A DNA stretch of 64,000 nucleotides. Source: Opitutus sp. GAS368. GTDB lineage: Bacteria > Verrucomicrobiota > Verrucomicrobiia > Opitutales > Opitutaceae. Location: assembly GCF_900104925.1 (NCBI RefSeq), contig NZ_LT629735.1:3455001-3519000 (forward strand), given 5' to 3'. Shown one piece after another: positions 1-64,000 of the stretch (position 1 is its first letter; each line of letters opens with the position of its first letter). The translations under genes and the position numbers were made by a program. The notes beneath the pieces were generated by a model. It saw only the letters and a list, made by a program, of their open reading frames with translations, made no database searches and was not told the origin of the DNA.

Positions 1-927
1 TCCTATGTGGCCCCGGCCAATCCCGGCAGCCGGACCAAGGATACGTATGGGAATTTCTATTACCAGCAGAACATCGACGTGATCAAAGACCACCTGATCC
101 TGGTGGGCGGCTACGCCAAGTTCACGGACGAAACCTCTCTCATATCGAACTTCACCACGACCACGCCGGCCAGTGTGGTTGGGATAAACAGTAATCTGCA
201 CCGGTTCGGGGCGGTGGCTCAGTTCCTCGACAAGAAATTGTCATTCTATGCCATGACGGGCAACACCCAGTTGCCGCGGAGCCCCACGGCGATCCTGCAG
301 GATGGGTCCTCGGCGCCCGCGCCTTCCGGCAGTGGCAAGGAAATTGGCACCAAAGTGAGCCTGTTCAATAATCGAGTAAATGCGACCGTGTCTTACTTCG
401 ATCTCAAGACCAGCGGCCTGAGTGTGTTCGGCGGTGTTTTGCCCGATGGCCGCTCCTACAATATCCCAGTCGGTCAGACCAGGGCCAAGGGTGTTGACGG
501 GGAGATCGGCGTCGGCGTCACCCGGGAATTCGAGCTGGTCTGCAATTTCTACACCGGCACCGTGAAGGATCAGAACGGAAATCCCGTCGACAATTCCTAC
601 AAGAACACGGTCGGTATCCTCTCGAAATATAGCTTCCGCGACGGTCCGCTGAAAGGCCTCGAGCTCGGCGCCGGTGGTTATCGCACCGGAGGCCGCGTCA
701 CGGCCACGGGAGCACTGACCTACGTCGGCAAACCCGCGTTCATCGAGAACAAGGCGGAGCCCATCGTGAAGCTCTTCGCCAACTACGCGGTCACCCAGCA
801 TCTCTCCCTGAAGCTGCAGTTGGATAATCTCTTCGACAAGGTCGTGCCCCTGGCCATCAACTCGGCGGTGCTGGCCGAGGTAAATCTTCCGCGCACCTTC
901 ACGATGCGCGCTGATTACAAGTTCTGA
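1..927 (+). CDS. TonB-dependent receptor, C-terminal part (5' end outside window)
   Basis: The frame is open from the first base, so only the last 308 residues are visible. They are rich in alternating beta strands and end in the aromatic residue expected of an outer-membrane barrel (…ADYKF). The stretch PANPGSRTK near the start and the later HRFGAV and VKDQNGNP segments recur in the two complete receptors of this window (11602-13803 and 60934-63339), which identifies it as the same SusC-like/TonB-dependent receptor family. It would carry an oligosaccharide or sugar-acid ligand across the outer membrane. It is followed by a hairpin and then the gluconate-dehydrogenase-like operon, the same layout as for the other two receptors. 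The ligand cannot be read from the sequence. Confidence 0.9.
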   Translation, partial: SYVAPANPGSRTKDTYGNFYYQQNIDVIKDHLILVGGYAKFTDETSLISNFTTTTPASVVGINSNLHRFGAVAQFLDKKLSFYAMTGNTQLPRSPTAILQDGSSAPAPSGSGKEIGTKVSLFNNRVNATVSYFDLKTSGLSVFGGVLPDGRSYNIPVGQTRAKGVDGEIGVGVTREFELVCNFYTGTVKDQNGNPVDNSYKNTVGILSKYSFRDGPLKGLELGAGGYRTGGRVTATGALTYVGKPAFIENKAEPIVKLFANYAVTQHLSLKLQLDNLFDKVVPLAINSAVLAEVNLPRTFTMRADYKF

Positions 928-946
928 TTCCTGGTAGTGATGCTTT

Positions 947-996
947 CCGCCGGTTTCCTCGCCCGGATTTTCCTCCGGCGCGGGAACCGGCGGTTT
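947..996 (+). terminator. probable terminator after TonB receptor
   Basis: The arms ccgccggtt (947-955) and aaccggcgg (985-993) pair perfectly over 9 bp and are followed by ttt. The 29-nt loop can itself fold. The hairpin sits 20 bp after the receptor stop codon. The T tract is short, so termination may be partial and allow read-through into the next operon. Confidence 0.55.
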
Positions 997-1037
997 AGCG
1001 TCAGTGCCCAACGGTCGCCCCATCCCGCGTTGTCCCT

Positions 1038-1793
1038 GTGAACACGACACCTGACTCCGCTCCCGCCTCCTCACCGGGGTCGGGGCGACGGGCTTTCATT
1101 CAACGGGCGGCGGGTGCGGCTGCGTTGCTCTGCCTGCGCGGCGAAAGCGCGGCGGCTTCCGACTCTCCCGTCGGGCCTGCCGCCGCGCCGGACGCGGGCC
1201 CCCCGGACGGCGTCTACCTTTTCTTCAGCCCGGACGAGGCGGGATTGGTCGAGTCCTTGGTCGATCACATGTGTCCCCCCGATGAGCTCACTCCCGGTGG
1301 CGTTGACTGCGGCCTCGCGATCTTCATTGACCGCCAACTGGCCGGAGCCTTTGGCCAGGGCGATCGACTTTATCTGCACGGGCCATTTCGCGCCGGTCTG
1401 CCGGAAGACGGTTATCAGAGGCCCATGACCCCAGCTCAGTATTTCAAGGCCGGCGTCCGCGCCTTCGACGAGCACTGCCTTCGCCGCCAGGGGGCGGGCT
1501 TTGCCCGCCTCGACGCGTCCGCCAAGGAGCCGTCCCTGGTCGAGGTCGCCGCAGGACGATGGGACGATGCCACCGGGTTTCCGCTCGGGACCTGGTTCAA
1601 CGAGCTGATCTATCCGCTATTCGAGCAGGCGTGTTTTGCGGACCCGGCGTATGGCGGCAACCGCCGCAAGGTTTTCTGGAAAATGATCGGGTATCCGGGC
1701 CTGCCCGCGGTCAACGGTCTCAACATGGTCCGCTATCGCGGCAAACCCTTTCCCGGCGCGAGCATCCCGCAGTCGATGGAGGATTTTGCCTGA
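1038..1793 (+). CDS. gluconate 2-dehydrogenase subunit 3 family protein, Tat-exported
   Basis: This 251-residue protein is the small subunit of a gluconate/sugar-dehydrogenase-type complex. In known members it carries the Tat signal and takes the signal-less flavoprotein across the membrane with it. A twin-arginine stretch (GRRAFIQ, Arg17-Arg18) is followed by an alanine-rich hydrophobic segment, fitting a Tat signal. The body has the family features: FFSPDEAGLVESLVDHMCP near residue 55 and the C-terminal segment KVFWKMIGYPGLPAVNG. The start is GTG at 1038; no better ATG lies upstream of the signal. The stop is one base before the ATG of the GMC oxidoreductase, so the two are probably translationally coupled. 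Confidence 0.85.
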   Translation: MNTTPDSAPASSPGSGRRAFIQRAAGAAALLCLRGESAAASDSPVGPAAAPDAGPPDGVYLFFSPDEAGLVESLVDHMCPPDELTPGGVDCGLAIFIDRQLAGAFGQGDRLYLHGPFRAGLPEDGYQRPMTPAQYFKAGVRAFDEHCLRRQGAGFARLDASAKEPSLVEVAAGRWDDATGFPLGTWFNELIYPLFEQACFADPAYGGNRRKVFWKMIGYPGLPAVNGLNMVRYRGKPFPGASIPQSMEDFA

Positions 1794-1794
1794 C

Positions 1795-3558
1795 ATGAAA
1801 TCGATGCCACATCGCGCCGTCGCGGTGATCGGAGGCGGTCTCGCCGGCGGGCTGGTCGCCCGGCAGCTGGCGCGGCAGCGCATTGACACCGTGGTATTGG
1901 AACGCGGCGGCGATCGTCACGGCGGTGCCGAAGGACGGCTGCCGACGCAGCGGGACGAATTGCGGTGGGATGCCCGCACGGGGCTGATGCAGGATGCCGC
2001 CTCGGAGACTTACACATTCCGCCGCGAAAGCTCCGCGACCTCGCGGCCCATGCGCCGCCTCACGGCCTTCCTGCCGGGGAGCGGGGTGGGGGGCGCGGCC
2101 AGTCATTGGAACGGGCAGGTTTTTCGCTGGGTCGATTACAATCTTAGCCTGCGTTCGCGGTATGAGCAGCGCTACGGCAAGGACGCCATCCCGGCGGACA
2201 TGCCGCTGCAGAACTGGGGCGTAGGCTATAGTGAGCTCGAGCCGTACCACGAGCTCTTCGAAAAACTTTTCGGCATCTCCGGTCGCGCGGGCAATCTGCG
2301 TGGCGCCATCCAGCCCGGCGGCAATCCATTCGAGGCCCCGCGCCAGAATCCATATCCCCAGGCCCCGCTCGAACGCACGGAGGCCGGGCGGATCTTCGAG
2401 GAAACCGTGGGGCGCGAGTTCGGTTATCATCCGTTTCCCTCGCCGGCGGCGAATTCCAGCGGTGCCTATGAGAATCCCGACGGCATGCGACTGGGCGCCT
2501 GCCAGTACTGCGGTCACTGCGAGCGCTTCATCTGCGAAGCCAACGCCAAGGGCACGCCCGACCTGCTCCTCTATCCATGGCTGGCGCGGCAGCCGGGCTT
2601 TGCCCTCCGCCCGCACAGCCAGGTGCTCGCCATCGAACACGATGCCGCGACCGGGCGCGCTCACGGCGTGCGCTACCTTGACCTGGCGACGGGGGAGGAG
2701 TGCTTCCAGCCCGCCGACGCGGTTGTCCTGTCCGCCTTCACGCTGACGAACACCCGCCTGCTGCTGACTGGTCGCCTCGGCCGGGCCTATGATCCCGCAA
2801 CGGGCTCGGGCGTGGTCGGCCGCAACTTTTGCTACCAAGCCAATTCTGGCATCGCGGTCTTCATGCGTGACCGCTGGATCAATCCCTTCCTGGCGGCGGG
2901 TTGCACCGGAACGCTCATCGACGAGTTCAATGACGACAACTTCGACCACGCCGGGCTCGGTTTTCTTGGCGGTGGCTACATCGGGGTTAATGTCAGTTCC
3001 GGCCGGCCGATTGGCTCCCGCCGCCTGCCCCCGGGGACACCTCGTTGGGGCTCGGCCTGGAAGCGCGCGAACGCGGAGTGGTATGCCCACGCCTTCGCAG
3101 TCGGTGTCCAAGGCAGCTGCTATCCGCACCGGGACAATTACCTCGACCTCGATCCAGACTACGCCGACGCGTTCGGCCAGCCGCTGTTGCGGATGACATT
3201 CGATTTCCGCGCGAACGAGCAGAAGCTTTCCGCTTATTGCACGGCGCAAGCCGCGCGAATCGCCCACGCGATGGGCGCGACCGTGGTGGGCCCGGCCGTC
3301 CCGCGGGCGGCGCCTTTCGATGCCCGTGTTTACCAGGGCACGCACGTGACCGGTGGCACCCCGATGGGCCCGGACCCGGCCACGAGTGTGGTGTCGCCTC
3401 GGCTGCAGCATTGGGACGTGGAGAACCTCTTCGTGGTCGGCGCCTCGGTTTTTCCGCAGAATGCCGGCCACAATCCCACCGGGCCGGTCGCCGCGCTGGC
3501 GTTGAGATTGGGCGACGATCTCGGGAGATATCTGGCCCATCCGGGCCATCTCTCATGA
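1795..3558 (+). CDS. GMC-family FAD oxidoreductase (sugar/gluconate dehydrogenase catalytic subunit)
   Basis: This 587-residue flavoprotein should oxidise a sugar or sugar acid in the periplasm and pass electrons to the cytochrome encoded next. Visible are the Rossmann motif GGGLAGG (about residues 13-19), a glycine-rich GSGVGGAASHW segment, a cysteine cluster C236-x2-C239-x2-C242-x4-C247 like that of gluconate-dehydrogenase-type GMC enzymes, and a C-terminal catalytic pair in GTHVTGG (His517) and NAGHNPTG (His559-Asn560). There is no signal peptide, consistent with co-export with subunit 3. I chose ATG 1795, which lies just after the preceding stop; an in-frame TTG at 1786 is less likely. 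The stop overlaps the next ATG (ATGA). The substrate is not known. Confidence 0.88.
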   Translation: MKSMPHRAVAVIGGGLAGGLVARQLARQRIDTVVLERGGDRHGGAEGRLPTQRDELRWDARTGLMQDAASETYTFRRESSATSRPMRRLTAFLPGSGVGGAASHWNGQVFRWVDYNLSLRSRYEQRYGKDAIPADMPLQNWGVGYSELEPYHELFEKLFGISGRAGNLRGAIQPGGNPFEAPRQNPYPQAPLERTEAGRIFEETVGREFGYHPFPSPAANSSGAYENPDGMRLGACQYCGHCERFICEANAKGTPDLLLYPWLARQPGFALRPHSQVLAIEHDAATGRAHGVRYLDLATGEECFQPADAVVLSAFTLTNTRLLLTGRLGRAYDPATGSGVVGRNFCYQANSGIAVFMRDRWINPFLAAGCTGTLIDEFNDDNFDHAGLGFLGGGYIGVNVSSGRPIGSRRLPPGTPRWGSAWKRANAEWYAHAFAVGVQGSCYPHRDNYLDLDPDYADAFGQPLLRMTFDFRANEQKLSAYCTAQAARIAHAMGATVVGPAVPRAAPFDARVYQGTHVTGGTPMGPDPATSVVSPRLQHWDVENLFVVGASVFPQNAGHNPTGPVAALALRLGDDLGRYLAHPGHLS

Positions 3559-3932
3559 AGCGAATCATCTCCATCCTCTGCCTGGCTGGCATCCTCGATG
3601 CGGCCACCGGCTCCGAGCCAGCTTTGGGAGACGTGGAGCGCGGTCGCAAGGTGTTTGCGACGTGTGCGGCCTGCCACCGGGAGGTCTCGGCCGAAGTGCC
3701 CAACCCCGGCCCGGATCTGCGCGGCGTTTTAGGCCGCCCTTCGGCGAGCATGCCCAATTTCCGCTACAGTCGTGCGCTCCGCAATGCGAAGTGGACGTGG
3801 AGCGAGGCTGCCCTCAATTCATTCCTTACCGATCCGCAAGCGGCGGTTCCGGGAAATACAATGCCGTTTCCCGGACTGCCCGACGACGCCCAGCGCCAGG
3901 ACCTGATCGCGTACCTCAAAACTTTCAAATGA
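3555..3932 (+). CDS. small monohaem cytochrome c, periplasmic
   Basis: This 125-residue protein has an N-terminal signal segment ending near residue 20, one haem attachment motif (CAACH, Cys37-Cys40-His41) and a distal methionine in GNTMPFPG, as in class I cytochromes c. It is encoded in ATGA overlap with both neighbours, so it is very probably the electron acceptor of the GMC flavoprotein. Classical gluconate and fructose dehydrogenases use a triple-haem cytochrome of more than 400 residues. This one is far smaller, so electrons must leave to another carrier. Confidence 0.9.
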   Translation: MKRIISILCLAGILDAATGSEPALGDVERGRKVFATCAACHREVSAEVPNPGPDLRGVLGRPSASMPNFRYSRALRNAKWTWSEAALNSFLTDPQAAVPGNTMPFPGLPDDAQRQDLIAYLKTFK

Positions 3933-5113
3933 ACCCACCGATGAGTCGCAAACAATTCATGGCTGCGTTGGGTGTCGGCAGCCTCGCCCTCAATTCGCTT
4001 GAAGGCACGACCACGGCACCTGTTGGGACGGCCAGTTCGCCTTTGCCGGCGGGCTCCGCTCCGCTTGAGCCGCTGCTGAACCTCGATGATGTCGAGGCAC
4101 AAGCCCGCGCGATCATGCTGCCGTCGGTATACGACTTCGTCTCCGGTGCCGCAGCCGACGAACTTACCGTCCGGTGGAACCGCGAGAAGTATCGCGACAT
4201 CCGCCTCCAAGCTCGAGTGCTCCGGGATTTGTCCGGCTTGGATTGTTCGACCACCCTGCTGGGCCAGCGCATGGCGGCGCCCATTTTGCTGGCGCCGACG
4301 TCCGGTCACCGGCTGTCACATCCCGAGGGCGAGCTGGCCACGGCCCGCGGGGCGGGCGCCTTTGGTGCGACCATGGTGCTCAGCTCCGGCTCGAACACGA
4401 GCATTGAGGACGTGATGAGCGTCGCGACCCACCCGGTGTGGTTCCAACTTTATGTATTAAAGGATCGCGGCTTAACGCGTGCTCTGGTCGAGCGGGTGCA
4501 GGCGGCGGGAGTGAAAGCGTTGTGTGTCACGGTGGACAGTCCCTTGGATGGCGCGCGCAATCGCCAGCAGCGCGCACACGTGCAGCTGCCACCTGGTGTC
4601 ACTTATCCCCATTACGCCGGCCTCCGTGATGCGATTTCAATCCAGACGCTGGACGTCGTGAAACCGTTCAACCTGATGTGGAGCGATATCGAGTGGCTGC
4701 GTTCGTTTATCAAGGTGCCGATGCTGCTGAAGGGCGTGATGAATCCCGCGGACGCGGCCACCGGGCTGAAGGCCGGCGCCGACGGCATCATCGTGTCCAA
4801 CCACGGTGGCCGCTGCCTCGATACGCAGCCGGCCACGATCGAGGCGCTCCCGCGTGTTGTTGCAGCGGTGAATGGACGCGTGCCGGTGATCGTGGACGGC
4901 GGTATCCGCCGCGGCACGGACATCGTCAAGGCGCTCGCGCTCGGCGCCGCGGCCGTGCAGATCGGCCGCCCCTACGTCTACGGGCTGGCGGCCGGGGGCG
5001 CGCCCGGTGTCACCCATGTGCTCAAGATTCTCCGCCAGGAGCTGCTGATGGCGATGTCGCTGCTCGGCTGCCCGACCCTCGCCTCGATCGACCGCACCAT
5101 TCTCTGGAAATAA
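3929..5113 (+). CDS. FMN-dependent alpha-hydroxyacid dehydrogenase/oxidase, probably exported
   Basis: This 394-residue member of the lactate/glycolate/mandelate FMN enzyme family oxidises an L-2-hydroxyacid to the 2-oxoacid. It has the WFQLY and VTVDSP segments of the barrel, the FMN-contacting lysine in LLKGV (about 268), the catalytic histidine in SNHGGR (about 292) and the substrate arginine in GGIRRG (about 327). Unusually, it begins with MSRKQFMAALGVGSLAL, which resembles a Tat signal with Arg-Lys in place of Arg-Arg, followed by a low-complexity linker. This suggests periplasmic action alongside the GMC complex. I chose ATG 3929 because it overlaps the cytochrome stop; MSRK at 3941 is the alternative start. 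Confidence 0.85.
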   Translation: MNPPMSRKQFMAALGVGSLALNSLEGTTTAPVGTASSPLPAGSAPLEPLLNLDDVEAQARAIMLPSVYDFVSGAAADELTVRWNREKYRDIRLQARVLRDLSGLDCSTTLLGQRMAAPILLAPTSGHRLSHPEGELATARGAGAFGATMVLSSGSNTSIEDVMSVATHPVWFQLYVLKDRGLTRALVERVQAAGVKALCVTVDSPLDGARNRQQRAHVQLPPGVTYPHYAGLRDAISIQTLDVVKPFNLMWSDIEWLRSFIKVPMLLKGVMNPADAATGLKAGADGIIVSNHGGRCLDTQPATIEALPRVVAAVNGRVPVIVDGGIRRGTDIVKALALGAAAVQIGRPYVYGLAAGGAPGVTHVLKILRQELLMAMSLLGCPTLASIDRTILWK

Positions 5114-5132
5114 ACCCTCAACACCCCGCTAC

Positions 5133-6176
5133 ATGAAAAAAATCCGTTTTGGCATCACCGGCTCCGGCTACATGGGTCGCACCCATGCGGAGGCCGTCCA
5201 ATTTCACCGCGATACCGCCGAACTCGTCGCCATCTGGGGCGGCAGCCGCGCGGCGTCGCTCGCCGGGCGCTGTGGCGTCGTGGCCGAACCCACGCTCGAG
5301 TCGCTGATGGCCCGGAAGGACATCGATGCGATCATCATCACCACGCCGCAGCATGTGCACTGCCAGGAGGCGGTGCTGGCGATGCAATCGGGCAAACATG
5401 TGCTCGTCGAGAAGCCGATGGCGACCAAGGTGGAGGATTGCGACCGCATGCTGGCGGCCGCCGCGCAACACAAGCGCGTGCTCTCGCTCGCATACAACCT
5501 GCGCTTCCGCATCAATCTGCCCAACGTGAAGCGGCTGATCGCCGAGGGCGCGATCGGCCGGGTGCAAAGCATGCATTATTCAATGATTCGCCAGGCCTCG
5601 GTGGCCGGGAACTTTGGGGGCAACAAGACCAGCTGGATCGAGCTGCCCGAGGTGATCGGATTCGTTATCGACGCGTTGCCGCACGGCGTGGATGCCATCC
5701 GGTGGTCCACCGGGGCCGAGGTGAAGCGGGTTGCCGGCTTTAGCCGAACCTTCTTACCGGGTCGCCAGATTGAGGATACCACAGTGGGCATCATGGAATA
5801 CACCAACGGCGCGATCTGCTCCGTCCACATCACCAAGGCCGCGGACGGCGAATACAAGGGCGAGATGGCCCGCCTCAGCATCGTCGGCAGCAAGGGGAAT
5901 CTCGAAATGGACGGCTTCGGCGACCTTTACCTGAGCGATCGCGCCAAAGGGTGGCGGTTGGTCTCGACCCAGCCGCCGGTCAACCCGGACGATCCCGACG
6001 CGGCCTTCAAGGAAGGCCGCATGCTGGCCTTCCGCAACCAGGTCCAGGCGTTCATGGACACGATCAACGGCAAAACCACGCCGATTGGCATGGGGCGCGA
6101 TGGCCGCCAGGGCCTGGCCGCCTGCCTGGCCTTGATCAAATCCAGCGCGGAGGGCCGCTTCGTTGACCTCGCGTGA
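5133..6176 (+). CDS. Gfo/Idh/MocA-family NAD(P)-dependent oxidoreductase
   Basis: This 347-residue protein has an N-terminal Rossmann fold (GITGSGYMGRTHAEA), the conserved EKP motif (VLVEKPMA, about residue 92) that carries the family's catalytic lysine, and the C-terminal alpha/beta domain. Members interconvert a sugar or inositol hydroxyl and a ketone using NAD(P). There is no signal peptide, so it is cytoplasmic. It follows the FMN enzyme by 19 bp and precedes the hydroxyacid dehydrogenase by 7 bp in the same operon. The substrate cannot be assigned; by context it is a sugar or sugar acid. Confidence 0.88.
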   Translation: MKKIRFGITGSGYMGRTHAEAVQFHRDTAELVAIWGGSRAASLAGRCGVVAEPTLESLMARKDIDAIIITTPQHVHCQEAVLAMQSGKHVLVEKPMATKVEDCDRMLAAAAQHKRVLSLAYNLRFRINLPNVKRLIAEGAIGRVQSMHYSMIRQASVAGNFGGNKTSWIELPEVIGFVIDALPHGVDAIRWSTGAEVKRVAGFSRTFLPGRQIEDTTVGIMEYTNGAICSVHITKAADGEYKGEMARLSIVGSKGNLEMDGFGDLYLSDRAKGWRLVSTQPPVNPDDPDAAFKEGRMLAFRNQVQAFMDTINGKTTPIGMGRDGRQGLAACLALIKSSAEGRFVDLA

Positions 6177-6183
6177 CCCGGGA

Positions 6184-7212
6184 ATGAAATCTTCCGCCTC
6201 CCCCACGCGCGTCCTGTTCAATCCGGACGTGTCCTATCATCCCATCGCGGCCGAGCTGGCTGCGATCCACGCCGCGCATCCCGGCCTCGAGCTGATCGAG
6301 ACTCATGGAAAAGACGGCTCCGCCGAGCCGGATCTCCGCGAGGTCGAGATTCTCATGACGGACCTCCGCGTGCCGCGTGACCTCAGCGCCTGCCCGCAAT
6401 TGAAATGGATCCAGTTGATCTCCGCGGGCGCGAACCAAGTGACCAAGACCGCCATCGCGGAAAGCGACATCCTCGTGACGACCGCGAGCGGGCTCCACGG
6501 CGTGCCGATCGCGCAGTTCGTGACCGGCAATCTGCTCATGCTGGCGCACTGCCTGCCGCAGCTCGGCGAAATCCAGCGCGCCCGGCACTGGCCGCCCGCG
6601 CGCTGGGACCTGCGCGGCGCGGTGGTGCGCGGCCTGACCGCGGGCGTGTTGGGTTACGGCAGCATCGGTCGCGAGTGCGCGCGACAACTCCATGCCCTTG
6701 GCCTGCGCATCATCGCCCTGGATCCCGGTCCCCGCCGCGACGATGGCTACAACAACTGGCCCGGCACCGGCGATCCCGCGGGTGCGCTGCCGGCCCTTTG
6801 GTTCAAGCCGAACGAACTGCATGCCATGCTCCGGGAGTGCGACGTGCTGGTGGTGGCGGCGCCCTATACCCCGCATACCGCGGGGATGATTGGGGCGGCC
6901 GAGCTTGCGCTCATGAGGCGGGGCGGGCGCGTGATCATCATTTCGCGCGGCGGCATCGTCCAGGAGCGGCCGCTCGCCGACGCCCTCCAACGCGGCCACC
7001 TCGCCGGCGCGGCCGTCGATTGCTTCGAGCAGGAGCCGCCACCGGCGGATCATTTCTTCTACGAGACGCCGAACCTCATCATGACGCCCCACATGGCGGG
7101 CGCGTTCGAAGGTTTCTGGCAGGCGATGATGAAATTGTTCACCGAAAATCTCCGCCGCTACCACGCAGGTCAGCCGTTGCATAACCAAACCAACAAACGG
7201 CTCGGATACTAA
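6184..7212 (+). CDS. D-2-hydroxyacid dehydrogenase family protein
   Basis: This 342-residue NAD-dependent oxidoreductase has the Rossmann motif GYGSIGRECARQ, the catalytic arginine in ISRGGIV, the glutamate in DCFEQEP and the histidine in TPHMAG. It would interconvert a D-2-hydroxyacid and its 2-oxoacid. After the second nucleotide-fold strand it carries an insertion with the motif GYNNWPGTGDP. The same insertion is in the proteins at 17330-18328 and, weaker, 21748-22758, which marks a paralogous subgroup. ATG 6184 was chosen over the TTG at 6163, which overlaps the previous gene. It sits between an MocA oxidoreductase and an MFS carrier. Confidence 0.87.
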   Translation: MKSSASPTRVLFNPDVSYHPIAAELAAIHAAHPGLELIETHGKDGSAEPDLREVEILMTDLRVPRDLSACPQLKWIQLISAGANQVTKTAIAESDILVTTASGLHGVPIAQFVTGNLLMLAHCLPQLGEIQRARHWPPARWDLRGAVVRGLTAGVLGYGSIGRECARQLHALGLRIIALDPGPRRDDGYNNWPGTGDPAGALPALWFKPNELHAMLRECDVLVVAAPYTPHTAGMIGAAELALMRRGGRVIIISRGGIVQERPLADALQRGHLAGAAVDCFEQEPPPADHFFYETPNLIMTPHMAGAFEGFWQAMMKLFTENLRRYHAGQPLHNQTNKRLGY

Positions 7213-7235
7213 GCCGCCAAGCACCCTCCTTCCTG

Positions 7236-8510
7236 ATGTTCGAATCCCTCACGCGTCCTGCCACGGGTGCGCTGCCGAAAGGAGCCTGGCTTACCGTCGG
7301 GTTCCTCTGGCTGGCTGGCGCGTCCAATTATCTCACCCGGACGATGCTGACGACGATGCGCGGTTCGGTCATCGCGGACATTCCCATGACCGACGCGCAG
7401 TTCGGGCTGCTCACCACGATTTTTCTGTGGGTGTACGCCTTCGCCAGCCCGCTGGGCGGCTTTTTCGCGGATCGGTTCAGCCGGCGGCACGTAATCATCT
7501 TCAGTATCCTCGCGTGGTCGACCATCACCTGGATTACAGCCCACGTGCATACTTTTCAGGAGTTCCTGATCCTGCGGGCGCTGCTGGGCTTGAGCGAGGC
7601 CTGTTATATTCCGGCGGCGATGGCGTTGATTGCGGACTACCACCGCGGGTCGACACGGTCGCTGGCCACGGGTATCCATATGTCAGGCCTCGTGCTTGGC
7701 TCCGTGATCGGTGGAGTGGGTGGCTGGCTGGCGGAGAGCCACGGTTGGAACTACGCGTACACGGTCATCGGCCTGCCCAACCTGATCTACAGCCTGTTCC
7801 TCGTGCTGGTGTTGCGGGAAGCGCCGCGCGAAGCGGCGGACGACCATGCGACGGGCGCGGCGGTGCCGAAGGTCGGGTTTATCGCCGCGATGGAAAATTT
7901 GGCGTGCACCTGGCCCTTTTACATCGTGATCGCCTCGTGGTGCCTGCAGGGCGCGGTCAGCTGGATGATCATTGGCTGGATGCCGACGCACATGAAAGAG
8001 CAATACCACCTGGGCCAGGGCGCGGCCGGTTTTTCCGCCCTGGGGTACGTCTACGTGATGCAGTTCCTCGGCCTCCTGATCGGCGGTTTTTGGTCGGATC
8101 GCTGCAGCGTCCGAAATCCCCAGGCCCGGATCGTCATCCCGGCGATCACCTTGCTGGTGGTGGCGCCAGCGTTCTGGCTGACCGGTTTTTATGATGGGAT
8201 TGCATTCACCATTCTCAGCCTGGCGGGCTGGGGACTCGCGGCAGGTTTCCTCGGGGCGAACATGATGCCGATCATCTGCATGACGATCGACGTGCGCTAT
8301 CGGGCCACGGCGCTTGGGGTGCTGAATTGCTTTACCGCCTGCTTTGGCGGAGTAGCGGTTTATTTCGTCGGCGCGTTGCGCGACGCGCAGGTCGGCATCC
8401 GATCCATCCTGACGATGGCCGGCTTCGGGGTGTTGTTTTGCGGCGTGCTGCTCTACCTCGTTAGCGTTGTGCTGACCCGGCGCGCCCACGGCTCCCGTAC
8501 TACCTTATGA
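7236..8510 (+). CDS. MFS transporter (sugar-acid type, TMRGS subgroup)
   Basis: This 424-residue inner-membrane carrier has about 12 hydrophobic segments and the MFS signature between helices 2 and 3 (GGFFADRFSRR). Its N-terminal segment (SNYLTRTMLTTMRGS, then IPMTDAQFGLLTT) is nearly identical in the MFS proteins at 29428, 30691, 49412 and 63486, so it belongs to a local paralogous family. Related anion:cation symporters import hexonates and hexuronates, which fits the dehydratase downstream. The start is ATG 7236. The stop overlaps the next start (ATGA). Confidence 0.9.
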   Translation: MFESLTRPATGALPKGAWLTVGFLWLAGASNYLTRTMLTTMRGSVIADIPMTDAQFGLLTTIFLWVYAFASPLGGFFADRFSRRHVIIFSILAWSTITWITAHVHTFQEFLILRALLGLSEACYIPAAMALIADYHRGSTRSLATGIHMSGLVLGSVIGGVGGWLAESHGWNYAYTVIGLPNLIYSLFLVLVLREAPREAADDHATGAAVPKVGFIAAMENLACTWPFYIVIASWCLQGAVSWMIIGWMPTHMKEQYHLGQGAAGFSALGYVYVMQFLGLLIGGFWSDRCSVRNPQARIVIPAITLLVVAPAFWLTGFYDGIAFTILSLAGWGLAAGFLGANMMPIICMTIDVRYRATALGVLNCFTACFGGVAVYFVGALRDAQVGIRSILTMAGFGVLFCGVLLYLVSVVLTRRAHGSRTTL

Positions 8511-9409
8511 ACCGCCATCTACTCCCTACCTGGACCCGCGGCGCGCCGATGCCCCTGCCGCGCGCCGGTTGCGCCGTCGGCGTGTTGCAGGGCCGCGTTT
8601 ATGTCGCGGGTGGGACTTATTGGGAAAACGGCCGGAAGTTTTGGTGCGACCGAACCGACAGCTTCGATCCCGTCAGCAACACGTGGCGCGCCCATCCGCC
8701 GGTGCCGCGCGTCGCCGGTGACGCGGCGGGCGTGGTCGCCGGGGGTAAATTCGCCGTGATCGGCGGGGGCGCGGACGGAATCGGCGCGAAGGAGATCTGG
8801 GCCTTCGACGGAACGAACTGGCAATCCTGGCCGGCCTTGCCGGCGCCGCGCCGTTCGTGTGCGGCGGTGCTGCATGACGGGACGATCTTCGTTCTCGGTG
8901 GCCTCGCGGGCAATGGCACCGAGTTCGGCACGGCGACCAACACGGTCTGGCGGGCCCGCCCGGGCGAGGGATGGACTCCATGCGCGCCGCTGCCGGAGCC
9001 GATTCGATTCAATCTGGCGGTCGGCAGCCTCGACGGCCACCTGCTCGCGGCCGGCGGCTGCACGCCCGAAGCGGGGAGCGTCCGCAACCTGGACGAAATC
9101 ATTGCCTATGATGCGAAATCGGACCGGTGGTCGCGCGTGGGGCGGCTGCCCGTGGCGTGCCGTGGATCCTCCGGCGTGGTGGACGGCCGCCGCCTTTTGA
9201 TCGTGGGCGGGTACACCGACCGGTTCATCACGGATATCCACGCGTTCGAACCCGCGCGGGGGGACGCCAGCCCGGCGGGCTCCATTCCCGTTGCGTTGGC
9301 GGACACACGTTTCGTGCGCGTCGGGGAGCAGTTCGTCGGTGTCACCGGCGAGGATGGCATCAAACACCGTTTTGCTGATACATTCATCGCCGGGCCCGCG
9401 TCCCACTAA
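8507..9409 (+). CDS. kelch-repeat beta-propeller protein, cytoplasmic
   Basis: This 300-residue protein consists of kelch repeats, seen as recurring YVAGG, VIGGG, VLGGL, LAAGG and IVGGY turns with a W about 20 residues after. No signal peptide is seen. Kelch propellers of this size include N-acetylneuraminate mutarotases, and a clearer NanM-like protein lies at 55625-57163, so a sugar mutarotase role is possible but not shown. It is coupled to the MFS gene by ATGA overlap and is followed 12 bp later by a dehydratase. That context suggests it acts on the imported sugar or sugar acid. Confidence 0.8.
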   Translation: MNRHLLPTWTRGAPMPLPRAGCAVGVLQGRVYVAGGTYWENGRKFWCDRTDSFDPVSNTWRAHPPVPRVAGDAAGVVAGGKFAVIGGGADGIGAKEIWAFDGTNWQSWPALPAPRRSCAAVLHDGTIFVLGGLAGNGTEFGTATNTVWRARPGEGWTPCAPLPEPIRFNLAVGSLDGHLLAAGGCTPEAGSVRNLDEIIAYDAKSDRWSRVGRLPVACRGSSGVVDGRRLLIVGGYTDRFITDIHAFEPARGDASPAGSIPVALADTRFVRVGEQFVGVTGEDGIKHRFADTFIAGPASH

Positions 9410-9421
9410 ATTTTTCCAATC

Positions 9422-10549
9422 ATGAAAATTACCTCCGTCAAGGCTTACGTCCTCAAGCAACCGATGTCGCGGCCAGCCGGCCCGGCGAATTTTTATTTCC
9501 GCGTGCGCACCGCGGTCATTATCCGCATCGAAAGCGACAGCGGCCTGGTGGGCTGGGGCGAGACCGTGGCCTTGCCGGGCATCAAGAGCATCATCGAGGA
9601 ACACTATGCGCCGATGCTCGTCGGCCGGGATCCCCGCGAGCACCGCTCGATCTGGCGCGAGTTGTGGGGACAAAACTTCGGCAACGGTGTCGCGCTGGGC
9701 GGTGTCGACATCGCGCTCGACGATCTCCGGGGCAAGGTGCTTGGCGTGCCGGTGGCGGAGCTGTACGGCGGCCGCCTGCGCGAGAAGGTCCCCGTCTATG
9801 CCTCGGCCATGAACTACATTGAGGGCGAAGACCCGGCGGAATACTATCCGCGCGAGGCGGAAGAGCTGCTGAAACAGGGCTTCCGGGCGATGAAAATGCG
9901 GATTGGCGGGCAGCCGCTCGCCAAGGATCTCAAGGCGATCGAGGCCGTGCGCGCCGTCGTCGGGCCGGACGTCAAGCTGATGGCCGACGGCAACGGCGCC
10001 TACTCGCTAGGCTCCGCCATTGAAATGGGCCGCGAGCTTGAGCGCCTGAAATTCTACTGGTTCGAGGAACCGCTGCCGCAGCGCACCCCGGATTACCCGG
10101 GCTACGAGGTGCTCACGGCGAAGCTGGACATTCCCATCGCGGCCTGCGAGGGCCTCACCTCGCGTGGGGGCTTCAAGGAAGCGATCATGCGCCGCGCGAT
10201 GACGATCGTGCAGCCCGACGTTGCGCTGGCGGGAGGCATCAACGAATGCCTGTTCGTCGCGGAGATGGCCCGGCTTTGGGGCATCCAGTGCATGCCGCAC
10301 ACTTGGGCGGGTTGGGGCGTGGTCGCGGCTTCGGTCCATTTTCTTTCACTCCTGCCGGATGCATCCTGGGGTCGGACGACCGAGACACCGATGCTGGAAT
10401 TCGACCGGGTGGAGAATCCCTTCCGCGACCACTTGTTTGTGCGCGCCATCGAAATCAAAGACGGCTTTGCCACCGTGCCGCGCCTCCCGGGCCTGGGCAT
10501 CGAGGTCGACGAGGAGCGGCTCGCTTTTTACGTCAAGAAAAGCACCTGA
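9422..10549 (+). CDS. enolase-superfamily sugar-acid dehydratase/racemase (MR subgroup, KxR type)
   Basis: This 375-residue protein has the capping domain followed by a (beta/alpha) barrel. Metal ligands are visible as Asp189 (MADGNG), Glu in FEEP and Glu in ACEG. The first acid-base motif is Lys158-Met-Arg160 instead of the usual KxK, and the His-Asp dyad is present (VQPDVALAGG and MPHTWAG). Family members dehydrate or racemise acid sugars to 2-keto-3-deoxy acids. Unlike the other three family members in this window it lacks a histidine after the first metal Asp (DGN instead of DxH), so it should use a different substrate. It is the last gene of the operon. Confidence 0.87.
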   Translation: MKITSVKAYVLKQPMSRPAGPANFYFRVRTAVIIRIESDSGLVGWGETVALPGIKSIIEEHYAPMLVGRDPREHRSIWRELWGQNFGNGVALGGVDIALDDLRGKVLGVPVAELYGGRLREKVPVYASAMNYIEGEDPAEYYPREAEELLKQGFRAMKMRIGGQPLAKDLKAIEAVRAVVGPDVKLMADGNGAYSLGSAIEMGRELERLKFYWFEEPLPQRTPDYPGYEVLTAKLDIPIAACEGLTSRGGFKEAIMRRAMTIVQPDVALAGGINECLFVAEMARLWGIQCMPHTWAGWGVVAASVHFLSLLPDASWGRTTETPMLEFDRVENPFRDHLFVRAIEIKDGFATVPRLPGLGIEVDEERLAFYVKKST

Positions 10550-10612
10550 ACGGCTGCCGACGATGGACCCGGCCAAATAGCGCTCGCCCCAATGCCCGTT
10601 TTAACTAAAAAC

Positions 10613-10637
10613 GATCCGGTAAACCCATGACCGGATC
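10613..10637. promoter_or_regulatory. 25-bp dyad between dehydratase operon and GntR gene
   Basis: The arms gatccggt (10613-10620) and accggatc (10630-10637) are perfectly complementary with a 9-nt centre. The dyad lies 64 bp after the dehydratase stop. It could be a weak terminator for the upstream operon (followed by ttaaa) or an operator. I cannot decide between them. Confidence 0.4.
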
Positions 10638-10656
10638 TTAAAGCAGTTGAATTTCC

Positions 10657-10664
10657 TGTATACA
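10657..10664. promoter_or_regulatory. candidate GntR operator (tgtataca)
   Basis: The sequence tgtataca lies 20 bp upstream of the GntR-family gene and recurs at 11553-11560 just before the TonB receptor gene. Short GTATAC-type dyads are typical of FadR-subfamily GntR operators. Its place suggests autoregulation. Confidence 0.45.
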
Positions 10665-10683
10665 TTAGTATGATTGCATCAAG

Positions 10684-11436
10684 ATGAAAAGCGTCAACAC
10701 CGATGTCGCCTACGACTACATCCGCAAGCGTATCCTGAGCGGCGAATATCCTCCCGGGCATGCGTTGATGACTGAGACGCTCTCGAAGGAGATCAAGGTC
10801 AGCCGCACCCCAGTGCGAGATGCGCTGCGCAAACTGGAGACGGACGGCCTGGTCACAATCCGGGCCCACCTGGGCGCGAGCGTGAAGAAAATGGAGCTGA
10901 AGGAATTTCGAGAGATGTGTGACCTTCGCCTTGCGCTGGAAAGCCATGCCGCGGGCTTGGCCGCCTTGAATCACACAGACTCCGACCTGAGCGAAATCCA
11001 GTATGCGCTTGAAGCCATGCGCCAGCTGACCGAGGAAATCATTTCAGTTCCCGCCGTCAAGGAGCGGCCCCTGCTGAACGAGTTGGTGCGGGAGGATGTC
11101 CGTTTTCACATCGCGATCATGACCGCGGCGAAAAACGATCTGATGAAGAAGGAAATTCTTCGGCTGCACCTGCTCAACCGCGTCGTCTCGGGCCCTACGA
11201 CCGGCGAAAAGGCGCCGGTCAAGAAGACGGACACCGATGCGAGGCGGCGCCTGGTGCTCGCGAAGCACGGCGATATCTACAAAGCCATCGCAGCCTCTGA
11301 TCCTGTTTCGGCCAAGCGTGAAATGGAATTCCATCTTCAAGAGCTGATCGATCACAATCTTCGGATACTGGCACGCGCGGAGAGCGGCCATCTTGCGCGA
11401 GATTTGACGCCCGAGGAGCTGGCCTACGGCGCCTGA
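10684..11436 (+). CDS. GntR-family transcriptional regulator, FadR/FCD subfamily
   Basis: This 250-residue protein has an N-terminal winged helix (LSKEIKVSRTPVRDALRKLE, about residues 33-52) and a C-terminal helical FCD ligand domain with the conserved acidic and histidine residues (DVRFHIAIM, KHGDIYKAI, EFHLQELI). FCD regulators often sense small carboxylates such as galactonate, glucuronate or lactate, which fits the sugar-acid genes on both sides. It stands alone between the region 1 operon and the second TonB receptor. The tgtataca element in front of both this gene and the receptor makes both likely targets. Confidence 0.92.
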   Translation: MKSVNTDVAYDYIRKRILSGEYPPGHALMTETLSKEIKVSRTPVRDALRKLETDGLVTIRAHLGASVKKMELKEFREMCDLRLALESHAAGLAALNHTDSDLSEIQYALEAMRQLTEEIISVPAVKERPLLNELVREDVRFHIAIMTAAKNDLMKKEILRLHLLNRVVSGPTTGEKAPVKKTDTDARRRLVLAKHGDIYKAIAASDPVSAKREMEFHLQELIDHNLRILARAESGHLARDLTPEELAYGA

Positions 11437-11552
11437 GTCCCTCCGCGCAGGCAATTTTTGCGGGCAAAAGCCTTTGCCGGGCGGCAAGGGCTGGATGCCG
11501 GATGCGGTTTCGCACAGAATGCGGTTGACACAATTACACCGCGGTATGAACG

Positions 11553-11560
11553 TGTATACA
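11553..11560. promoter_or_regulatory. candidate GntR operator (tgtataca) before TonB receptor
   Basis: This is the same tgtataca as at 10657, here 41 bp upstream of the receptor ATG. A ttgaca hexamer lies at 11525-11530, but no well-spaced -10 box is obvious. Binding here would let the neighbouring GntR protein control ligand uptake. Confidence 0.45.
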
Positions 11561-11601
11561 GTGATGACAACGAACACCTCTCTGCATCCCAAGTCACCTA
11601 A

Positions 11602-13803
11602 ATGACCACAAACAAACCCTACGCTGCCTTGCTGCGGCGCCTGCTAGTTGCGTGTGCGGCCCTGCTTGCCGCCTCTATCCCCGTGTTGGCTCAGACCGTC
11701 GCTCCGGAAACTGCGACCCCGCCCAAAGAACCCGCCCTCCAGTTGTCGAAGTTCGAGGTCCGGTCGACCCAGGACACCGGCTACATCGCGAACAACTCCG
11801 CGACGGGCTTCAAGACGAACCAGGAGCTCATCAAGATTCCGCAGTCGGTCACGGTCGTCACCCGCGACCTGATCGATGATATTGGCGCGACCAAGACCTC
11901 GGATGTCCTGCAGTTCGCCGGCGCGTCGCAGTTTTACCGCGGCGAATCGATCCGGCTGCGCGGCGCCCGCACGCTGAATGCCTACCTCGATGATGCGATC
12001 GAGAACGTGCCCTACAGCGACAATGTCGACATCGACTCGTATGAGGTCATTCGCGGTCCGGCGGGCGTGCTGTATGCCAACGCCAGCGTCGGCGGCGTGG
12101 TGTTGAAGGCGACCAAGAAACCGCTGCCCTATGCGCTGGATAAGATCAATTTTTCGATCAACGACTGGGGTCAATACCGGTCGGAACTCGACGCGACCGG
12201 ACCGCTGGGTGAGCTCGGTGATGCCAAGATCTCCTACCGCATGGTGGCCGCCGTGCAGGGGGGCAACAGCTACTTCAAGAACACCAAGGACGACCGCCTG
12301 GCTTTGCATCCGACCTTCGAGGTTGATTTCAAGAACACCACCGTGCGGTTTGCCGTCGATTACATCGACCTGACCAATATCGCCGGCGGGCAGAACTTCG
12401 TGCTTCCGGATGGCACGCTCTACACCGGCGCGGGCCGCGACGAGGGCTATTACGCCAAGGGGATCATGGAGAATCACAAGCAGCTCCGCGAACGCGTCGC
12501 CATTCTCCACCGCATGTCCCCGAACTGGGAGTCGAAGACCTCGATTTCCCACCTCAAGTATGAGCGCAAGGGCACCAACCTCCTGCCGGTCGCCCTCGAT
12601 CTCACGAACAACACCTTTACCCTCTTCGCGCGCCGCAATTACCAGCGCGCCGAAAACTGGGTGCTGAACCAGGACTTCCTCGGCAACTACCACATCGGGC
12701 CGATCGAGAACCAGACGGCGGCCGGCTTCACCCTGACCGACGAATACGTCCGCGCCGCCTTCACCAACAGCACCACGTTCGGCACCAACGGCCGGCAGGC
12801 GTTCAACATCGCCGACCCGCAGCTGGACAGCGTGGTCGTCCCGACCTATGATTCCTACATTCCCGTCGCGTCGACGGGCAGCTGGACCAACAACCGGCGC
12901 TCCACCTTTTACGTGCAGCAGCAGGCCACCGTCATCCCCGACCGCGTGATCCTGGTTGGCGGCGTGAGCCGGGCAACGCTCCAGATCAACGATGTGCCGG
13001 CGGTTGCGGCGCGCCTGTCCGCCGGGGGCACGCGCATCGTCAGCTTCGACGAGAACCTCCACCGTTACGGCGTGGTGATCAACGCCACCAAGGACATTGC
13101 GTTTTTCGCCCTCGACTCCACGACGTTCGCCCCGCAGGGCAACAGCAACACCCGGGACATCAACGGCGTCCTGCTCCCCGCCCAAGTCGGCACGGGCAAG
13201 GAGTATGGCATCAAGACGGCGCTCTTCGGCGGCAAGCTCTCCGCGACGATCTCGCACTTCGACACCAGCCTCACGAACGTGGCCGTGCTGCAGGGCGGGA
13301 TAAGTCCCGTGACGGGGTTGTTGTATTTCGCGGCGAGCGGCGTGCAGAACCAGGTGGGCTGGGACGGCACCGTCGCCTGGTCGCCGATTCCCGAGTGGCA
13401 GATCCTGGTGACCGGCTACAAGGGCACGGTAAAGGACCAGAACGGGGTCACGGTGAACAACAGCTACAGCAGTCTCTACAGTTTCTTCACCCGGTATGAT
13501 TTCAAGAACGACACCTTCAAGGGTTTCAGCATCGGCGGTGGCGCCAGCAAGACGGGCGGCAACATCTTCACGAGCCTGGGCGGCTACACGTTTCCCGTGG
13601 GCGTGACGCAGCCGTCCATCACCCTCGAGTCCGTGTGGAACGCCAGCATGTTTGTCTCATACAGATACAGCAAGCACTGGAACTTCCGCCTGAATGTCAC
13701 CAACCTGCTCGACAAATCGTTCGCCATGGGCGCCCAGAGCCCGCTGTACGTCGACGCCAGCCCTCCGCGGACCTACCAGTTCACGGCGGCCTACAGGTTC
13801 TAG
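11602..13803 (+). CDS. TonB-dependent receptor
   Basis: This complete 733-residue outer-membrane receptor has a signal peptide ending at about residue 30 (IPVLAQ), the family start LSKFEVRST, a plug domain (IPQSVTVVTRDLI; later YEVIRGPAGVLY), a long beta barrel and the C-terminal strand FTAAYRF ending in Phe. It would import a large ligand, probably an oligosaccharide or sugar-acid conjugate, using TonB energy. It has its own upstream region with a possible GntR operator and is followed by a strong terminator. The sugar-acid operon downstream is its likely partner. Confidence 0.93.
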   Translation: MTTNKPYAALLRRLLVACAALLAASIPVLAQTVAPETATPPKEPALQLSKFEVRSTQDTGYIANNSATGFKTNQELIKIPQSVTVVTRDLIDDIGATKTSDVLQFAGASQFYRGESIRLRGARTLNAYLDDAIENVPYSDNVDIDSYEVIRGPAGVLYANASVGGVVLKATKKPLPYALDKINFSINDWGQYRSELDATGPLGELGDAKISYRMVAAVQGGNSYFKNTKDDRLALHPTFEVDFKNTTVRFAVDYIDLTNIAGGQNFVLPDGTLYTGAGRDEGYYAKGIMENHKQLRERVAILHRMSPNWESKTSISHLKYERKGTNLLPVALDLTNNTFTLFARRNYQRAENWVLNQDFLGNYHIGPIENQTAAGFTLTDEYVRAAFTNSTTFGTNGRQAFNIADPQLDSVVVPTYDSYIPVASTGSWTNNRRSTFYVQQQATVIPDRVILVGGVSRATLQINDVPAVAARLSAGGTRIVSFDENLHRYGVVINATKDIAFFALDSTTFAPQGNSNTRDINGVLLPAQVGTGKEYGIKTALFGGKLSATISHFDTSLTNVAVLQGGISPVTGLLYFAASGVQNQVGWDGTVAWSPIPEWQILVTGYKGTVKDQNGVTVNNSYSSLYSFFTRYDFKNDTFKGFSIGGGASKTGGNIFTSLGGYTFPVGVTQPSITLESVWNASMFVSYRYSKHWNFRLNVTNLLDKSFAMGAQSPLYVDASPPRTYQFTAAYRF

Positions 13804-13818
13804 CCCAATTCAGTCCAC

Positions 13819-13857
13819 GCTTCACTTTCCGGGTCGCCCGGAAGTGAAGCTTTTTTT
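13819..13857 (+). terminator. strong intrinsic terminator after TonB receptor
   Basis: The left arm 13819-13833 and right arm 13837-13850 pair over 14 bp with one bulged T and a 3-nt loop (tcg), followed directly by seven T. It lies 16 bp after the receptor stop and 25 bp before the dehydratase ATG, so it should limit expression of the downstream operon relative to the receptor. Confidence 0.9.
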
Positions 13858-13881
13858 CGTCCGCTTCCGGTTCCGCCCGTC

Positions 13882-15114
13882 ATGAAAATCACCGACATCA
13901 GGATGATGCGTTTGTGGGGCCCGCGCAACCACGGGGTGGGTGGGGGCACTGCGTCCATTGCGAAGGTGGTCGTGCGGGTCGACACCGACGTCGGCCTTTA
14001 CGGGCTCGGCGAAGTGGACGACTTCATGGGCGTGCGCCAGGGCATCGCCTACATGCGCGAGTATTTCCGGGGCCGGGATCCCTTCACGATCAATGCGATC
14101 GTGTCGGAGATGCTCTACGGCACGCAGGCGCCGAATCCCCCGGGCACGCGGCGAGGCCCGATGGCGGGCAATATCATCCCCATCAGCATGTGCTCCCCGA
14201 CCGCCACACCGTGGGGACCGGCGGTCTGGGCGGCCAGCGGCGTGGAGATCGCCCTGTGCGACTTGGTGGGCAAGGCCCTGCAGACACCCGCCTACAACCT
14301 GCTCGGGGGAAAATTCCGGCCCGCCGCGCGCGTCTATCTTGACCGCAGTTCGCCCGCCGATGTCACCGACCTGGCCGCCTGGCAGCGGATGGCGGCTGAG
14401 ACGGTCGCCTCCGGTTTCACGCAGATGAAGTTCGACATCGATTTCATGGCTCCGGAGTGCGTGCCCGATGTGTGGAACCGGACGCTTTCGCTCCGGCAGA
14501 TCAACCGCATCGCCGAGCGCCTCGGCGTGGTGCGGCAGGCCGCCGGCCCGGATTTCGAGATCTGCGTGGACTGCCACATGCAATACAACACGCCCGATGC
14601 CATCCGCCTGGCCTCGGCGCTGGCCCCGCTCAACCTGCTCTGGCTGGAGGACCCGGTGCCGATCACCAATCCTGATTCCTGCGCCGCGGTTCGCGCCAGG
14701 AGCCCCGTCGCGATTTGTGTCGGCGAGATGTTCATCGCCGAGCAATTCCGGCTCTTTGTCGACCGCCAGGCCTGCGATATCCTGCACCCCGACGTCCTCT
14801 TCTGCGGCGGCCTGCATGAGCTGAAGCGCATTGCCGACTACGCCGAGCTGCACCACCTGCCCGTCGCTTTTCACGGCAATGGCGGTGCCATCGCCACCAT
14901 CGCCGCCGCCCACGCCGGCGTGGCGGCGCGCAATTTTCTCGGGCTCGAATACCACTTCATCGAGACCCCGTGGATCGGCGAGTTCGCCCGGCGCGACGGG
15001 CCGTTGTTCCGCGACGGCCACGTGGTGCTGAGCGACGCCCCGGGCCTGGGCCTCGAGCTCGACCGGGAAGTCTGCCGCCGGCACCTCGCGCCCGGGGAGT
15101 CGCTCTTCGACTGA
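13882..15114 (+). CDS. enolase-superfamily dehydratase (KxD / DxH type, galactonate/mannonate dehydratase-like)
   Basis: This 410-residue barrel protein has Lys183-x-Asp185 in MKFDID, metal Asp230 with His232 two residues on (VDCHMQY), LEDP, GE and a late histidine in FHGNGG with Asp in LHPDV. The KxD plus DxH arrangement is that of D-galactonate and D-mannonate dehydratases, which eliminate water from an aldonate to give the 2-keto-3-deoxy acid. The exact sugar is not assignable. It begins 25 bp after the receptor terminator and is followed 24 bp later by a hydroxyacid dehydrogenase, the first of three such pairs. Confidence 0.88.
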   Translation: MKITDIRMMRLWGPRNHGVGGGTASIAKVVVRVDTDVGLYGLGEVDDFMGVRQGIAYMREYFRGRDPFTINAIVSEMLYGTQAPNPPGTRRGPMAGNIIPISMCSPTATPWGPAVWAASGVEIALCDLVGKALQTPAYNLLGGKFRPAARVYLDRSSPADVTDLAAWQRMAAETVASGFTQMKFDIDFMAPECVPDVWNRTLSLRQINRIAERLGVVRQAAGPDFEICVDCHMQYNTPDAIRLASALAPLNLLWLEDPVPITNPDSCAAVRARSPVAICVGEMFIAEQFRLFVDRQACDILHPDVLFCGGLHELKRIADYAELHHLPVAFHGNGGAIATIAAAHAGVAARNFLGLEYHFIETPWIGEFARRDGPLFRDGHVVLSDAPGLGLELDREVCRRHLAPGESLFD

Positions 15115-15138
15115 CCCGCCATCCCCGAGTCGAAAGTC

Positions 15139-16107
15139 ATGAACCGCCGCCCCCTGCAGATCGCTGTGCACCGCAATTTTCTCCCGGAACTGGAGCAACA
15201 GCTGGCGGTGCCCCACGTCCTGCGCGACTTTGCGGGTCTCGGCGACAACGCCATGGCCGCCCTTCTCGCGGAGGCCGATGTGCTCGTGTCCGGTGCCTAC
15301 CCGGCGGCGTGGCGTCCGGCCGGCGGACCCTTGCGCCTGATCCATTCCACGGGCGCCGGCGTCGACGGGATTGACTTTCCCGGTGTGCCGGCGGGTTGCC
15401 TGGTGTGCAATGTGTATGGCCACCAGCGGGGCGTGGCCGAGCAGGCGTTCATGCTCATGCTCGCGCTGCACAAGGGGCTCTTGGGGCTTGATGCGGCGCT
15501 CCGCCGCGGCAACTGGACCCCGCAGCGGCCCTACCTGCCGGAAATGCGGGGGCGCCGGTTGCTCGTGCTGGGGCTCGGCCACATCGGCCGCGAGCTGGTG
15601 CATTGGGGCCGGTTTCTTGACATGGAGGTGACGGTGCTGACGCGCACGCCCGCGCCCGAGCGCGCCCATGGCCTCGGTCTGCGCGCTTTCGGTGGATTCC
15701 ACGAACTGGCCTCGCACCTGCCGGCCGCCGACTTTGTCGTCGTGGCGATTCCCGCAGCGGAGGGCACGGCCAATCTGATCGGCCCCGCCGAATTCGCGCT
15801 CATGAAGCCGGAGGCCTTCATCATCAACGTCGGCCGCGGCCCCGTGATCAACGAGGCCGCGCTTTACGAGGCGCTGCGCACGCGGCGCATCGCCGGCGCC
15901 GGCCTCGACGTCTGGTATCAGTATCCGGCCCCCGGGCAGGACCGGATGCCCGCGCGGCTGCCGTTCCAGGAATTGGACAACGTCATCATGACACCCCACA
16001 AGCCCACGGCCGAGACCATGGCCTATCGCTGGAAGCAAATCGCCGCCAATATCGGCCGCCTGGCGCGCGGCGAGCCGCTGGCCTGCGTGGTCCACGCTGC
16101 CGCCTGA
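15139..16107 (+). CDS. D-2-hydroxyacid dehydrogenase family protein
   Basis: This 322-residue NAD-dependent dehydrogenase has GLGHIGREL, the arginine motif NVGRGPVINE and the histidine in TPHKPT. In place of the usual D-x-F-x-x-EP acidic motif it has LDVWYQYP, so the catalytic glutamate is not obvious. It lacks the GTGDP insertion of its paralogues at 6184 and 17330. It probably reduces or oxidises a 2-keto acid made from the neighbouring dehydratase product, but this is inference from position. It lies 8 bp before the next dehydratase gene. Confidence 0.85.
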   Translation: MNRRPLQIAVHRNFLPELEQQLAVPHVLRDFAGLGDNAMAALLAEADVLVSGAYPAAWRPAGGPLRLIHSTGAGVDGIDFPGVPAGCLVCNVYGHQRGVAEQAFMLMLALHKGLLGLDAALRRGNWTPQRPYLPEMRGRRLLVLGLGHIGRELVHWGRFLDMEVTVLTRTPAPERAHGLGLRAFGGFHELASHLPAADFVVVAIPAAEGTANLIGPAEFALMKPEAFIINVGRGPVINEAALYEALRTRRIAGAGLDVWYQYPAPGQDRMPARLPFQELDNVIMTPHKPTAETMAYRWKQIAANIGRLARGEPLACVVHAAA

Positions 16108-16115
16108 TTCGCGCC

Positions 16116-17321
16116 ATGAAAATCACGCAGGTCACAACCCATCTTCTCACCACGCGGTGGAAGGACGACCCGTCGTTCCCGCAGTCCGCGCATTCCACGG
16201 CCGTGATCCGGCTGCAGACCGACCGCGGCATCGACGGGCTGGGCGAATGCACCTGGGGCTATTTCGCGCCCGATGCGGTGCCGGCCATGGTCAGTTATTT
16301 CGAGCCCGTGCTGCTCGGCCAGGACCCGCTGGACACCGCGCGGCTGACCCGCGCGCTGACCGACGATTCGGTGTGGTGGGCACGCGCGGGTGCCGGGCGC
16401 AGCGTGATCAGCGGCCTCGAGCTCGCGCTGTGGGATCTCAAGGGCAAGGCGCTGGGCCTGCCGGTCTACCAGCTCCTCGGCGGCAAGGTGCGCGACCGGA
16501 TCCCGGTCTACGCTTCCGGCGGCCCGGCGCTGTGGCCGTTGGACGAGACGGTGCGCAAGGTCGAATCCTACCTGAAGCGCGGCTATCGCACGGCCAAGCT
16601 GTCCACCGGCCTGTTCCGGCTGCCGCCCGCGGCGGCGGGGCACCAGGCGCGGCTCGAGGCGGTCCCGTTTCCCTTTGCCAGGAAGATCGAGGTGCTGGTG
16701 GAGTGCTTCACGCGCCTCCGCCGCGAGTTCGGCGACACGATGGACCTCGCGATCGACGGACACCAGGGCGGGGTACCCAACCCCATGCCGGTGAGCGAGG
16801 CCGTGGCCATCGCCGAGGCGCTGGCGCCTTTCCGGCTCCGCTTCTACGAGGAGCCGTTGGCTTACACCAACCTCGACGGCTACTGCGAACTGCGCGCCCG
16901 CTCGCGCATCCCGATCGCCGGCGGCGAGAGCCTGTGCGGGCTCGACCAGTTCCATCCCCTGATCATGCGGCAGGGCGTGCACCTGGTCCAACCCGACATC
17001 GGCTTTGCCGGCGGCCTGCAGGAGACCGTCCGCATCATCCATCACGCCGAGGCCTGCAACCTCGGCGCCGCGCTCCACACCGGCGCGTCGATGGGACCCT
17101 CGCTGGCGGCCTCCTGGCACCTTGCCGCGGCCAGCCACTCCGTCGAATGGCTGGAACACGTGTTCGCGGGCAAGACCATCCAGGACGACCTGTTGCTCGA
17201 TGCCTTCACGGTCACGGACGGCACGGTCGGACTGCCGACCGCGCCGGGATTGGGCGTCCACCTGCCGCCGGCGCTGCTCGACAAATACCGTTTTGTCCCT
17301 CGTTCGGGGGAGCGCACCTGA
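16116..17321 (+). CDS. enolase-superfamily dehydratase (KxS / DxH type)
   Basis: This 401-residue mandelate-racemase-subgroup protein has Lys161-Leu-Ser163 at the end of the second barrel strand, metal Asp214 with His216 (IDGHQ), YEEP, GGES and a late His in LHTGASMG with Asp in VQPDIGFAGG. The serine in place of a second lysine or aspartate differs from both other types in this window. That suggests it relies on the two histidines for acid-base chemistry on an acid sugar. It is flanked by two hydroxyacid dehydrogenases in the same operon. Confidence 0.86.
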   Translation: MKITQVTTHLLTTRWKDDPSFPQSAHSTAVIRLQTDRGIDGLGECTWGYFAPDAVPAMVSYFEPVLLGQDPLDTARLTRALTDDSVWWARAGAGRSVISGLELALWDLKGKALGLPVYQLLGGKVRDRIPVYASGGPALWPLDETVRKVESYLKRGYRTAKLSTGLFRLPPAAAGHQARLEAVPFPFARKIEVLVECFTRLRREFGDTMDLAIDGHQGGVPNPMPVSEAVAIAEALAPFRLRFYEEPLAYTNLDGYCELRARSRIPIAGGESLCGLDQFHPLIMRQGVHLVQPDIGFAGGLQETVRIIHHAEACNLGAALHTGASMGPSLAASWHLAAASHSVEWLEHVFAGKTIQDDLLLDAFTVTDGTVGLPTAPGLGVHLPPALLDKYRFVPRSGERT

Positions 17322-17329
17322 CATTCCCC

Positions 17330-18328
17330 ATGCGGCTCCTGCTCAACGCGACTTTCAGGTTCACCCCGGCGCAGCGGACGGCGCTGCAGGCGGCGTGGCC
17401 CGGCCTTGAGATCGTCGAACAGTTCGCCGCAGATCCGGACCTGCTGGACGGCGCGGGGGTCGCCGTGCTCTGTACCGAGCAGGTGCCGCGCAACCTCGCC
17501 GCGTGGCCGAAGCTGCGCTGGGTGCAGTTGCTGTCCGCCGGGGCCAACCAGTTGCTGGGCCATCCTATCCTGACGACGCCGCTGCCGGTCACGACCGCCA
17601 GCGGCACGCACGGAGTGCCCATTGCGCAGTATGTGACCTGCGCCGCCCTGATGCTGGCGCACCGCATGCCCCAGCTGCTGGAATTCAAGGCCTCGCGACA
17701 GTGGCCCAACCGCCTGGCCCTCGCGGGCAGCACGCTGCGCGGCCGCACCGCGGGCATCCTCGGCTACGGTAGCATCGGCCGCGAGTGTGCGCGCCAGCTC
17801 TCCGCGCTGGGCCTGAACATCGTGTGCCTCAAGCGCGACCCGGCCGAGCGCGCGGACCGGGGCTACAACGCCTGGCCCGGCACCGGCGATCCCGAGGGCC
17901 GGATTCCCGCGGCCTGGTTCGGCCCCGACCAGCTGGCGGAGATGCTGCCGCAATGCGATCTCGTCGTCGTCACCCTGCCCAGCACGCCGGCCACCACCGG
18001 CAGCATTGGTGCGCGGGAACTCGCCCTCTGCCGGCCCTCGGCCCACCTCATCCTCATTTCCCGCGGCGGCATCGTGGCCGAGCCTGCGCTGGCGGAGGCA
18101 CTGCGGGCCGGCCGGCTGGCCGGCGCGGCGGTCGATTGCTTCGTGCAGGAACCGCTGCCGCCGGACCACCTGTTCTTCGCCGTGCCCAACCTCATGCTGA
18201 CGCCGCACATGTCCGGCGTCTACGACGGCTTTTGGCCGGCGCTGAACGGCCTGCTCCGGGAAAACCTGCAGCGCTTCCAGGCCGGTCGACCGCTGCTCAA
18301 TGAAGTCAGCCGCCAGCAGGGCTACTGA
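17330..18328 (+). CDS. D-2-hydroxyacid dehydrogenase family protein, GTGDP subgroup
   Basis: This 332-residue close paralogue of the protein at 6184-7212 shares LLSAGANQ, TTASGTHGVPIAQ, GYGSIGRECARQL and the insertion GYNAWPGTGDP. Catalytic positions are ISRGGIV (Arg), DCFVQEP (Glu) and TPHMSG (His). ATG 17330 lies 8 bp after the dehydratase stop; the reading frame stays open far upstream but is only the shadow of the dehydratase gene. Its pairing with a dehydratase, like that of its paralogue, points to a two-step conversion of an acid sugar. Confidence 0.87.
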   Translation: MRLLLNATFRFTPAQRTALQAAWPGLEIVEQFAADPDLLDGAGVAVLCTEQVPRNLAAWPKLRWVQLLSAGANQLLGHPILTTPLPVTTASGTHGVPIAQYVTCAALMLAHRMPQLLEFKASRQWPNRLALAGSTLRGRTAGILGYGSIGRECARQLSALGLNIVCLKRDPAERADRGYNAWPGTGDPEGRIPAAWFGPDQLAEMLPQCDLVVVTLPSTPATTGSIGARELALCRPSAHLILISRGGIVAEPALAEALRAGRLAGAAVDCFVQEPLPPDHLFFAVPNLMLTPHMSGVYDGFWPALNGLLRENLQRFQAGRPLLNEVSRQQGY

Positions 18329-18356
18329 CCTGCACGACTTCCACCCCCTTTCCTCC

Positions 18357-18812
18357 ATGATACTCGACACCCTCGTCCAAGCCCCGCAATACAACGCGCT
18401 GTCTCCCCGATTCGCCCCGGCGTTCGCCTTTCTCCGGCAGGTTCACGAAAGCACGCCTCTCGGGCGACATGAGATCGCCGGCGAGGAGGTGTTTGCCTTC
18501 GTGCAGCAGCATGCCACCAAGCCGGTGGCCGAGCGGAAGTTCGAGGCGCACCGCAAGTATATTGACATCCAGTATATCGTGCGTGGTCGCGAGCTGATCT
18601 ACTGGGCGCCGCTCCCGCTGCTCACGACCGTGACCATGCCCTTCGATGAGAAGATGGACGCGGCGCTCTTTGCCGGCATTCCCGAGGCCGTCCCCTTGCA
18701 GCTGCGGCCGGGGCATTTTGCGATCCTCTTTCCTGCGGACGGTCACGCCCCCTCCTGCGCCTGGGAAGAGCCGACCGAGGTCCTCAAAGTGGTCGTCAAG
18801 GTCATGGTCTGA
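18357..18812 (+). CDS. YhcH/YjgK/YiaL (TabA) family protein
   Basis: This 151-residue cupin-like protein has the family motifs KFEAHRKYIDIQYI (metal-binding His and the E-x-H pattern), FPADGHAPSC and a C-terminal VVKVMV. Family members occur in sialate, galactonate, xylulose and alginate operons and are thought to act on sugar epimers or anomers; the chemistry is not settled. ATG 18357 was chosen because the upstream in-frame codons overlap the preceding gene. It is 28 bp after the hydroxyacid dehydrogenase and followed by a secreted hydrolase. Confidence 0.88.
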   Translation: MILDTLVQAPQYNALSPRFAPAFAFLRQVHESTPLGRHEIAGEEVFAFVQQHATKPVAERKFEAHRKYIDIQYIVRGRELIYWAPLPLLTTVTMPFDEKMDAALFAGIPEAVPLQLRPGHFAILFPADGHAPSCAWEEPTEVLKVVVKVMV

Positions 18813-18854
18813 GACATGCTCCGGGCTGCCATCCACAGCAAACCCCTGCTTCCC

Positions 18855-19586
18855 ATGAAAAAATACCGCACCTTTGCCACCTGCGCCGGCCTGTTGACGG
18901 CGGCGATTCTCGGAGCCGCCACGCCCGTCGACCTGGCCAAAATCGGCATGAACCAGCCGCTGGACCCCGCGCTGCGGCCGGCGCTGGCGGACGTGCCGGA
19001 CCGGGCCGGGTTGCCCCGCGTGCTGCTGATCGGCGACTCCATTTCCATCGGTTACACGTTGCCGGTGCGGGCCCGGCTGGCCGGCCGCGCCAACGTGCAC
19101 CGGCCGGGCGAGAACGCCGGCCCCACGGTGCTCGGAATCGAGCGCCTCGACGCTTGGCTCGGCGCTGGTCCATGGGCGGTCATCCATTTCAACTTTGGTC
19201 TGCACGATCTGAAGTATCTGGACGAACAGGGCAATTACGTGTCGCCCGCTCGCAGCCGTCCGGTCGCAACTCCGGAGCAATACGCGAACAACCTGCGGGT
19301 GATCGTGGCGCGCCTGCGACGCACCGGGGCCCGCTTGATTTTCGCCACCACGACGCCCGTGCCCGCCGGGACCCTCGGCCGCCTCGAGGGCGGCGAACAG
19401 GCCTACAATGCGGTGGCGCTCCAGGTCATGCGGGAGAACGGCGTCGCCGTGGATGATCTTGGCGCCTACGCCCGCGCACACCAGAAGGAGATCCAGCTGG
19501 CGCACAATGTCCACTACACGTCCGCCGGCTACGAGGCCCTCGCGGACCTGGTCGCCGCCAGCATCGGGAAGTCCCTGAACCCCTGA
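18855..19586 (+). CDS. SGNH/GDSL-type hydrolase, secreted
   Basis: This 243-residue protein has a signal peptide (MKKYRTFATCAGLLTAA…) and the nucleophile block LLIGDSIS. Block III reads FNFGLHDL where many SGNH enzymes have GxND, and the last block reads AHNVHYTSAGY, with histidine where the usual catalytic Asp of DxxH stands. The overall fold is an SGNH esterase, probably deacylating a carbohydrate in the periplasm, but its catalytic dyad may be altered. ATG 18855 was preferred to 18816 because it places the signal peptide at the N terminus. It is in the dehydratase operon, 4 bp before the aldolase. Confidence 0.82.
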   Translation: MKKYRTFATCAGLLTAAILGAATPVDLAKIGMNQPLDPALRPALADVPDRAGLPRVLLIGDSISIGYTLPVRARLAGRANVHRPGENAGPTVLGIERLDAWLGAGPWAVIHFNFGLHDLKYLDEQGNYVSPARSRPVATPEQYANNLRVIVARLRRTGARLIFATTTPVPAGTLGRLEGGEQAYNAVALQVMRENGVAVDDLGAYARAHQKEIQLAHNVHYTSAGYEALADLVAASIGKSLNP

Positions 19587-19590
19587 AAGC

Positions 19591-20499
19591 ATGACCACCC
19601 CCGCCGAACCCCCGGCCGCCATTCTGGCCACGGCCGTCGTGCCCTGGAACGAGCGCTACGAATTTGACGAGGCGACCTTCCGCCGGCAGGTTCACACCAT
19701 CGCCCGCCATCTCACGCGGCATATCTATGTGTTCGGTACGGCGGGGGAGGGCTACGCCGTCAGTGAAAGCCAGTTCGACCGGATTGCCCGCGCCTTCTGG
19801 GCGAGCGCGGCCGAATGTCAGGCCGAGCCCATGCTCGGCGTCATCTCGCTTTCGCTGCCGACCATCATCGACCGCATCCGGCGCGGCCGCTCGCTGGGCT
19901 TCCGCATCTTCCAGCTTTCGCTGCCGTCCTGGGGCGTGCTCAACGATCGCGAGCTCGACGCCTTTTTTGCCGAGACCTGCGGCCGGTTTCCGGATTGCCG
20001 GTTTCACCACTATAATCTGCTCCGCACGAAACGTCTCCTGACCTCGGTCGAATACCGCCGCCTCGCCGCGGCCCACCCCAACTTCGTCGGGGTAAAGGCG
20101 AGCACCGCCGATCCCGCGGTCCTCGCCGACCTGCTGACCGTCTCGCCGCGCCTGCGCTTTTTCTTCACGGAAATGGGCTATGCCATCGCGCGGCGCACCC
20201 ACGAGACCGGCCTGCTGATCTCGCTGGCCTCGGTGAATTACCGGCGGGCGAAGCAGTTCGTCACGGGGACCGACGCGCAGCGCGAGGCGGATGTGGCGGA
20301 TTTCCGCGCCATGGGCGCGACGCTGCAGGCGATCAGCGCCAACCGCTTCCACATCGACGGCGCCTACGACAAGATGCTCTTCCGTATGTCCGATCCCGCG
20401 TTTCCGCTGCGCCTGCTGCCACCCTACGCCCATGCCACCGAGGAGGATTTCGCCCGTTTCAAGGCGGCGCTGCCGGCCGGTTGGCGGAACGACACCTAG
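19591..20499 (+). CDS. DapA/NAL-family aldolase
   Basis: This 302-residue (beta/alpha)8 class I aldolase has the pyruvate-binding motif GTAGEGY, the tyrosine in HHYNLLR and the Schiff-base lysine Lys169 in VGVKAS. Family members cleave or form 2-keto-3-deoxy acids and related compounds with pyruvate. In an operon with three acid-sugar dehydratases it is the natural enzyme for splitting the keto-deoxy product. It differs clearly from the pair at 41994 and 48362, which share a GTCGEGPWL motif. Confidence 0.87.
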   Translation: MTTPAEPPAAILATAVVPWNERYEFDEATFRRQVHTIARHLTRHIYVFGTAGEGYAVSESQFDRIARAFWASAAECQAEPMLGVISLSLPTIIDRIRRGRSLGFRIFQLSLPSWGVLNDRELDAFFAETCGRFPDCRFHHYNLLRTKRLLTSVEYRRLAAAHPNFVGVKASTADPAVLADLLTVSPRLRFFFTEMGYAIARRTHETGLLISLASVNYRRAKQFVTGTDAQREADVADFRAMGATLQAISANRFHIDGAYDKMLFRMSDPAFPLRLLPPYAHATEEDFARFKAALPAGWRNDT

Positions 20500-20526
20500 T
20501 CTCCCGGGGATTCAAATTCGCATTCC

Positions 20527-21741
20527 ATGATCATCACCGATGTCCGCACCACGCTCCTGACGGGGCCCTCCACCAACGATCCGTTTTTGCGCGAGGCGCG
20601 CAAACTGCGCAGCGCCGCGTTCATCGAGATCACCACCGACGGGGCCTTGGTCGGCATCGGGGAGACTTACGCCGGTTACTTCTGTCCCGAGACGGTCCCG
20701 GCCATCGTTGATTTCTTCCGCCCGATTCTCGTCGGCCAGACGGTGGACGACATTCCCGAACTCTGGCGCCGGATGTATCAATGCGGCAATTTCTGGTGCC
20801 GGGTCGGACTGGGGGCGATCGTGATCAACGGCATCGAGGCCGCGCTCTGGGATTTGAAGGGCAAGCAGCAGGGTCTGCCGGTCCACGCGCTCCTGGGTGG
20901 CAGCAAGCACCGCCGGCTGGCCTGTTACGCCACGGGCGGGCCGAGCAACTATCCCAAGGAGAAGCTGGCCAAGAAAATGGACCATTACTTTTCCCTCGGC
21001 TTCCGCGGGCTCAAGGTGGGCGCCGGCAGTTACTCGGTGGAGAAGGGCTGGTATATGCCGCAGGCTCCGGCCGAGGCGGCCGAGTTTGAGGGGGACAAGG
21101 CGGCCTTCATGCGCGCCCACGCCGGCCCCGAGGCGTGGCTGATGATGGACGGTCACATGGGCAACAGTCCCCACGGGACCTGGACGGTCGAAATCGCCAA
21201 GGCCGTGATGAAGGCCGTCGAGCCCGCCAACCTTTTTTTCTACGAAGAGCCGCTGCACTACACGGATCCGTGGGGTTACGCCGAGTTGTGCCACGCCACG
21301 TCGGTTCCGATCGCCGGGGGCGAGTGTCTCACGGCGTCCTACGAGTGGCGCGTGTTCGCCGAGCAGGACAGCTTCGATATCGGCCAACCCGACGCTTCCT
21401 TCACCGGCGGGTTGGGGGAATTCATGGCGGTGGCGAAGATGATGGCCGATCGCGGAAGGAAAATCGCCACGCACGCCTGGGGGGCGGGTGGTTCGCTGAT
21501 GCAGAACATCCACGCCGGCTTCGCCGCGGAGAACACCTGCATCCTGGAGATTCCGCCCGACTATGCCGGCCTGCACTCCGACCTCATCGATGGCGGGCTG
21601 GTCATCAAGGACGGCCACGTCCTGCCGCCCGAGCGGCCTGGTTTTGGTGTGGTGCTGACCGACGAAATCCGCCGACGCTACCCGTTCAAGCCCGGCAGCG
21701 GCGAGTTCAACAGTGTTCCGGGCAAAATCCTCCGCGACTGA
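20527..21741 (+). CDS. enolase-superfamily dehydratase (KxG / DxH type)
   Basis: This 404-residue protein has Lys163-Val-Gly165 at the second strand, metal Asp208 with His210 (MDGHMG), YEEP, GGE and a late histidine in THAWGAGG with Asp in GQPDASF. Glycine at the second KxK position means that side lacks a lysine base, so acid-base chemistry should fall on the histidines, as in the 16116 protein. The function is probably dehydration of an acid sugar. It is 27 bp after the aldolase and 6 bp before the last hydroxyacid dehydrogenase. Confidence 0.86.
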   Translation: MIITDVRTTLLTGPSTNDPFLREARKLRSAAFIEITTDGALVGIGETYAGYFCPETVPAIVDFFRPILVGQTVDDIPELWRRMYQCGNFWCRVGLGAIVINGIEAALWDLKGKQQGLPVHALLGGSKHRRLACYATGGPSNYPKEKLAKKMDHYFSLGFRGLKVGAGSYSVEKGWYMPQAPAEAAEFEGDKAAFMRAHAGPEAWLMMDGHMGNSPHGTWTVEIAKAVMKAVEPANLFFYEEPLHYTDPWGYAELCHATSVPIAGGECLTASYEWRVFAEQDSFDIGQPDASFTGGLGEFMAVAKMMADRGRKIATHAWGAGGSLMQNIHAGFAAENTCILEIPPDYAGLHSDLIDGGLVIKDGHVLPPERPGFGVVLTDEIRRRYPFKPGSGEFNSVPGKILRD

Positions 21742-21747
21742 CCGGCC

Positions 21748-22758
21748 ATGAAGATTATCGTCGACGTTCCGGTCGAGGACCCGGTGGTGGCACAATTACG
21801 GGCGTCTGGGCGCCATTGTTTCGAAGTGCTGACTCCGCCGGCGGAATCAGCCCGCGTGCTACCCGCGGAACTCATCGCCGATGCCGACGTGCTGTTTTGC
21901 GCGGTCCCGCCGGCGAATCACGCGGAGATGCGCTCGCTCCAGTGGGTGCAACTGGCCTCCACGGGTTACACCCAGCTCTTCGGGCTGGACTTGCCGGCCC
22001 GCGGCGTGATCGCCACCAATTGCCGGGGCTGTTTCGATGTGCCAATCGCGGAGTGGAACGTCGCGATGATGGTCAATCTGGCGCGAAACTTCCGGCAGAT
22101 GATCCGCAATCAAGAGGCCGCGGTTTGGGACCGGGCGGCCATCTTTCAGCGCGAAATTCGCGGGCTCACCCTCGGCCTGTGGGGCTATGGCGGCATTGGG
22201 CGCGAAACGGCCCGCCTGGCGCGGGCCCTGGGCTTGCGCGTCCATGTGCTCACCCGCAACGGCGTCGGCCCGCGGGAGGAAGCCTACACGGTGGCCGGCA
22301 CGGGTGATCCTGACGGCGTGCTGCCGGACCGCGTATTCCGCAAGGGGGACGAGATGACCTTTCTGGGCGGACTGGACTTTTTGATCGTCGCCATGCCGCT
22401 CACGAAGCAGACGGAGGGACTGATCGGCGAGCGCGAGCTGCAGGCTTTGCCCCGCCACGCCTTTCTGCTCAATCCGGCCCGCGGGCCGATCGTGCGCGAG
22501 GAGGCGCTGCTGCGCGCCCTGCGCGAGGGCTGGATCGCAGGTGCGGCCATCGACACGCACTACCGCTATCCGACGCTGCCCGATCATCCGTTGTGGGGTT
22601 TCCCCAATGTGATCTTCAGCCCCCACATCTCGGGGTCCAGCCTCAGTCCGCATTTCAAGCGCCGGCTATGGGAAATCTTCGCCCAAAACCTGGCGCGCTT
22701 CGATCAAGGCCGTCCGCTCCTGAATGTCATCACGCCCGCCCAGCTGGCCGGAGAGTAG
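21748..22758 (+). CDS. D-2-hydroxyacid dehydrogenase family protein
   Basis: This 336-residue NAD-dependent enzyme has GYGGIGRETARL, the arginine motif NPARGPIVRE and the histidine in SPHISGS. It contains a version of the insertion seen in its paralogues (AYTVAGTGDPDG). The acidic motif is IDTHYRYP, so the usual EP glutamate is missing, as in the 15139 protein. It is the last gene of the plus operon and converges with the minus MFS gene across a 74-bp spacer. Confidence 0.85.
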   Translation: MKIIVDVPVEDPVVAQLRASGRHCFEVLTPPAESARVLPAELIADADVLFCAVPPANHAEMRSLQWVQLASTGYTQLFGLDLPARGVIATNCRGCFDVPIAEWNVAMMVNLARNFRQMIRNQEAAVWDRAAIFQREIRGLTLGLWGYGGIGRETARLARALGLRVHVLTRNGVGPREEAYTVAGTGDPDGVLPDRVFRKGDEMTFLGGLDFLIVAMPLTKQTEGLIGERELQALPRHAFLLNPARGPIVREEALLRALREGWIAGAAIDTHYRYPTLPDHPLWGFPNVIFSPHISGSSLSPHFKRRLWEIFAQNLARFDQGRPLLNVITPAQLAGE

Positions 22759-22832
22759 ACGAGCGACGCCGGAACCATCCGGTCGGGTCAGGTCCTCGGT
22801 CCGGCCGGGTTGTTCGGCCAGGTGCCGTCGCG

Positions 22833-24224
22833 CTAACGGTCCGATGCGGGCTTGTCCCCGCCATCCTTCGCCGGCTTCTCCTCGATCAGGTTCACCAACG
22901 TGGCCATCGCGCGGAACGGCCGCAGCGCCCAGCTGCCCTGAAAGATGGGGCCGACGGGACCGGCCGTCTCGGGCAGGCGGCGCACAAAATAAACCAGGAC
23001 GACACACATCACCAGCAGGCTGACATAATAGCCGGCGAAGACCGGCACATCGATCGCCGGAACAGCACCCGGCGCTTTGAGGAACAAGCCCCACAGGACG
23101 GGGGTGCAGCCACCAATGAAGGTCATGACGGCGCCATGGATGGACACCGGCAGGGCCCGGTCATGTTCCGGCAGGATCTTGACGAGATAGCTCAGGTTGG
23201 CGGAGTTCCAGAACCCGGAACCTGCTCCCTGCAGGAAGAAGAGGATGGGCATGGTCCAGAGGGCCTTGCCCCCCGTGGACAGGAAGACGATCCAGGCGAC
23301 GGAGATGAAGGCGTAACACAGGAAGGCGGCCTTGAAGAACGGCTTGGCGCCGATCTGGTCCATGTGTTTGCGCATCGCGATGTTCGCTACGATGAGCCCC
23401 ACGTAGGTGAGCATCGTCAGCAGGATTACCTGGGCGGCAGTGACCCCGGCGGACGTTTTCAGATAATAGGCCGCAAAGGGAGCCAGCGGGGTGATCCCCG
23501 CGAAGAAGACCACGGCAATCCACAGGTAGGTGCGAAAGAAGCTTGGTGTCATCATCAGGCGGGGTGTCTCGGTCATGACTTTTTCGAGACTGATCGGTTT
23601 CGGGCGTTCTGCATCCGGCAATTGCTTCAATTGCCGGTAGGCGAAGAAGGCACCCAGCACCGAGATGAGATAGAGCAGGATGAAGGCCGTGTAAGGCGGC
23701 AGCCAGGTGAAGAAGGCCGCATAGACCAGCAGGGAGATGCCGATGGCGACCCCCGTGGAGAGCTGGTCGGTCGCCCAGTAACGCCCGCGCAGTTCCGCCG
23801 GGACGAGCTGATAAAACCAGGTGGTCAGGGCCGAGGTGCCCACGGCCCGGAGAAGGCAATAGACGAAGGTGGCCAGCACCATGGCGTTGATCATCCAGGG
23901 GACCGGGTTCGGCGGTGCGAGCAACGAGAGGCCGATGGGGACAAGCAGGCAGAGGCTGCGGGCCCCCCAGCCGGCCATCGTCAGCCGCTTGTAGCCGAAG
24001 CGCGACAAGAGGGTGGTGGAGAGCACTTGCGCCGGGGTGAGCAGGAAGGTCCAGGAGAACACCAACCCCACCTGGAAGGAATCGGCGCCGAGCTGCTGCA
24101 TGAACAGCACCGTCGGAGTCCCGATGGCGACCTGCCAGTTGAGGGCGTTGAAGAAGGAGAAATAGATTCCGCCCCGGTAGGGATAGAGTTCCGGGTCATG
24201 CTTCTTGCCGGGGAAGATCATCAT
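22833..24224 (-). CDS. MFS transporter (separate subgroup)
   Basis: This 463-residue carrier has about 12 transmembrane segments and starts MMIFPGKKHDPELYPYRGG. It lacks the NYL-TMRGS signature of the five paralogous MFS carriers in this window, and has the internal segment SRFGYKRLTMAGWGAR typical of a different MFS branch. It is the last gene of the long minus operon and overlaps the preceding Tat protein by ATGA. It may import the product released by that exported protein; the substrate is unknown. Confidence 0.85.
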   Translation of the reverse strand: MMIFPGKKHDPELYPYRGGIYFSFFNALNWQVAIGTPTVLFMQQLGADSFQVGLVFSWTFLLTPAQVLSTTLLSRFGYKRLTMAGWGARSLCLLVPIGLSLLAPPNPVPWMINAMVLATFVYCLLRAVGTSALTTWFYQLVPAELRGRYWATDQLSTGVAIGISLLVYAAFFTWLPPYTAFILLYLISVLGAFFAYRQLKQLPDAERPKPISLEKVMTETPRLMMTPSFFRTYLWIAVVFFAGITPLAPFAAYYLKTSAGVTAAQVILLTMLTYVGLIVANIAMRKHMDQIGAKPFFKAAFLCYAFISVAWIVFLSTGGKALWTMPILFFLQGAGSGFWNSANLSYLVKILPEHDRALPVSIHGAVMTFIGGCTPVLWGLFLKAPGAVPAIDVPVFAGYYVSLLVMCVVLVYFVRRLPETAGPVGPIFQGSWALRPFRAMATLVNLIEEKPAKDGGDKPASDR

Positions 24225-26095
24225 GGCGCGAGCGGGAGTTGTTCTTTCCGCCTGATGCCGAGTTCCAGGCCCGCCAGGGACAATTCCTCGGGCGATTCAT
24301 TGTAGACCACGATCTCATTCCAGCCATCCCGGATCACCCCGCAATCCAGGGTGTAATTCCAGGCGAGGTGCTCTTCGACGTGCTTGGCATAGGGGCCGGC
24401 GGGGAAGAGCAGGTCCTCGGTTGCCTGGCGTTCGAAAACCGGCCAGCCGCCGTTGACACTTACGCCGGTTTCGCCGCCGGAGCGGGCCCGCTCCGCGATG
24501 ACCTGAACCAAGAGGGAGAGTCCGGGTTCGGCGGGTTCGGCGCAGAGCGGAATCCGCAGCGCGCGGCGGTGCCCGGGGGCGATCCTCACCGGCAGCTGCT
24601 CCGGCACATCCCAGATCTTCGTCGGGAGCACGGACGCGGTGCTGAAGGCGTAGTGCTTTTCCTGACCGCGCAGGGTGGCGAGATTGTCGAGCCCGCGCAG
24701 CGCCGCGTAGTTGGCCCGCAGGCCGGGCACGCGCACCTGGTCGGTGACGAAGAAGTTGAACTGCGCGATGCCGTCGGCGCCGAGCGCAAGCTTCCCGGCG
24801 GCGCTGCCGCGGATCAGCTCCGCGCTCGCCGAGAGGTAGCGGGTGCCGCGCACCCGTTTGGCACCGGCGGAATCCGGCTTGGCGTGGAAGGCATTGTCGC
24901 CGGCCAGCTGCACGTCCGGGCCGCTCGGACGCTCGGTCAGCGCCGGCGCCAGGGTTTCCAGCCAGTTGGGCGCATCCTCCATGCCGCCGTAGATCGTGAC
25001 ATCGGGTCCGAGTTCGCGGCGCAGCTCGTCGAGCGGCATCTCCCAGGGGGTCTGCCAGAAATTGCTGAAGGTGCAGAAATCGATGATGCCGCGGCGGGTC
25101 AATGCCTTCAGGTCGATGCCGATGCTGCGCAGGTAGGACAGGTTGGCGGAAGATCGGATGCCGAATGGGTAGAACGGTCGGCGCCCCTTGGTGAGGGCCC
25201 GAACCGCCGCAAACCATTCGGTCATCTCGTCGATCTGCCTGGGGGAGGCCGGCGCCTCGAGGCATACCGGATGGCGCAGCCAGTCCATCTCCAGCCCCTC
25301 ATAGTCGTAGGTTTCCACTCCCTCCCGGATCATTTCGAACATGTGGTCGCGCACGGCTGGGCGACCGTAGTTCAGGCCGACCCAGGCGGGCTGCCTGGTG
25401 TCTTGGGCCCCGGGAATGCGACCGGACAGGCGGTTGGCCGGGTCGCGGAAGAGCCGGCAATTCACGGGGCTGGCCGGTGCGCCGGAAAAGTGGGTGGGAT
25501 TCATCCGGTAGCTGAGCCACGGGCTGATGCCCCGGGCCCGGCAGGCCCGCGCGCTCTCGGCCAGCCAGTCGACTCCGGCTTCGGCCAGGTCCAGGTAGAG
25601 ATCCAGCATCGCGGCCATGTTCGTGGCGAACTTTTCCACCAGCGCCGGGGTCATGCCGGCCAGGCCCTTGCCGATCGAGCGCGTGAACGCGAGGTCCCCG
25701 CGCCGGTAATCCTGGAGCAGGTATTCGAGATTTTTCGTCGGATACCACGCGACCTGAGTGTTGGGATTGACCAGCAGGGTATCGACGCCGCTTTCAGCGA
25801 TCGTGCCCAAGTAGCGGTGAATGGCCCGGGCGCGGTAGGTTCCGCCCTCCGGTTGCCAGATCTCCGGATTGTAGAAGAGGAAATTGCAATCGCCGTTGAA
25901 CAGGTTGCGGTGCCCTTTCACGCGGCCGGGACCGCGGGGCGTGGTCGATGCGTCCGCGGCGGAGAGCGAGGGCAGGGCCTGGCGGGACAGGGCCAGCGCC
26001 GCCCCGGTCAGGACTCCCGCCCCCAGGAAGCCGCGGCGCGTCAGAGGCCGTGGCGCGAGCCGTTCGCTTTCAATGGGGGATTCGTCCCGGCTCAT
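24221..26095 (-). CDS. Tat-exported glycosidase-like TIM-barrel protein
   Basis: This 624-residue protein has a clear Tat signal (TRRGFLGAG followed by a hydrophobic stretch to about residue 48). The middle resembles glycosyl-hydrolase-like barrels: DTLLVNPNTQ, YEGLEMDWLRHP with adjacent acidic residues, and PWLSYRMNPTHF. The C-terminal 150 residues look like a beta-sandwich. No family could be assigned with confidence. It is encoded between an NHL propeller and an MFS carrier, so a role in breaking down an external glycan or glycoside is likely. Confidence 0.65.
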   Translation of the reverse strand: MSRDESPIESERLAPRPLTRRGFLGAGVLTGAALALSRQALPSLSAADASTTPRGPGRVKGHRNLFNGDCNFLFYNPEIWQPEGGTYRARAIHRYLGTIAESGVDTLLVNPNTQVAWYPTKNLEYLLQDYRRGDLAFTRSIGKGLAGMTPALVEKFATNMAAMLDLYLDLAEAGVDWLAESARACRARGISPWLSYRMNPTHFSGAPASPVNCRLFRDPANRLSGRIPGAQDTRQPAWVGLNYGRPAVRDHMFEMIREGVETYDYEGLEMDWLRHPVCLEAPASPRQIDEMTEWFAAVRALTKGRRPFYPFGIRSSANLSYLRSIGIDLKALTRRGIIDFCTFSNFWQTPWEMPLDELRRELGPDVTIYGGMEDAPNWLETLAPALTERPSGPDVQLAGDNAFHAKPDSAGAKRVRGTRYLSASAELIRGSAAGKLALGADGIAQFNFFVTDQVRVPGLRANYAALRGLDNLATLRGQEKHYAFSTASVLPTKIWDVPEQLPVRIAPGHRRALRIPLCAEPAEPGLSLLVQVIAERARSGGETGVSVNGGWPVFERQATEDLLFPAGPYAKHVEEHLAWNYTLDCGVIRDGWNEIVVYNESPEELSLAGLELGIRRKEQLPLAP

Positions 26096-26097
26096 CG

Positions 26098-27078
26098 TCA
26101 GCAGACACGGGTGAATTTCGAGAGCGCGCTGCCTTCGGCGCCGGTTCTCGGCAGCATCGCGCGCTCGGCCGGGAGCCGGCCGGTGACCTGCCAGCGATCG
26201 CCGGTCTCGGCGATGTAGAGCGATCCGTCCTTTCCGACGGCGATGGCGTGGGGATAATGGAGGACATCGGGAAAGGTCCAGACCTCGAGTGTGCGGCCGC
26301 TGCGGTCGAAGCGGATGATCGCGTTGTCAATGCCGGCCGAGCCGTAGAGGCAGCCGTCCGGCGCCGCGCAGAGCCCGTCGACCGAATGCAGGCCGGGCCA
26401 GTTGGCGGCGGGCGTGCCGTCGGGATGGAAGACCTGGATGCGGTCGTTCTCGCGGTCCGTCATGTAGAGCAATCCGTCGGCGCCCAACGTGATCACATGG
26501 GGGGTATGGAATTCACCGGGGGCGGTCCCGCGGCGGCCCCAGTCGAAGAGGAAGCGCCCGTCCGCCGAGAATTTCGCGATGCGCGAGTTGCCGTAGCCGT
26601 CGGTGACATAGAATTCCCCGCCGGGGAGGACGCACACGTGCGTCGGCTGGAAGAAATGGCGGTCGTCGCAACCGGGCTCGCCGTCGACGCCGAGCGTGAG
26701 CAGCAGGTCGCCCTCGGGCGAAAACTTCCGCACCAGGTGCCGGCTCACGTCGGTGATCCAGACGTTGTCCCGGGGATCGACATGCAGGCCGTGCAGCCAG
26801 TGGCGCTCGGCGATGGGGATGGGCGTCGGGCCGCGCAGGTCGTAGGCGACGCTCTTCTTCTGGTGCGCGGCGCCGATTTCGCAATCAAGCGAACCGTCGG
26901 CCCGGAGCCGCAGGAACGGGCGGTCCCCGCGGTGGGCGACATAGATGCGGTCGCGCGAGTCGATGCCGACACCCACGACCCGGTCCAGCGTGATACCGGG
27001 CAGCCTGGCCCAACCCGGTTGCGGAACCAACCGGGACTTCGCGGAGGACGTGAACGGAGCGGCGCGGAGCGGGAACAT
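26098..27078 (-). CDS. NHL-repeat beta-propeller protein
   Basis: This 326-residue protein has repeated NHL-type strands: RIYVAHRGDR, NVWITDVSRHLVRKF, EFYVTDGYGNSRIAKF, LLYMTDRENDRIQVF and SLYIAETGD. Such six-bladed propellers occur as lactonases, peptidyl-glycine lyases and binding proteins. No signal peptide is evident with the start chosen here (MFPLRAAP). The frame is open 47 codons further upstream, but that stretch overlaps the fusion gene. It is followed 2 bp later by the Tat protein. Confidence 0.78.
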   Translation of the reverse strand: MFPLRAAPFTSSAKSRLVPQPGWARLPGITLDRVVGVGIDSRDRIYVAHRGDRPFLRLRADGSLDCEIGAAHQKKSVAYDLRGPTPIPIAERHWLHGLHVDPRDNVWITDVSRHLVRKFSPEGDLLLTLGVDGEPGCDDRHFFQPTHVCVLPGGEFYVTDGYGNSRIAKFSADGRFLFDWGRRGTAPGEFHTPHVITLGADGLLYMTDRENDRIQVFHPDGTPAANWPGLHSVDGLCAAPDGCLYGSAGIDNAIIRFDRSGRTLEVWTFPDVLHYPHAIAVGKDGSLYIAETGDRWQVTGRLPAERAMLPRTGAEGSALSKFTRVC

Positions 27079-27094
27079 GGCAGGGTAAGGTTGC

Positions 27095-29431
27095 CTAGGC
27101 GAGACGGGCGAAGCCGCGCAGTCCGCGGGCGACCCCGGATTCCTCCGCGAGCGTGCCCTTGGTGATGACTGCCGCAATCTCACCCATGGTCTCGCCGGCG
27201 GCGCGCAGCAGTTGCTCAATCTTCGGCTCGTCGTGGGCGAGCATTACGTAGTAGTAGCTCGAGACGAGAAAGCCGCGTTCGCGCATCTTGCGCACGTAGA
27301 GCGCTTGCGCGAGCGGCGCGTCCGCCCCGAGATCGAAGTTCATGGTGGGTGTCGCGGGCATGCCGGCCACGATCAGCCGGCAGGCCGGCAGACTCGTGGC
27401 GATGGCCTTCAGGCCGGCCTGGAGCAGCTCGCCCCGGGCCCAGACCACCTCGTGCACGCGCAGGCGTCGGACCTTCTCGAGCACGGCGAGCGCGGCGGCG
27501 GGACCGACGCCATCCGTCCAGTAGCTGGAGGAAATGAAGCTGCCGTCCGCGGCCGCCATGATCGCCTCCCGGCCAACGACGGTGCCAAAGGGGAAGCCGT
27601 TGCTCATGGCTTTCGCATAGACCGCCAGGTCGGGTTCAAGGCCAAACCGGGCCATTGCGCCGGGGAAGCCATAGCGCAGGCCGCTGGTCACCTCGTCGAC
27701 GACGAACACCCCGCCGGCGGCCCGGCAGCGGGCCGCCACCTTGGCGATGAAATCATCCTTGGGCGCCTGCGAGCGCATCGGTTCCATGACGACGGCGGCC
27801 AGGTTGCCGCCGAGCTGCGCGAGGGCGGCCTCGAGCGAGGCGAGGTCATTGTAACGAAACGGGACGGAGGTGCCCTTCAACTCGCGCGGCACGCCCTTGG
27901 GCTCGAGGCCGGGCAACAGGTGACCGTTGAGCGCGTCCGTCTCCCCGAGGTTCGCCGCCAGATACCAGTCGTGCCAGCCGTGGTAGCCGCAGAAGGCGAC
28001 GCCGCTGCGGCCCGTCGCCGCGCGGGCGATGCGGACGGCCATCGTCATGGCGTCGCCGCCACCGCGGGCGTAGCGGACCTTGCCGGCCCAAGGATGCAGC
28101 GCGAGGAGGGTTTCGGCGAGTTCCACCTCCTGGGGGTTGACGAGCGAACAGTAGGTGCCGAGTGCCAGGCGCCTCTGCACCGCGGCGGTCACGTCGGGAT
28201 CGGCGTAGCCCAGCAGGATCGCACCCACGCCGCCGGCGAAGTCGAGGTAGCGCCGGTCGCTGAGGTCCCAGACTTCGGAGCCGGCGCAGCGCGAGAAATA
28301 AGCGGGCCAGGACTTGGCGTCGAACATCTCGGCCCGCTTGGACAGGAGACCGGTGCCTCCCGAGATCACCGTCCGGGCCCGCTGCCAGAGTTCGGTGCCC
28401 GTGGATGAGGGCGCCACGGCGGCGGCCGGCAGATGCGGGGCGAGGGTCCGTAGCGCGTTCCGCAGGAAGATATCATCCAGGTCACCGCGCGTCAGGCCCG
28501 TGTCCTCGCAGGCCTCGCGCAGGCTGAGCAGCGACTCGATCCCGACCAGGGTCATGTCTGAATTGGTCGGGGCTTGGTGTTCCGAACGGATTAATTCCGG
28601 ATGCAGCCAGAAAAAGAGGCTGCCGGTGGTGACGCAGCGGCCGCGGAGTTCGCTGACCGCGTAATCGGAGCCCCAGAGCACGCGGCGCGGACCGAGGGTC
28701 CGCAAGGCGGCGCGGAAGGCCTCGGCTTCGCAGATGGCGGAGGTGTCAACGAAGGCGTTGTCGAGGTCCGCGATGGCGTGCAATCCGTGGCGGGCGTTGC
28801 GGTAGCTGAAGCTGCGGGCGATGTGCGCGAGGATGAGCCGGGCCTGCGGATAGGCGCGGCAGAGGCGGCGCAGCGAGGCTTGATTGCCCGGGTCCTCCAT
28901 GGCGCCGTCCCGCACGATGTGCAGGAGCAGAACGCCGCGCACCTCGTGCAGGATTTCCCACATCCATTCCGGGGCGAATTCCTCGATGGTGGCGTGCATC
29001 GTGTCGGGCCGGTCCGCGTAACAGTGATAGACCTTGAGGCCGCAGAATCTTCCGCTGCGCAGCGCCGCGGCGACCTCCGCCGGGTTGTCGGCGGGCGAAG
29101 CCACCATGAGGGCGCGGCTGAGCGGCGTGCCGTGCCCGCTTACCTCACCGGCCACCCAGTCGTTCATCGCCGGCCGGTCCGCGGCCCGGCGCGGCATGCC
29201 GAAATAGAGGCCGTGGATCGTGGTTACCGGCATGTAACGTTGCAGGGCCGCGCGATGGTCGGCGCAGCCCAGCGCGGGTTTCCCGCCGAGGAAGGCCCAC
29301 TCGCCGGCGGGGAAATGGGCGGCGTGATACGGGTGGACGTGGATGTCGTAGATCTCGGACGGCAGGAAGCCGGCCAGGCCGGTGACCGCCAGCTCGCGGT
29401 CGCGCGGAGTGAGGGTGTCGACGTATTTCAT
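27095..29431 (-). CDS. amidohydrolase - class III aminotransferase fusion protein
   Basis: This single 778-residue reading frame joins two enzymes. Residues about 1-345 are an amidohydrolase-2 type metal-dependent hydrolase: His31-x-His33 in DIHVHPYH, a later LILAHIAR and the closing LWGSDYA. Residues about 355-778 are a fold-type I class III aminotransferase resembling glutamate-1-semialdehyde aminomutase: RYLDFAGGVGA, FCGYHGWHD, the PLP aspartate in VDEVTSG and the PLP lysine in YAKAMSNGFPFG. There is no stop or frameshift between them. The start ATG 29431 overlaps the MFS stop (ATGA); open frame further upstream is a shadow of the MFS gene. It may hydrolyse a lactone, amide or carboxylate and transaminate the product. 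Confidence 0.88.
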   Translation of the reverse strand: MKYVDTLTPRDRELAVTGLAGFLPSEIYDIHVHPYHAAHFPAGEWAFLGGKPALGCADHRAALQRYMPVTTIHGLYFGMPRRAADRPAMNDWVAGEVSGHGTPLSRALMVASPADNPAEVAAALRSGRFCGLKVYHCYADRPDTMHATIEEFAPEWMWEILHEVRGVLLLHIVRDGAMEDPGNQASLRRLCRAYPQARLILAHIARSFSYRNARHGLHAIADLDNAFVDTSAICEAEAFRAALRTLGPRRVLWGSDYAVSELRGRCVTTGSLFFWLHPELIRSEHQAPTNSDMTLVGIESLLSLREACEDTGLTRGDLDDIFLRNALRTLAPHLPAAAVAPSSTGTELWQRARTVISGGTGLLSKRAEMFDAKSWPAYFSRCAGSEVWDLSDRRYLDFAGGVGAILLGYADPDVTAAVQRRLALGTYCSLVNPQEVELAETLLALHPWAGKVRYARGGGDAMTMAVRIARAATGRSGVAFCGYHGWHDWYLAANLGETDALNGHLLPGLEPKGVPRELKGTSVPFRYNDLASLEAALAQLGGNLAAVVMEPMRSQAPKDDFIAKVAARCRAAGGVFVVDEVTSGLRYGFPGAMARFGLEPDLAVYAKAMSNGFPFGTVVGREAIMAAADGSFISSSYWTDGVGPAAALAVLEKVRRLRVHEVVWARGELLQAGLKAIATSLPACRLIVAGMPATPTMNFDLGADAPLAQALYVRKMRERGFLVSSYYYVMLAHDEPKIEQLLRAAGETMGEIAAVITKGTLAEESGVARGLRGFARLA

Positions 29432-30675
29432 GACGGGGTGTTGGCGGGGTGATCGCGCGGGTTGATGAGCCACAGCAGCAGGGCGCAGAGCACGAGGACA
29501 CCGGCGCCGAAGTTGAAAACGTTGCTGATATTGACGTGCGCGTCGCGGAGGGCGCCGCCGGCGTAGATGGTCAGGCCGCCCGCCATGACGGCGAAGGTGT
29601 TGATCACACCGACGCCCGTGGCGAGATAGCGCCGGTCGACGATCTGCGCGAGGATCGGCGTCATGTTGGCGTCGGGGAACGGCCGGGCGAAGCCGTAGAT
29701 CACCATGCCGGTCAGCACGAGGCCGAGGACGGGCATGTTGGCCAGGAGCAGGACGCCCGGCACCGCAACCAGGCAGCCGATGACGCCGACCCAAACCCGG
29801 CCGCGCACCGCGCGCAGGCTCCAGCGGTCCGCCCAAAGGCCGCCGGCGACCATGCCGACGAGGCTGGAGGAGTAGACGTAGCCGAGCGCGGTCAGACCCG
29901 CGCGGCCCTGGGTCAGGGCGAACTGTTCGTGCAGATACGTGGGCAACCACCCGGCGATGGCCCAGCTGGCAACGCCGAGCAGGCCCCAGAAGATCAGGGC
30001 GAGGATAAAGGAGCGCTGGCTGAACAGACTGGCCAGCGCCTCGCCCAGCCGCACGCGCGGCGGTGCGGCGACAGTCTGGCCGGGCCGGGCCGGCTCCGCC
30101 GGCCGGTCGCGCAGGAGCGCGAGCAGCACGAGCGAATAAAGCATGCCCATGATGCCGAAAAACTCGAAGACGAAGGTCCAGTCCTGCTGGTCGGCGATCC
30201 AGCCGCCGAGGCCGCCGAGGGCCGACCCGACCATGACGCCGCTCAGGTGGATGCCGTTGGCGAGGGAGCGCGTGGCATTGCGGTGATAGTCCATCAGCAG
30301 CGCGGCCGCCGCCGGGAAGTAGCACGCCTCGCTGATGCCCATCAGCGAACGGTAGAGCAGCAGCTCGGGAAACGAAGTGGCGTGCGCGGTCAGCCACGTG
30401 ACGGCCGACCAGGCGAAGAGAGAGAAGATGATCACGCGGCTGCGGTTGACCTTGTCTGCGAAGAAGCCGCCGAGCGGGCTCAGCAGCCCGTAGGTCACGA
30501 GGAAGACCGTGGTGAGCAGGCCGAACTGCGCGTCGGTCATCGTGATGGAGGCCTTGATGGAGGTCCGCATCGTGATCAGGATCAGCCGGTCGAGGTAGTT
30601 GAGACAGGCGACGAACCAGAGGAGGGCCACCGCGAGCCACGCGCGGCGGGGCAGGGGTTCGATGTCAGCACTCAT
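29428..30675 (-). CDS. MFS transporter (TMRGS-like subgroup)
   Basis: This 415-residue carrier has 12 predicted membrane segments. It shares with the other paralogues NYLDRLILITMRTS, TMTDAQFGLLTT and GGFFADKVNRSR, although Gly of TMRGS is Thr here. It probably imports an organic anion or sugar acid. It follows another paralogue by 15 bp in the minus operon and is coupled to the fusion enzyme gene by ATGA overlap, which suggests that enzyme acts on its cargo. Confidence 0.89.
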   Translation of the reverse strand: MSADIEPLPRRAWLAVALLWFVACLNYLDRLILITMRTSIKASITMTDAQFGLLTTVFLVTYGLLSPLGGFFADKVNRSRVIIFSLFAWSAVTWLTAHATSFPELLLYRSLMGISEACYFPAAAALLMDYHRNATRSLANGIHLSGVMVGSALGGLGGWIADQQDWTFVFEFFGIMGMLYSLVLLALLRDRPAEPARPGQTVAAPPRVRLGEALASLFSQRSFILALIFWGLLGVASWAIAGWLPTYLHEQFALTQGRAGLTALGYVYSSSLVGMVAGGLWADRWSLRAVRGRVWVGVIGCLVAVPGVLLLANMPVLGLVLTGMVIYGFARPFPDANMTPILAQIVDRRYLATGVGVINTFAVMAGGLTIYAGGALRDAHVNISNVFNFGAGVLVLCALLLWLINPRDHPANTPS

Positions 30676-30690
30676 AGGGGGCGGGAGAGC

Positions 30691-31917
30691 TTAGCGGTTG
30701 GAGGCGGACTGGGGCCGGATGAAATAAAGCAGGACTGCGCAGACCAGCAGGCTGGCGGCGGCGAACTGGAAGACGCGGCCGACATTCACGTCGGCGTCGC
30801 GCAGGACTCCCCCGGCGTAGATGGTCAAGCCCCCGACAGCGCAGGAGAAGAAGTTTAGCAGGCCGTAACCCGTGGCCCGATATCGCGGATCCGCCACCGA
30901 ACAGAGGATCGGCATCATGTTCGTGTCGGCGAAGGCCTTGGCCAGGCCGAATAAAATCAGGCCGGCAATGGCCAGGGGTAGCCAGTCGATGGAGGACGCG
31001 AGCAAGATCCCCGGGGCGGCCACCAGCAGGCCGATGAGGGGCACCAGGACGCGGCCGCGTTCGTCCTTCCGGCTCCAGTGATCAGCCCAGACCCCGCCGA
31101 CCAATACGCCGATCAGGGCCGCGGTTTGCAGGTAGCCGGTGGCGGACAGTCCGGCGGTGCCCTGGGAAAGATGGAAATGCTCGTTGAGATAGGTGGGCAT
31201 CCAGCCCACGACGGCCCAACCGGCCAGTCCCAGCAGTCCCCAGTAGAAAAGCGCGAGAATGAACGAGGTGCGACCAAACAGACTTTTCAGGGCGGCGCGC
31301 ATGTCGACGCGGACCGCCATCGCCCCGGCGGCGGGCGCTTCCGCCGGAAGGTCTCGCAGAAGGAGCGCGATCACGCCCGTGTAGGCGATGCCGGCGAGAC
31401 CGAACAGCAGGAAGGCGTGGTTCCAGCCGTGGCGCTCGGCGATCCAGCCGCCGAACCCGCCCAGGGCGGAACCCACCATGATGCCGCTCATGTGGATACC
31501 GGTGGCCAGCGAACGGGTGGGGCCGCGATGGTAATCGGCGATCAAGGCCAGCGCGGCCGGAATGTAGCAGGCCTCGCTGATGCCCATCAGCGCGCGGGTC
31601 GCGAGCAACTGGGGGAAGGTCGTGGCGTGCGCGGTGAGCCAGGTGATGACCGACCAGGCGAAGAGACTGCAAATGATCACCCGCGACCGGTTGAAACGGT
31701 CGGCCAGGAAGCCGGCGAACGGGCTCAGCAGCGCGTAGACCCACAGAAACACGGAGGTCAGCAGGCCGAACTGCGCCTCCGTCATGGGAATGGCCGCGAC
31801 CAGCGAACCGCGCATGGTGGTGACAAGGACACGGTCGAGGTAATTCAGGCAGCCTACCATCCAGAGCAGGCCCACGATCAGCCAGGCCCGGGACGGCAGC
31901 TTGGATTCGTTCAACAT
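30691..31917 (-). CDS. MFS transporter (TMRGS subgroup)
   Basis: This 408-residue paralogue of the neighbouring carrier has NYLDRVLVTTMRGS, IPMTEAQFGLLTS and GFLADRFNRSR. I chose the start MLNESK (31917), which matches the N-terminal length of the paralogues. In-frame starts at 31962 and 31992 would add a proline-rich extension. It lies 99 bp after the NagB-like gene, the longest gap in this operon, so an internal promoter is possible. Confidence 0.88.
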   Translation of the reverse strand: MLNESKLPSRAWLIVGLLWMVGCLNYLDRVLVTTMRGSLVAAIPMTEAQFGLLTSVFLWVYALLSPFAGFLADRFNRSRVIICSLFAWSVITWLTAHATTFPQLLATRALMGISEACYIPAALALIADYHRGPTRSLATGIHMSGIMVGSALGGFGGWIAERHGWNHAFLLFGLAGIAYTGVIALLLRDLPAEAPAAGAMAVRVDMRAALKSLFGRTSFILALFYWGLLGLAGWAVVGWMPTYLNEHFHLSQGTAGLSATGYLQTAALIGVLVGGVWADHWSRKDERGRVLVPLIGLLVAAPGILLASSIDWLPLAIAGLILFGLAKAFADTNMMPILCSVADPRYRATGYGLLNFFSCAVGGLTIYAGGVLRDADVNVGRVFQFAAASLLVCAVLLYFIRPQSASNR

Positions 31918-32016
31918 GAAGAAGGTGGGTTTCGGCGGAGCCTCAGCCAAGCTGATCCCCATGGGCCGGGTGGGAGGTTGGCACCCGGGCACGATGACGG
32001 GGCGGGGCGCAGGCCC

Positions 32017-32964
32017 TTAGTAACCCTTGTCCCAGCGCGTTTCGATGTTGGCCGCGGCAGACTCCGACACCCATACGTCCGTGCGGAGCGTCTGGAGGAT
32101 GGATTCGGGCACGCGCGGGGTGACGGGACCGTGGAGGACGAGGCGCGTGGTGAGGCGCTGCCAGGAGGCGAAGGAGCCGTCGACCGTGATGGAGTGCAGG
32201 TCGATCCGGTTCTTGGCGGCGATGACCTCAGCCGGTCCGATGGTGGCGGCCTTGGGTGGCACGGCGCAGAGGTCGCCGCTGCTGCCGAAGCAACCGTGCA
32301 GCGAGTTCTGCGCGATGGTGAAGGGGCTCAGCGTACAGATCCGGGGCCCCATTTTCTTCCATTCCGCGAGCGTGCCGGCAAACTCGGGGGCGTCGGGTTC
32401 AATGAAGGCGAGGTGGCCGGTCCAGCCCGGGCCGCTGTAACAGATGTCGGCGCCGCCGAGATCCGCCAGCATCCGGCCGTAGTCCTTGAGGTTCCTGTCG
32501 GTGAAGACGTGGACCTGCTTTTCCGGCGGCCGCAGCTTGGGATCCAGTTGCGCCCAAAAATACTTCTTGAAGGCGTGACCAAAGCCGAATTCCCACGACT
32601 CGGGCGCGATGTGGCCGTTCTCGTCGGCGTATTCGTCCATGTTGAACGTGTGGAGCTTCCGGCAGTTGACGCGGGCCCGGTTGAGCATGGCGGCGAGCTT
32701 GGCGTAGCCCGGCCACGGATTTGGCATGATCGCGACAAAGGACCGGCCGGCGTCCATCGCGGTCTTGATCCGGAAGAACATGTCCGTGATCCAGCGAAAC
32801 TCGACTTCGGAGTCCGGCAGGACCGTGATGCGGAAGTCGGGGTTGTGGTGCCGGGTGATGTGCTCGCGCTTGATCGCGCGCACACGGGCAATCACCTTGG
32901 TGTCGCGGAATGGAATGAAGTTCGCCGGGGCGAACGTGAAGGAGCGGGAACTATTATTTTTCAT
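32017..32964 (-). CDS. glucosamine-6-phosphate deaminase-like protein with altered active site
   Basis: This 315-residue protein of the NagB/SugP-isomerase fold has the HTFNMDEYADENG segment that in NagB holds the ring-opening Asp72. The second active-site loop, GxGxDGHIAFNEP in NagB, reads GPGWTGHLAFIEP. His184 and the following Glu are kept, but the aspartate is Thr182. It is thus a divergent relative, perhaps an isomerase or deaminase for another amino sugar phosphate. Its start overlaps the nagA-like gene by 11 bp, so the two work together. Confidence 0.82.
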   Translation of the reverse strand: MKNNSSRSFTFAPANFIPFRDTKVIARVRAIKREHITRHHNPDFRITVLPDSEVEFRWITDMFFRIKTAMDAGRSFVAIMPNPWPGYAKLAAMLNRARVNCRKLHTFNMDEYADENGHIAPESWEFGFGHAFKKYFWAQLDPKLRPPEKQVHVFTDRNLKDYGRMLADLGGADICYSGPGWTGHLAFIEPDAPEFAGTLAEWKKMGPRICTLSPFTIAQNSLHGCFGSSGDLCAVPPKAATIGPAEVIAAKNRIDLHSITVDGSFASWQRLTTRLVLHGPVTPRVPESILQTLRTDVWVSESAAANIETRWDKGY

Positions 32965-34114
32965 AGACAGAGTGGCCGTTGACCCAGGTGCGGGCGGCGG
33001 TGAGGTTTTCGTCCCAGAGCACGAGGTCGGCGTCCGCGCCGGGTTCGAGCCGGCCCTTGCGGCCGAGGCCGAGCAGCCGGGCGGGATTGAGCGTGCCCAT
33101 GGCCCAGACCTGTTCGGGCGGCAGCCTGAGCCAGGTGAGGAGGTTCGCCATGCCGCGGTCCATCGTGAGGGCGCTGCCGGCAAGAAAATTCTTGGTCTCA
33201 TGCCGCGCGGCGTCGCCGGGCGACACTTTCACGCGGTAGCCCCAGGGGGTGTCGTATACGCCTGGCGGCAGGCCGGCACCGATGTTCGAATCGGTGATCA
33301 GGATGACACCGGCCCAGGTCTTGGCTGCCACGGCCGCCCGGATGGCGGTGGGATGGACGTGCACGCCGTCGGCGATGAAATCCACGCTCGCCCGTGGATC
33401 CGCTAGAATGGCTTCGACGGCCCCGACCGGGCGGGCGCCGGGCTCCGTCTCGGCCGGCGCATAGAACACGTCGTAGAAATGTGTGGCGTGCACGGCTCCG
33501 GCGTCCAGGGCCGCTTCGGTTTCCGCCACCCCGGCCCGGGTGTGGGTCAGGAATACCGTCACTTTTTCCTGCCGCAGGCGGCGGATGACCGGCACAATGT
33601 TCGGCGTATCGGGGCTCACCGACATCACGGCCAGACGGCCCGCGCAGGCCTCTAGGATCCGCTCGAGCAAATCCAAGTCGCCTGGCAGTGTCGGGCAGGC
33701 GGCTCCACCTACTGCCATGAAGGGGCCCTCAACATGAAGTCCCGGAATGTGGACTTCCTTGACCGAGGGAATGGCTGCGGCGATCCGGCCGAGGTTTTCG
33801 AGCCAGCCTTCGCGGATCTGGGGCACGATGGTGGGCAGAACCGTGGTCACCCCGAAGCGGCCCAGTTCCCGGGCGGCGCTTCGCAGGCCCTCCGGACCTG
33901 CTTCGTAGAGACTGTGCATGATACCGTGCGTGTGGACGTCGATCAAACCGGGTGTCAGCAAGCGCCCGTTGCCGTTGACGACAACGGCGTCCTGAACGGC
34001 TCCGCCCACAGTTCCAGCGGCCACAATGTGTCCGTCATGGACGAGCACTTCACCCAGGCGGATGGATTTGCCAGGTTCGACCAGCCGGACGTTGCGGATA
34101 AGCAGAGAAGGCAT
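32954..34114 (-). CDS. nagA: N-acetylglucosamine-6-phosphate deacetylase
   Basis: This 386-residue amidohydrolase removes acetate from N-acetylglucosamine 6-phosphate or a close analogue in the cytoplasm. Visible are LTPGLIDVHTHG, the metal glutamate in GLHVEGPF, histidines in FLTHTRAG and VHATHFYDV, the substrate histidine in DGVHVHP and the catalytic aspartate in ITDSNIGAG (normally TDA). These are NagA hallmarks. The acetate released could be activated by the acetyl-CoA synthetase encoded 8 bp upstream in the operon. Confidence 0.88.
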   Translation of the reverse strand: MPSLLIRNVRLVEPGKSIRLGEVLVHDGHIVAAGTVGGAVQDAVVVNGNGRLLTPGLIDVHTHGIMHSLYEAGPEGLRSAARELGRFGVTTVLPTIVPQIREGWLENLGRIAAAIPSVKEVHIPGLHVEGPFMAVGGAACPTLPGDLDLLERILEACAGRLAVMSVSPDTPNIVPVIRRLRQEKVTVFLTHTRAGVAETEAALDAGAVHATHFYDVFYAPAETEPGARPVGAVEAILADPRASVDFIADGVHVHPTAIRAAVAAKTWAGVILITDSNIGAGLPPGVYDTPWGYRVKVSPGDAARHETKNFLAGSALTMDRGMANLLTWLRLPPEQVWAMGTLNPARLLGLGRKGRLEPGADADLVLWDENLTAARTWVNGHSVYEK

Positions 34115-34122
34115 GGGTAGGA

Positions 34123-36087
34123 TTATTCCTCGTCGCTTTTTAGGGCCGAGATGACCGAAAAATCCTCGAGGGTCGTGGTGTCGCCCTTGATCTCGCCGCT
34201 GGTGGCGAGTTCCTTGAGCAGGCGGCGCATGATTTTCCCGGAGCGGGTCTTCGGCAGGCCGGCGGCGAAGCGGATCGTGTCGGGCTTGGCGAGCGAGCCG
34301 ATCTCCTTGCCGACGTGGGCGCGGAGCGCCTCCTTGAGCTCGTCGCTGGCGGTGTGCGTGGACTTGAGGGTCACAAACACAACGAGGGACTGGCCCTTCA
34401 GCTCGTCGGGCCGGCCGACCGCGGCGGCCTCGGCCACGGCGGCATGCGACACGAGCGCGCTCTCGATCTCGGCGGTGCCGATGCGATGGCCGGAGACGTT
34501 GAGCACGTCGTCGATGCGGCCGACGATCCAGAAGTAGCCGTCCTCGTCCTGCCGGGCGCCATCGCCGGTGAAGTAGACGCCGGGCTTGCCGGGGAATTCG
34601 CTGAAATAGGCCTGCTTGAAGCGGTCGTCGTCGCCCCAGAGGGTGCGGAGCATCGACGGCCAGGGCTGCATGATGGCGAGCTTGCCGCCGGAGTTACGCG
34701 GCACCTCCTCGCCCTTCTCGTCGACGACCTTCGGCAGGATGCCGAAGAACGGGAGCGTGGCGGAGCCGGGCTTGGTGGGCGTGATGCCGGGCAGCGGCGA
34801 GATCATGATCGAGCCGGTCTCGGTCTGCCACCAGGTGTCGACAATCGGGCACTTCTTCTTGCCGATCATGGTGTGATACCACATCCACGCCTCGGGGTTG
34901 ATGGGCTCGCCGACGGAGCCGAGCAGGCGGAGCGAGTCAAGGCGGTGGCGGAGCACGTAGTTATCGCCCCAGCGCATGAACGCGCGGATGGCGGTCGGCG
35001 CCGTGTAGAGGATGGTAAGGCCGTGGCGGTCGATCATCGACCAGAAGCGGTCGGGCTCCGGCTGGTTGGGCGCGCCCTCGTAGAGGAACACCGTCGAGCC
35101 GTTCGACAGCAGGCCATAGACGACGTAGCTGTGGCCGGTGATCCAACCGATGTCGGCGGAGCAGAAGTAGCGGTCGGTCTCCTTGAGATCGAAAATGTAG
35201 TGCGCGCTGAGCTTGGCGCCGAGCAGGTAGCCCGCGCTGGTGTGCAGCACGCCCTTGGGTTTGCCGGTGGAGCCGGAGGTATAGAGGATGAAGAGCGGGT
35301 GCTCGGCATCGAAGGCCTTCGCGTCGTGCCGGTTCGGCGCGCCCTCCCAAGCCTCTTTCCACCAGACGTCGCGGCCCTCGACCATCCTGACCTCGTTGCC
35401 GCAGCGCTTGACGACGAGGACGGTCTGCACGGTCGGCGTGCCCTCGACGGCGCGGTCGACGTTGGCCTTGAGCTCGATGACCTTGCCGCGGCGCCAGCCG
35501 CCGTCGGCGGTGATGACGAGCTTCGCCTGGCAGTCGTTGATGCGATCCTTGATGGCCTCGGCGCTGAAGCCGCCGAAGATGACGGTGTGCACGGCGCCGA
35601 CGCGGGCGCAGGCCAGCATGGCGATCACGGCCTCAGGAATCATCGGCAGGTAGATCGCGATGCGGTCGCCGGACTTGATGCCCGTGTTCTCTAGGATGTG
35701 GGCCAGACGGCAGACATGGAAATGCAGCTGCTTGTAGGTGATTGTGCGGACGTCGCCGGGCTCGCCCTCGAAAATAATTGCGGCCTTGTTCTCCCGGGCC
35801 GTGCCGAGGTGCCGGTCGAGGCAGTTCTCGGAAACGTTTAACTTGCCACCCAGGAACCACTGGACGTGGGGCGGCTTCCACTCCAGCACCTGCTTGAAAG
35901 GCTTCCGCCAGACGAGGTGTTCCTTGGCCTGCCGGCCCCAAAACTTTTCTGGCGCGTTGACCGACTCGGCATAGAGCTGGTCATAGGCCATGGGGTCGGC
36001 GAGGTTGGCCAGGCGCTCGAAGGCGGCCGACGGCTTGAATTTGCGCCCGACCTTTTGCAGTGAGACAAAAATCTGGGGGGTGGACAT
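34123..36087 (-). CDS. acs: acetyl-CoA synthetase (AMP-forming)
   Basis: This 654-residue, full-length enzyme makes acetyl-CoA from acetate, ATP and CoA. It shows the AMP-binding loop [11 protein letters not shown], the WWQTETG core motif, [14 protein letters not shown] and the C-terminal [11 protein letters not shown] with the lysine known to be controlled by acetylation. It is usually a core-metabolism gene. Its place between nagA and an aldolase, with spacings of 8 and 17 bp, suggests it recovers acetate freed by deacetylation. Confidence 0.96.
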
Positions 36088-36104
36088 TGAGGACTAAGCG
36101 GAGG

Positions 36105-36938
36105 TTAGTTTTGCAAGATGACCATGGCTTGGTCGACGTTCATGCCTTCATGTACGATGCCCATCAGTGCCCGGGTGATGGCGGCCGGTTTTGCATGCTG
36201 GATGATATTGCGGCCGTAAACGATGCCCGCCACGCCTTGGGTGAGGAGATCGTGGGTGCGTTGGAGGATCTCGCGGTCCCCGACCTTGCCACCTCCGCGA
36301 ACAAGCACCGGCACGCGGCCGGCGGCCTCGACCACCTGGTGGTAGAGCTGCACGTTGTCGGTGGGGTCGGCCTTGATGACGTTGGCGCCGAGCTCGGCGG
36401 CCTGCCGCACCAGCGGGATGATCTTCTGCTCGTCCCCGTCGACCATGTAGCCGCCGGCCTTTTCGTTGGCCTGGAAAACGAGCGGTTCGACCATGAGGGG
36501 CATGCCGTAGCGCTCGCAGTCGGGCTTCAGCCGGAGGATGTTTTCCACGCATTGCTCGCCAACTTCGGGTTCGCCGGGGATCTGAAACAGATTTACGCAC
36601 ATGCAGGCGGCATCGAGGCGGAGCGCCTGGGCGACCGGATCGACGATCATGCGGCTGTAGAGGCGGCGCGGGAGCTTCTGGCCGTAGACATTGGCGACGT
36701 CGATGCGCAGCACGAGCGAGGGCTTGAGACGGCCCGGCAGTTCCTGGAGGTGGGCGGCCTGGCCGACGGTGAGCTGGATCGCATCCGGCGCCGCACCCAC
36801 GACGGCGGCCACCGCCTGGCCGATGTTCTCGATGCCGGCGAGGAAGCCGTATTCGTTGAAAAATCCGTGGTCGATCGCAACGTCGAAGCAGCGGCGCGAG
36901 ACGGGATGGAAGAGGCGGTTAAGCCGGTAGGTCGTCAT
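36105..36938 (-). CDS. class I aldolase, DhnA/LsrF type
   Basis: This 277-residue protein is related to archaeal-type class I fructose-bisphosphate aldolase and LsrF. Motifs are DVAIDHGFFNE near the start, the Schiff-base lysine in VIKADPTDN, VLVRGGGKVGD and GIVYGRNIIQH. Substrates of the family are phosphorylated ketoses. With an FGGY kinase in the divergent operon and a DeoR regulator at its head, it probably cleaves or thiolyses a kinase product. ATG 36938 follows the aminotransferase stop by 5 bp. Confidence 0.87.
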   Translation of the reverse strand: MTTYRLNRLFHPVSRRCFDVAIDHGFFNEYGFLAGIENIGQAVAAVVGAAPDAIQLTVGQAAHLQELPGRLKPSLVLRIDVANVYGQKLPRRLYSRMIVDPVAQALRLDAACMCVNLFQIPGEPEVGEQCVENILRLKPDCERYGMPLMVEPLVFQANEKAGGYMVDGDEQKIIPLVRQAAELGANVIKADPTDNVQLYHQVVEAAGRVPVLVRGGGKVGDREILQRTHDLLTQGVAGIVYGRNIIQHAKPAAITRALMGIVHEGMNVDQAMVILQN

Positions 36939-36943
36939 GGCGA

Positions 36944-38332
36944 TCAGGTGTAGCCCAGTTCCTTGGCCGTCTCGCCGATGGCCTCGTCGATCAGGTCGAG
37001 GCCCTTGTGCAGCGTGGCTTCGTCCATGATGATCGGCGGGCTCATCCGCAGGATATGGCCGGCGGGGATCCAAGCGAGGCCCTTGCGGAAGGCCTTCTGG
37101 TAAACGAGGGTGCCCGCCTTGTCGAAGGGCTCCTTGGTGGTGCGGTCCTTGACGAGTTCGATGCCCATGAGGCAGCCCTTGGCCCGGACGTCGCCCACGA
37201 TCTTGTGGCGCGCCTTCATCTGTTGCATGCGCTTGAGCGCGAGCTCGCCGAGGTGGGTGGCATGTTCCAATAGTTTCTCTTCCTCGATGACCTGGGTGGA
37301 GATGAGGGCGGCGGCGCAGGCCATGGGATTGCCGCCGTAGCTGCTGGAGGCCGAGATGCTCTCGAAGCTTTCCTTGAATTTCTCGCGCACGGCGACGCAG
37401 GTGACGGGGAAGCCGTTGCCGAAGCCTTTGCCCATGGTGACGACGTCGGGCACGACACCCCAGTGCTCCATGGCGAGCCACTTGCCGGTGCGGCCCCAGC
37501 TGGTGAGCACCTCGTCCGCCATGAGGAGGATTTTCCGGTCATCGCAAAACTTGCGGAGCTTCGGGAAGAAATCGTCGGGCGGCATGACCGAGCCGCCCCA
37601 GCCCTGAATGGGCTCGAGGACGAAGCCCGCGACGGAGCCGATGGTCGCTTTGTCCAAGTATTCGCCGTAGAAGCGGAGGTAGGCGTCAGTGTCGATCGTG
37701 CCGTCCGGTTTGGTCCAAATGGGACGGTAGGCGTCGGGGCGGGGCACCATATGGGCACCCGGCGCGCGGACGGCGCCGTAGACGTGCGAGCGGATCTGGC
37801 CAAGGGAGACCGCACCGTAGGTCTTGCCGTGAAAATCGTTGAAGCAACTGATCGTCTCGTGCTTCCCGGTGGCGGCACGGAGCACCCGGATGCCGGCCTC
37901 GACAGCGGCGGTGCCGCAGTCATAGAGCTGGAAGCCATTGAGGTCGCCGGGAAGGACGGAGGCGAGTTTCTCCATCAGCTCGGTCTTTATCGGCGTGGTG
38001 AAGTCGTGGGCATTCATCAGCTGGCCGGCGGCCTTGGCGATGCCCTCGCTGATCTTCGGGTGGCAGTGCCCTAGCGTGGTGACGTAGATACCCGAGGAGA
38101 AATCGATGTATTCATTGCCGTCCACGTCGCGCAGAACGCAGCCGGCACCCGAATCGAAGGAGACGGGGAAGAGCTTCACCTGGCTGCTGAGGCCCTTGAA
38201 GTGTTTGGTGCACCGTGCGTGCCAATGTTGAGACTGGGGGCCCGGGGGCGGCACGGGCAGGTGCGGGACGCGTGAAAGGTCGACGCGGCCCCAATCGAGG
38301 GTGGAGAACGGCGCAGTGGCGGAGTGGTTCAT
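36944..38332 (-). CDS. class III PLP-dependent aminotransferase
   Basis: This 462-residue fold-type I aminotransferase of the GabT/ornithine aminotransferase group has YIDFSSGIYVTTLGH, the PLP-ring segment CFNDFHGKTYG, the aspartate in LMADEVLTSWGRTG and the lysine in VTMGKGFGNGFP. It transfers an amino group between an omega-amino compound and a 2-oxoacid. It is the first structural gene after the DeoR regulator (10 bp gap), so amino-group removal is probably an early step of this pathway. The substrate is unknown. Confidence 0.9.
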   Translation of the reverse strand: MNHSATAPFSTLDWGRVDLSRVPHLPVPPPGPQSQHWHARCTKHFKGLSSQVKLFPVSFDSGAGCVLRDVDGNEYIDFSSGIYVTTLGHCHPKISEGIAKAAGQLMNAHDFTTPIKTELMEKLASVLPGDLNGFQLYDCGTAAVEAGIRVLRAATGKHETISCFNDFHGKTYGAVSLGQIRSHVYGAVRAPGAHMVPRPDAYRPIWTKPDGTIDTDAYLRFYGEYLDKATIGSVAGFVLEPIQGWGGSVMPPDDFFPKLRKFCDDRKILLMADEVLTSWGRTGKWLAMEHWGVVPDVVTMGKGFGNGFPVTCVAVREKFKESFESISASSSYGGNPMACAAALISTQVIEEEKLLEHATHLGELALKRMQQMKARHKIVGDVRAKGCLMGIELVKDRTTKEPFDKAGTLVYQKAFRKGLAWIPAGHILRMSPPIIMDEATLHKGLDLIDEAIGETAKELGYT

Positions 38333-38342
38333 GGGAAATGGT

Positions 38343-39119
38343 TCAGGGTTTGGCGGTGATGATCCTGGGCCCGAGCCTGGCGAAGCGCTTCAGCGCGGCC
38401 GCGGGGGTGGCGGTATCGGTGATGAAAAAATCCACGTCGGCCAGGGTGCCGGAGCAGGCGAGGGCGGTGAGGCCGATCTTGGTGTGGTCGGCCAGCACGC
38501 AGGACTTGTGCGCCACCCGGCGCATGATCTTGTCAACGCAGGCGAGGCGGAGGTCGGAGTTGTAGATGGCCCCATTGGCCCCGATGCCGTCGGCGCCTTG
38601 GAACGCGTAGTCGGCGGCGAAGAGTTCAAGACAATGTTCAGTGACGGGGCCCGTCAGATCGGGACTGCCGCGACGGATGACGCCGCCGAGGAGGATCACC
38701 TCGACGCCGGCAGCGTGCTGCAACTCGGAAGCGACGGCGAGACTCGGCGTGATGACGGTGAGATCCTGGCCGTCCTTGAGCAGGGAGGCGAGCTCGAGAG
38801 TGGTGGTGCCGTTGTCCAGGATCAGGCGTTGGCCGGGCTGGATCAACTTGCGGGCGGCGGCCGCGATGGCCTGCTTCAGCGGGCGGTTGTGCTCCCGCCG
38901 CGCCCGGTAGTCGAACTCCAGCATCATGCGTTGCGTGAGCATGGCGCCGCCGTGGGTGCGCTGGATGTGCGACTTGCCTTCAAGGGCGGCGAGATCGCGG
39001 CGAACCGTCATTTCGCTGACATCGAACTTGCGCGCCAATTCCGAGACGGAGACTCCCGGGTGCGCCGAGAGACGCTCGCGGATCTGGGCTTGGCGGGCCG
39101 CTGACGGGAGGTTTTTCAC
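38343..39119 (-). CDS. DeoR-family transcriptional regulator
   Basis: This 258-residue protein has the DeoR helix-turn-helix (VSELARKFDVSEMTVRRDL, about residues 25-43), IQRTHGG after it, and the sugar-phosphate sensor domain with ILDNGTTT, LLGGVIR and VLADHTKIG. DeoR repressors usually sense a phosphorylated sugar intermediate. It heads the 12-gene minus operon and faces the plus operon with the FGGY kinase, so it probably controls both from the 107-bp space between. The start is GTG 39119. Confidence 0.93.
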   Translation of the reverse strand: MKNLPSAARQAQIRERLSAHPGVSVSELARKFDVSEMTVRRDLAALEGKSHIQRTHGGAMLTQRMMLEFDYRARREHNRPLKQAIAAAARKLIQPGQRLILDNGTTTLELASLLKDGQDLTVITPSLAVASELQHAAGVEVILLGGVIRRGSPDLTGPVTEHCLELFAADYAFQGADGIGANGAIYNSDLRLACVDKIMRRVAHKSCVLADHTKIGLTALACSGTLADVDFFITDTATPAAALKRFARLGPRIITAKP

Positions 39120-39226
39120 TCAGGCGAGTGGGCGATTAATGTTCGGAAATGTCAAATTAATACAATAAACAACAAATAATAACATTTACAGCTTCGGTCC
39201 GCCCGGCACAGTCGGGTGTCGTCCCA
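39120..39226. promoter_or_regulatory. divergent promoter region between DeoR and ceramidase-like operons
   Basis: This AT-rich spacer stands out in a GC-rich window. It holds two close copies of aatgt (in taatgttcgg and gaaatgtcaa) and an inverted pair aaatgt (39147-39152) / acattt (39182-39187), plausible DeoR contacts. No textbook -35/-10 pair can be fixed by eye. Confidence 0.55.
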
Positions 39227-40570
39227 ATGCAATCCCGCCTCCACTCCACGGCCACCGCCCTGCATGCCGGCGCGGCCACTTCCGATATCACCCCGCAAGA
39301 CCGGGTGTTCCTTTATGGTTACCCCCATGTCCCGCGGCTCAGCACCGGGGTCCACGACCGGTTGGAATCCGCGGCCCTTTATCTGCGACAGGAGGGGCAG
39401 GCGGTGCTGTTCATCGCGAACGACCTGATCTTCGTCAGCAGGCAATTGAGCGGCGATGTGCGCCGCCGGATCAGCATCAAGACCGGCGTGCCCGCCGAGG
39501 CGATCGCCATCACCGCCACGCACACGCACTCAGGCCCGGTGACGGTTGACGGCCTGAGCCACCATGCGGATCCCGTGGTGCCGAAGGCGGATCCCAGCTA
39601 CCTGCAGTGGGTGGCCGACAGCATGGTGGAGGCCGGTTGTGCGGCGATCCGGTCGGCGCAGCCGGCCGAGGCGGGCCTTGTTGTGGCACAGGCCGAGGGC
39701 GTGGGGACCAACCGCCATGATCCGGCCGGCCCGGCGGATCGCTCGGTCCCGGTGCTGGTCGTGCGGGCGCTGGCCGACCAGCGGCCCATCGCGTGCATGC
39801 TGGCCTATGCGATGCACACCACCGTGCTGCACGAGGACTCGACGCTGATCAGCGGCGATTTCCCCCATTTCACCCGGCAATACCTGCGTCGGCACGGGCT
39901 GGTGCCGGAACACTGCCCGGTGCTGTATCACAACGGGGCCTCGGGCAACCAGAGCCCGCGTCATGTCACCAAGGCCAACACTTTTGCGGAGGCGCAGCGG
40001 CTCGGCGAGCTGTTGGGGGCGGCCGTTGCCGACGCCATGCGGCGCATCGCCTTTCACCGGAGCTGCCCCCTGCGGGTCCGGCGGGCGCACGTTCCGCTGC
40101 AGCTGCGCGTGCTTCCCGCGGTGGCGCAAGCGGAGGCCCAGGCCAAGGCCGCATTGGAAAAGTTCCGGTCGCTGCGCACGGCCCAAGCGCCGCGGACGGC
40201 GGTGCGCACCGCCGAGTGCGACTGGTTTGGCGCGGAGGAGACGGTTGCACTGGCCCAAGCTGCTCTGGACGGACGGTTGCAGGCGGCGGCGAACCAGTGT
40301 TCGCCGGCGGAGATCCAGGTGTTCGAGCTCGGGACGTGGAAATTTGTTTTCTGGCCCGGGGAGTTCTTCGTGGAGTATGCCCTCGAGGTGAAGGGCCTCA
40401 GCCCCAATACCTTTGTCATCACCATGGCGAACGGTGAATTGCAGGGCTACATCGTAACACCCGAGGCGGTGGCCCGTGGGACCTATGAGGCGACCAACGC
40501 GGTGTTCGGCGCGGACAACGGCCGGCGCGTGGTGGCGGCCACACTCGGCTTGCTGGCCGCCCAAGACTAG
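39227..40570 (+). CDS. neutral/alkaline ceramidase-like hydrolase
   Basis: This 447-residue protein resembles the N-terminal domain of neutral ceramidases: GAATSDITPQDRVFLYGY, then ITATHTHSGP with metal-binding histidines, the second histidine region LAYAMHTTVLHEDSTLISGDFPH and NGASGNQSP with a candidate nucleophile serine. No clear signal peptide is present, so it may act in the cytoplasm. Proteins of this fold without the C-terminal domain are common in carbohydrate operons and probably hydrolyse an amide or ester. It is the first gene of the plus operon facing DeoR. Confidence 0.8.
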   Translation: MQSRLHSTATALHAGAATSDITPQDRVFLYGYPHVPRLSTGVHDRLESAALYLRQEGQAVLFIANDLIFVSRQLSGDVRRRISIKTGVPAEAIAITATHTHSGPVTVDGLSHHADPVVPKADPSYLQWVADSMVEAGCAAIRSAQPAEAGLVVAQAEGVGTNRHDPAGPADRSVPVLVVRALADQRPIACMLAYAMHTTVLHEDSTLISGDFPHFTRQYLRRHGLVPEHCPVLYHNGASGNQSPRHVTKANTFAEAQRLGELLGAAVADAMRRIAFHRSCPLRVRRAHVPLQLRVLPAVAQAEAQAKAALEKFRSLRTAQAPRTAVRTAECDWFGAEETVALAQAALDGRLQAAANQCSPAEIQVFELGTWKFVFWPGEFFVEYALEVKGLSPNTFVITMANGELQGYIVTPEAVARGTYEATNAVFGADNGRRVVAATLGLLAAQD

Positions 40571-40585
40571 ACCCTTCTTGCTTCC

Positions 40586-41962
40586 ATGGCCCTGTTGCTC
40601 GGCATCGACTTCGGCACCTCTTACTTCAAGGTGGGTCTCTTCGAGGAGACCGGCGACCTCCGCGGGCTCGGCCGGATCGCCGTCGACAAGGTCTCGCCGC
40701 TGCCCGGCCGCAGTGAACTGCCGGTAGACAGGTTCTGGCAGCTGTTGCGTGCGGGGCTGGCCGAGGCGTTGGCGCAAGCCAAGGCGACGTCCGCCGAGAT
40801 TGCCGGGCTATCTTATTCTTCCCAGGCGAACACTTTCGTCCTGCTCGATCGCCAGGACGAACCACTGACCCCGCTGGTGATCTGGAGCGACCGACGGGCC
40901 CACCCGGTGGATCCCGCGGTGGCGGCGTTTGGCGACACTGCGCAATTCCAGCGCACCACCGGCTTTGCCGGCCTGGGGGCGGAATTTGCCGCGGTGAAGT
41001 GGCGCTGGTTCCAGGCGCAGCAGGCCGCACTCTGGGCCCGGACGGCACGCGTGATGACGCTGCCCGAATATTTTACTTTCGCCCTCACGGGGGAAGCGGC
41101 GGGAGATGCCAGCACCGCCGCCTTGACGGGAATGTATGCCACAGCGGAGGGTGGTTGGTGGCCAGCAGCCATCGATTTTTTCCGTGTCCCGACCACCGCC
41201 CTATGCAGGCCACTGTCGCCGGGATCGCCCTGTGGAAAGACGGTGCCCCGGGCGAGGGAACTGCTGGGACTGCCGCCTGGCGTGCCGTTTGCGGTGGGCG
41301 GGCTCGATCACTACATGGCCGCGATCGGCACAGGAATCGATCGGCTGGGTGATGCGAGCATATCAACGGGCACGGTCCTCGCCGCGCTGCAGCTGGTGGA
41401 TCGGGTCGAGCCGGTTGCGCACTGCTACCACGGGCCACATTTTGACGGGCGTTTCTACCGTCTGGCCTTCGATCCGGCGGGCGCGGCCCAGTTGGAGGAT
41501 TGCCAGCGCCAATTTGCGCCGCACCTGACGCTCGCGCAGCTGACCGCCCTTGCGGCGACCGTGCCCCCCGCCGCCGCCCCGGCCGCCGCTCGGTCCCAAG
41601 ACCCCGACCGCCGCCTCGGCGGCATGGTGCGGGGCATCATGGAGCGCATCAGCACCACGCACCGGACCCTGCTCCAGCGGCTGCAGCCGCCCCGGCCCGT
41701 TTCACGGGTGATCGCAACTGGCGGGGGCGCCCGCAGCATGGAATGGCTGCAGATCAACGCCGACATCCTCAACGCCACGGTGGTGGCCCCGCGCTGCCCC
41801 GAGCGCGCCTGCCTGGGGGCCGCGGCGTTTGCCGCGGTCGCGGCGGGATTGTTTCCGAAGGTGCCGGTGGCACTGCTGGCGATGGTCCACGCGGAACGTG
41901 AGGTGCAACCCCGGGTGGAGGCCGTGGCGGTTTACGCCGGGGCCCGGGCCGCCGGGACGTGA
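40586..41962 (+). CDS. FGGY-family carbohydrate kinase
   Basis: This 458-residue sugar kinase has the N-terminal phosphate loop GIDFGTSYFKVGLF, the middle motif GGLDHYMAAIGTG and the C-terminal ATP motif VIATGGGARS. Xylulokinase-like members phosphorylate a ketose or polyol. It lies 15 bp after the ceramidase-like gene and 31 bp before a DapA-type lyase. Its product is a reasonable inducer for DeoR and substrate for the DhnA-type aldolase in the divergent operon; this is inference. Confidence 0.9.
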   Translation: MALLLGIDFGTSYFKVGLFEETGDLRGLGRIAVDKVSPLPGRSELPVDRFWQLLRAGLAEALAQAKATSAEIAGLSYSSQANTFVLLDRQDEPLTPLVIWSDRRAHPVDPAVAAFGDTAQFQRTTGFAGLGAEFAAVKWRWFQAQQAALWARTARVMTLPEYFTFALTGEAAGDASTAALTGMYATAEGGWWPAAIDFFRVPTTALCRPLSPGSPCGKTVPRARELLGLPPGVPFAVGGLDHYMAAIGTGIDRLGDASISTGTVLAALQLVDRVEPVAHCYHGPHFDGRFYRLAFDPAGAAQLEDCQRQFAPHLTLAQLTALAATVPPAAAPAAARSQDPDRRLGGMVRGIMERISTTHRTLLQRLQPPRPVSRVIATGGGARSMEWLQINADILNATVVAPRCPERACLGAAAFAAVAAGLFPKVPVALLAMVHAEREVQPRVEAVAVYAGARAAGT

Positions 41963-41993
41963 AACCCGGCGCCACCCATCATTCTTTCATACC

Positions 41994-42959
41994 ATGACGA
42001 AAAAAAGAATCGCAGGAATGGTCTGGTCGGCAACCCCGACGCCACTGACGCAGGATCGGCGCGTTGATGTTCCCTCGGTGCATCGCCTGGTGGAGCACCA
42101 CGTGAAAATGGGCGTGACCGGCCTGATGCTCGCTGGCACCTGCGGAGAGGGCCCTTGGTTGTCCGACCGGGATCGCGAGACGATGGTCCGGACGTCGGCG
42201 GCCGCGGCGGGAAGGCGCCTGCGGATTGCCGCGCAAGTGACCGACAATTCGGCGGTCCGCACGCTGGCCAATATCGAGCAGGTTGCGGCGTGGGGCGCCG
42301 AGATCGCCGTCGTGGCGCAGCCCTATTTCTTCCTGAACGGGACGGCGGACCGCCAGTTGGCTTTCTACCGGGAGATCGCCCGGCACAGCCCGCTGCCGGT
42401 CGGATTCTATGACCGGGGCGAGGCCGGCTCTTATGTCATGCCGGAGACCCATCTCGCCGAATTCCTCACGGAACCCAACATCGTCATGGTGAAGGACAGT
42501 TCGCAGTCGCCGGCGCATCGTGACGCTTTCCTGGCCGCGCGCAAGTTGAGGCCGGCGCTGGTGCTGCTCGATGGCGACGAATTCGACTGCGTGAGCTACC
42601 TGCAGGCCGGCTACGACGGTCTCCTGCTTGGCGGCGGCATCTTCAACGCCAGCCTCGCCCACCGGATCATCCGCGCCGTGCGGACGGGTGATACGGCCGG
42701 GGCGGCCCGGCTGCAGGCGCGCATGAACGACCTGATGCTGCGGGTCTACGGCGGGTCCGGGATCGAGTGCTGGATGACCGGGTTGAAGGAACTGCTGGTG
42801 CAGATGGGAATTTTTTCCACCAATGCCAACCTGCTGGATTATCCGCTGACCGCGGAGTGCCGCCGGCAGATCGCCGATGCGGTCAGCGGCGCCGACGGAC
42901 TGGGTTATCGCGCCGATCTTTTCGAACCGGCGTCCGCCAACCAAGGAACACCAAGATGA
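41994..42959 (+). CDS. DapA/NAL-family lyase (GTCGEGPWL subgroup)
   Basis: This 321-residue class I aldolase-type barrel has PTPLTQDRRVDVPSV, the pyruvate motif as GTCGEGPWL, the tyrosine in GFYDRGE and the Schiff-base lysine Lys167 in VMVKDSS. It is a clear paralogue of the protein at 48362-49264. The reaction is probably pyruvate release from, or addition to, a keto acid, but not every DapA relative is an aldolase. ATG 41994 was chosen since the open frame upstream overlaps the kinase. The stop overlaps the next start (ATGA). Confidence 0.86.
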   Translation: MTKKRIAGMVWSATPTPLTQDRRVDVPSVHRLVEHHVKMGVTGLMLAGTCGEGPWLSDRDRETMVRTSAAAAGRRLRIAAQVTDNSAVRTLANIEQVAAWGAEIAVVAQPYFFLNGTADRQLAFYREIARHSPLPVGFYDRGEAGSYVMPETHLAEFLTEPNIVMVKDSSQSPAHRDAFLAARKLRPALVLLDGDEFDCVSYLQAGYDGLLLGGGIFNASLAHRIIRAVRTGDTAGAARLQARMNDLMLRVYGGSGIECWMTGLKELLVQMGIFSTNANLLDYPLTAECRRQIADAVSGADGLGYRADLFEPASANQGTPR

Positions 42960-43468
42960 GCAAAGCCACCACCACCTCGCTGCCCTACCGGGATACGAAG
43001 CCCCAAGGTTCACCAGACTTCTACTTCGCCATCAACGCCACGTTCCGCTTCATCATTGCGCGTCTGGGCCGCGAGGGCTGGATCCGTTATCTTGAGCAGC
43101 TAGGGCATGGGTATTACACCCCGGTCAACCGTATCTGGAGCGAGGGGGGGCTGCCGGCCGTCGCCCGCTACTGGCGTGATTTCTTCGCCGCCGAACCCGG
43201 GGCCGTTACCGAGGTGGTTGAGCGACCGGACCGCGTCGAGGTCCACGTGAGCGAGTGCCCCCAGATCAAGCACCTGCGGGAGGGTGGGCGGGAGATCGTG
43301 CCCGTCTTCTGCCAGCATTGTTATTTCCTCGGTGCGGCCCGGGCGCAAGCGGCGGGCCTGACCATGCGGCTCCGCGGTGGCAACGGCAGCTGTTGTCACA
43401 CCTTCGCCCACCCGGCGGCAGGGCTGCCCCCGCAGGATCTGGTCGAGATCAAGGAGGCCCGGTCATGA
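42956..43468 (+). CDS. four-cysteine small protein A (tandem paralogue of next gene)
   Basis: This 170-residue soluble protein has no recognised signal or membrane segment. It has the pattern C-x17-C-x2-C-x23-C (SECPQIKHL, then FCQHC, then NGSCCHTF), preceded by GGLPAVARYW. The same cysteine spacing and the GxxxxVxYW segment occur in the next protein, so the two arose by duplication. A faint resemblance to L-2-amino-thiazoline-4-carboxylate hydrolase-like proteins (CP motif, paired cysteines) is from memory only. It is coupled to both neighbours by ATGA overlaps, so it probably works with the DapA-type lyase. Confidence 0.75.
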   Translation: MSKATTTSLPYRDTKPQGSPDFYFAINATFRFIIARLGREGWIRYLEQLGHGYYTPVNRIWSEGGLPAVARYWRDFFAAEPGAVTEVVERPDRVEVHVSECPQIKHLREGGREIVPVFCQHCYFLGAARAQAAGLTMRLRGGNGSCCHTFAHPAAGLPPQDLVEIKEARS

Positions 43469-44025
43469 TCGGTTGCTACGATTTTTGCGCCCATTACGAG
43501 TGGACCTTCGACTGGCTGGAGCAGGCCGGCGGCCACGCACTCGTGCGCGACTACTGGAACGAGGCGATCAACCACGATTCGCAGCGGCATGCGCGCGACG
43601 CGATTCGACGCGAAGGTTTCGCCGGCATGGTCAAGTATTGGGGCCATACGCTGGTGGAGGAATCCCCGGACCTCGGGTTCTCGATTTCCTCCGGTCCGGA
43701 CTTCTTCCGCATCGACATGCACGATTGTCCCTCGAAGGGCTTCCTGCTGCGCAACGGGCTCCAGAGCTACCGGGACTACTGCGACCACTGTATGGGCTGG
43801 ACCGGGCCCATGATGCGAGAGGCGGGCTTCGTCATCGATCACGAGCACAACCACCGCGGCCAGTGCTGGTGGGAGATGCGGCCGGCGGGCACGCCCGGCG
43901 GCCACTCCGCCGTGGGCGCCCGTTCGGGTTCCAAGGATGTGCGCACCCTGCCGCATTGGCGGCCACCGGGGACGACGCTCGACCGCTATAACAAGGCGAC
44001 GGATCCAGACGACAAGCTCGCGTAG
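43465..44025 (+). CDS. four-cysteine small protein B (tandem paralogue of previous gene)
   Basis: This 186-residue protein has C-x17-C-x2-C-x24-C (HDCPSKGFL, then YCDHC, then RGQCWWEM) and GFAGMVKYW before it, matching protein A. A further histidine-rich stretch DHEHNHRGQ sits before the last cysteine. The four cysteines with nearby histidines could bind a metal such as zinc or an Fe-S cluster, or form a catalytic thiol site. It carries a longer proline-rich tail than protein A. A and B may form a heterodimer, since they are translationally coupled. Confidence 0.75.
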   Translation: MIGCYDFCAHYEWTFDWLEQAGGHALVRDYWNEAINHDSQRHARDAIRREGFAGMVKYWGHTLVEESPDLGFSISSGPDFFRIDMHDCPSKGFLLRNGLQSYRDYCDHCMGWTGPMMREAGFVIDHEHNHRGQCWWEMRPAGTPGGHSAVGARSGSKDVRTLPHWRPPGTTLDRYNKATDPDDKLA

Positions 44026-44047
44026 TTTCCCGCCTCGTCCCGCTGCC

Positions 44048-44932
44048 ATGAAGACCAGCCCAAAGCGCGCCGTCGGCGGCACCGGCGATTCCAGTGCAGG
44101 CCGGTCACGACGGCTCCTGCTCTTCGCCTCGCTCTGGTCGCTGCGGCAGTATCCGTCGAAATCGCGCGAGTGGTCTTGGACAAAGAAGTTTGCGGCCATT
44201 CGTGACGCCGGCTTTGACGGGGTCTTTTCCCCGCCCATTCCCGAGATGGGGGAACGGGCGGGATTGCTCTACCTCGCAGTCACGAGTGCCGGCGGGAGGA
44301 CACGATGGGCGCCGACCTTCGCCGCCGCACGCCGGCTGGGGGCAGTGGGGCTGTGCGTCCAGCTCTGCGGCTACGACACGCCATTGCCCGCCGCTCTGAA
44401 GGCCGCGCAGAAAGTCCGGCGAGCTGCCCGCCGGGTGCACCTGCCTTTCGCGATCGAGACCCACCGCGGAACCTGCACGGAGACGCCGGAGACCACGCTG
44501 GCGCTGGCGCGAACCTACCGGCGCGCCACCGGTGAGAACCTGCCACTGTGCCTGGATCATTCGCATTTCGCCGTGGTGCGCCACCTGGCGCCCACCGAGT
44601 TGTGGACGCGGCTGGCCCGGCCGGCCGCACTGCTGCGGGCGGCGACCCAGTTCCATCTCCGCCCGTTCAACGGCCATCATTGCCAGCTGCCCGCGCTCGA
44701 TGCCGCCGGCCGGCGCACGCCGGAATACCGGGACTGGCTACGCTACGCGGCGGCGCTCCTCGCCCACGAGCGCGACCGTCCGACGTCCGCCGGGCCGCTC
44801 ATGGTTGTCGCAGAAGTCGGCCATGCCGTGCCGGCCTATCGGCTAAGCGGTTTTCCCGACACTTGGCGGGATACGGTGAAGGTAGCGGCGGATTTGCGCC
44901 GGCTGTGGCGCCGGGGGAGGGTGCGGGAATGA
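44048..44932 (+). CDS. xylose-isomerase-like TIM-barrel protein
   Basis: This 294-residue protein is probably of the sugar phosphate isomerase/epimerase fold. It has FAAIRDAGFDGVFSPPIPEMG near the N terminus, AIETHRGTCTETPE with a likely metal Glu, LCLDHSHF, FHLRPFNGHHCQLP and VVAEVGH, in the order of metal ligands in this fold. It lacks a signal peptide. ATG 44048 follows the Cys-protein stop by 22 bp and the stop overlaps the SDR start. Its role may be epimerisation of the sugar substrate of this operon. Confidence 0.75.
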   Translation: MKTSPKRAVGGTGDSSAGRSRRLLLFASLWSLRQYPSKSREWSWTKKFAAIRDAGFDGVFSPPIPEMGERAGLLYLAVTSAGGRTRWAPTFAAARRLGAVGLCVQLCGYDTPLPAALKAAQKVRRAARRVHLPFAIETHRGTCTETPETTLALARTYRRATGENLPLCLDHSHFAVVRHLAPTELWTRLARPAALLRAATQFHLRPFNGHHCQLPALDAAGRRTPEYRDWLRYAAALLAHERDRPTSAGPLMVVAEVGHAVPAYRLSGFPDTWRDTVKVAADLRRLWRRGRVRE

Positions 44933-45708
44933 AGGGCAAGGTTGCGCTGGTCACCGGTTCAACCAGCGGCATCGGGCTCGGCCTGGCCCGGGCGTTGGCT
45001 CGCGAGGGCGCGCACGTGATGTTGCACGGGCTCGGGCCGGCCGCCGAGATCGAGCAGCTGCGCGCGACCTTGGCCGGGGAGACCGGCGTGCAGGTGCATG
45101 CGCATGACGCCGATCTGGGCGGGGTGGGTGAGGCGGCGCGGCTGGTGGCCGACACCGAGAGGATTTTCGGCCGGCTCGACATCCTGGTCAACAACGCCGG
45201 CATCCAGTTTGTCTCCCCGGTCGAGGACTTTCCGCCGGAGCATTGGGCGCGCATCCAGGAGATCATTCTCGGCTCCAGCTTCCACGCGATCCGCGCCGTG
45301 GTGCCCGGCATGAGGCGGCGCGGCTGGGGCCGGATCATCAACCTGGCGTCGGTCCACGGCCTCGTGGCTTCGCCCTTCAAGAGCGCCTACGTCGCCGCGA
45401 AACACGGGCAGATCGGCCTCACCAAGACCGTGGCGCTTGAACTGGCAGAAACCGCGATCACCTGTAACGCGATCTGCCCCGGTTACGTGCGGACGCCGCT
45501 CGTCGAGGGGCAGATCGAGCGCCAGGCGCAGCTGCACCGGCTGCCGCGGGAACAAGTGATTCGTGACGTGATCCTCGCCGCCCAGCCCAGTCGTCGCTTC
45601 GTGGAGGTGGAGGAGGTCGCCGCGCTCGCGGTTTTTCTCTGCGGTGAGCCGGCACGTTCCATCACGGGGGCGGCGATCGCCATCGACGGCGGGTGGTCCG
45701 CGCGCTGA
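44929..45708 (+). CDS. SDR-family dehydrogenase, D-3-hydroxybutyrate dehydrogenase-like
   Basis: This 259-residue classical short-chain dehydrogenase has TGSTSGIGLGLARAL (cofactor), NNAGIQ, the catalytic Ser in LASVHGL, Tyr-x3-Lys in SAYVAAKHG, and TCNAICPGYVRTPLV. The last two segments are strikingly close to those of bacterial 3-hydroxybutyrate dehydrogenases. In this sugar operon the true substrate may instead be a sugar or short hydroxyacid. It starts inside the preceding stop (ATGA) and is the last gene of the compact operon. Confidence 0.87.
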   Translation: MKGKVALVTGSTSGIGLGLARALAREGAHVMLHGLGPAAEIEQLRATLAGETGVQVHAHDADLGGVGEAARLVADTERIFGRLDILVNNAGIQFVSPVEDFPPEHWARIQEIILGSSFHAIRAVVPGMRRRGWGRIINLASVHGLVASPFKSAYVAAKHGQIGLTKTVALELAETAITCNAICPGYVRTPLVEGQIERQAQLHRLPREQVIRDVILAAQPSRRFVEVEEVAALAVFLCGEPARSITGAAIAIDGGWSAR

Positions 45709-45767
45709 GCCCATGGGGTTAAACAGACAGGCTCAAAACTTCGGACACCGGCCCAAGCCGCTCGCGA

Positions 45768-46427
45768 ATGCAACTGAACCCTGAAGGCGTTATCTTTGAC
45801 CTCGATGGCACTTTGATTGCATCCGAGGGCATCTACCGCGACGCGTGGCGGCAAGCTGCCCGGGAGTTGGGAATTGCACTTACGGACGAGGTCTATGCCC
45901 GCTTGATTGGACTTAACCGCCACGACACCATCATAAAGCTGGCCGAAATGTGGTCTGGGCGCGAGCAGGCCGAAAGCTTCGTGGACCTTTCGCAGCACCA
46001 CTACGACACCATGGTAGCCAAACAAGGTCATGCCTTACGGCCTGGTGTGCGAAGTTTGCTCGATCATTTAGCCCGACAAAAGATGCCTCTCGCGGTGGCG
46101 ACGTCCTCGGCCCGGCAACTGGCACTTGATACCTTGGCGGCAGCAAAATTGACTGACTACTTCCAGGTGGTGGTCGGAGGCGACGAGATTGCAAGGGGCA
46201 AGCCGGGCCCAGAAATCTATCTCGAGGCCGCCGCCCGTTTGGGTTGCAATCCCACCAGTTGCGTTGCTTTCGAGGACTCTGTGAACGGTGCAACAGCCGC
46301 ACTTTGGGCGGGTATGACAGTGGTGCTCGTCCCGGAACTGGGAACGCCAGCGCACGATCGGCTCGCGCGGGTGATTCGCCTGGGTGACCATAACGCCGCG
46401 ATCGATCTCTTCCCTGCTGGGAATTGA
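45768..46427 (+). CDS. HAD-family phosphatase, beta-phosphoglucomutase-like
   Basis: This 219-residue protein has all HAD motifs: FDLDGT (nucleophile Asp), ATSSAR, KPGPEIY (Lys) and FEDSVNG (Asp), plus a helical cap after motif I. Such enzymes dephosphorylate small sugar phosphates or isomerise them. It lies 59 bp after the SDR gene on the same strand. Its base composition is less GC-rich than that of its neighbours, which may mean a separate origin. Confidence 0.9.
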   Translation: MQLNPEGVIFDLDGTLIASEGIYRDAWRQAARELGIALTDEVYARLIGLNRHDTIIKLAEMWSGREQAESFVDLSQHHYDTMVAKQGHALRPGVRSLLDHLARQKMPLAVATSSARQLALDTLAAAKLTDYFQVVVGGDEIARGKPGPEIYLEAAARLGCNPTSCVAFEDSVNGATAALWAGMTVVLVPELGTPAHDRLARVIRLGDHNAAIDLFPAGN

Positions 46428-46660
46428 GAAGGGGACGTCCGCTCATCAAGGTGCGCGCAATCCCGCGCATTGCAAGGTTGGCCGACCACGTCGGCATGCT
46501 CCGCGATAATGAAGCGCCGGGACATATGAAGAACCCGTCAGTTTTGATTTAGCCTATTCCCAGTCACTCTCAATATCCGAGTCAGAAGTGACAGAATTAG
46601 CTCCGTCTACGGGCAAGCGCACCTGCTGAAGCCCGCGAATGCACGGCGGAGGTAAGCAAC

Positions 46661-46692
46661 AAGGGCCGTCCACCCCTGGACGGCCCTTTGAT
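46661..46692 (+). terminator. hairpin terminator
   Basis: The arms aagggccgtcc (46661-46671) and ggacggccctt (46678-46688) are perfectly complementary over 11 bp with a 6-nt loop, followed by a T-containing tail (tgatttct). It is a good intrinsic terminator candidate, 234 bp after the HAD gene stop, so it may close the plus operon or a lost small gene or RNA. Confidence 0.7.
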
Positions 46693-46765
46693 TTCTAACA
46701 CACTGACGTTACCCTAACACCTAAACTATTGAACGAGGAATAAGACGTATTTGGCTGGGAAACGT

Positions 46766-46900
46766 TCAAAAGTTCTCCGCGATGAAGCGGATCTCGGAGC
46801 AGGTCGCCGTGGCGGGCAGGGCTCCGTTGCCTCGGGCGAACAGCCGGAATAGGAGGAACGCCCACGTCGTCAAAGCCCAGGCCGTCGTGGAACTGGGCAT
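46766..46900 (-). CDS. possible 44-residue hydrophobic peptide
   Basis: This short minus frame starts at ATG 46900 and ends TGA 46766. It encodes a hydrophobic middle (LTTWAFLLFRLFARG) and ends CSEIRFIAENF. The frame extends a little further upstream without another start. The peptide could be a small membrane protein, or the C-terminal remnant of a degraded gene. No ribosome-binding site or neighbour supports it. Confidence 0.2.
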   Translation of the reverse strand: MPSSTTAWALTTWAFLLFRLFARGNGALPATATCSEIRFIAENF

Positions 46901-47200
46901 GGGCCCAACTAGCTCGCGGGACGCAGACTCACCGTAGGTTGAACCGACTCAGGCAGGGTGTCCCGACCTCGCCCTCATCCGCCGCAAGGGTTGCGGGTGA
47001 AGGTTGGCGGCGAGTCACGCTCTGTGGCACTATGGCAGGATGTATACTCCTCGCCCCGATCGAAGAGCGCCAGCTTCTCAAAGTTACGCGCCGGTTCGCC
47101 ACTGGAGCCCGCCTTAATCGCTACAGCAAGCTGACGGACCCGTATGCCAAGATGTCGTGACTGGCGCCCGGGCGGGCGGGACGCTCCGCCGCCCGGGGTT

Positions 47201-48301
47201 TCAGCCAAGTTGTTTCACGGTCCCGCCAGGGAAGTATTTAGGGAAGATCAGGTTGGGTTGCGGCTCGAGATTGCCGTGATTCACCATCTGGAGCATCAAT
47301 CGGGAAAGCCGGTGAGCGAAGGTGTCGTCCTGCGGACTGTAATACGCGATCGGCGGGCTGACCGTCTCGAAAATGTGGTCATGGTCGCGAGCAATGAAGG
47401 AGACGGTATCCGGAACGGTCAGGCCGTGCTTTAGCAAGTAGAGAATGACGATGAACACGTGCTGGGGCTTGGCCACGAGCAAGGCGGTGGGGGCGTGGGC
47501 GGAGTTGAACAAGACGTCCAGCTTGGCGCTGATGTTCTGGGCCGTTCCGTTGTGGCGCACAATGCTCGCCCGGGCGTCGATCTGACGGTTGAGTTGGATG
47601 GACTCCATGAAGCCGACCTCGCTGGCGAGATCGCCAGCCACCCCTGAATGGGGCACAACCAGTGCCATCCGGCGATGACCCTTCGAGAGGAAAATGCCAC
47701 CGGCGTGACGGCAGACCGAGCGGTAGTCGATGTCCAGCGAGGGCAGCTTGACCTCGCTGTGGCAGGAGCCGAGCACGAGGGCCGGCACCGAATTTTCGGA
47801 GCACCACTGCTGAAGATCCTTGCTGACGGAAAGGAGCACGCAGCAGAGGACCCGGTTATGCCGGACAAATTCCTCGAGTTTGCGCCGCTGCGCTCGCACG
47901 CTTTGTGCCTGGCATACTAGCACTTCAGTGGTGAAACCCTGCTCGGAGAGGTGCCCGCGCATTTCGCTGATGATTTGGTAGGTGGCGACTGCCAGATGGG
48001 TGAATGGTTCGGGGGTAACGAGGCCGATGAGCCGGCTCTGCCGTTTGGGGGCCTGACGTGGTTGGGACAACAGGCGGTTGCGTCGGCCCTGGTGTATTTC
48101 GACCATTCCCTTCTCGGAAAGCATGCGCAGCGCAGTGCGAATGGTGGGGCGGCTCACGCGCAGCATACCGCATAGGCGGCGCTCACTCGGGAGGTATTCC
48201 CGCCAAGTGCCGTCGGTGATCGCCTGCTTGATCGAGTCGGCAGCTTGGGCCGCCAACGACATACGTTTGGGGATCTCAAAGGGGAGTGGGGAGCTGTTCA
48301 T
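47201..48301 (-). CDS. transcriptional regulator with GntR-type HTH and LacI-type sensor domain
   Basis: This 366-residue protein has an N-terminal winged helix (YLPSERRLCGMLRVSRPTIR, about residues 36-55; LSEKGMVEIHQGRRNRLL after it) joined at about residue 90 to a periplasmic-binding-protein-like sensor domain (RLIGLVTPEP, LDIDYRSV, HRRMALVVPHSG). This is the AraR-like architecture, usually a repressor released by a sugar. A candidate 17-bp operator overlaps its own start codon (48296-48312), and similar dyads lie before several catabolic and sialidase genes to the right, so it is the likely master regulator of 47-63 kb. Confidence 0.9.
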   Translation of the reverse strand: MNSSPLPFEIPKRMSLAAQAADSIKQAITDGTWREYLPSERRLCGMLRVSRPTIRTALRMLSEKGMVEIHQGRRNRLLSQPRQAPKRQSRLIGLVTPEPFTHLAVATYQIISEMRGHLSEQGFTTEVLVCQAQSVRAQRRKLEEFVRHNRVLCCVLLSVSKDLQQWCSENSVPALVLGSCHSEVKLPSLDIDYRSVCRHAGGIFLSKGHRRMALVVPHSGVAGDLASEVGFMESIQLNRQIDARASIVRHNGTAQNISAKLDVLFNSAHAPTALLVAKPQHVFIVILYLLKHGLTVPDTVSFIARDHDHIFETVSPPIAYYSPQDDTFAHRLSRLMLQMVNHGNLEPQPNLIFPKYFPGGTVKQLG

Positions 48302-48312
48302 AAATAATTACC
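48296..48312. promoter_or_regulatory. candidate operator 1 of the GntR/LacI-type regulator
   Basis: Read on the minus strand this is GGTAATTATTTATGAAC, one mismatch from the pattern GGTnA-n7-TnACC. It overlaps the regulator's own start codon and lies 50 bp before the divergent DapA-type gene. Autoregulation and control of that gene are likely. Confidence 0.5.
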
Positions 48313-48361
48313 AGTAGTTTATGATAGTTGAAGCGGGGGCGCTGTGACTGCTTAAGAGACG

Positions 48362-49264
48362 ATGAAATTGCTGCCCTCCGTAAGAATATGGTCTGCTGCA
48401 CCGACTCCGCTCACCCCGGATTTTCGCGTGGACGTGCCCTCGGTTGAGCGAATGGTGCAAGACGCCGTTCGTCACGGCGTGCACGGATTGTTCCTGGCCG
48501 GCACCTGCGGCGAGGGGCCTTGGCTGCAGGACCGGGAAAGGCAGGTCTTGGTGCGGACTGCGGTAAAAGCGGCCGGCGGCAAGCTGAAGATTGCCATGCA
48601 GGCTTCCGACAATTCGGTGCCGCGCATCCTGGATAACACCCAAGCGGCGGCCGAGGCCGGCGCGGATTATGTGATCATCGCCGCGCCAGCGACGTTCTTG
48701 AATGCGACGCCGGAGCGCGTGGTGGCGCACTTCACCGAGGCCGTAAATGCCAGCCCGCTGCCGGTGGGGATCTATGATCTGGGGAAGCACCGCCCGGTGG
48801 TCATTCCCGAGGCCCGGCTGAAGGAAATCTACCTGCTGCCCAAGGTGCATCTGGTGAAAGACAGCTCCGGTGACAAGGCGCGCCGCGCCGCGGCCCTGGC
48901 CGCCCGCCAGGAGAAGCCCGCGCTGCAACTTTTCAATGGCGATGAGTTCCGGTGCTTCGAATACCTTGAGGTCGGATACGATGGTTTCATGTTTGGCGGA
49001 GCGGCGGCCGTGGGTCCGCAACTCAATCGCATGGTCCGGCTTTTCCGCGCGAACCAATTGGCCGAGGCCCAAGCGCTCGATGCCGACATGAAGCGCATCC
49101 TCTACGGGATTTACGGCGGCCAGTCCATCGCCTGCTGGCTCACCGGCTTGAAATACTACATGATGCGCCGCGGATTGTTCACGACAACCAGCAGTTTCCT
49201 GGGCTACCCGCTGACCGAGGAGTGCCGCGCGTTCATCGAACGCTACGCGGAAACGGGCTTGTAA
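48362..49264 (+). CDS. DapA/NAL-family lyase (GTCGEGPWL subgroup)
   Basis: This 300-residue class I aldolase-type barrel has the pyruvate motif GTCGEGPWL, the tyrosine in GIYDLGK and the Schiff-base lysine Lys166 in HLVKDSS. It is a paralogue of the 41994-42959 protein: both begin with PTPLTxDxRVDVPSV. Given sialidases and a NanM-like protein in the same putative regulon, an N-acetylneuraminate-lyase-like role is possible, but its motifs differ from those of classical NanA (GSTGE). It is divergent from the regulator. Confidence 0.87.
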   Translation: MKLLPSVRIWSAAPTPLTPDFRVDVPSVERMVQDAVRHGVHGLFLAGTCGEGPWLQDRERQVLVRTAVKAAGGKLKIAMQASDNSVPRILDNTQAAAEAGADYVIIAAPATFLNATPERVVAHFTEAVNASPLPVGIYDLGKHRPVVIPEARLKEIYLLPKVHLVKDSSGDKARRAAALAARQEKPALQLFNGDEFRCFEYLEVGYDGFMFGGAAAVGPQLNRMVRLFRANQLAEAQALDADMKRILYGIYGGQSIACWLTGLKYYMMRRGLFTTTSSFLGYPLTEECRAFIERYAETGL

Positions 49265-49328
49265 ACGATCGCATCTGGACGAAAGCGGGCGGACGGTCAT
49301 GCGCGGTTGATTGATACGCCACACCATT

Positions 49329-49379
49329 GGTAACATGTCATGACCAGGAAAGCTTTTATACAGGTAAAACGAACTGACC
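49329..49379. promoter_or_regulatory. candidate tandem operators 2 and 3
   Basis: GGTAACATGTCATGACC (49329-49345) and GGTAAAACGAACTGACC (49363-49379) both match GGTnA-n7-TnACC exactly, 34 bp apart centre to centre. Oddly, they lie between the 3' ends of two convergent genes, so no gene starts beside them. They may be a relic promoter, an auxiliary looping site or a roadblock. Confidence 0.5.
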
Positions 49380-49411
49380 AGTAGCCCGCGGGCCGAGGGA
49401 GCCCGGGCGGG

Positions 49412-50668
49412 TCAGGCCGCGCGGGCGGCTTTCCGGCGGCGCAGGGCGAAGAGCAGCCCGGCGCAGACCAGGAGATTGGCGGAGGCGAACTGGAAGACCC
49501 GGCTGACGTCGATCTGGGCATCCCGCAGGAGTCCGCCCACGTAGATGCCGGCGGCGCCCACGAGGCAGCTGAAGAAAGTCGACAGACCCCAACTCATGGC
49601 CCGGTAACGGGCGTCCACGACCAGGCAGAGAATCGGCATCTGGTTGGCGTCCGCAAAATTCCGCGCCATCCCGTAGACGACCAGACCGCCCAGGGCCAGG
49701 GCCAGCGTCCCGGTATTGGCGATAAGCAGCACAGCCGGGGCGGCCAGGCAGAGGCCGACCACCGGCACGAGGATGCGGGCTTGCTCGTTCGTGCGGCTCC
49801 AGCGGTCGGCCCAGGCGCCACCGACCAGCATGCCGACCAGGGCAGCGACGTTCAGGTAGATCGTGGCGGACAGGCCGGCCGCCCCTTGGGAGAGATTGAA
49901 GTGTTCCTTGATATAGGTGGGCATCCAGCCGACGACCGACCAGCTGACCACGCCAAGCACGCAGGCGTAGACGAGCATGACGAGATAGCCGCGGTTGGTC
50001 AGAAGGTGGGTGAAAGCCTCGCCGATGCGCAGGGTGGGGACGGCGTCCTTGGTGGAGGGCGCGCCTTCCGTCGCGGGAGGATCGCGCAGCAAGGCCAGCA
50101 GCAGCCCCGAGAATCCCACGCCAACCAAGCCGAAGAGCTGAAAGGCATAGGCCCAGTCATGGCTTTCCGCCAGAGATCCGCCCAGTCCGGCCAGCGCGCC
50201 GCCGCTCATGGCGCCGCTGAGAAGCAAGCCGGAGGCCAGCGAGCGGGTGGCCCCCCGATGGTATTCCACGATGAGTGCGACGGAGGCCGGCATGCACGCG
50301 GCTTGGGTCACACCCATGAGTGCCCGGGTGATGAGCAGCTGTTCATAGGTCCTGGCGCAGGCGGTCAGGCCGGTGACCAGGGACCAAAGGAAGAGACTGC
50401 CGATGATGACGCGGCTGCGATTAAACCGGTCCGCAAAATAGCCGGCGAATGGGCTGCAGATGGCGTAAACGGTGAGAAAGACCGCCGTGAGCAAACCGAA
50501 CTGCGCCTCGGTCATGGGAATCGCCGCGTTGAGCGAACCACGCATGGTCGTGACCATCAGTCGGTCGAGATAGCTCAGGCCCGCGGTGACCCAGAGCAGG
50601 GCCACGGTCAGCCAGGCACCGGGGGGAGGTTGGAAGGAAGCGGCCGAGGGCTGAGTGGACGCGGGCAT
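49412..50668 (-). CDS. MFS transporter (TMRGS subgroup)
   Basis: This 418-residue carrier has the paralogous signature SYLDRLMVTTMRGS, IPMTEAQFGLLTA and GYFADRFNRSR and about 12 membrane segments. I chose the start MPASTQPS (50668); the frame is open upstream only as a shadow of the SGNH gene. It is the last gene of a three-gene minus operon with the SGNH hydrolase and the HpcH aldolase. It probably imports the acid sugar processed by these enzymes. Confidence 0.89.
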   Translation of the reverse strand: MPASTQPSAASFQPPPGAWLTVALLWVTAGLSYLDRLMVTTMRGSLNAAIPMTEAQFGLLTAVFLTVYAICSPFAGYFADRFNRSRVIIGSLFLWSLVTGLTACARTYEQLLITRALMGVTQAACMPASVALIVEYHRGATRSLASGLLLSGAMSGGALAGLGGSLAESHDWAYAFQLFGLVGVGFSGLLLALLRDPPATEGAPSTKDAVPTLRIGEAFTHLLTNRGYLVMLVYACVLGVVSWSVVGWMPTYIKEHFNLSQGAAGLSATIYLNVAALVGMLVGGAWADRWSRTNEQARILVPVVGLCLAAPAVLLIANTGTLALALGGLVVYGMARNFADANQMPILCLVVDARYRAMSWGLSTFFSCLVGAAGIYVGGLLRDAQIDVSRVFQFASANLLVCAGLLFALRRRKAARAA

Positions 50669-50723
50669 GGGGATTGAGGTGGGCCGGGTCGGGCGGCCAC
50701 GGGAAGACGGCGTCAGCCCGAGT

Positions 50724-51479
50724 TCAAGGCCGGGTGCTTGCGGCGGCGGAGTCGTAGCGCCCGATCGCCTTGAAAAACTCGATCGCGAACTGGCGATGGC
50801 CGGCGCCATTCGGATGGATCGGATCCGCCAGCCATTCGCGCCGCCCCGCGACCGTCGGCCTGGCCTCGAGCCAGCGGGTCCAATGATCGATGAGGATCGT
50901 GCCGGTGGAACCGGCCACCTGCGCGATGATTTCATTGTAGGCGGGCAGGTCGGTGCGCGTGAGAGTGTCGGGGTTGTCTGTGTCCACGGGATTGGTGCGG
51001 TGGAGCAGGGGAATAGCCCCGGCGACACGGACCTGCCGGACCATTTCGCGCAGTTCGGCCTCGAACGCGGCGCGCCCGGCCGGGCCGGCAACGGCATCGT
51101 TCATACCGATCATGATGGAGACGACATCCGGATGGAAGCGCAGCACCCGCCACGCGAAGTCGGCCCGCAGCCCGGCCGTCTTTTCGCCCGAGATGGCGGA
51201 GTTGACGAAAAAGTCACGGCGACGGTTCATTTCCCACCGGACACGTTCCTGGATCAACTCGGGATAGGACCGCTCGCGGCCCAGCCACTTCGCCCCCTGA
51301 GTGATCGAGTCTCCCGAGATTACCCAAGTCAGCGGCTTGGACGGTTGCGCAAGCTCCGCCTGCAGGGTCACGAGGTCGGCCAAGGGTGTCGGTTCAGGAG
51401 CGGGCTGGGCCTGAGAAAAGGTCGCGGCCATGCCCAGGAATGCGGCGGCCATGGGGCGCAGGCGGGTAACGGCCGTCAT
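50724..51479 (-). CDS. SGNH/GDSL hydrolase, secreted
   Basis: This 251-residue esterase-type protein has a signal peptide (cleavage near residue 25, FSQAQ), block I ISGDSIT, the glycine in NSAISGE, block III IGMND and block V DPIHPNGAGH, so the Ser-Gly-Asn-His set and catalytic Asp are complete. Unlike the SGNH protein at 18855 it looks fully active. It could remove O-acetyl groups from a sialic acid or other sugar in the periplasm. Its start overlaps the aldolase stop (ATGA). Confidence 0.88.
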   Translation of the reverse strand: MTAVTRLRPMAAAFLGMAATFSQAQPAPEPTPLADLVTLQAELAQPSKPLTWVISGDSITQGAKWLGRERSYPELIQERVRWEMNRRRDFFVNSAISGEKTAGLRADFAWRVLRFHPDVVSIMIGMNDAVAGPAGRAAFEAELREMVRQVRVAGAIPLLHRTNPVDTDNPDTLTRTDLPAYNEIIAQVAGSTGTILIDHWTRWLEARPTVAGRREWLADPIHPNGAGHRQFAIEFFKAIGRYDSAAASTRP

Positions 51480-52255
51480 GATCGGGCGATGCCATCCGAG
51501 AGATTTTTCGCATAGACGGGCAGCATTGTCATGATCGCGCCAAAGTCGCTGCCGTGGGCGATAAGCTTGCCGCCTTTCCGGACGATGCGCGCGATTTGCT
51601 CGACATTCCCGGCGGGCCGCCCCCAGGCGATGCGATGTCTTGCCGCCGCTGCGGCCACGGCGTCCTCGGCCCCGGTCATCTTGGGGTGGCTCCAGTCCAT
51701 GGGGCAGTCCAGCCGGATGGACAGGTCGCCGGGTCCCAGGAAGAGTCCGTCCACGCCCGGCGTGCCGGCAATTTGGTCGAGATTCGCGAGTGCCTCGGGG
51801 GTCTCGATCTGCAGGATCAGGAAGGTCTCGGTGTTGGCCGCCGCCGGATACTTGTCGGCGGCGCCGAGATAGAAGTTGTTGTCAAGGCTGGCGCCGTCGA
51901 GGCCGCGCTGGCCAAGGGGCGGGAATTTGACCGCGGCGGCGAGGTGGGCGGCGTCCTCCGCGGTATCGACCAGCGGAATCATCAGGGCGGTCACCCCGTC
52001 CTCGAGCAGATGGTAGAGCTCGTTGGCATTGCGGCTGCCGGTGCGGACGAGGCAGTCGATGTTGGCGAGATGATGGAGGGCGGCCAGGCGCTGGATCTCG
52101 CGCCGGTCCCAGGTGTTGTGCTCGGCGTCGAGCCAGAGGGCGTCAAACCCCGCCCGGGCGGCATGGGCCGGCATCATCGCCGTGGGGTAGTAGAGGGCGG
52201 CGATGCGGGCGGGGAGACCCTGTTGCAGCCGGGAGCGGATGAGTGAGGCGCGCAT
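51476..52255 (-). CDS. HpcH/HpaI-family class II aldolase
   Basis: This 259-residue metal-dependent pyruvate aldolase relative has the catalytic histidine in DAEHNTWDRR, the arginine in CLVRTGSRN, the metal Glu in LQIETPEAL and Asp in GPGDLS. Family members cleave 4-hydroxy-2-oxo acids, including 2-keto-3-deoxy sugar acids, to pyruvate and an aldehyde. ATG 52255 was chosen because sequence further upstream falls in the divergent promoter region. It heads the minus operon with the SGNH and MFS genes. Confidence 0.88.
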   Translation of the reverse strand: MRASLIRSRLQQGLPARIAALYYPTAMMPAHAARAGFDALWLDAEHNTWDRREIQRLAALHHLANIDCLVRTGSRNANELYHLLEDGVTALMIPLVDTAEDAAHLAAAVKFPPLGQRGLDGASLDNNFYLGAADKYPAAANTETFLILQIETPEALANLDQIAGTPGVDGLFLGPGDLSIRLDCPMDWSHPKMTGAEDAVAAAAARHRIAWGRPAGNVEQIARIVRKGGKLIAHGSDFGAIMTMLPVYAKNLSDGIARS

Positions 52256-52374
52256 GGGATGATGGAGGATGGTTCCGGACGGGAGGGGCGGCGATCGGCT
52301 GCGAGCTGATCGTAACGGACGACACCATCGGGCGCCGGCGCCAACCCGGCAATGCGGGAACAGGAGCAACCACA

Positions 52375-52445
52375 GGTAAAATTTTATGGCCAGTGGCCCG
52401 GGCGGGGCACCGGCGTGCCTGGACGACCGGTTAGGAAATGTTACC
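52375..52445. promoter_or_regulatory. divergent promoter with candidate operators 4 and 5
   Basis: GGTAAAATTTTATGGCC (52375-52391, one mismatch) and GGTTAGGAAATGTTACC (52429-52445) fit GGTnA-n7-TnACC. Read in reverse, the second matches operator 2 at 14 of 17 positions. They lie between the HpcH aldolase (minus) and the hydroxyacid dehydrogenase (plus). A gataat hexamer at 52450-52455 may be the -10 box of the plus gene. Confidence 0.55.
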
Positions 52446-52532
52446 ATGGGATAATTTTTGTCGGCAACGGCACCCTGGCGTCAGGATCGTTCCCCGGTAA
52501 AAGCACCTTTAACCGCCAACCCCCGTCCGCCC

Positions 52533-53552
52533 ATGCCCAGCCGCCCGCAGATCGTAAATGTAGATTGCAACTTCACGTATGAGCTGGAGCGCCGGCGCAT
52601 CGAGGCCGCCGGCGCCGACCTTGTCCTGCGGCGGGCGCGCACGGAGGACGAGATCATCCTGGCCTGCCGGGACGCGGCGGTGGTTCTCTTCGAAAACGCG
52701 GACACCCCGCTGAACGCCCGGGTCATCGCGGCGCTGCCGAAGTGCCAGGCCATCGTGCGGTATGGTGTTGGGGTCGACAGCATCGATCTGGTGGAAGCGA
52801 CGCGGCAAGGCGTGGTGGTGGCCAACTCGGCGGACTACTGCACGGAGGAGGTTTCGGATCATTCTACGGCCCTCATTCTGGCGGCGGCCCGCCGGATCGC
52901 CGTCCTCGATCGAAGGATCCGATCGGGCGGTTGGGTCGGCTACGATCCGCAGCAGCCGCTGCGTCGCGTCGCCTGTCTGACCTTGGGCCTATTGGGCTGG
53001 GGGCGGATCGCCCAGGCCGTTGCGCGAAAAATGTCCGGGTTTAACATGCGGATCATCGTGGCCGACCCCTACGTGCAGTCCCTTCCTCCCGGTTCTCCGA
53101 TTGAACTGGTTTCACGCGATCAGCTGCTGCGCGAGTCGGACCTGCTGTCCCTTCATCTGCCGCTGAACGTGGAGACCCGGCACCTGATGAACGAGCAGAC
53201 GCTCGGGCTGATGAAGCCGACCGCGTATCTGGTGAACACAAGTCGCGGCGGGATTATCGATGAAGCTGCGCTGGTCCGGGCCCTGCAGCAGGACAGGCTG
53301 GGGGGCGCGGCCCTTGATGTGTTCGAGGTGGAGCCATTGCCCGCCCCCAGCCCGTTGCGCACGCTTGAACAGGTCACCCTGACGCCGCATTACGCGGCTT
53401 CCTCGCAGGATTCAATGCGGCATCTGCACGGCACGGTGACGGATTCAGTGGAAGCCCTGCTCGGCGGGCATTGGCCGCCGTTTCCGGTCAACGGCAAAGT
53501 GGTGCCGCGGGAGGCCCTGCGGCCGTGGAAGGATTTTCGGCCGGGACGCTAA
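52533..53552 (+). CDS. D-2-hydroxyacid dehydrogenase, phosphoglycerate-dehydrogenase-like
   Basis: This 339-residue protein has the canonical catalytic set: Arg in NTSRGGIID, Glu in DVFEVEPLP and His in TPHYAA, with GLLGWGRIAQAV as the NAD motif and VRYGVGVDSIDL before it. It resembles PGDH-like enzymes without the C-terminal ACT domain, and differs from the GTGDP subgroup elsewhere in the window. ATG 52533 was chosen as it gives the standard N terminus (PQIVNVDCNF); an in-frame ATG at 52458 would overlap the promoter. It probably oxidises or reduces an acid linked to the divergent aldolase. Confidence 0.87.
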   Translation: MPSRPQIVNVDCNFTYELERRRIEAAGADLVLRRARTEDEIILACRDAAVVLFENADTPLNARVIAALPKCQAIVRYGVGVDSIDLVEATRQGVVVANSADYCTEEVSDHSTALILAAARRIAVLDRRIRSGGWVGYDPQQPLRRVACLTLGLLGWGRIAQAVARKMSGFNMRIIVADPYVQSLPPGSPIELVSRDQLLRESDLLSLHLPLNVETRHLMNEQTLGLMKPTAYLVNTSRGGIIDEAALVRALQQDRLGGAALDVFEVEPLPAPSPLRTLEQVTLTPHYAASSQDSMRHLHGTVTDSVEALLGGHWPPFPVNGKVVPREALRPWKDFRPGR

Positions 53553-53709
53553 GCGATCGGGGCCGCTCCGCACCGACCGATGGAGGGCCGGATGATGCGG
53601 TGCCGGGGGGACGTGCGGGATTGGCCGAGAAAGGCACGACGCTTTGGTGCGGGCGTTTCGGGCCGGACATGTTTCCACCGGTCGGATGGCCAGCGGGATT
53701 GCGCGCGCC

Positions 53710-53726
53710 GGTCAGGTATTCTTACC
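53710..53726. promoter_or_regulatory. candidate operator 6
   Basis: GGTCAGGTATTCTTACC fits GGTnA-n7-TnACC exactly and lies 87 bp before the glycosidase-like gene start at 53814. Its reverse reading matches operator 5's reverse reading at 13 of 17 positions. Confidence 0.5.
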
Positions 53727-53813
53727 AGAAGTCTTCTTTTGTCGCGGCTCGCTACGCCGCGCCATAAAAGACGCGCCCAGTGGTCTCCCCATCCCTTGCG
53801 AACGAATCCTGCG

Positions 53814-55370
53814 ATGAACCGGCCTCACGTCCCGCTCCTTTCCGCCCTGCTCCTGTTGCTTGCCGCCGCCGGTTCCATCCGCGCGGTGGAACCCAACCAG
53901 GACGAGGTGATCGACCTGGGCGCGCGGCGCGAACTGATGGTGGACGAGTTCCTGATCGCCCAGAAAAGCGGACTCGAGCTGAGACTGCATACGCCGACGC
54001 CCCGGGAGATCGTGATGGTCCGCGATGCGCCTTGGGAAGGCAGCGGCAGTGATTTCGAGACGCTGATCCGGGAAGGGGATCTGATCAGGATGTATTACAT
54101 AGGCAACGAGCTGACGAATGCGGACGGCACAACGCTGCATCAGGACCCGATCACGGCCCGGAGCCGCGAGATTTACGCCTGTTATGCGGAGAGCCGCGAT
54201 GGCATCCATTGGGTGAGGCCCGAACTCGGCTTGTTCGAGTTTCACGGTTCAAAGCGGAACAATATCGTCTGGTCCGGACCGCAGCTGGACAATTTCACCC
54301 CTTTCCGGGATGCCAACCCGGCTTGCCCGCCGGAGGAAAAATATAAGGCCATGGCGGCGGGCCCCGGCGGTCTGTTCGCGCTGAAGTCGGCAGATGGCAC
54401 GCACTGGTCCTACCTGGCCGGGAATCCCGTCATCACGCGCGGAAAATTCGACTCCCAGAACAACGCCTTCTGGGACCCCCTGCGCGGCCATTACTGGTGC
54501 TACCTGCGCGACTTTCATGATCGCGATGGCCAGCCCACCAACGACACAAAAACGGGAATCCGCGACATCCTGGTCACGACCTCCACCGACTTCCGGACCT
54601 GGAGCGAACCCCGGCGCGTGCAGTTTGGCAAAGCGCCGGACGAAGCCCTTTATATCAACGGCATCCAGCCATACGCGCGTGCCCCGCACCTGTTCGTCGG
54701 CTTTCCCGCGCGTTACGTTGACCGCGACTTTTCGCCGGAGGCGATGCGCACCCTGCCGGATCCGGAGCATCGGCAGCGACGCATGCAGTTTTCCCACCGC
54801 TATGGCTCGGTCGTGACCGATGCCATGTTCATGAGCAGCCGGGACGGCGTGAGCTTCGATCGCTGGGGGGAGGCGTTCATCCGCCCCGGTCCGCAGCGCA
54901 AGAACAACTGGGTGTATGGCGATGGCTTCGTCGGTCTGGGACTGATTGAGACCCCGGCCGAGGATCCCACGACCGAACCGGAGTTCTCGCTCTACATCCA
55001 TGAGGATCACTGGAAGGGACCGACCCGGCTGCGGCGGCACACGCTGAGGATCGACGGGTTTGTCTCACTGCAGGCGCGTCAGTCACCGGGTGAATTTGTC
55101 ACTAAGCCCCTGCGGTTTTCGGGACGAAAGCTTTCGGTCAATTTCTCCACTTCAGCCGCGGGTGCGATCCGGGTCGAATTGTTGGGCGCCGACGGCCGGC
55201 CCCTGCCGGGTTATTCCCTCAAGGAATGCGATGAGCTTTTTGGCGATACGCTGGACCGGACCGTCACCTGGTCCGGCCGTTCGGAGATCAAGGTTCCCGC
55301 CGGACAGGCCGTCCGGCTCCACATGGTTCTCAGCGACGCGGATCTCTATTCGCTGCAGTTCCAGCCATGA
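53814..55370 (+). CDS. secreted glycosidase-like beta-propeller protein
   Basis: This 518-residue protein has a signal peptide (MNRPHVPLLSALLLLLAAAGSIRA). The body resembles five-bladed-propeller glycoside hydrolases (GH32/43-like): MYYIGN, YACYAESRDGIHWVRPELG, DSQNNAFWDPLRGHYWCYLRD, TSTDFRTWSEP and NWVYGDG, each with acidic residues suited to catalysis. A C-terminal beta-sandwich (about 420-518) may bind carbohydrate. The substrate is unknown. It is the first gene of the secreted set that includes a sialidase, with a candidate operator upstream. Confidence 0.75.
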   Translation: MNRPHVPLLSALLLLLAAAGSIRAVEPNQDEVIDLGARRELMVDEFLIAQKSGLELRLHTPTPREIVMVRDAPWEGSGSDFETLIREGDLIRMYYIGNELTNADGTTLHQDPITARSREIYACYAESRDGIHWVRPELGLFEFHGSKRNNIVWSGPQLDNFTPFRDANPACPPEEKYKAMAAGPGGLFALKSADGTHWSYLAGNPVITRGKFDSQNNAFWDPLRGHYWCYLRDFHDRDGQPTNDTKTGIRDILVTTSTDFRTWSEPRRVQFGKAPDEALYINGIQPYARAPHLFVGFPARYVDRDFSPEAMRTLPDPEHRQRRMQFSHRYGSVVTDAMFMSSRDGVSFDRWGEAFIRPGPQRKNNWVYGDGFVGLGLIETPAEDPTTEPEFSLYIHEDHWKGPTRLRRHTLRIDGFVSLQARQSPGEFVTKPLRFSGRKLSVNFSTSAAGAIRVELLGADGRPLPGYSLKECDELFGDTLDRTVTWSGRSEIKVPAGQAVRLHMVLSDADLYSLQFQP

Positions 55371-55397
55371 GCAACGGCGCGCGCGGACAGCCGTTGC
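55371..55397 (+). terminator. hairpin directly after glycosidase-like gene
   Basis: The perfect 8-bp arms gcaacggc (55371-55378) and gccgttgc (55390-55397) begin right after the stop codon. No T tract follows, so this may be a weak or Rho-assisted terminator or an mRNA-stabilising stem. Confidence 0.35.
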
Positions 55398-55494
55398 GGT
55401 CCGCGGCCGAAGGGGCCGACCGTATCGGCCGGGAAGGCGGCGAAGGTTCATGAATGAGACCGGGGAGGTCGCACGGCATACCTCGGCCCGGGCT

Positions 55495-55511
55495 GGTTAG
55501 CCTGGATTACC
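55495..55511. promoter_or_regulatory. candidate operator 7, extended dyad
   Basis: GGTTAGCCTGGATTACC fits the pattern exactly. Here the dyad extends outwards: arms ggctggt (55491-55497) and accagcc (55509-55515) are perfectly complementary. It lies 114 bp before the NanM-like gene. Confidence 0.55.
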
Positions 55512-55624
55512 AGCCGGGCGGCGTTGTTTTCGATGTCGGCCCGGGGCTGACTCCGTGACAGCCGCTTGAGGCCGGTCCGCTTCCGGCTTGGCGGCCACCA
55601 TGCGGTTGTCCGCCGCCGGGCGAG

Positions 55625-57163
55625 ATGACGGCGGACAAGCGGAACCCTTTCATGACAAAACCACTCATCGCTGTTTGCTCCGCTCTGCTTGGCCGGGCTG
55701 CCCCCGGCGCGTCCCGTCCGTCGGCAGGGCTCGCTTCGGGCGGGACCCACTGGTTCGTGACTTGGACCAGTTCCACCGGTGACCGTTTGCAGGCGGTTGC
55801 GCCGATCGGAGCCGGCGATTGGTCGAGGCCGGTGGCGATTCCGCCCGACCGGGCAACGACGGCCCCCGAGGACGCGAACCTGCCGCCGGGCATCTTGGCC
55901 GAGGTCAAGCATGGCGGAGGGAAAGTGATTTTGCGCAGCGCACGCCGGGCCCCCGGCGTGCGGCCGGCGTTTCCCAGTGCGGGTCTGATCATCAGTCGGG
56001 CCGCTGACGGCGGCTGCCAGGACATGGCCTTCGCCGACGATCCGCCCGACGCGGAGATCCTGGCCGTGGCGCTGCGGGTGCAGGGCGACAACCTGCTGGC
56101 GGTCTACCTTGTCGCCGACGGGGGTGGATGGGTTGCCTGCCGGGCCTTGCGATTCTCCTTGGCGTCGGAGCGGCCCGAAGGCGATGCCTGGCGCCAATTG
56201 CCCGTCTATCCGCGATCGCCTGGCGTCGCCGCGGTGATCGCCGGGTTTCACGACGGCATGCTGATTGCGGCGGGTGGCGCCAATTTTCCCGATCGTCCGC
56301 CGTGGGAGGGTGGGGTGAAACGGACCTATGATGAGATCTACGCGCGATCCCTGGAGGGCGCGGAATGGCGGGCGGTGGGCCGGCTGCCGGCTCCGCGGGC
56401 ATACGCCGCGGTCGTCAGCGTGCCCGCCGGCGTGCTGGCCATCGGGGGTGAGAATTCCACCGGGGTTTTCCAGGACGCCCTGATGCTAAGCTGGCAAGGG
56501 GGGAAGATGGCCATCAAGCCCGCGTCTTCCTTGCCGGTGGCACTGGCCAGCCCGGCCGCGACGGTGCTCGATGGCAAAGTCTACCTCGCCGGCGGCTATG
56601 CCGCCGGCACTCCGCGGGTCAGCACCAATCATTTCTACTGCCTGGATCTGGCGAACCTCGCCGCCGGCTGGCAGCCGTTGGCTCCTTGGCCCGGGCCGTC
56701 CCGGGCCCTCGCCGTGATGGCCGCACTGGATGGAGCCGTCTACCTGATCAGCGGACTCGAGATGAATACCGGGGCCGATGGGAAGCAGGCCGTGCTGAAT
56801 TACCTTACGGACGCTTATCGCTACCGTCCCGGCAAGGGATGGGAAAAGCTGCCGGACTTGCCCTGGTCGGTTGTGGCCGCGCCCTCGCCGGCGCCGGTCT
56901 CGCCTCGGCCAGGCCGGGTCTTTGTATTTGGCGGAGTCGATGGCCGGCAGGTCGGCAAGACCCCGCGTGACCGGCGCGTGCCCGAGGACATCATCTATTT
57001 CGATGTCACCCGCCATGAGTGGCGCCTGTGGTCCGAGGCCTGGCTCGAGCCGGTGGTGAGCGCCCCGATCGTGAGCGTGGGGAATGAATGGGTGTTTGTT
57101 TCCGGGGAAACCATGGCCGGCCATCGCACGATGGCGGTGACCGCGTGGCGTCCGGGAATCTAG
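55625..57163 (+). CDS. N-acetylneuraminate mutarotase-like (NanM/cyclically permuted mutarotase family) kelch protein
   Basis: This 512-residue protein has an N-terminal non-kelch region of about 190 residues and then kelch repeats (IAAGGANFPDRPPWEGGVKRTYDEIY, LAIGGEN, YLAGGYA, YLISGLE, FVFGGVD). The ANFPD-PWEGG segment is the hallmark of NanM-type sialic acid mutarotases, which convert alpha- to beta-N-acetylneuraminate after sialidase action. Export is uncertain: MTKPLIAVCSALL at residues 10-22 could be a short signal. It lies upstream of the GH33 sialidase by about 80 bp, matching the order of action. Confidence 0.8.
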   Translation: MTADKRNPFMTKPLIAVCSALLGRAAPGASRPSAGLASGGTHWFVTWTSSTGDRLQAVAPIGAGDWSRPVAIPPDRATTAPEDANLPPGILAEVKHGGGKVILRSARRAPGVRPAFPSAGLIISRAADGGCQDMAFADDPPDAEILAVALRVQGDNLLAVYLVADGGGWVACRALRFSLASERPEGDAWRQLPVYPRSPGVAAVIAGFHDGMLIAAGGANFPDRPPWEGGVKRTYDEIYARSLEGAEWRAVGRLPAPRAYAAVVSVPAGVLAIGGENSTGVFQDALMLSWQGGKMAIKPASSLPVALASPAATVLDGKVYLAGGYAAGTPRVSTNHFYCLDLANLAAGWQPLAPWPGPSRALAVMAALDGAVYLISGLEMNTGADGKQAVLNYLTDAYRYRPGKGWEKLPDLPWSVVAAPSPAPVSPRPGRVFVFGGVDGRQVGKTPRDRRVPEDIIYFDVTRHEWRLWSEAWLEPVVSAPIVSVGNEWVFVSGETMAGHRTMAVTAWRPGI

Positions 57164-57241
57164 TCCCATGCCCGCCGGCAAGAAAATCCCCGGGCCCCCC
57201 GCAATCTCACGCGTTTGTCCACCCTTATGTTCCAACCTATC

Positions 57242-58420
57242 ATGAAATCATCCTTCACCGTTTCGCGCGCCCGATGCCTCGTCCCGTTGCTGCTGGTCTT
57301 TTTGCTCCCGGCGCAAACTTGCGCCGCACCGGCATTGCTGGAGCAAACCGACGTGTTCGTGGCCGGGCATGACGGCGTGTTCCAATACCGCATCCCCGGG
57401 ATCATCACATCGAACCAAGGCACGCTGGTCGCCTTCTGCGACGCCCGGATGGAGAGGGCCGGTGATCCGCCGAATCGTATCGATCTGGTCATGAAGCGCA
57501 GCGTTGACGGCGGGAAAACCTGGGGACCGCTGCGGACGCTGGTTGACAACGGCAAGGGGGCCGTCGCGGATTCCTGCGGGCTGGTGGACCGCCAGACGGG
57601 CACCCTGTGGATTTTCAGTGTCTACGCCCCCGAGGGGGTTGGCAGTCAAAACGCCGCCGACGGAGTTGCGGGCGCAACCTTTCAATTCAAAACGATCACC
57701 AGTGACGACGACGGCCTCACCTGGTCAGGGCCTAAGGATTTCACACCGATGATGAAGCGGCCGGATTGGGCTGCCGGCTCCACCGGGGTGGGCAACGGCA
57801 TCCAGATGAGAAACGGCCGGCTGATCCTGCCCCGATACAACGCCGACTATCGCCGCCCGCGCGCCACGCCCGAGACGGCGACCTCGTTCGTGTGCTACAG
57901 CGATGACCACGGAAAGACGTGGAAGATGGGAGCGCCGGTCCAGGGTGCCGGCGGCGCGAACGAATGCCAGGTCGCGGAGCTGACCGATGGCACCCTGATG
58001 ATCAACATGAGGGGCATGGCGGGCAACGCCCGCAAAGTGGCCTACAGCAAGGACGGTGGCGCGACCTGGTCGCCTCCGGTGGAAGATCCGGCGCTGATCG
58101 AGCCGCGCTGTCAGGGCAGCCTATGCCGGCTCACGGGCGCTTCCACGCCTGATCGTAGCCGGCTGTTGTTTGCCAACCCCGCCAGCCTGAAGCGGGAGAA
58201 TCTGACCGTGCGTCTGAGCTTCGACGAGGGACGCACTTGGGTGGCAGCGAAGTCGATCCACCCGGGCCCCGCCGCCTATTCGTGCCTGACCGGGCTCCCC
58301 GATCAGAGCGCGGGGTGCCTCTACGAGTGCGGGGAAAAGGACCCTTATGAGAAAATCACCTTCGCCCGCTTCAACGTGGAATGGCTGACGGATGGGAAAG
58401 ATACGTTGATGTCACGCTGA
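57242..58420 (+). CDS. exo-alpha-sialidase, GH33, secreted
   Basis: This 392-residue protein has a signal peptide (…LLLVFLLPAQTCAA). The first catalytic arginine is in YRIPGI (Arg50), and five Asp-boxes follow: SVDGGKTW, SDDDGLTW, SDDHGKTW, SKDGGATW and SFDEGRTW. Other active-site positions are the glutamate in NECQVAEL, the arginine in EPRCQG and the tyrosine in AAYSCL. All are expected for GH33 enzymes, which release terminal sialic acids from glycoconjugates. ATG 57242 gives the best signal peptide; ATG 57227 is the alternative. The product would feed the NanM-like protein and the MFS and DapA-type proteins of the cluster. Confidence 0.93.
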   Translation: MKSSFTVSRARCLVPLLLVFLLPAQTCAAPALLEQTDVFVAGHDGVFQYRIPGIITSNQGTLVAFCDARMERAGDPPNRIDLVMKRSVDGGKTWGPLRTLVDNGKGAVADSCGLVDRQTGTLWIFSVYAPEGVGSQNAADGVAGATFQFKTITSDDDGLTWSGPKDFTPMMKRPDWAAGSTGVGNGIQMRNGRLILPRYNADYRRPRATPETATSFVCYSDDHGKTWKMGAPVQGAGGANECQVAELTDGTLMINMRGMAGNARKVAYSKDGGATWSPPVEDPALIEPRCQGSLCRLTGASTPDRSRLLFANPASLKRENLTVRLSFDEGRTWVAAKSIHPGPAAYSCLTGLPDQSAGCLYECGEKDPYEKITFARFNVEWLTDGKDTLMSR

Positions 58421-58529
58421 TGCCCCGGTCTTGCTCGGTTGATCCGTCTGCTGCCGATATCATCGGTCGCCGGGTTCCATCACTGCGCCGTTTGCAACGG
58501 CGGACGAGTGGTCTCGCCGGACCGGAACA

Positions 58530-58545
58530 GGTAAGCTTATTTGCC
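58530..58545. promoter_or_regulatory. weak candidate operator before second sialidase-like gene
   Basis: GGTAAGCTTATTTGCC resembles the regulon dyad, but the spacing is one base shorter and one arm has a mismatch. It lies 36 bp before the start at 58582. I rate it as only possible. Confidence 0.25.
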
Positions 58546-58581
58546 ATGTAGTCGATCCTTTCAGGCTGCTTCAGCCGTCCC

Positions 58582-59763
58582 ATGATGAACCCGATGTCTA
58601 CTCCTACTATTACCCTTGCCGACAAAGTTTTCTCCCCGTCACGGCGGATGCTCCTCGTGGGTATTGCCGCCGGCCTTCTCTCTGTTTCGAGTGTCGCGGC
58701 GAGTTTGCCGCCCCACGATCTTGATCCGACGCCGGAGCATCCCCGGAATTCCGAAGGCAGCTATCTGACGCTTCGCTCCGGGCGGATCCTGTTCGAGTAC
58801 TCGCAGTTTTCAGACGGCCAGCAGGATCACAGCCCCTCGGCTATTGCTGAAATCCATTCGGACGATCAGGGGCGGACATGGAGCCAGCCCAAGGTGGTGG
58901 TCCCGACCGGCACTTATCAGAATGTCATGAGCGTTTCGCTGCTCCGGCTCGCCAGCGGCAAGATCGCGCGCTTCTACGCCGTGAAGAGGAGCAAATGGCT
59001 GGACTGCCACGCCATGATATCGCTCTCGAGCGATGAAGGGGGCACCTGGTCCGAGCCCAGGCCCGTGACCGCCGCGCCGGGTTACTTTGTCCTGAACAAC
59101 GATCGCGTCATCCAGACCAAGACCGGGCGGATCATCGTTCCTTTCGGTTTTCATCGGAGCCGGGGCGTCGCGGATGAGGAGTCGTCGTGGGATCCTCGCG
59201 CCCTCGCGATCTGGTATTACTCGGACGACGAGGGCGCCTCGTGGAAGGAGTCGGACACGTGGTGGGCGATTCCCGCACTGAGCACCTCGGGCCTGCAGGA
59301 GCCTGGCGTGGTCGAACTTTCCGATGGTTCGGTCTATGCCTGGTTCCGCACCGACCAGGGCGCGCAATATGAGTCCATTTCCAAGGACAATGGTGTGAGC
59401 TGGAGCCTGCCCCGCCCAACTGAATTGAAATCCCCCGTGTCGCCGGCGAGCATCAAGCGGCTGCCGCATTCGGCCACCCTCATGGTGGTTTACAACGATC
59501 ATTCCGGCAAGGTGCCGGCGCCGGCGAACCCGAAGCAGCGCGCGCCGCTGGCGGTGGCGTTTTCGACCGACGGGGCCAGGACTTGGGGACCGTCCCAGGT
59601 GATCGAGGACGATCTCACGGGGTGGTACTGCTACACGGCGATCCACTTTACCGATGATGCGGTGCTGCTCTCTTACGTGGCCGGCAATGCGGAGATCGGC
59701 CGCCTCTCCCGCTTGCGGCTTCGCCGAATTCCGTTTGCCTCGTTGCCCGTCCCCCCGAACTGA
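58582..59763 (+). CDS. sialidase-family (BNR repeat) protein, secreted
   Basis: This 393-residue six-bladed-propeller protein has Asp-boxes SDDQGRTW, SSDEGGTW, SDDEGASW, SKDNGVSW and STDGARTW. A signal segment includes SRRMLLVGIAAGLLS, which could be Sec or Tat. Instead of the RIPG motif it has NSEGSYLTLRSG, and an EPGVVELSDGSVYAWFRTDQG segment is found where the acid/base region lies. It is therefore a distinct sialidase-like subgroup common in glycan-degrading bacteria, and its linkage specificity may not be sialic acid. Starts at 58585 and 58594 are also possible. Confidence 0.85.
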   Translation: MMNPMSTPTITLADKVFSPSRRMLLVGIAAGLLSVSSVAASLPPHDLDPTPEHPRNSEGSYLTLRSGRILFEYSQFSDGQQDHSPSAIAEIHSDDQGRTWSQPKVVVPTGTYQNVMSVSLLRLASGKIARFYAVKRSKWLDCHAMISLSSDEGGTWSEPRPVTAAPGYFVLNNDRVIQTKTGRIIVPFGFHRSRGVADEESSWDPRALAIWYYSDDEGASWKESDTWWAIPALSTSGLQEPGVVELSDGSVYAWFRTDQGAQYESISKDNGVSWSLPRPTELKSPVSPASIKRLPHSATLMVVYNDHSGKVPAPANPKQRAPLAVAFSTDGARTWGPSQVIEDDLTGWYCYTAIHFTDDAVLLSYVAGNAEIGRLSRLRLRRIPFASLPVPPN

Positions 59764-59776
59764 CCGCCGCTTGCGC

Positions 59777-60670
59777 ATGATCCGCTGGCTGCCGCTGCTG
59801 TGCGTCTTCCTGGTGGGCGCGAGTCCGGCCCGGTCCGGTCCGGCGGATGGCGCCTGGCCGCTGCGCGCGAGGGCTGTGCTGCACGAAGTGATGGATCACG
59901 AGGAGAGTTGGATCAAGGTCCACGCGGCGGAGGCGCTGATGGCGGTCGGTGAGGCCGGCGCGATCCGCGGGCGTTTTCTGGAGTTCGTTCCGTCGGTCGA
60001 TGCACGGCCCTACCGCGTTGGGGTCTGGCGCGTGCTGGCCAACACTTCTCCGACCCCGCGCGAACGGGATGCCTGCCTGGCCCGGGTGGAAAGGATCTTC
60101 CTGAACCCGGCATCGGCCGACCGCTCCCAAGCCCTTGAAACCCTGTGCAAACTGCGCCACCCGGTCACCGGACCGACCCTCGACGAGGTGCGGAAGATCG
60201 CCGCCGACCCGCAGGCGCCGCTTCGCGGTCTGGCCCTCTGGGCTCTCCGGCTCACCCAGGAACGCGACGCGCTGGAATCGCTCTGCGCTTTGCTCCGGTC
60301 GCCGGATGAGGGCGAGCGTCTGGTCGCCGCCTATGCGCTTCGTCTGCTGCGCGAGGATAATCCGGCGGCCCTCGGCCAGTTGGCGCGGGCCGCCGGGATT
60401 GAATCGCCCCGGTCCCGGGCCTACCCGTATCTCTTGAGTGCGGCGTTTGCCCTCAACGCGGATCCGGCGCGCCGTCCGGCCTGGCGGATGGAGCTGGAAA
60501 AAATCCTGGCCACCGGAACCGCTGCGGCGCGCTTCGAGGCTTGCCAGGGCCTGCTTGAACAAATCACGGCGGCCGACCTGCCGCGTTACGGACTCCTTTT
60601 GGACGCACCGGACAATGACACCCGGGTGGGCGCAGCCCTGTCCATATTGCGGGTCTGGTCGGGGCGGTAG
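59777..60670 (+). CDS. secreted HEAT-repeat protein
   Basis: This 297-residue protein has a signal peptide (MIRWLPLLCVFLVGASPARS) and is almost entirely helical, with HEAT-like repeats: IKVHAAEALMAVGE, RSQALETLCKLRHP, LRGLALWALRLTQ, GERLVAAYALRLLRED and RFEACQGLLEQI. HEAT solenoids bind proteins; nothing indicates catalysis. It lies 13 bp after the sialidase-like gene, so the two are probably co-transcribed. It may help assemble an extracellular or periplasmic glycan-degrading complex, which is speculation. Confidence 0.8.
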   Translation: MIRWLPLLCVFLVGASPARSGPADGAWPLRARAVLHEVMDHEESWIKVHAAEALMAVGEAGAIRGRFLEFVPSVDARPYRVGVWRVLANTSPTPRERDACLARVERIFLNPASADRSQALETLCKLRHPVTGPTLDEVRKIAADPQAPLRGLALWALRLTQERDALESLCALLRSPDEGERLVAAYALRLLREDNPAALGQLARAAGIESPRSRAYPYLLSAAFALNADPARRPAWRMELEKILATGTAAARFEACQGLLEQITAADLPRYGLLLDAPDNDTRVGAALSILRVWSGR

Positions 60671-60868
60671 ATGTCGGGGATGGCGCGGGGTTCAAATCCG
60701 CGACCGCGTCGCTCTCGCGGTGCGGGCCATTCCGGTCGGCGACGGCCGCGGCGATCCCGGCCCAGCCGGCGCCGCATTGGTACCGGTCTCCCCGTGGGCG
60801 GACGCGGTCGGAAGCATTCGTTGGCGGGCGGGCGATTTAACGCGGATTATTCCAAGCCGGCGTTTACT

Positions 60869-60885
60869 TGTCACATTGTATATCC
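60869..60885. promoter_or_regulatory. weak candidate operator before third TonB receptor
   Basis: TGTCACATTGTATATCC differs from GGTnA-n7-TnACC at two of the eight fixed positions but keeps the flanking ag found next to operators 1, 3 and 6. It lies 48 bp before the receptor start. Confidence 0.25.
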
Positions 60886-60933
60886 AGTAGTCTGCTCTTC
60901 TCCCCCCAACCGGGCGCAACATTCTCGCCAGCG

Positions 60934-63339
60934 ATGAAGACACCTAAGACACACCTCTGCGTTACCACTCCATCCCTCCGACTCGCGCCAGTCTGGTTGC
61001 GGATGTTGCCAGCCTGCCTCGCGCTCGTGTTCCTCTCCGTTCCGGTCTGGGCGCAGTCAAGCGGGGCTTCCGCGGATGACAAGGATGCGCAGATCGCCAG
61101 CCTGAAGGCCGAGGTGGAGCGCCTCAAGGCGGCCCTGCATCAGGGTCCGTCGGCCGACACGCCGGCCCAGGCGGCGGCTCCATCCCGGTCTGCCCAACAG
61201 TCTGCAAGTAAAAAATCCGGCGGCGACGCGACAGGCGCGGCGCCGGCCAGCGAGGATAATTCGCTGCTGCATCTGACGAAGTTCGAAGTGCGCTCCACGC
61301 AGGGCGTGGGATATAGCCAGGGCAATTCGGCCTCGGCGCTCAAAACCTCCGAGCCCTTGATGAGGCTGCCCGCCCAGATCATCGTGGTGACGAGTGACAT
61401 GATCAAGGACATCGGTTCTCATTTCGCCTCTGACATCCTCTCCTACGCCGGTCTGGTGCCCTATTATCGCGGGCCGGCGATCCTGTCCCGCGGTTCGCGC
61501 ATCGGTAATCCCTACATTGACGACGTTCCCCAGGCGACCGGCATCGGTCTCTCTGACAACACCAACATCGATACGTATCAGGTGATCAAGGGGCCGCAGC
61601 AGGTCTTGTATCCACTGGCTTCGCTGGGCGGTCTGGTAATTGAGACAACCAAGAAGCCTTTGCCGGGAGTGACGCAGGGCATCTTCGATGCCCGGGTCAG
61701 CCAGTGGGGCCGTCATACGTTCACCTTCGACATCAATCAGCCGCTGGCGACCGTCGACGATGCGAAGTTCACCGCCCGGCTGGTGGGCATCGAGCAGTCG
61801 GGGCAGGGCGCTTTCTACAACTCCAAGGATGACAAGCGCGGCATCTTTCCGAGTCTCTCGCTCGACTGGAAGAACACGATCGTCCAGCTCCAGTTCGACC
61901 ACGAGGTCTTCCACTACCTTCCGGGCGGCACCGGCATCCTGACGCCGGACGGCAACGTCTACACAGGCCTCGGTGTGCGCAATCAGAACTCCCCTCCCGG
62001 CAATGCGGATACGAACACCCAGAATGACGCCCGGTTCAGTTGGACCCAGATCGTCTCCGAGAACTGGCAGGTGAAATCCCAGGCCACTTTCTTCAACGTG
62101 AAGCGCCTCGGCTCGGTTGCGTTCCCCACCACGGTCAACTGGAACAACAACACTATGACCTACACGCTCCGGAAGGACAATGGGTTCAACGAGGCCCTGG
62201 ATGTCCAGACCGACGTGTCCGGGCAATACAACATCAAGTCCATTCCCATGCGGACCGCGTTTGGCTTCAATCTCCATGATCAGACGATCAAGAGCGAATT
62301 CTGGGTCAAGCCCACGGTCACCATTCCGATCGGCGATGCGGCGGCCATCAACAATCTCGTGCTGCCCCCCATCGATTCCTATACTCCGCCGGCCAATCCC
62401 GGTTCCCGCACCAAGCAGTATGTTTCGAACGCCTATTTCATGCAGACGGCTGACGTGATCCCCAACTGGCTCACGTTGGTCGGTGGCTTCACCTATTCCA
62501 ACATCGAGACGATCGCCGACACCAATCTGGCGCTGCGCAATCCCTTTACCGCGACGGACTCCAACGCGCATCAATACCTGCACCGCTTCGGCGCGGTTGC
62601 CTATCTCACCAAAAGCATCACGGCCTACGTGTCGCAGTCGACGACCTTCAATCCGGCGGTCGGCGTCACCTACGACAACTCCCCGCTGCCTTCCGTTCTG
62701 GGCAAGAGCGAGGAAGCCGGCCTGAAGGCGAGCTTCTGGGATGGCAAGCTGTCGGCCTCTGTCGCGGCCTATAAGATGGAGCTGACCAATCAGGCGATTT
62801 TGGCCCCCTTTCCGGCCCTCAACGTCGCCGGGCTCAACTACTACATTCCGATCGGCACCACCAATTCGAGGGGTTGGGACGCTTCGCTGACCTTGGCCCC
62901 GCTGCCCGGCCTGCAGATCGTTGCCACGGGTTACATGGGCACGGTTCACGACCAGAACGGAAATCCCATCACGGCGACCGTCGAGAATTCCTGGAGCACA
63001 TTCGGGCGCTACGACTTCAGCAAGGACAGCCCGCTCAAGGGCCTGGCGGTCGGTGGCGGCGCGACCAAGGCGGGCGGGAAATGGTTCAACATGGGTGGCC
63101 TCGTGCTGCCGAATGGGGCCGCGTTGCCCACGAATAGCAGCGGCAACGCGCTGTTCAAATTGAAGCAGGATGTCCTGGTCAACCTGTTCGCCGGCTACCG
63201 CCTGAACCGGCATTGGAACTTCCGGATCGATTGTCAGAACGTCCTCGACAAGGTCTACCCGATCGGCGCCCAGGGCGTGGGTCTTGTCGATGCGGTCGAG
63301 CCGCGCTCGTTCAGTTTCCAGACGACGTATCGGTATTAA
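60934..63339 (+). CDS. TonB-dependent receptor with N-terminal coiled-coil segment
   Basis: This complete 801-residue receptor has a signal peptide ending near residue 41 (SVPVWAQ), then a short predicted coiled coil (DAQIASLKAEVERLKAAL) and a low-complexity linker, then the family start LTKFEVRST (about 119), a plug domain (YQVIKGPQQVLYPLASLGG) and a barrel ending FSFQTTYRY. The coiled coil before the plug is absent from the 11602 receptor. It shares PANPGSRTK with the receptor cut by the left edge. Downstream of sialidase genes, its ligand may be sialylated or other oligosaccharides. Confidence 0.93.
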   Translation: MKTPKTHLCVTTPSLRLAPVWLRMLPACLALVFLSVPVWAQSSGASADDKDAQIASLKAEVERLKAALHQGPSADTPAQAAAPSRSAQQSASKKSGGDATGAAPASEDNSLLHLTKFEVRSTQGVGYSQGNSASALKTSEPLMRLPAQIIVVTSDMIKDIGSHFASDILSYAGLVPYYRGPAILSRGSRIGNPYIDDVPQATGIGLSDNTNIDTYQVIKGPQQVLYPLASLGGLVIETTKKPLPGVTQGIFDARVSQWGRHTFTFDINQPLATVDDAKFTARLVGIEQSGQGAFYNSKDDKRGIFPSLSLDWKNTIVQLQFDHEVFHYLPGGTGILTPDGNVYTGLGVRNQNSPPGNADTNTQNDARFSWTQIVSENWQVKSQATFFNVKRLGSVAFPTTVNWNNNTMTYTLRKDNGFNEALDVQTDVSGQYNIKSIPMRTAFGFNLHDQTIKSEFWVKPTVTIPIGDAAAINNLVLPPIDSYTPPANPGSRTKQYVSNAYFMQTADVIPNWLTLVGGFTYSNIETIADTNLALRNPFTATDSNAHQYLHRFGAVAYLTKSITAYVSQSTTFNPAVGVTYDNSPLPSVLGKSEEAGLKASFWDGKLSASVAAYKMELTNQAILAPFPALNVAGLNYYIPIGTTNSRGWDASLTLAPLPGLQIVATGYMGTVHDQNGNPITATVENSWSTFGRYDFSKDSPLKGLAVGGGATKAGGKWFNMGGLVLPNGAALPTNSSGNALFKLKQDVLVNLFAGYRLNRHWNFRIDCQNVLDKVYPIGAQGVGLVDAVEPRSFSFQTTYRY

Positions 63340-63364
63340 GCCGGGATTTCTCTGTTCTCCCCGC

Positions 63365-63407
63365 CGCCGTCCGGCTTCGCGATCCGCGGGGTTGGACGGC
63401 GTTGGTT
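63365..63407 (+). terminator. possible terminator after third TonB receptor
   Basis: The arms cgccgtcc (63365-63372) and ggacggcg (63394-63401) pair over 8 bp across a 21-nt loop that can fold further. A short T-rich tail (ttggttt) follows. It fits the receptor-hairpin-operon layout seen after the other two receptors. Confidence 0.4.
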
Positions 63408-63485
63408 TAAAGATGGGTGCGGGCATTCTCCGACCGAAGCGGCGGCGGTCGCGGCCCGTGCGTTTAAGCCCGCCCAATTTCCCCG

Positions 63486-64000
63486 ATGAGCCAGCCCTCA
63501 ATGTCCGAAAGCATCCTGCCGACCCGCCGTTCCCTGGCGTTGGCGTGGGCCACGGTCGCGCTCCTGTGGCTGGCGGGCGGATCGAATTATCTGACCCGCA
63601 CGATGCTGACCACCATGCGTGGTTCGGTCATTGAGGAAATACCGATGACCGAGGCGCAGTTCGGGCTGCTGACCTCGGGCTTCCTCGTGTTTTATGCCGC
63701 GGCCAGTCCGTTCGGGGGATTTTTGGCGGACCGCTTCAGCCGTCGCCGGGTCGTCCTCTGGAGCATATTCTCATGGTCGGCCATCACATGGATCACGGCC
63801 TATGCCAGGACGCTCGAGGTTTTCCTGGTTCTGCGGTGTCTGCTGGGGCTCAGCCAGGCCTTCTATATTCCCGCGGCGGTCGCGTTGATCGTGGACTATC
63901 ACCGGGGGTCAACGCGGGCGCTGGCCACGGGCATTCATCTCACCGGGATGATTGTCGGCGCGGTGATCGGCGGGGTGGGCGGCTGGTTGGCTGAGAAGCA
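63486..64000 (+). CDS. MFS transporter (TMRGS subgroup), N-terminal part (cut by window edge)
   Basis: The first 171 residues are visible, from ATG 63486 to the window end. They contain SNYLTRTMLTTMRGS, IPMTEAQFGLLTS, GGFLADRFSRRR and ALIVDYHRGSTRALATGIH, closest to the carrier at 7236-8510, so it is a fifth member of the local paralogous family. It probably imports the product of the sialidase cluster into the cytoplasm. An in-frame ATG at 63501 is an alternative start. Confidence 0.88.
   Translation, partial: MSQPSMSESILPTRRSLALAWATVALLWLAGGSNYLTRTMLTTMRGSVIEEIPMTEAQFGLLTSGFLVFYAAASPFGGFLADRFSRRRVVLWSIFSWSAITWITAYARTLEVFLVLRCLLGLSQAFYIPAAVALIVDYHRGSTRALATGIHLTGMIVGAVIGGVGGWLAEK

Follow-up and report, generated by a model that had tools for sequence, protein, structure and literature searches.

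Copies of an inverted repeat, GGTNA-N7-TNACC, recur around one apparent sugar-acid scavenging gene cluster of Opitutus sp. GAS368, and sequence comparison leaves us confident that they serve as operators of the neighboring regulator, a protein with a GntR-type helix-turn-helix (HTH) and a LacI-type sensor that would repress genes of the cluster until a sugar-acid inducer binds. The dyad is very probably the predicted binding site of this adjacent repressor, and a local regulon of the neighboring regulator, which has AraR architecture, is well supported by comparative evidence. Five exact copies of the core are present in the 64-kb window (the whole stretch of DNA analyzed), compared with a mean of 0.45 in shuffled sequence, and none of 100 shuffles reached five. 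They lie at 49329, 49363, 52429, 53710, and 55495, just as an earlier note on this DNA had read them by eye, and the one-mismatch copies that it listed at 48296 and 52375 were found as well. Beyond these seven, 46.5-64 kb of the window contains no core copies at 0-1 mismatch, and the first 46.5 kb contains none that is exact and nine with one mismatch. Genome-wide, the core has 30 exact copies in 4.15 Mb versus 23 for a reversed control pattern; 25 of the 30 fall outside the window, which is about the control rate.

An extended 23-bp dyad, ACTGGTNA-N7-TNACCAGT, was searched with up to 2 of its 14 positions mismatched. Seven of its eight genomic matches are inside the cluster, spanning 12.6 kb, for a consensus derived in part from the window's own sites. 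Only one of the seven is coding, a favorable outcome for the comparison of coding and intergenic hits that the earlier note had proposed. The consensus, ACTGGTnA-N7-TnACCAGT, fits the general GntR-family palindrome with GT and AC in its half-sites, given as NyGTNxACNy in the consulted portion of PMC4494728.

The presumed DNA-binding protein (366 aa; 47201..48301, minus strand) carries PF00392 at residues 17-73 (1e-13) and PF13377 (Peripla_BP_3) at residues 204-362 (2e-17). This layout, an N-terminal GntR winged HTH with a C-terminal GalR/LacI-type domain, is that of the AraR subfamily and bears out the AraR-type assignment made from the letters alone. The sensor domain matches CcpA and AraR (3tb6), and the best match of the HTH region to a solved sequence is NanR (6on4, 4e-6). 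Within its own genome the regulator is the only detected family match (E <= 0.001); its best matches, at 65-73% identity, occur in 6 of 56 other genomes searched, and one relative's genome contains 15 matches to it.

With our chosen gene starts (52255 for hpcH, 52533, 53814, and 55652), six of the seven core copies are intergenic and the seventh, at 48296, overlaps the regulator start, as had been claimed; longer ORFs with earlier starts would take in 52375 and 53710. The candidate operator over the regulator start codon (48293..48315; GCTGTTCATAAATAATTACCAGT; 2/14 mismatches) is also upstream of dapA, which encodes a DapA/NanA-superfamily lyase (48362..49264, plus strand; PF00701, 5e-28). It overlaps a sigma-70-like promoter match directed to dapA (48297-48325), although the promoter scan, with 5 matches versus 2.0 expected, carries little weight because its coverage does not extend to this phylum's promoters. 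Two further candidates, 54 bp apart, occupy the divergent region between hpcH and a dehydrogenase gene: 52372..52394 (2/14 mismatches) and 52426..52448 (exact core; 3/14 mismatches in the 23-bp form). On one side is a run of HpcH/HpaI-type aldolase (51476..52255, minus; PF03328, 5e-27, scored on the longer ORF 51476-52447), GDSL/SGNH esterase (50724..51479, minus; PF13472, 5e-30), and MFS transporter (49412..50668, minus; PF07690, 8e-48); on the other is a D-2-hydroxyacid dehydrogenase (52533..53552, plus; PF02826, 4e-57, scored on the longer ORF 52458-53552). A partial second MFS gene is located near 63.5 kb.

Downstream, 53707..53729 (exact core; 3/14 mismatches) precedes a gene at 53.8 kb (53814..55370, plus) that was previously described as glycosidase-like. 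We could not confirm this description, since the protein matches neither a Pfam nor an NCBIfam family and has no PDB sequence relative; the product may be secreted, judging by eye from its hydrophobic N-terminus. The candidate at 55492..55514 (2/14 mismatches), whose 7-bp perfect outer arms, GGCTGGT...ACCAGCC, can be read directly as reported, is upstream of a gene for a NanM-like protein of the kelch mutarotase family (55652..57163, plus; PF24996, 1e-32; TIGR03548, 6e-41, below cut-off). A possible intragenic operator, a perfect ACTGGT-N11-ACCAGT, follows within the start of this gene (55749..55771; 2/14 mismatches), so the dyads are almost, though not wholly, restricted to intergenic DNA as had been stated. 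The last candidate (60866..60888; 2/14 mismatches) is upstream of a TonB-dependent receptor (60934..63339, plus; PF00593, 1e-22). Of two copies called weaker, this one, at 60869, is better than claimed against the extended consensus, whereas 58530 has 4/14 mismatches and was dropped from the operator set.

The expectation that dyads precede target genes holds for dapA, hpcH/dehydrogenase, the 53.8-kb gene, and the NanM-like gene, but not for the pair at 49329/49363, which sits between two convergent genes, flanked by their 3' ends and upstream of neither. This pair comprises 49326..49348 (2/14 mismatches) and 49360..49382 (1/14), the latter being the only genomic copy of the 23-bp dyad with fewer than two mismatches. 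Its 34-bp spacing is conserved in three related loci (L066, L067, and L069). In several relatives, a short-chain dehydrogenase gene is found downstream of dapA, and the corresponding place is the operator of the downstream gene. Most likely, the pair is a former operator of a gene once downstream of dapA that has been conserved in a subclade; it has no gene to regulate at its present location and is perhaps now an auxiliary site.

Conservation in related genomes, another proposed check, was clear among close relatives. We used 66 of 69 regulator loci for the dyad, helix, and tree comparisons, excluding L104, L106, and L114, whose matches were partial, split into segments, or short of the protein start. 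At 47% identity or more, 36 of 39 loci carry a dyad (up to 4/14 mismatches) close to the regulator start, and 35 of the 39 have it in an identical register over the start codon (position -14); below 47% identity, it is present in only 6 of 27. Across all loci, 42 of 66 have one, whereas 200 samplings of random stretches gave a mean of 1.9 and never more than 6. Beyond the regulator start, 635 kb of sequence contains 18 intergenic and 12 coding matches at up to two mismatches, versus 0 intergenic and 0-6 coding for each of six permuted control dyads. At up to three mismatches the signal is noisier, with 31 intergenic versus 25 coding matches (controls 0-2 and 1-51, respectively). The simple ORF caller lengthens some starts, such that some of these "coding" matches, including 52372 and 53707, are upstream of preferred starts. 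The spacing stands out sharply in intergenic DNA: with one mismatch allowed, CTGGT/ACCAG half-sites number 20 there at a gap of 11 and 0-6 at 25 other gaps, and coding DNA shows no peak.

Homologs of the putative targets (dyads with up to three mismatches) give a more uneven picture. Upstream dyads were found for 4 of 15 hpcH genes (0.08 expected) and 2 of 15 nanM homologs (0.05 expected), for the 53.8-kb gene in 2 of 8 loci, for only 2 of 23 MFS homologs, and for none of 3 sialidase 1 and none of 2 TonB homologs. In these counts, stretches sharing an identical last 120 bases were tallied once, the partial second MFS was left out, and close relatives remain (L080 and L090 for the second sialidase-like gene; L075, L080, L088, and L090 for hpcH at up to four mismatches). 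The TonB, 53.8-kb, and 58530 copies might be chance occurrences, with true operators limited to regulator/dapA, hpcH/dehydrogenase, NanM, and the dapA 3' region. The sparse homolog counts for TonB, sialidase 1, and the 53.8-kb gene and the 4/14 mismatches at 58530 favor this possibility, which we consider the lesser one but take seriously. However, 53710 is an exact core, and 60866 has 2/14 mismatches, a quality of match with just one copy outside the cluster in the whole genome.

Alternatively, the inverted repeats could act as RNA hairpins, sequestering a start codon or terminating transcription, rather than as protein operators. One dyad does overlap a start codon, another (55492-55514) coincides in part with a terminator-like match, and at 49 other sites complementarity at spacer pairs 9/15, 10/14, and 11/13 (0.35, 0.39, and 0.33) slightly exceeds the 0.27, 0.27, and 0.28 predicted from composition. 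Yet the arms show no pairing covariation: among 27 distinct regulator-start sites, complementarity is seen in 7% for pair 5/19 and, for the free pair 7/17, in 19%, exactly the chance value, and at the 49 other sites the figure for pair 7/17 is 24% versus 41% expected. Dyads also occur in divergent and convergent regions. We therefore rejected the hairpin explanation as extremely improbable.

Distant members of the regulator family, at 31-36% identity (Chthoniobacter, Prosthecobacter, Verrucomicrobiaceae, and Verrucomicrobiales), have dyads with 0-3 mismatches. A genome-wide search of six genomes with distant members returned 11 perfect 21-bp dyads versus 1 for the control; five of the 11 abut a regulator of the same family, one of them newly recovered, and six have no relative of the regulator in the stretch fetched around each. 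Those six would be consistent with a different transcription factor, encoded elsewhere in the genome, that binds the dyads and counts the neighboring regulator among its targets, and operators this wide are atypical of the AraR, FadR, and HutC subfamilies of GntR-HTH proteins as far as the consulted portions of PMC4494728 and PMC4218819 describe them. However, the site tracks the regulator gene in a fixed register, and the dyad search recovered an additional member of the regulator family, making a separate factor improbable and the adjacent regulator the preferred reader. The recognition helix is SRP in 42 of 42 regulators with a nearby dyad and in 4 of 24 without, a correlation lacking independent statistical weight because the tree offers only two well-supported independent pairs; a tree-corrected test had no power.

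Broader surveys added little. The loose dyad shows a modest rise in seven regulator-bearing genomes (53 versus 28 for the control) and none in 50 others (189 versus 246), and the count over these 57 genomes is only weakly informative. Among 387 genomes of the phylum, perfect 14/14 dyads number 9 versus 3 for the control, with a detectable regulator relative beside none of the nine, so they are useless as a regulator finder at this scale.

The closest design is that of AraR of B. subtilis (GntR family, AraR subfamily), which, in the portions of PMC4218819 and PMC4494728 consulted, likewise combines a GntR-type winged HTH with a LacI-type sensor and acts on a sugar regulon through multiple palindromic operators, of which one is at its own gene and some form cooperating pairs. 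The AraR box, At(T/A)tGTaCGTAcaa(A/T)T, differs in placing GT and AC 4 bp apart rather than 11 bp, and the window contains no match to it with up to three mismatches; in place of the GT-N4-AC core of AraR-subfamily operators, the intergenic dyads are most frequent with 11 bp between GT and AC. The subfamily's regulons concern arabinose, xylose, or galactose, whereas the genes here encode a DapA-type lyase, HpcH aldolase, hydroxyacid dehydrogenase, NanM-like protein, and sialidase. The sensor domain of E. coli NanR (GntR family, FadR subfamily) is of FadR type, not LacI type. Like the putative operators here, its recognition element contains GGT, and it controls sialic-acid genes, but it binds (GGTATA) direct repeats according to the consulted portion of PMC8012715. 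No such repeats occur in the window with up to two mismatches, so both the AraR box and NanR repeats were discarded as alternative operators. YtrA regulators are not known to carry a LacI-type sensor. By description, YtrA-subfamily operators resemble the present spacing, with GT and AC far from the palindrome center (PMC4494728, in part). NanR of B. thetaiotaomicron, which governs a sialic-acid regulon, is similar as a single regulator of a sugar-scavenging pathway with some periplasmic or extracellular proteins (PMC3878776, in part) but belongs to the ROK family, a different family of DNA-binding proteins.

The dyad had also been proposed to link secreted sialidases to cytoplasmic catabolism. 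The local regulon stands on comparative evidence, but the sialidase link is weaker: sialidase 1 (57242..58420, plus), a predicted GH33-type enzyme of the sort expected in an N-acetylneuraminate (Neu5Ac) regulon (PF13088, 2e-32; RIP and Asp-box motifs; E 6e-54 to solved sialidases; aligned to GH33 over 39-364), has no dyad of its own and could be served solely via the NanM-like operon. The copy at 58530, a poor one with 4/14 mismatches, precedes the gene for BNR/sialidase-like protein 2 (58582..59763, plus), which is distant from solved sialidases. Catabolism of sialic acid is also less well supported: the lyase scores 54.3 and 52.2 bits against two nanA-type models, far below their cut-offs of 281 and 382, and falls short of the curated threshold in each of the seven NCBIfam models listed. 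A search of the genome for two known epimerase families, NanE (PF04131) and GlcNAc-2-epimerase (PF07221), returned no match (E <= 0.001), so a Neu5Ac pathway through either was set aside and the sialic-acid assignment is unproven. Literature on Kdo hydrolases and sialidases contained nothing that settles the substrate.

From the observed sites, their conservation, register, and spacing, and the gene families beside them, we infer binding, repression, and an inducer. A regulator dimer would read ACTGGTnA and its mirror, with the conserved GT and AC 11 bp apart. Without inducer, it would cover its own start codon together with the promoter region of dapA, occupy the divergent region between hpcH and the dehydrogenase gene, where sites 54 bp apart may therefore act cooperatively, and bind ahead of the 53.8-kb, NanM-like, and TonB receptor genes, causing repression. 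Sialidase 1 is probably in one operon with the NanM-like gene. A small sugar acid freed from the substrate may then bind the LacI-type sensor and lift repression. Our best reading of the regulon's scope is the regulator itself, the DapA-type lyase, the HpcH-aldolase run, the dehydrogenase, and the NanM-like operon, probably with the TonB receptor.

More speculatively, several Verrucomicrobiota families may share a GntR/LacI repressor clade whose wide operator has the form GT-N11-AC. Regulator genes of its main branch would have this operator built into their own start codon, so that it dictates the first residues, M-N/S-S; in a Lacunisphaera-like subclade the 34-bp-spaced pair would have outlived its gene as a promoterless looping site between convergent genes. 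We regard this combined scenario as rather unlikely in its entirety. Titles and abstract openings of the open-access literature, a search mostly outside subscription papers, yielded no comparable Verrucomicrobiota operator. As an operator open to testing, the dyad should help to assign targets to GntR/LacI regulators in this phylum, and it suggests that a different half-site spacing has been taken up by a chimeric repressor of known design.

The protein encoded next to dapA, the divergently oriented gene for a DapA-superfamily lyase, joins a GntR winged helix-turn-helix (HTH) to a LacI-type sensor (47201..48301, minus strand), a design that excerpts of PMC4494728 ascribe to the AraR subfamily. 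Its HTH has NanR as its best solved sequence match, while solved matches to the sensor include CcpA and AraR. At E <= 0.001 the regulator matches only itself in its own genome; a relative of 3.5 Mb (G001) has 15 matches. Besides the lyase, the surrounding cluster encodes an HpcH aldolase-GDSL esterase-MFS run, a D-2-hydroxyacid dehydrogenase, a protein outside known families (53814-55370), a NanM-like kelch protein, a GH33-type sialidase, a second BNR protein, a HEAT-repeat protein and a TonB receptor. The 518-aa product of 53814-55370 matches neither Pfam nor NCBIfam families and lacks a sequence relative in the PDB, and its homologs recur in several clusters with this regulator.

The five exact and two one-mismatch copies of the 17-bp core dyad GGTnA-n7-TnACC that the earlier note placed in the 47.2-60.9 kb region are all present in the window, where shuffled sequence held 0.45 exact copies on average and reached five in 0 of 100 shuffles. 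The single-contig genome (4,150,783 bases) contains 30 exact cores versus 23 matches to the reversed pattern, so outside the window, with its five exact copies within about 6 kb, the bare core is at background level. Relatives were used to extend the dyad to ACTGGTNA-N7-TNACCAGT (14 fixed bases), which at two or fewer mismatches occurs eight times in the genome (reversed control, 2), a count that is not independent because the consensus derives partly from the window's own sites. Seven of the eight lie between 48293 and 60888 and one elsewhere; the site at 60869, at first considered weaker, is among the seven, while that at 58530 has 4/14 mismatches and drops out. All but one of the seven are intergenic or cover the regulator start. 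The exception (55749-55771) falls within the start of the NanM-like gene, is a perfect ACTGGT-N11-ACCAGT about 250 bp past the operator upstream of that gene, and might be a second, intragenic operator.

Most of the relatives' loci are independent of the sites used for the extended consensus. The best regulator matches (65-73% identity) occur in 6 of 56 other genomes searched, several of which preserve the divergent regulator/dapA arrangement; in the gap between the two genes, TTACCAGT stands opposite TGTTCAT or a similar left arm in nine of nine cases among those listed. Scanning the collection for the regulator yielded 69 loci, from a Lacunisphaera, Opitutaceae, other Verrucomicrobiota and some Kiritimatiellota. 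A dyad with up to 4/14 mismatches lies near the regulator start in 42 of the 66 usable loci, compared with 1.9 on average and at most 6 in 200 draws of random stretches. Where the regulator is at least 47% identical the count is 36/39, and in 35 of these 39 loci the dyad starts exactly 14 bases ahead of the start codon, so that its right arm forms the regulator's first codons, mostly ATG-A(A/G)C-AG(C/T), translated M-N/S-S. In one locus (L077; 10001, on the same contig as G001:C28) a stop codon within a few codons of the conserved start interrupts the regulator's reading frame, yet the dyad over that start is intact. Below 47% identity the dyad is found in 6/27 loci, with some perfect or near-perfect copies upstream of the start codon, as in Chthoniobacter flavus (L112), Prosthecobacter (L130) and a Verrucomicrobiaceae member (L121).

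Alternatively, the dyads could act as RNA hairpins, in which case the free pair within the arms would be expected to covary. Among 27 distinct regulator-start sites this pair is complementary in 19%, equal to chance, and pair 5/19 in only 7%; among 49 other sites the figure for the free pair is 24% versus 41% expected, with three spacer pairs slightly above expectation (0.33-0.39 versus 0.27-0.28). The arms thus lack pairing covariation, and the hairpin reading was rejected in favor of a protein-binding site.

Dyads also occur away from the regulator start, whose own copies were left out of the following counts. Across 18 kb of the window and 39 loci (634,714 bases, of which a simple caller assigns 90% to coding sequence), dyads with two or fewer mismatches number 18 in intergenic and 12 in coding DNA, versus 0 and 0-6 for six permuted half-site dyads; at three mismatches the counts are 31 and 25 versus 0-2 and 1-51. 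When the gap between half-sites CTGGT/ACCAG was left free and one mismatch permitted, intergenic pairs numbered 20 at gap 11 versus 0-6 at 25 other gaps, while coding pairs showed no such peak (35 versus 10-40). By gene family, dyads with up to three mismatches lie upstream of dapA in 27/29 cases (the regulator site itself), the aldolase gene hpcH in 4/15 (expected 0.08), nanM in 2/15 (0.05), homologs of 53814-55370 in 2/8 (0.00), the sialidase-like sia2 in 2/5 (0.05; two near-identical loci), the transporter gene mfs in 2/23 (0.10) and the dehydrogenase gene in 1/3 (0.02); none was found upstream of three homologs of the sialidase gene sia1 or two of tonB. These counts point to a core regulon of regulator, dapA and hpcH. 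The other putative targets of the AraR-type local regulon suggested earlier, which was to link secreted sialidases to cytoplasmic catabolism, are less certain.

A regulator dimer probably occupies the wide dyad and represses transcription. The regulator/dapA dyad overlaps both a promoter-like match for dapA (48297-48325) and the regulator start, so this single site would repress both genes. Two dyads in the hpcH/dehydrogenase region lie 54 bp (about five turns) apart, a spacing that suggests cooperative binding. Repression, with induction by a sugar acid, would be in keeping with the regulator's design and target genes.

Two of the dyads, at 49326 and 49360 (34 bp apart), occupy the stretch 49265-49411 in which the 3' ends of dapA and the convergent MFS gene face each other, upstream of no gene. 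The same pair and spacing recur at L067 and L069, likewise facing a convergent MFS gene, and at L066, where one copy has two core mismatches and about 0.6 kb contains no start of a 100-codon ORF; trials with random sequence of equal make-up produced such a pair 0.01-0.05% of the time. Five loci (L076, L079, L081, L101 and L102) have a single dyad at the equivalent place, ahead of a co-directional gene after dapA that reads as a short-chain dehydrogenase (Pfam on the L080 homolog only); L075 and L080 have this gene and no good dyad before it (best, six mismatches). The simplest history would make the pair a former operator of the dehydrogenase gene, which in the window's subclade has been lost or displaced. 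The pair may be retained as an auxiliary looping site, on the pattern of AraR, which loops between in-phase boxes (excerpts of PMC4218819); against this, 34 bp is a non-integer number of helical turns. An unseen transcript is another possibility.

The recognition helix begins with SRP in 42/42 regulators with a nearby dyad versus 4/24 without (Fisher 3e-13), but a tree built without the HTH contains just two well-supported independent pairs, making this association a lead rather than proof. A less biased search of six genomes with distant regulator members found 11 perfect 21-bp dyads (reversed control, 1). Five adjoin a regulator of the family (four already known, one new, in Chthoniobacter); the other six have no detectable regulator relative in either flank (up to 1.5 kb). 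Counting against the link, a scan of 387 genomes from the phylum gave nine perfect 23-bp dyads (control, 3), none of which adjoins such a regulator. Six of these nine lie in one near-identical sequence from six genomes (L154-L159), coding in at least two, which by eye we take to be a Bro-N-like protein; this sequence happens to contain the perfect dyad and is a false friend in pattern scans. Loose counts separate seven regulator-bearing genomes (53 versus 28 control) from 50 others (189 versus 246) only modestly.

As for the substrate, the predicted sialidase, which retains the RIP and Asp-box motifs, gives a good alignment with solved GH33 enzymes. By contrast, the lyase is no clear-cut NanA, and neither NanE nor GlcNAc 2-epimerase families were detected in a search of the organism's own genome. 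We infer that a non-amino ulosonic acid, such as KDN or Kdo, would account for the gene set equally well: DapA- or HpcH-type aldolases would split it, and no epimerase would be required. An N-acylated substrate is hinted at by the cluster of one relative, L080 (5.0-9.0 kb), which also encodes a short-chain dehydrogenase, an AstE/AspA-type deacylase, a DUF4432 protein and a PLP-dependent enzyme.

The GT...AC of many GntR-family operators is also found in this dyad, and the regulator shares its design with AraR. However, GT and AC are 4 bp apart in the AraR box and 11 bp apart here, and the 64-kb window contains neither AraR boxes nor NanR repeats. Among the matches listed, the open-access literature, drawn on as excerpts (PMC4494728, PMC4052901, PMC4218819, PMC3750489, PMC3878776 and PMC8012715), includes no description of such a regulator and operator. 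Given its AraR design and different operator geometry, we class this system as a variant of the AraR-architecture regulators, in a little-charted phylum.
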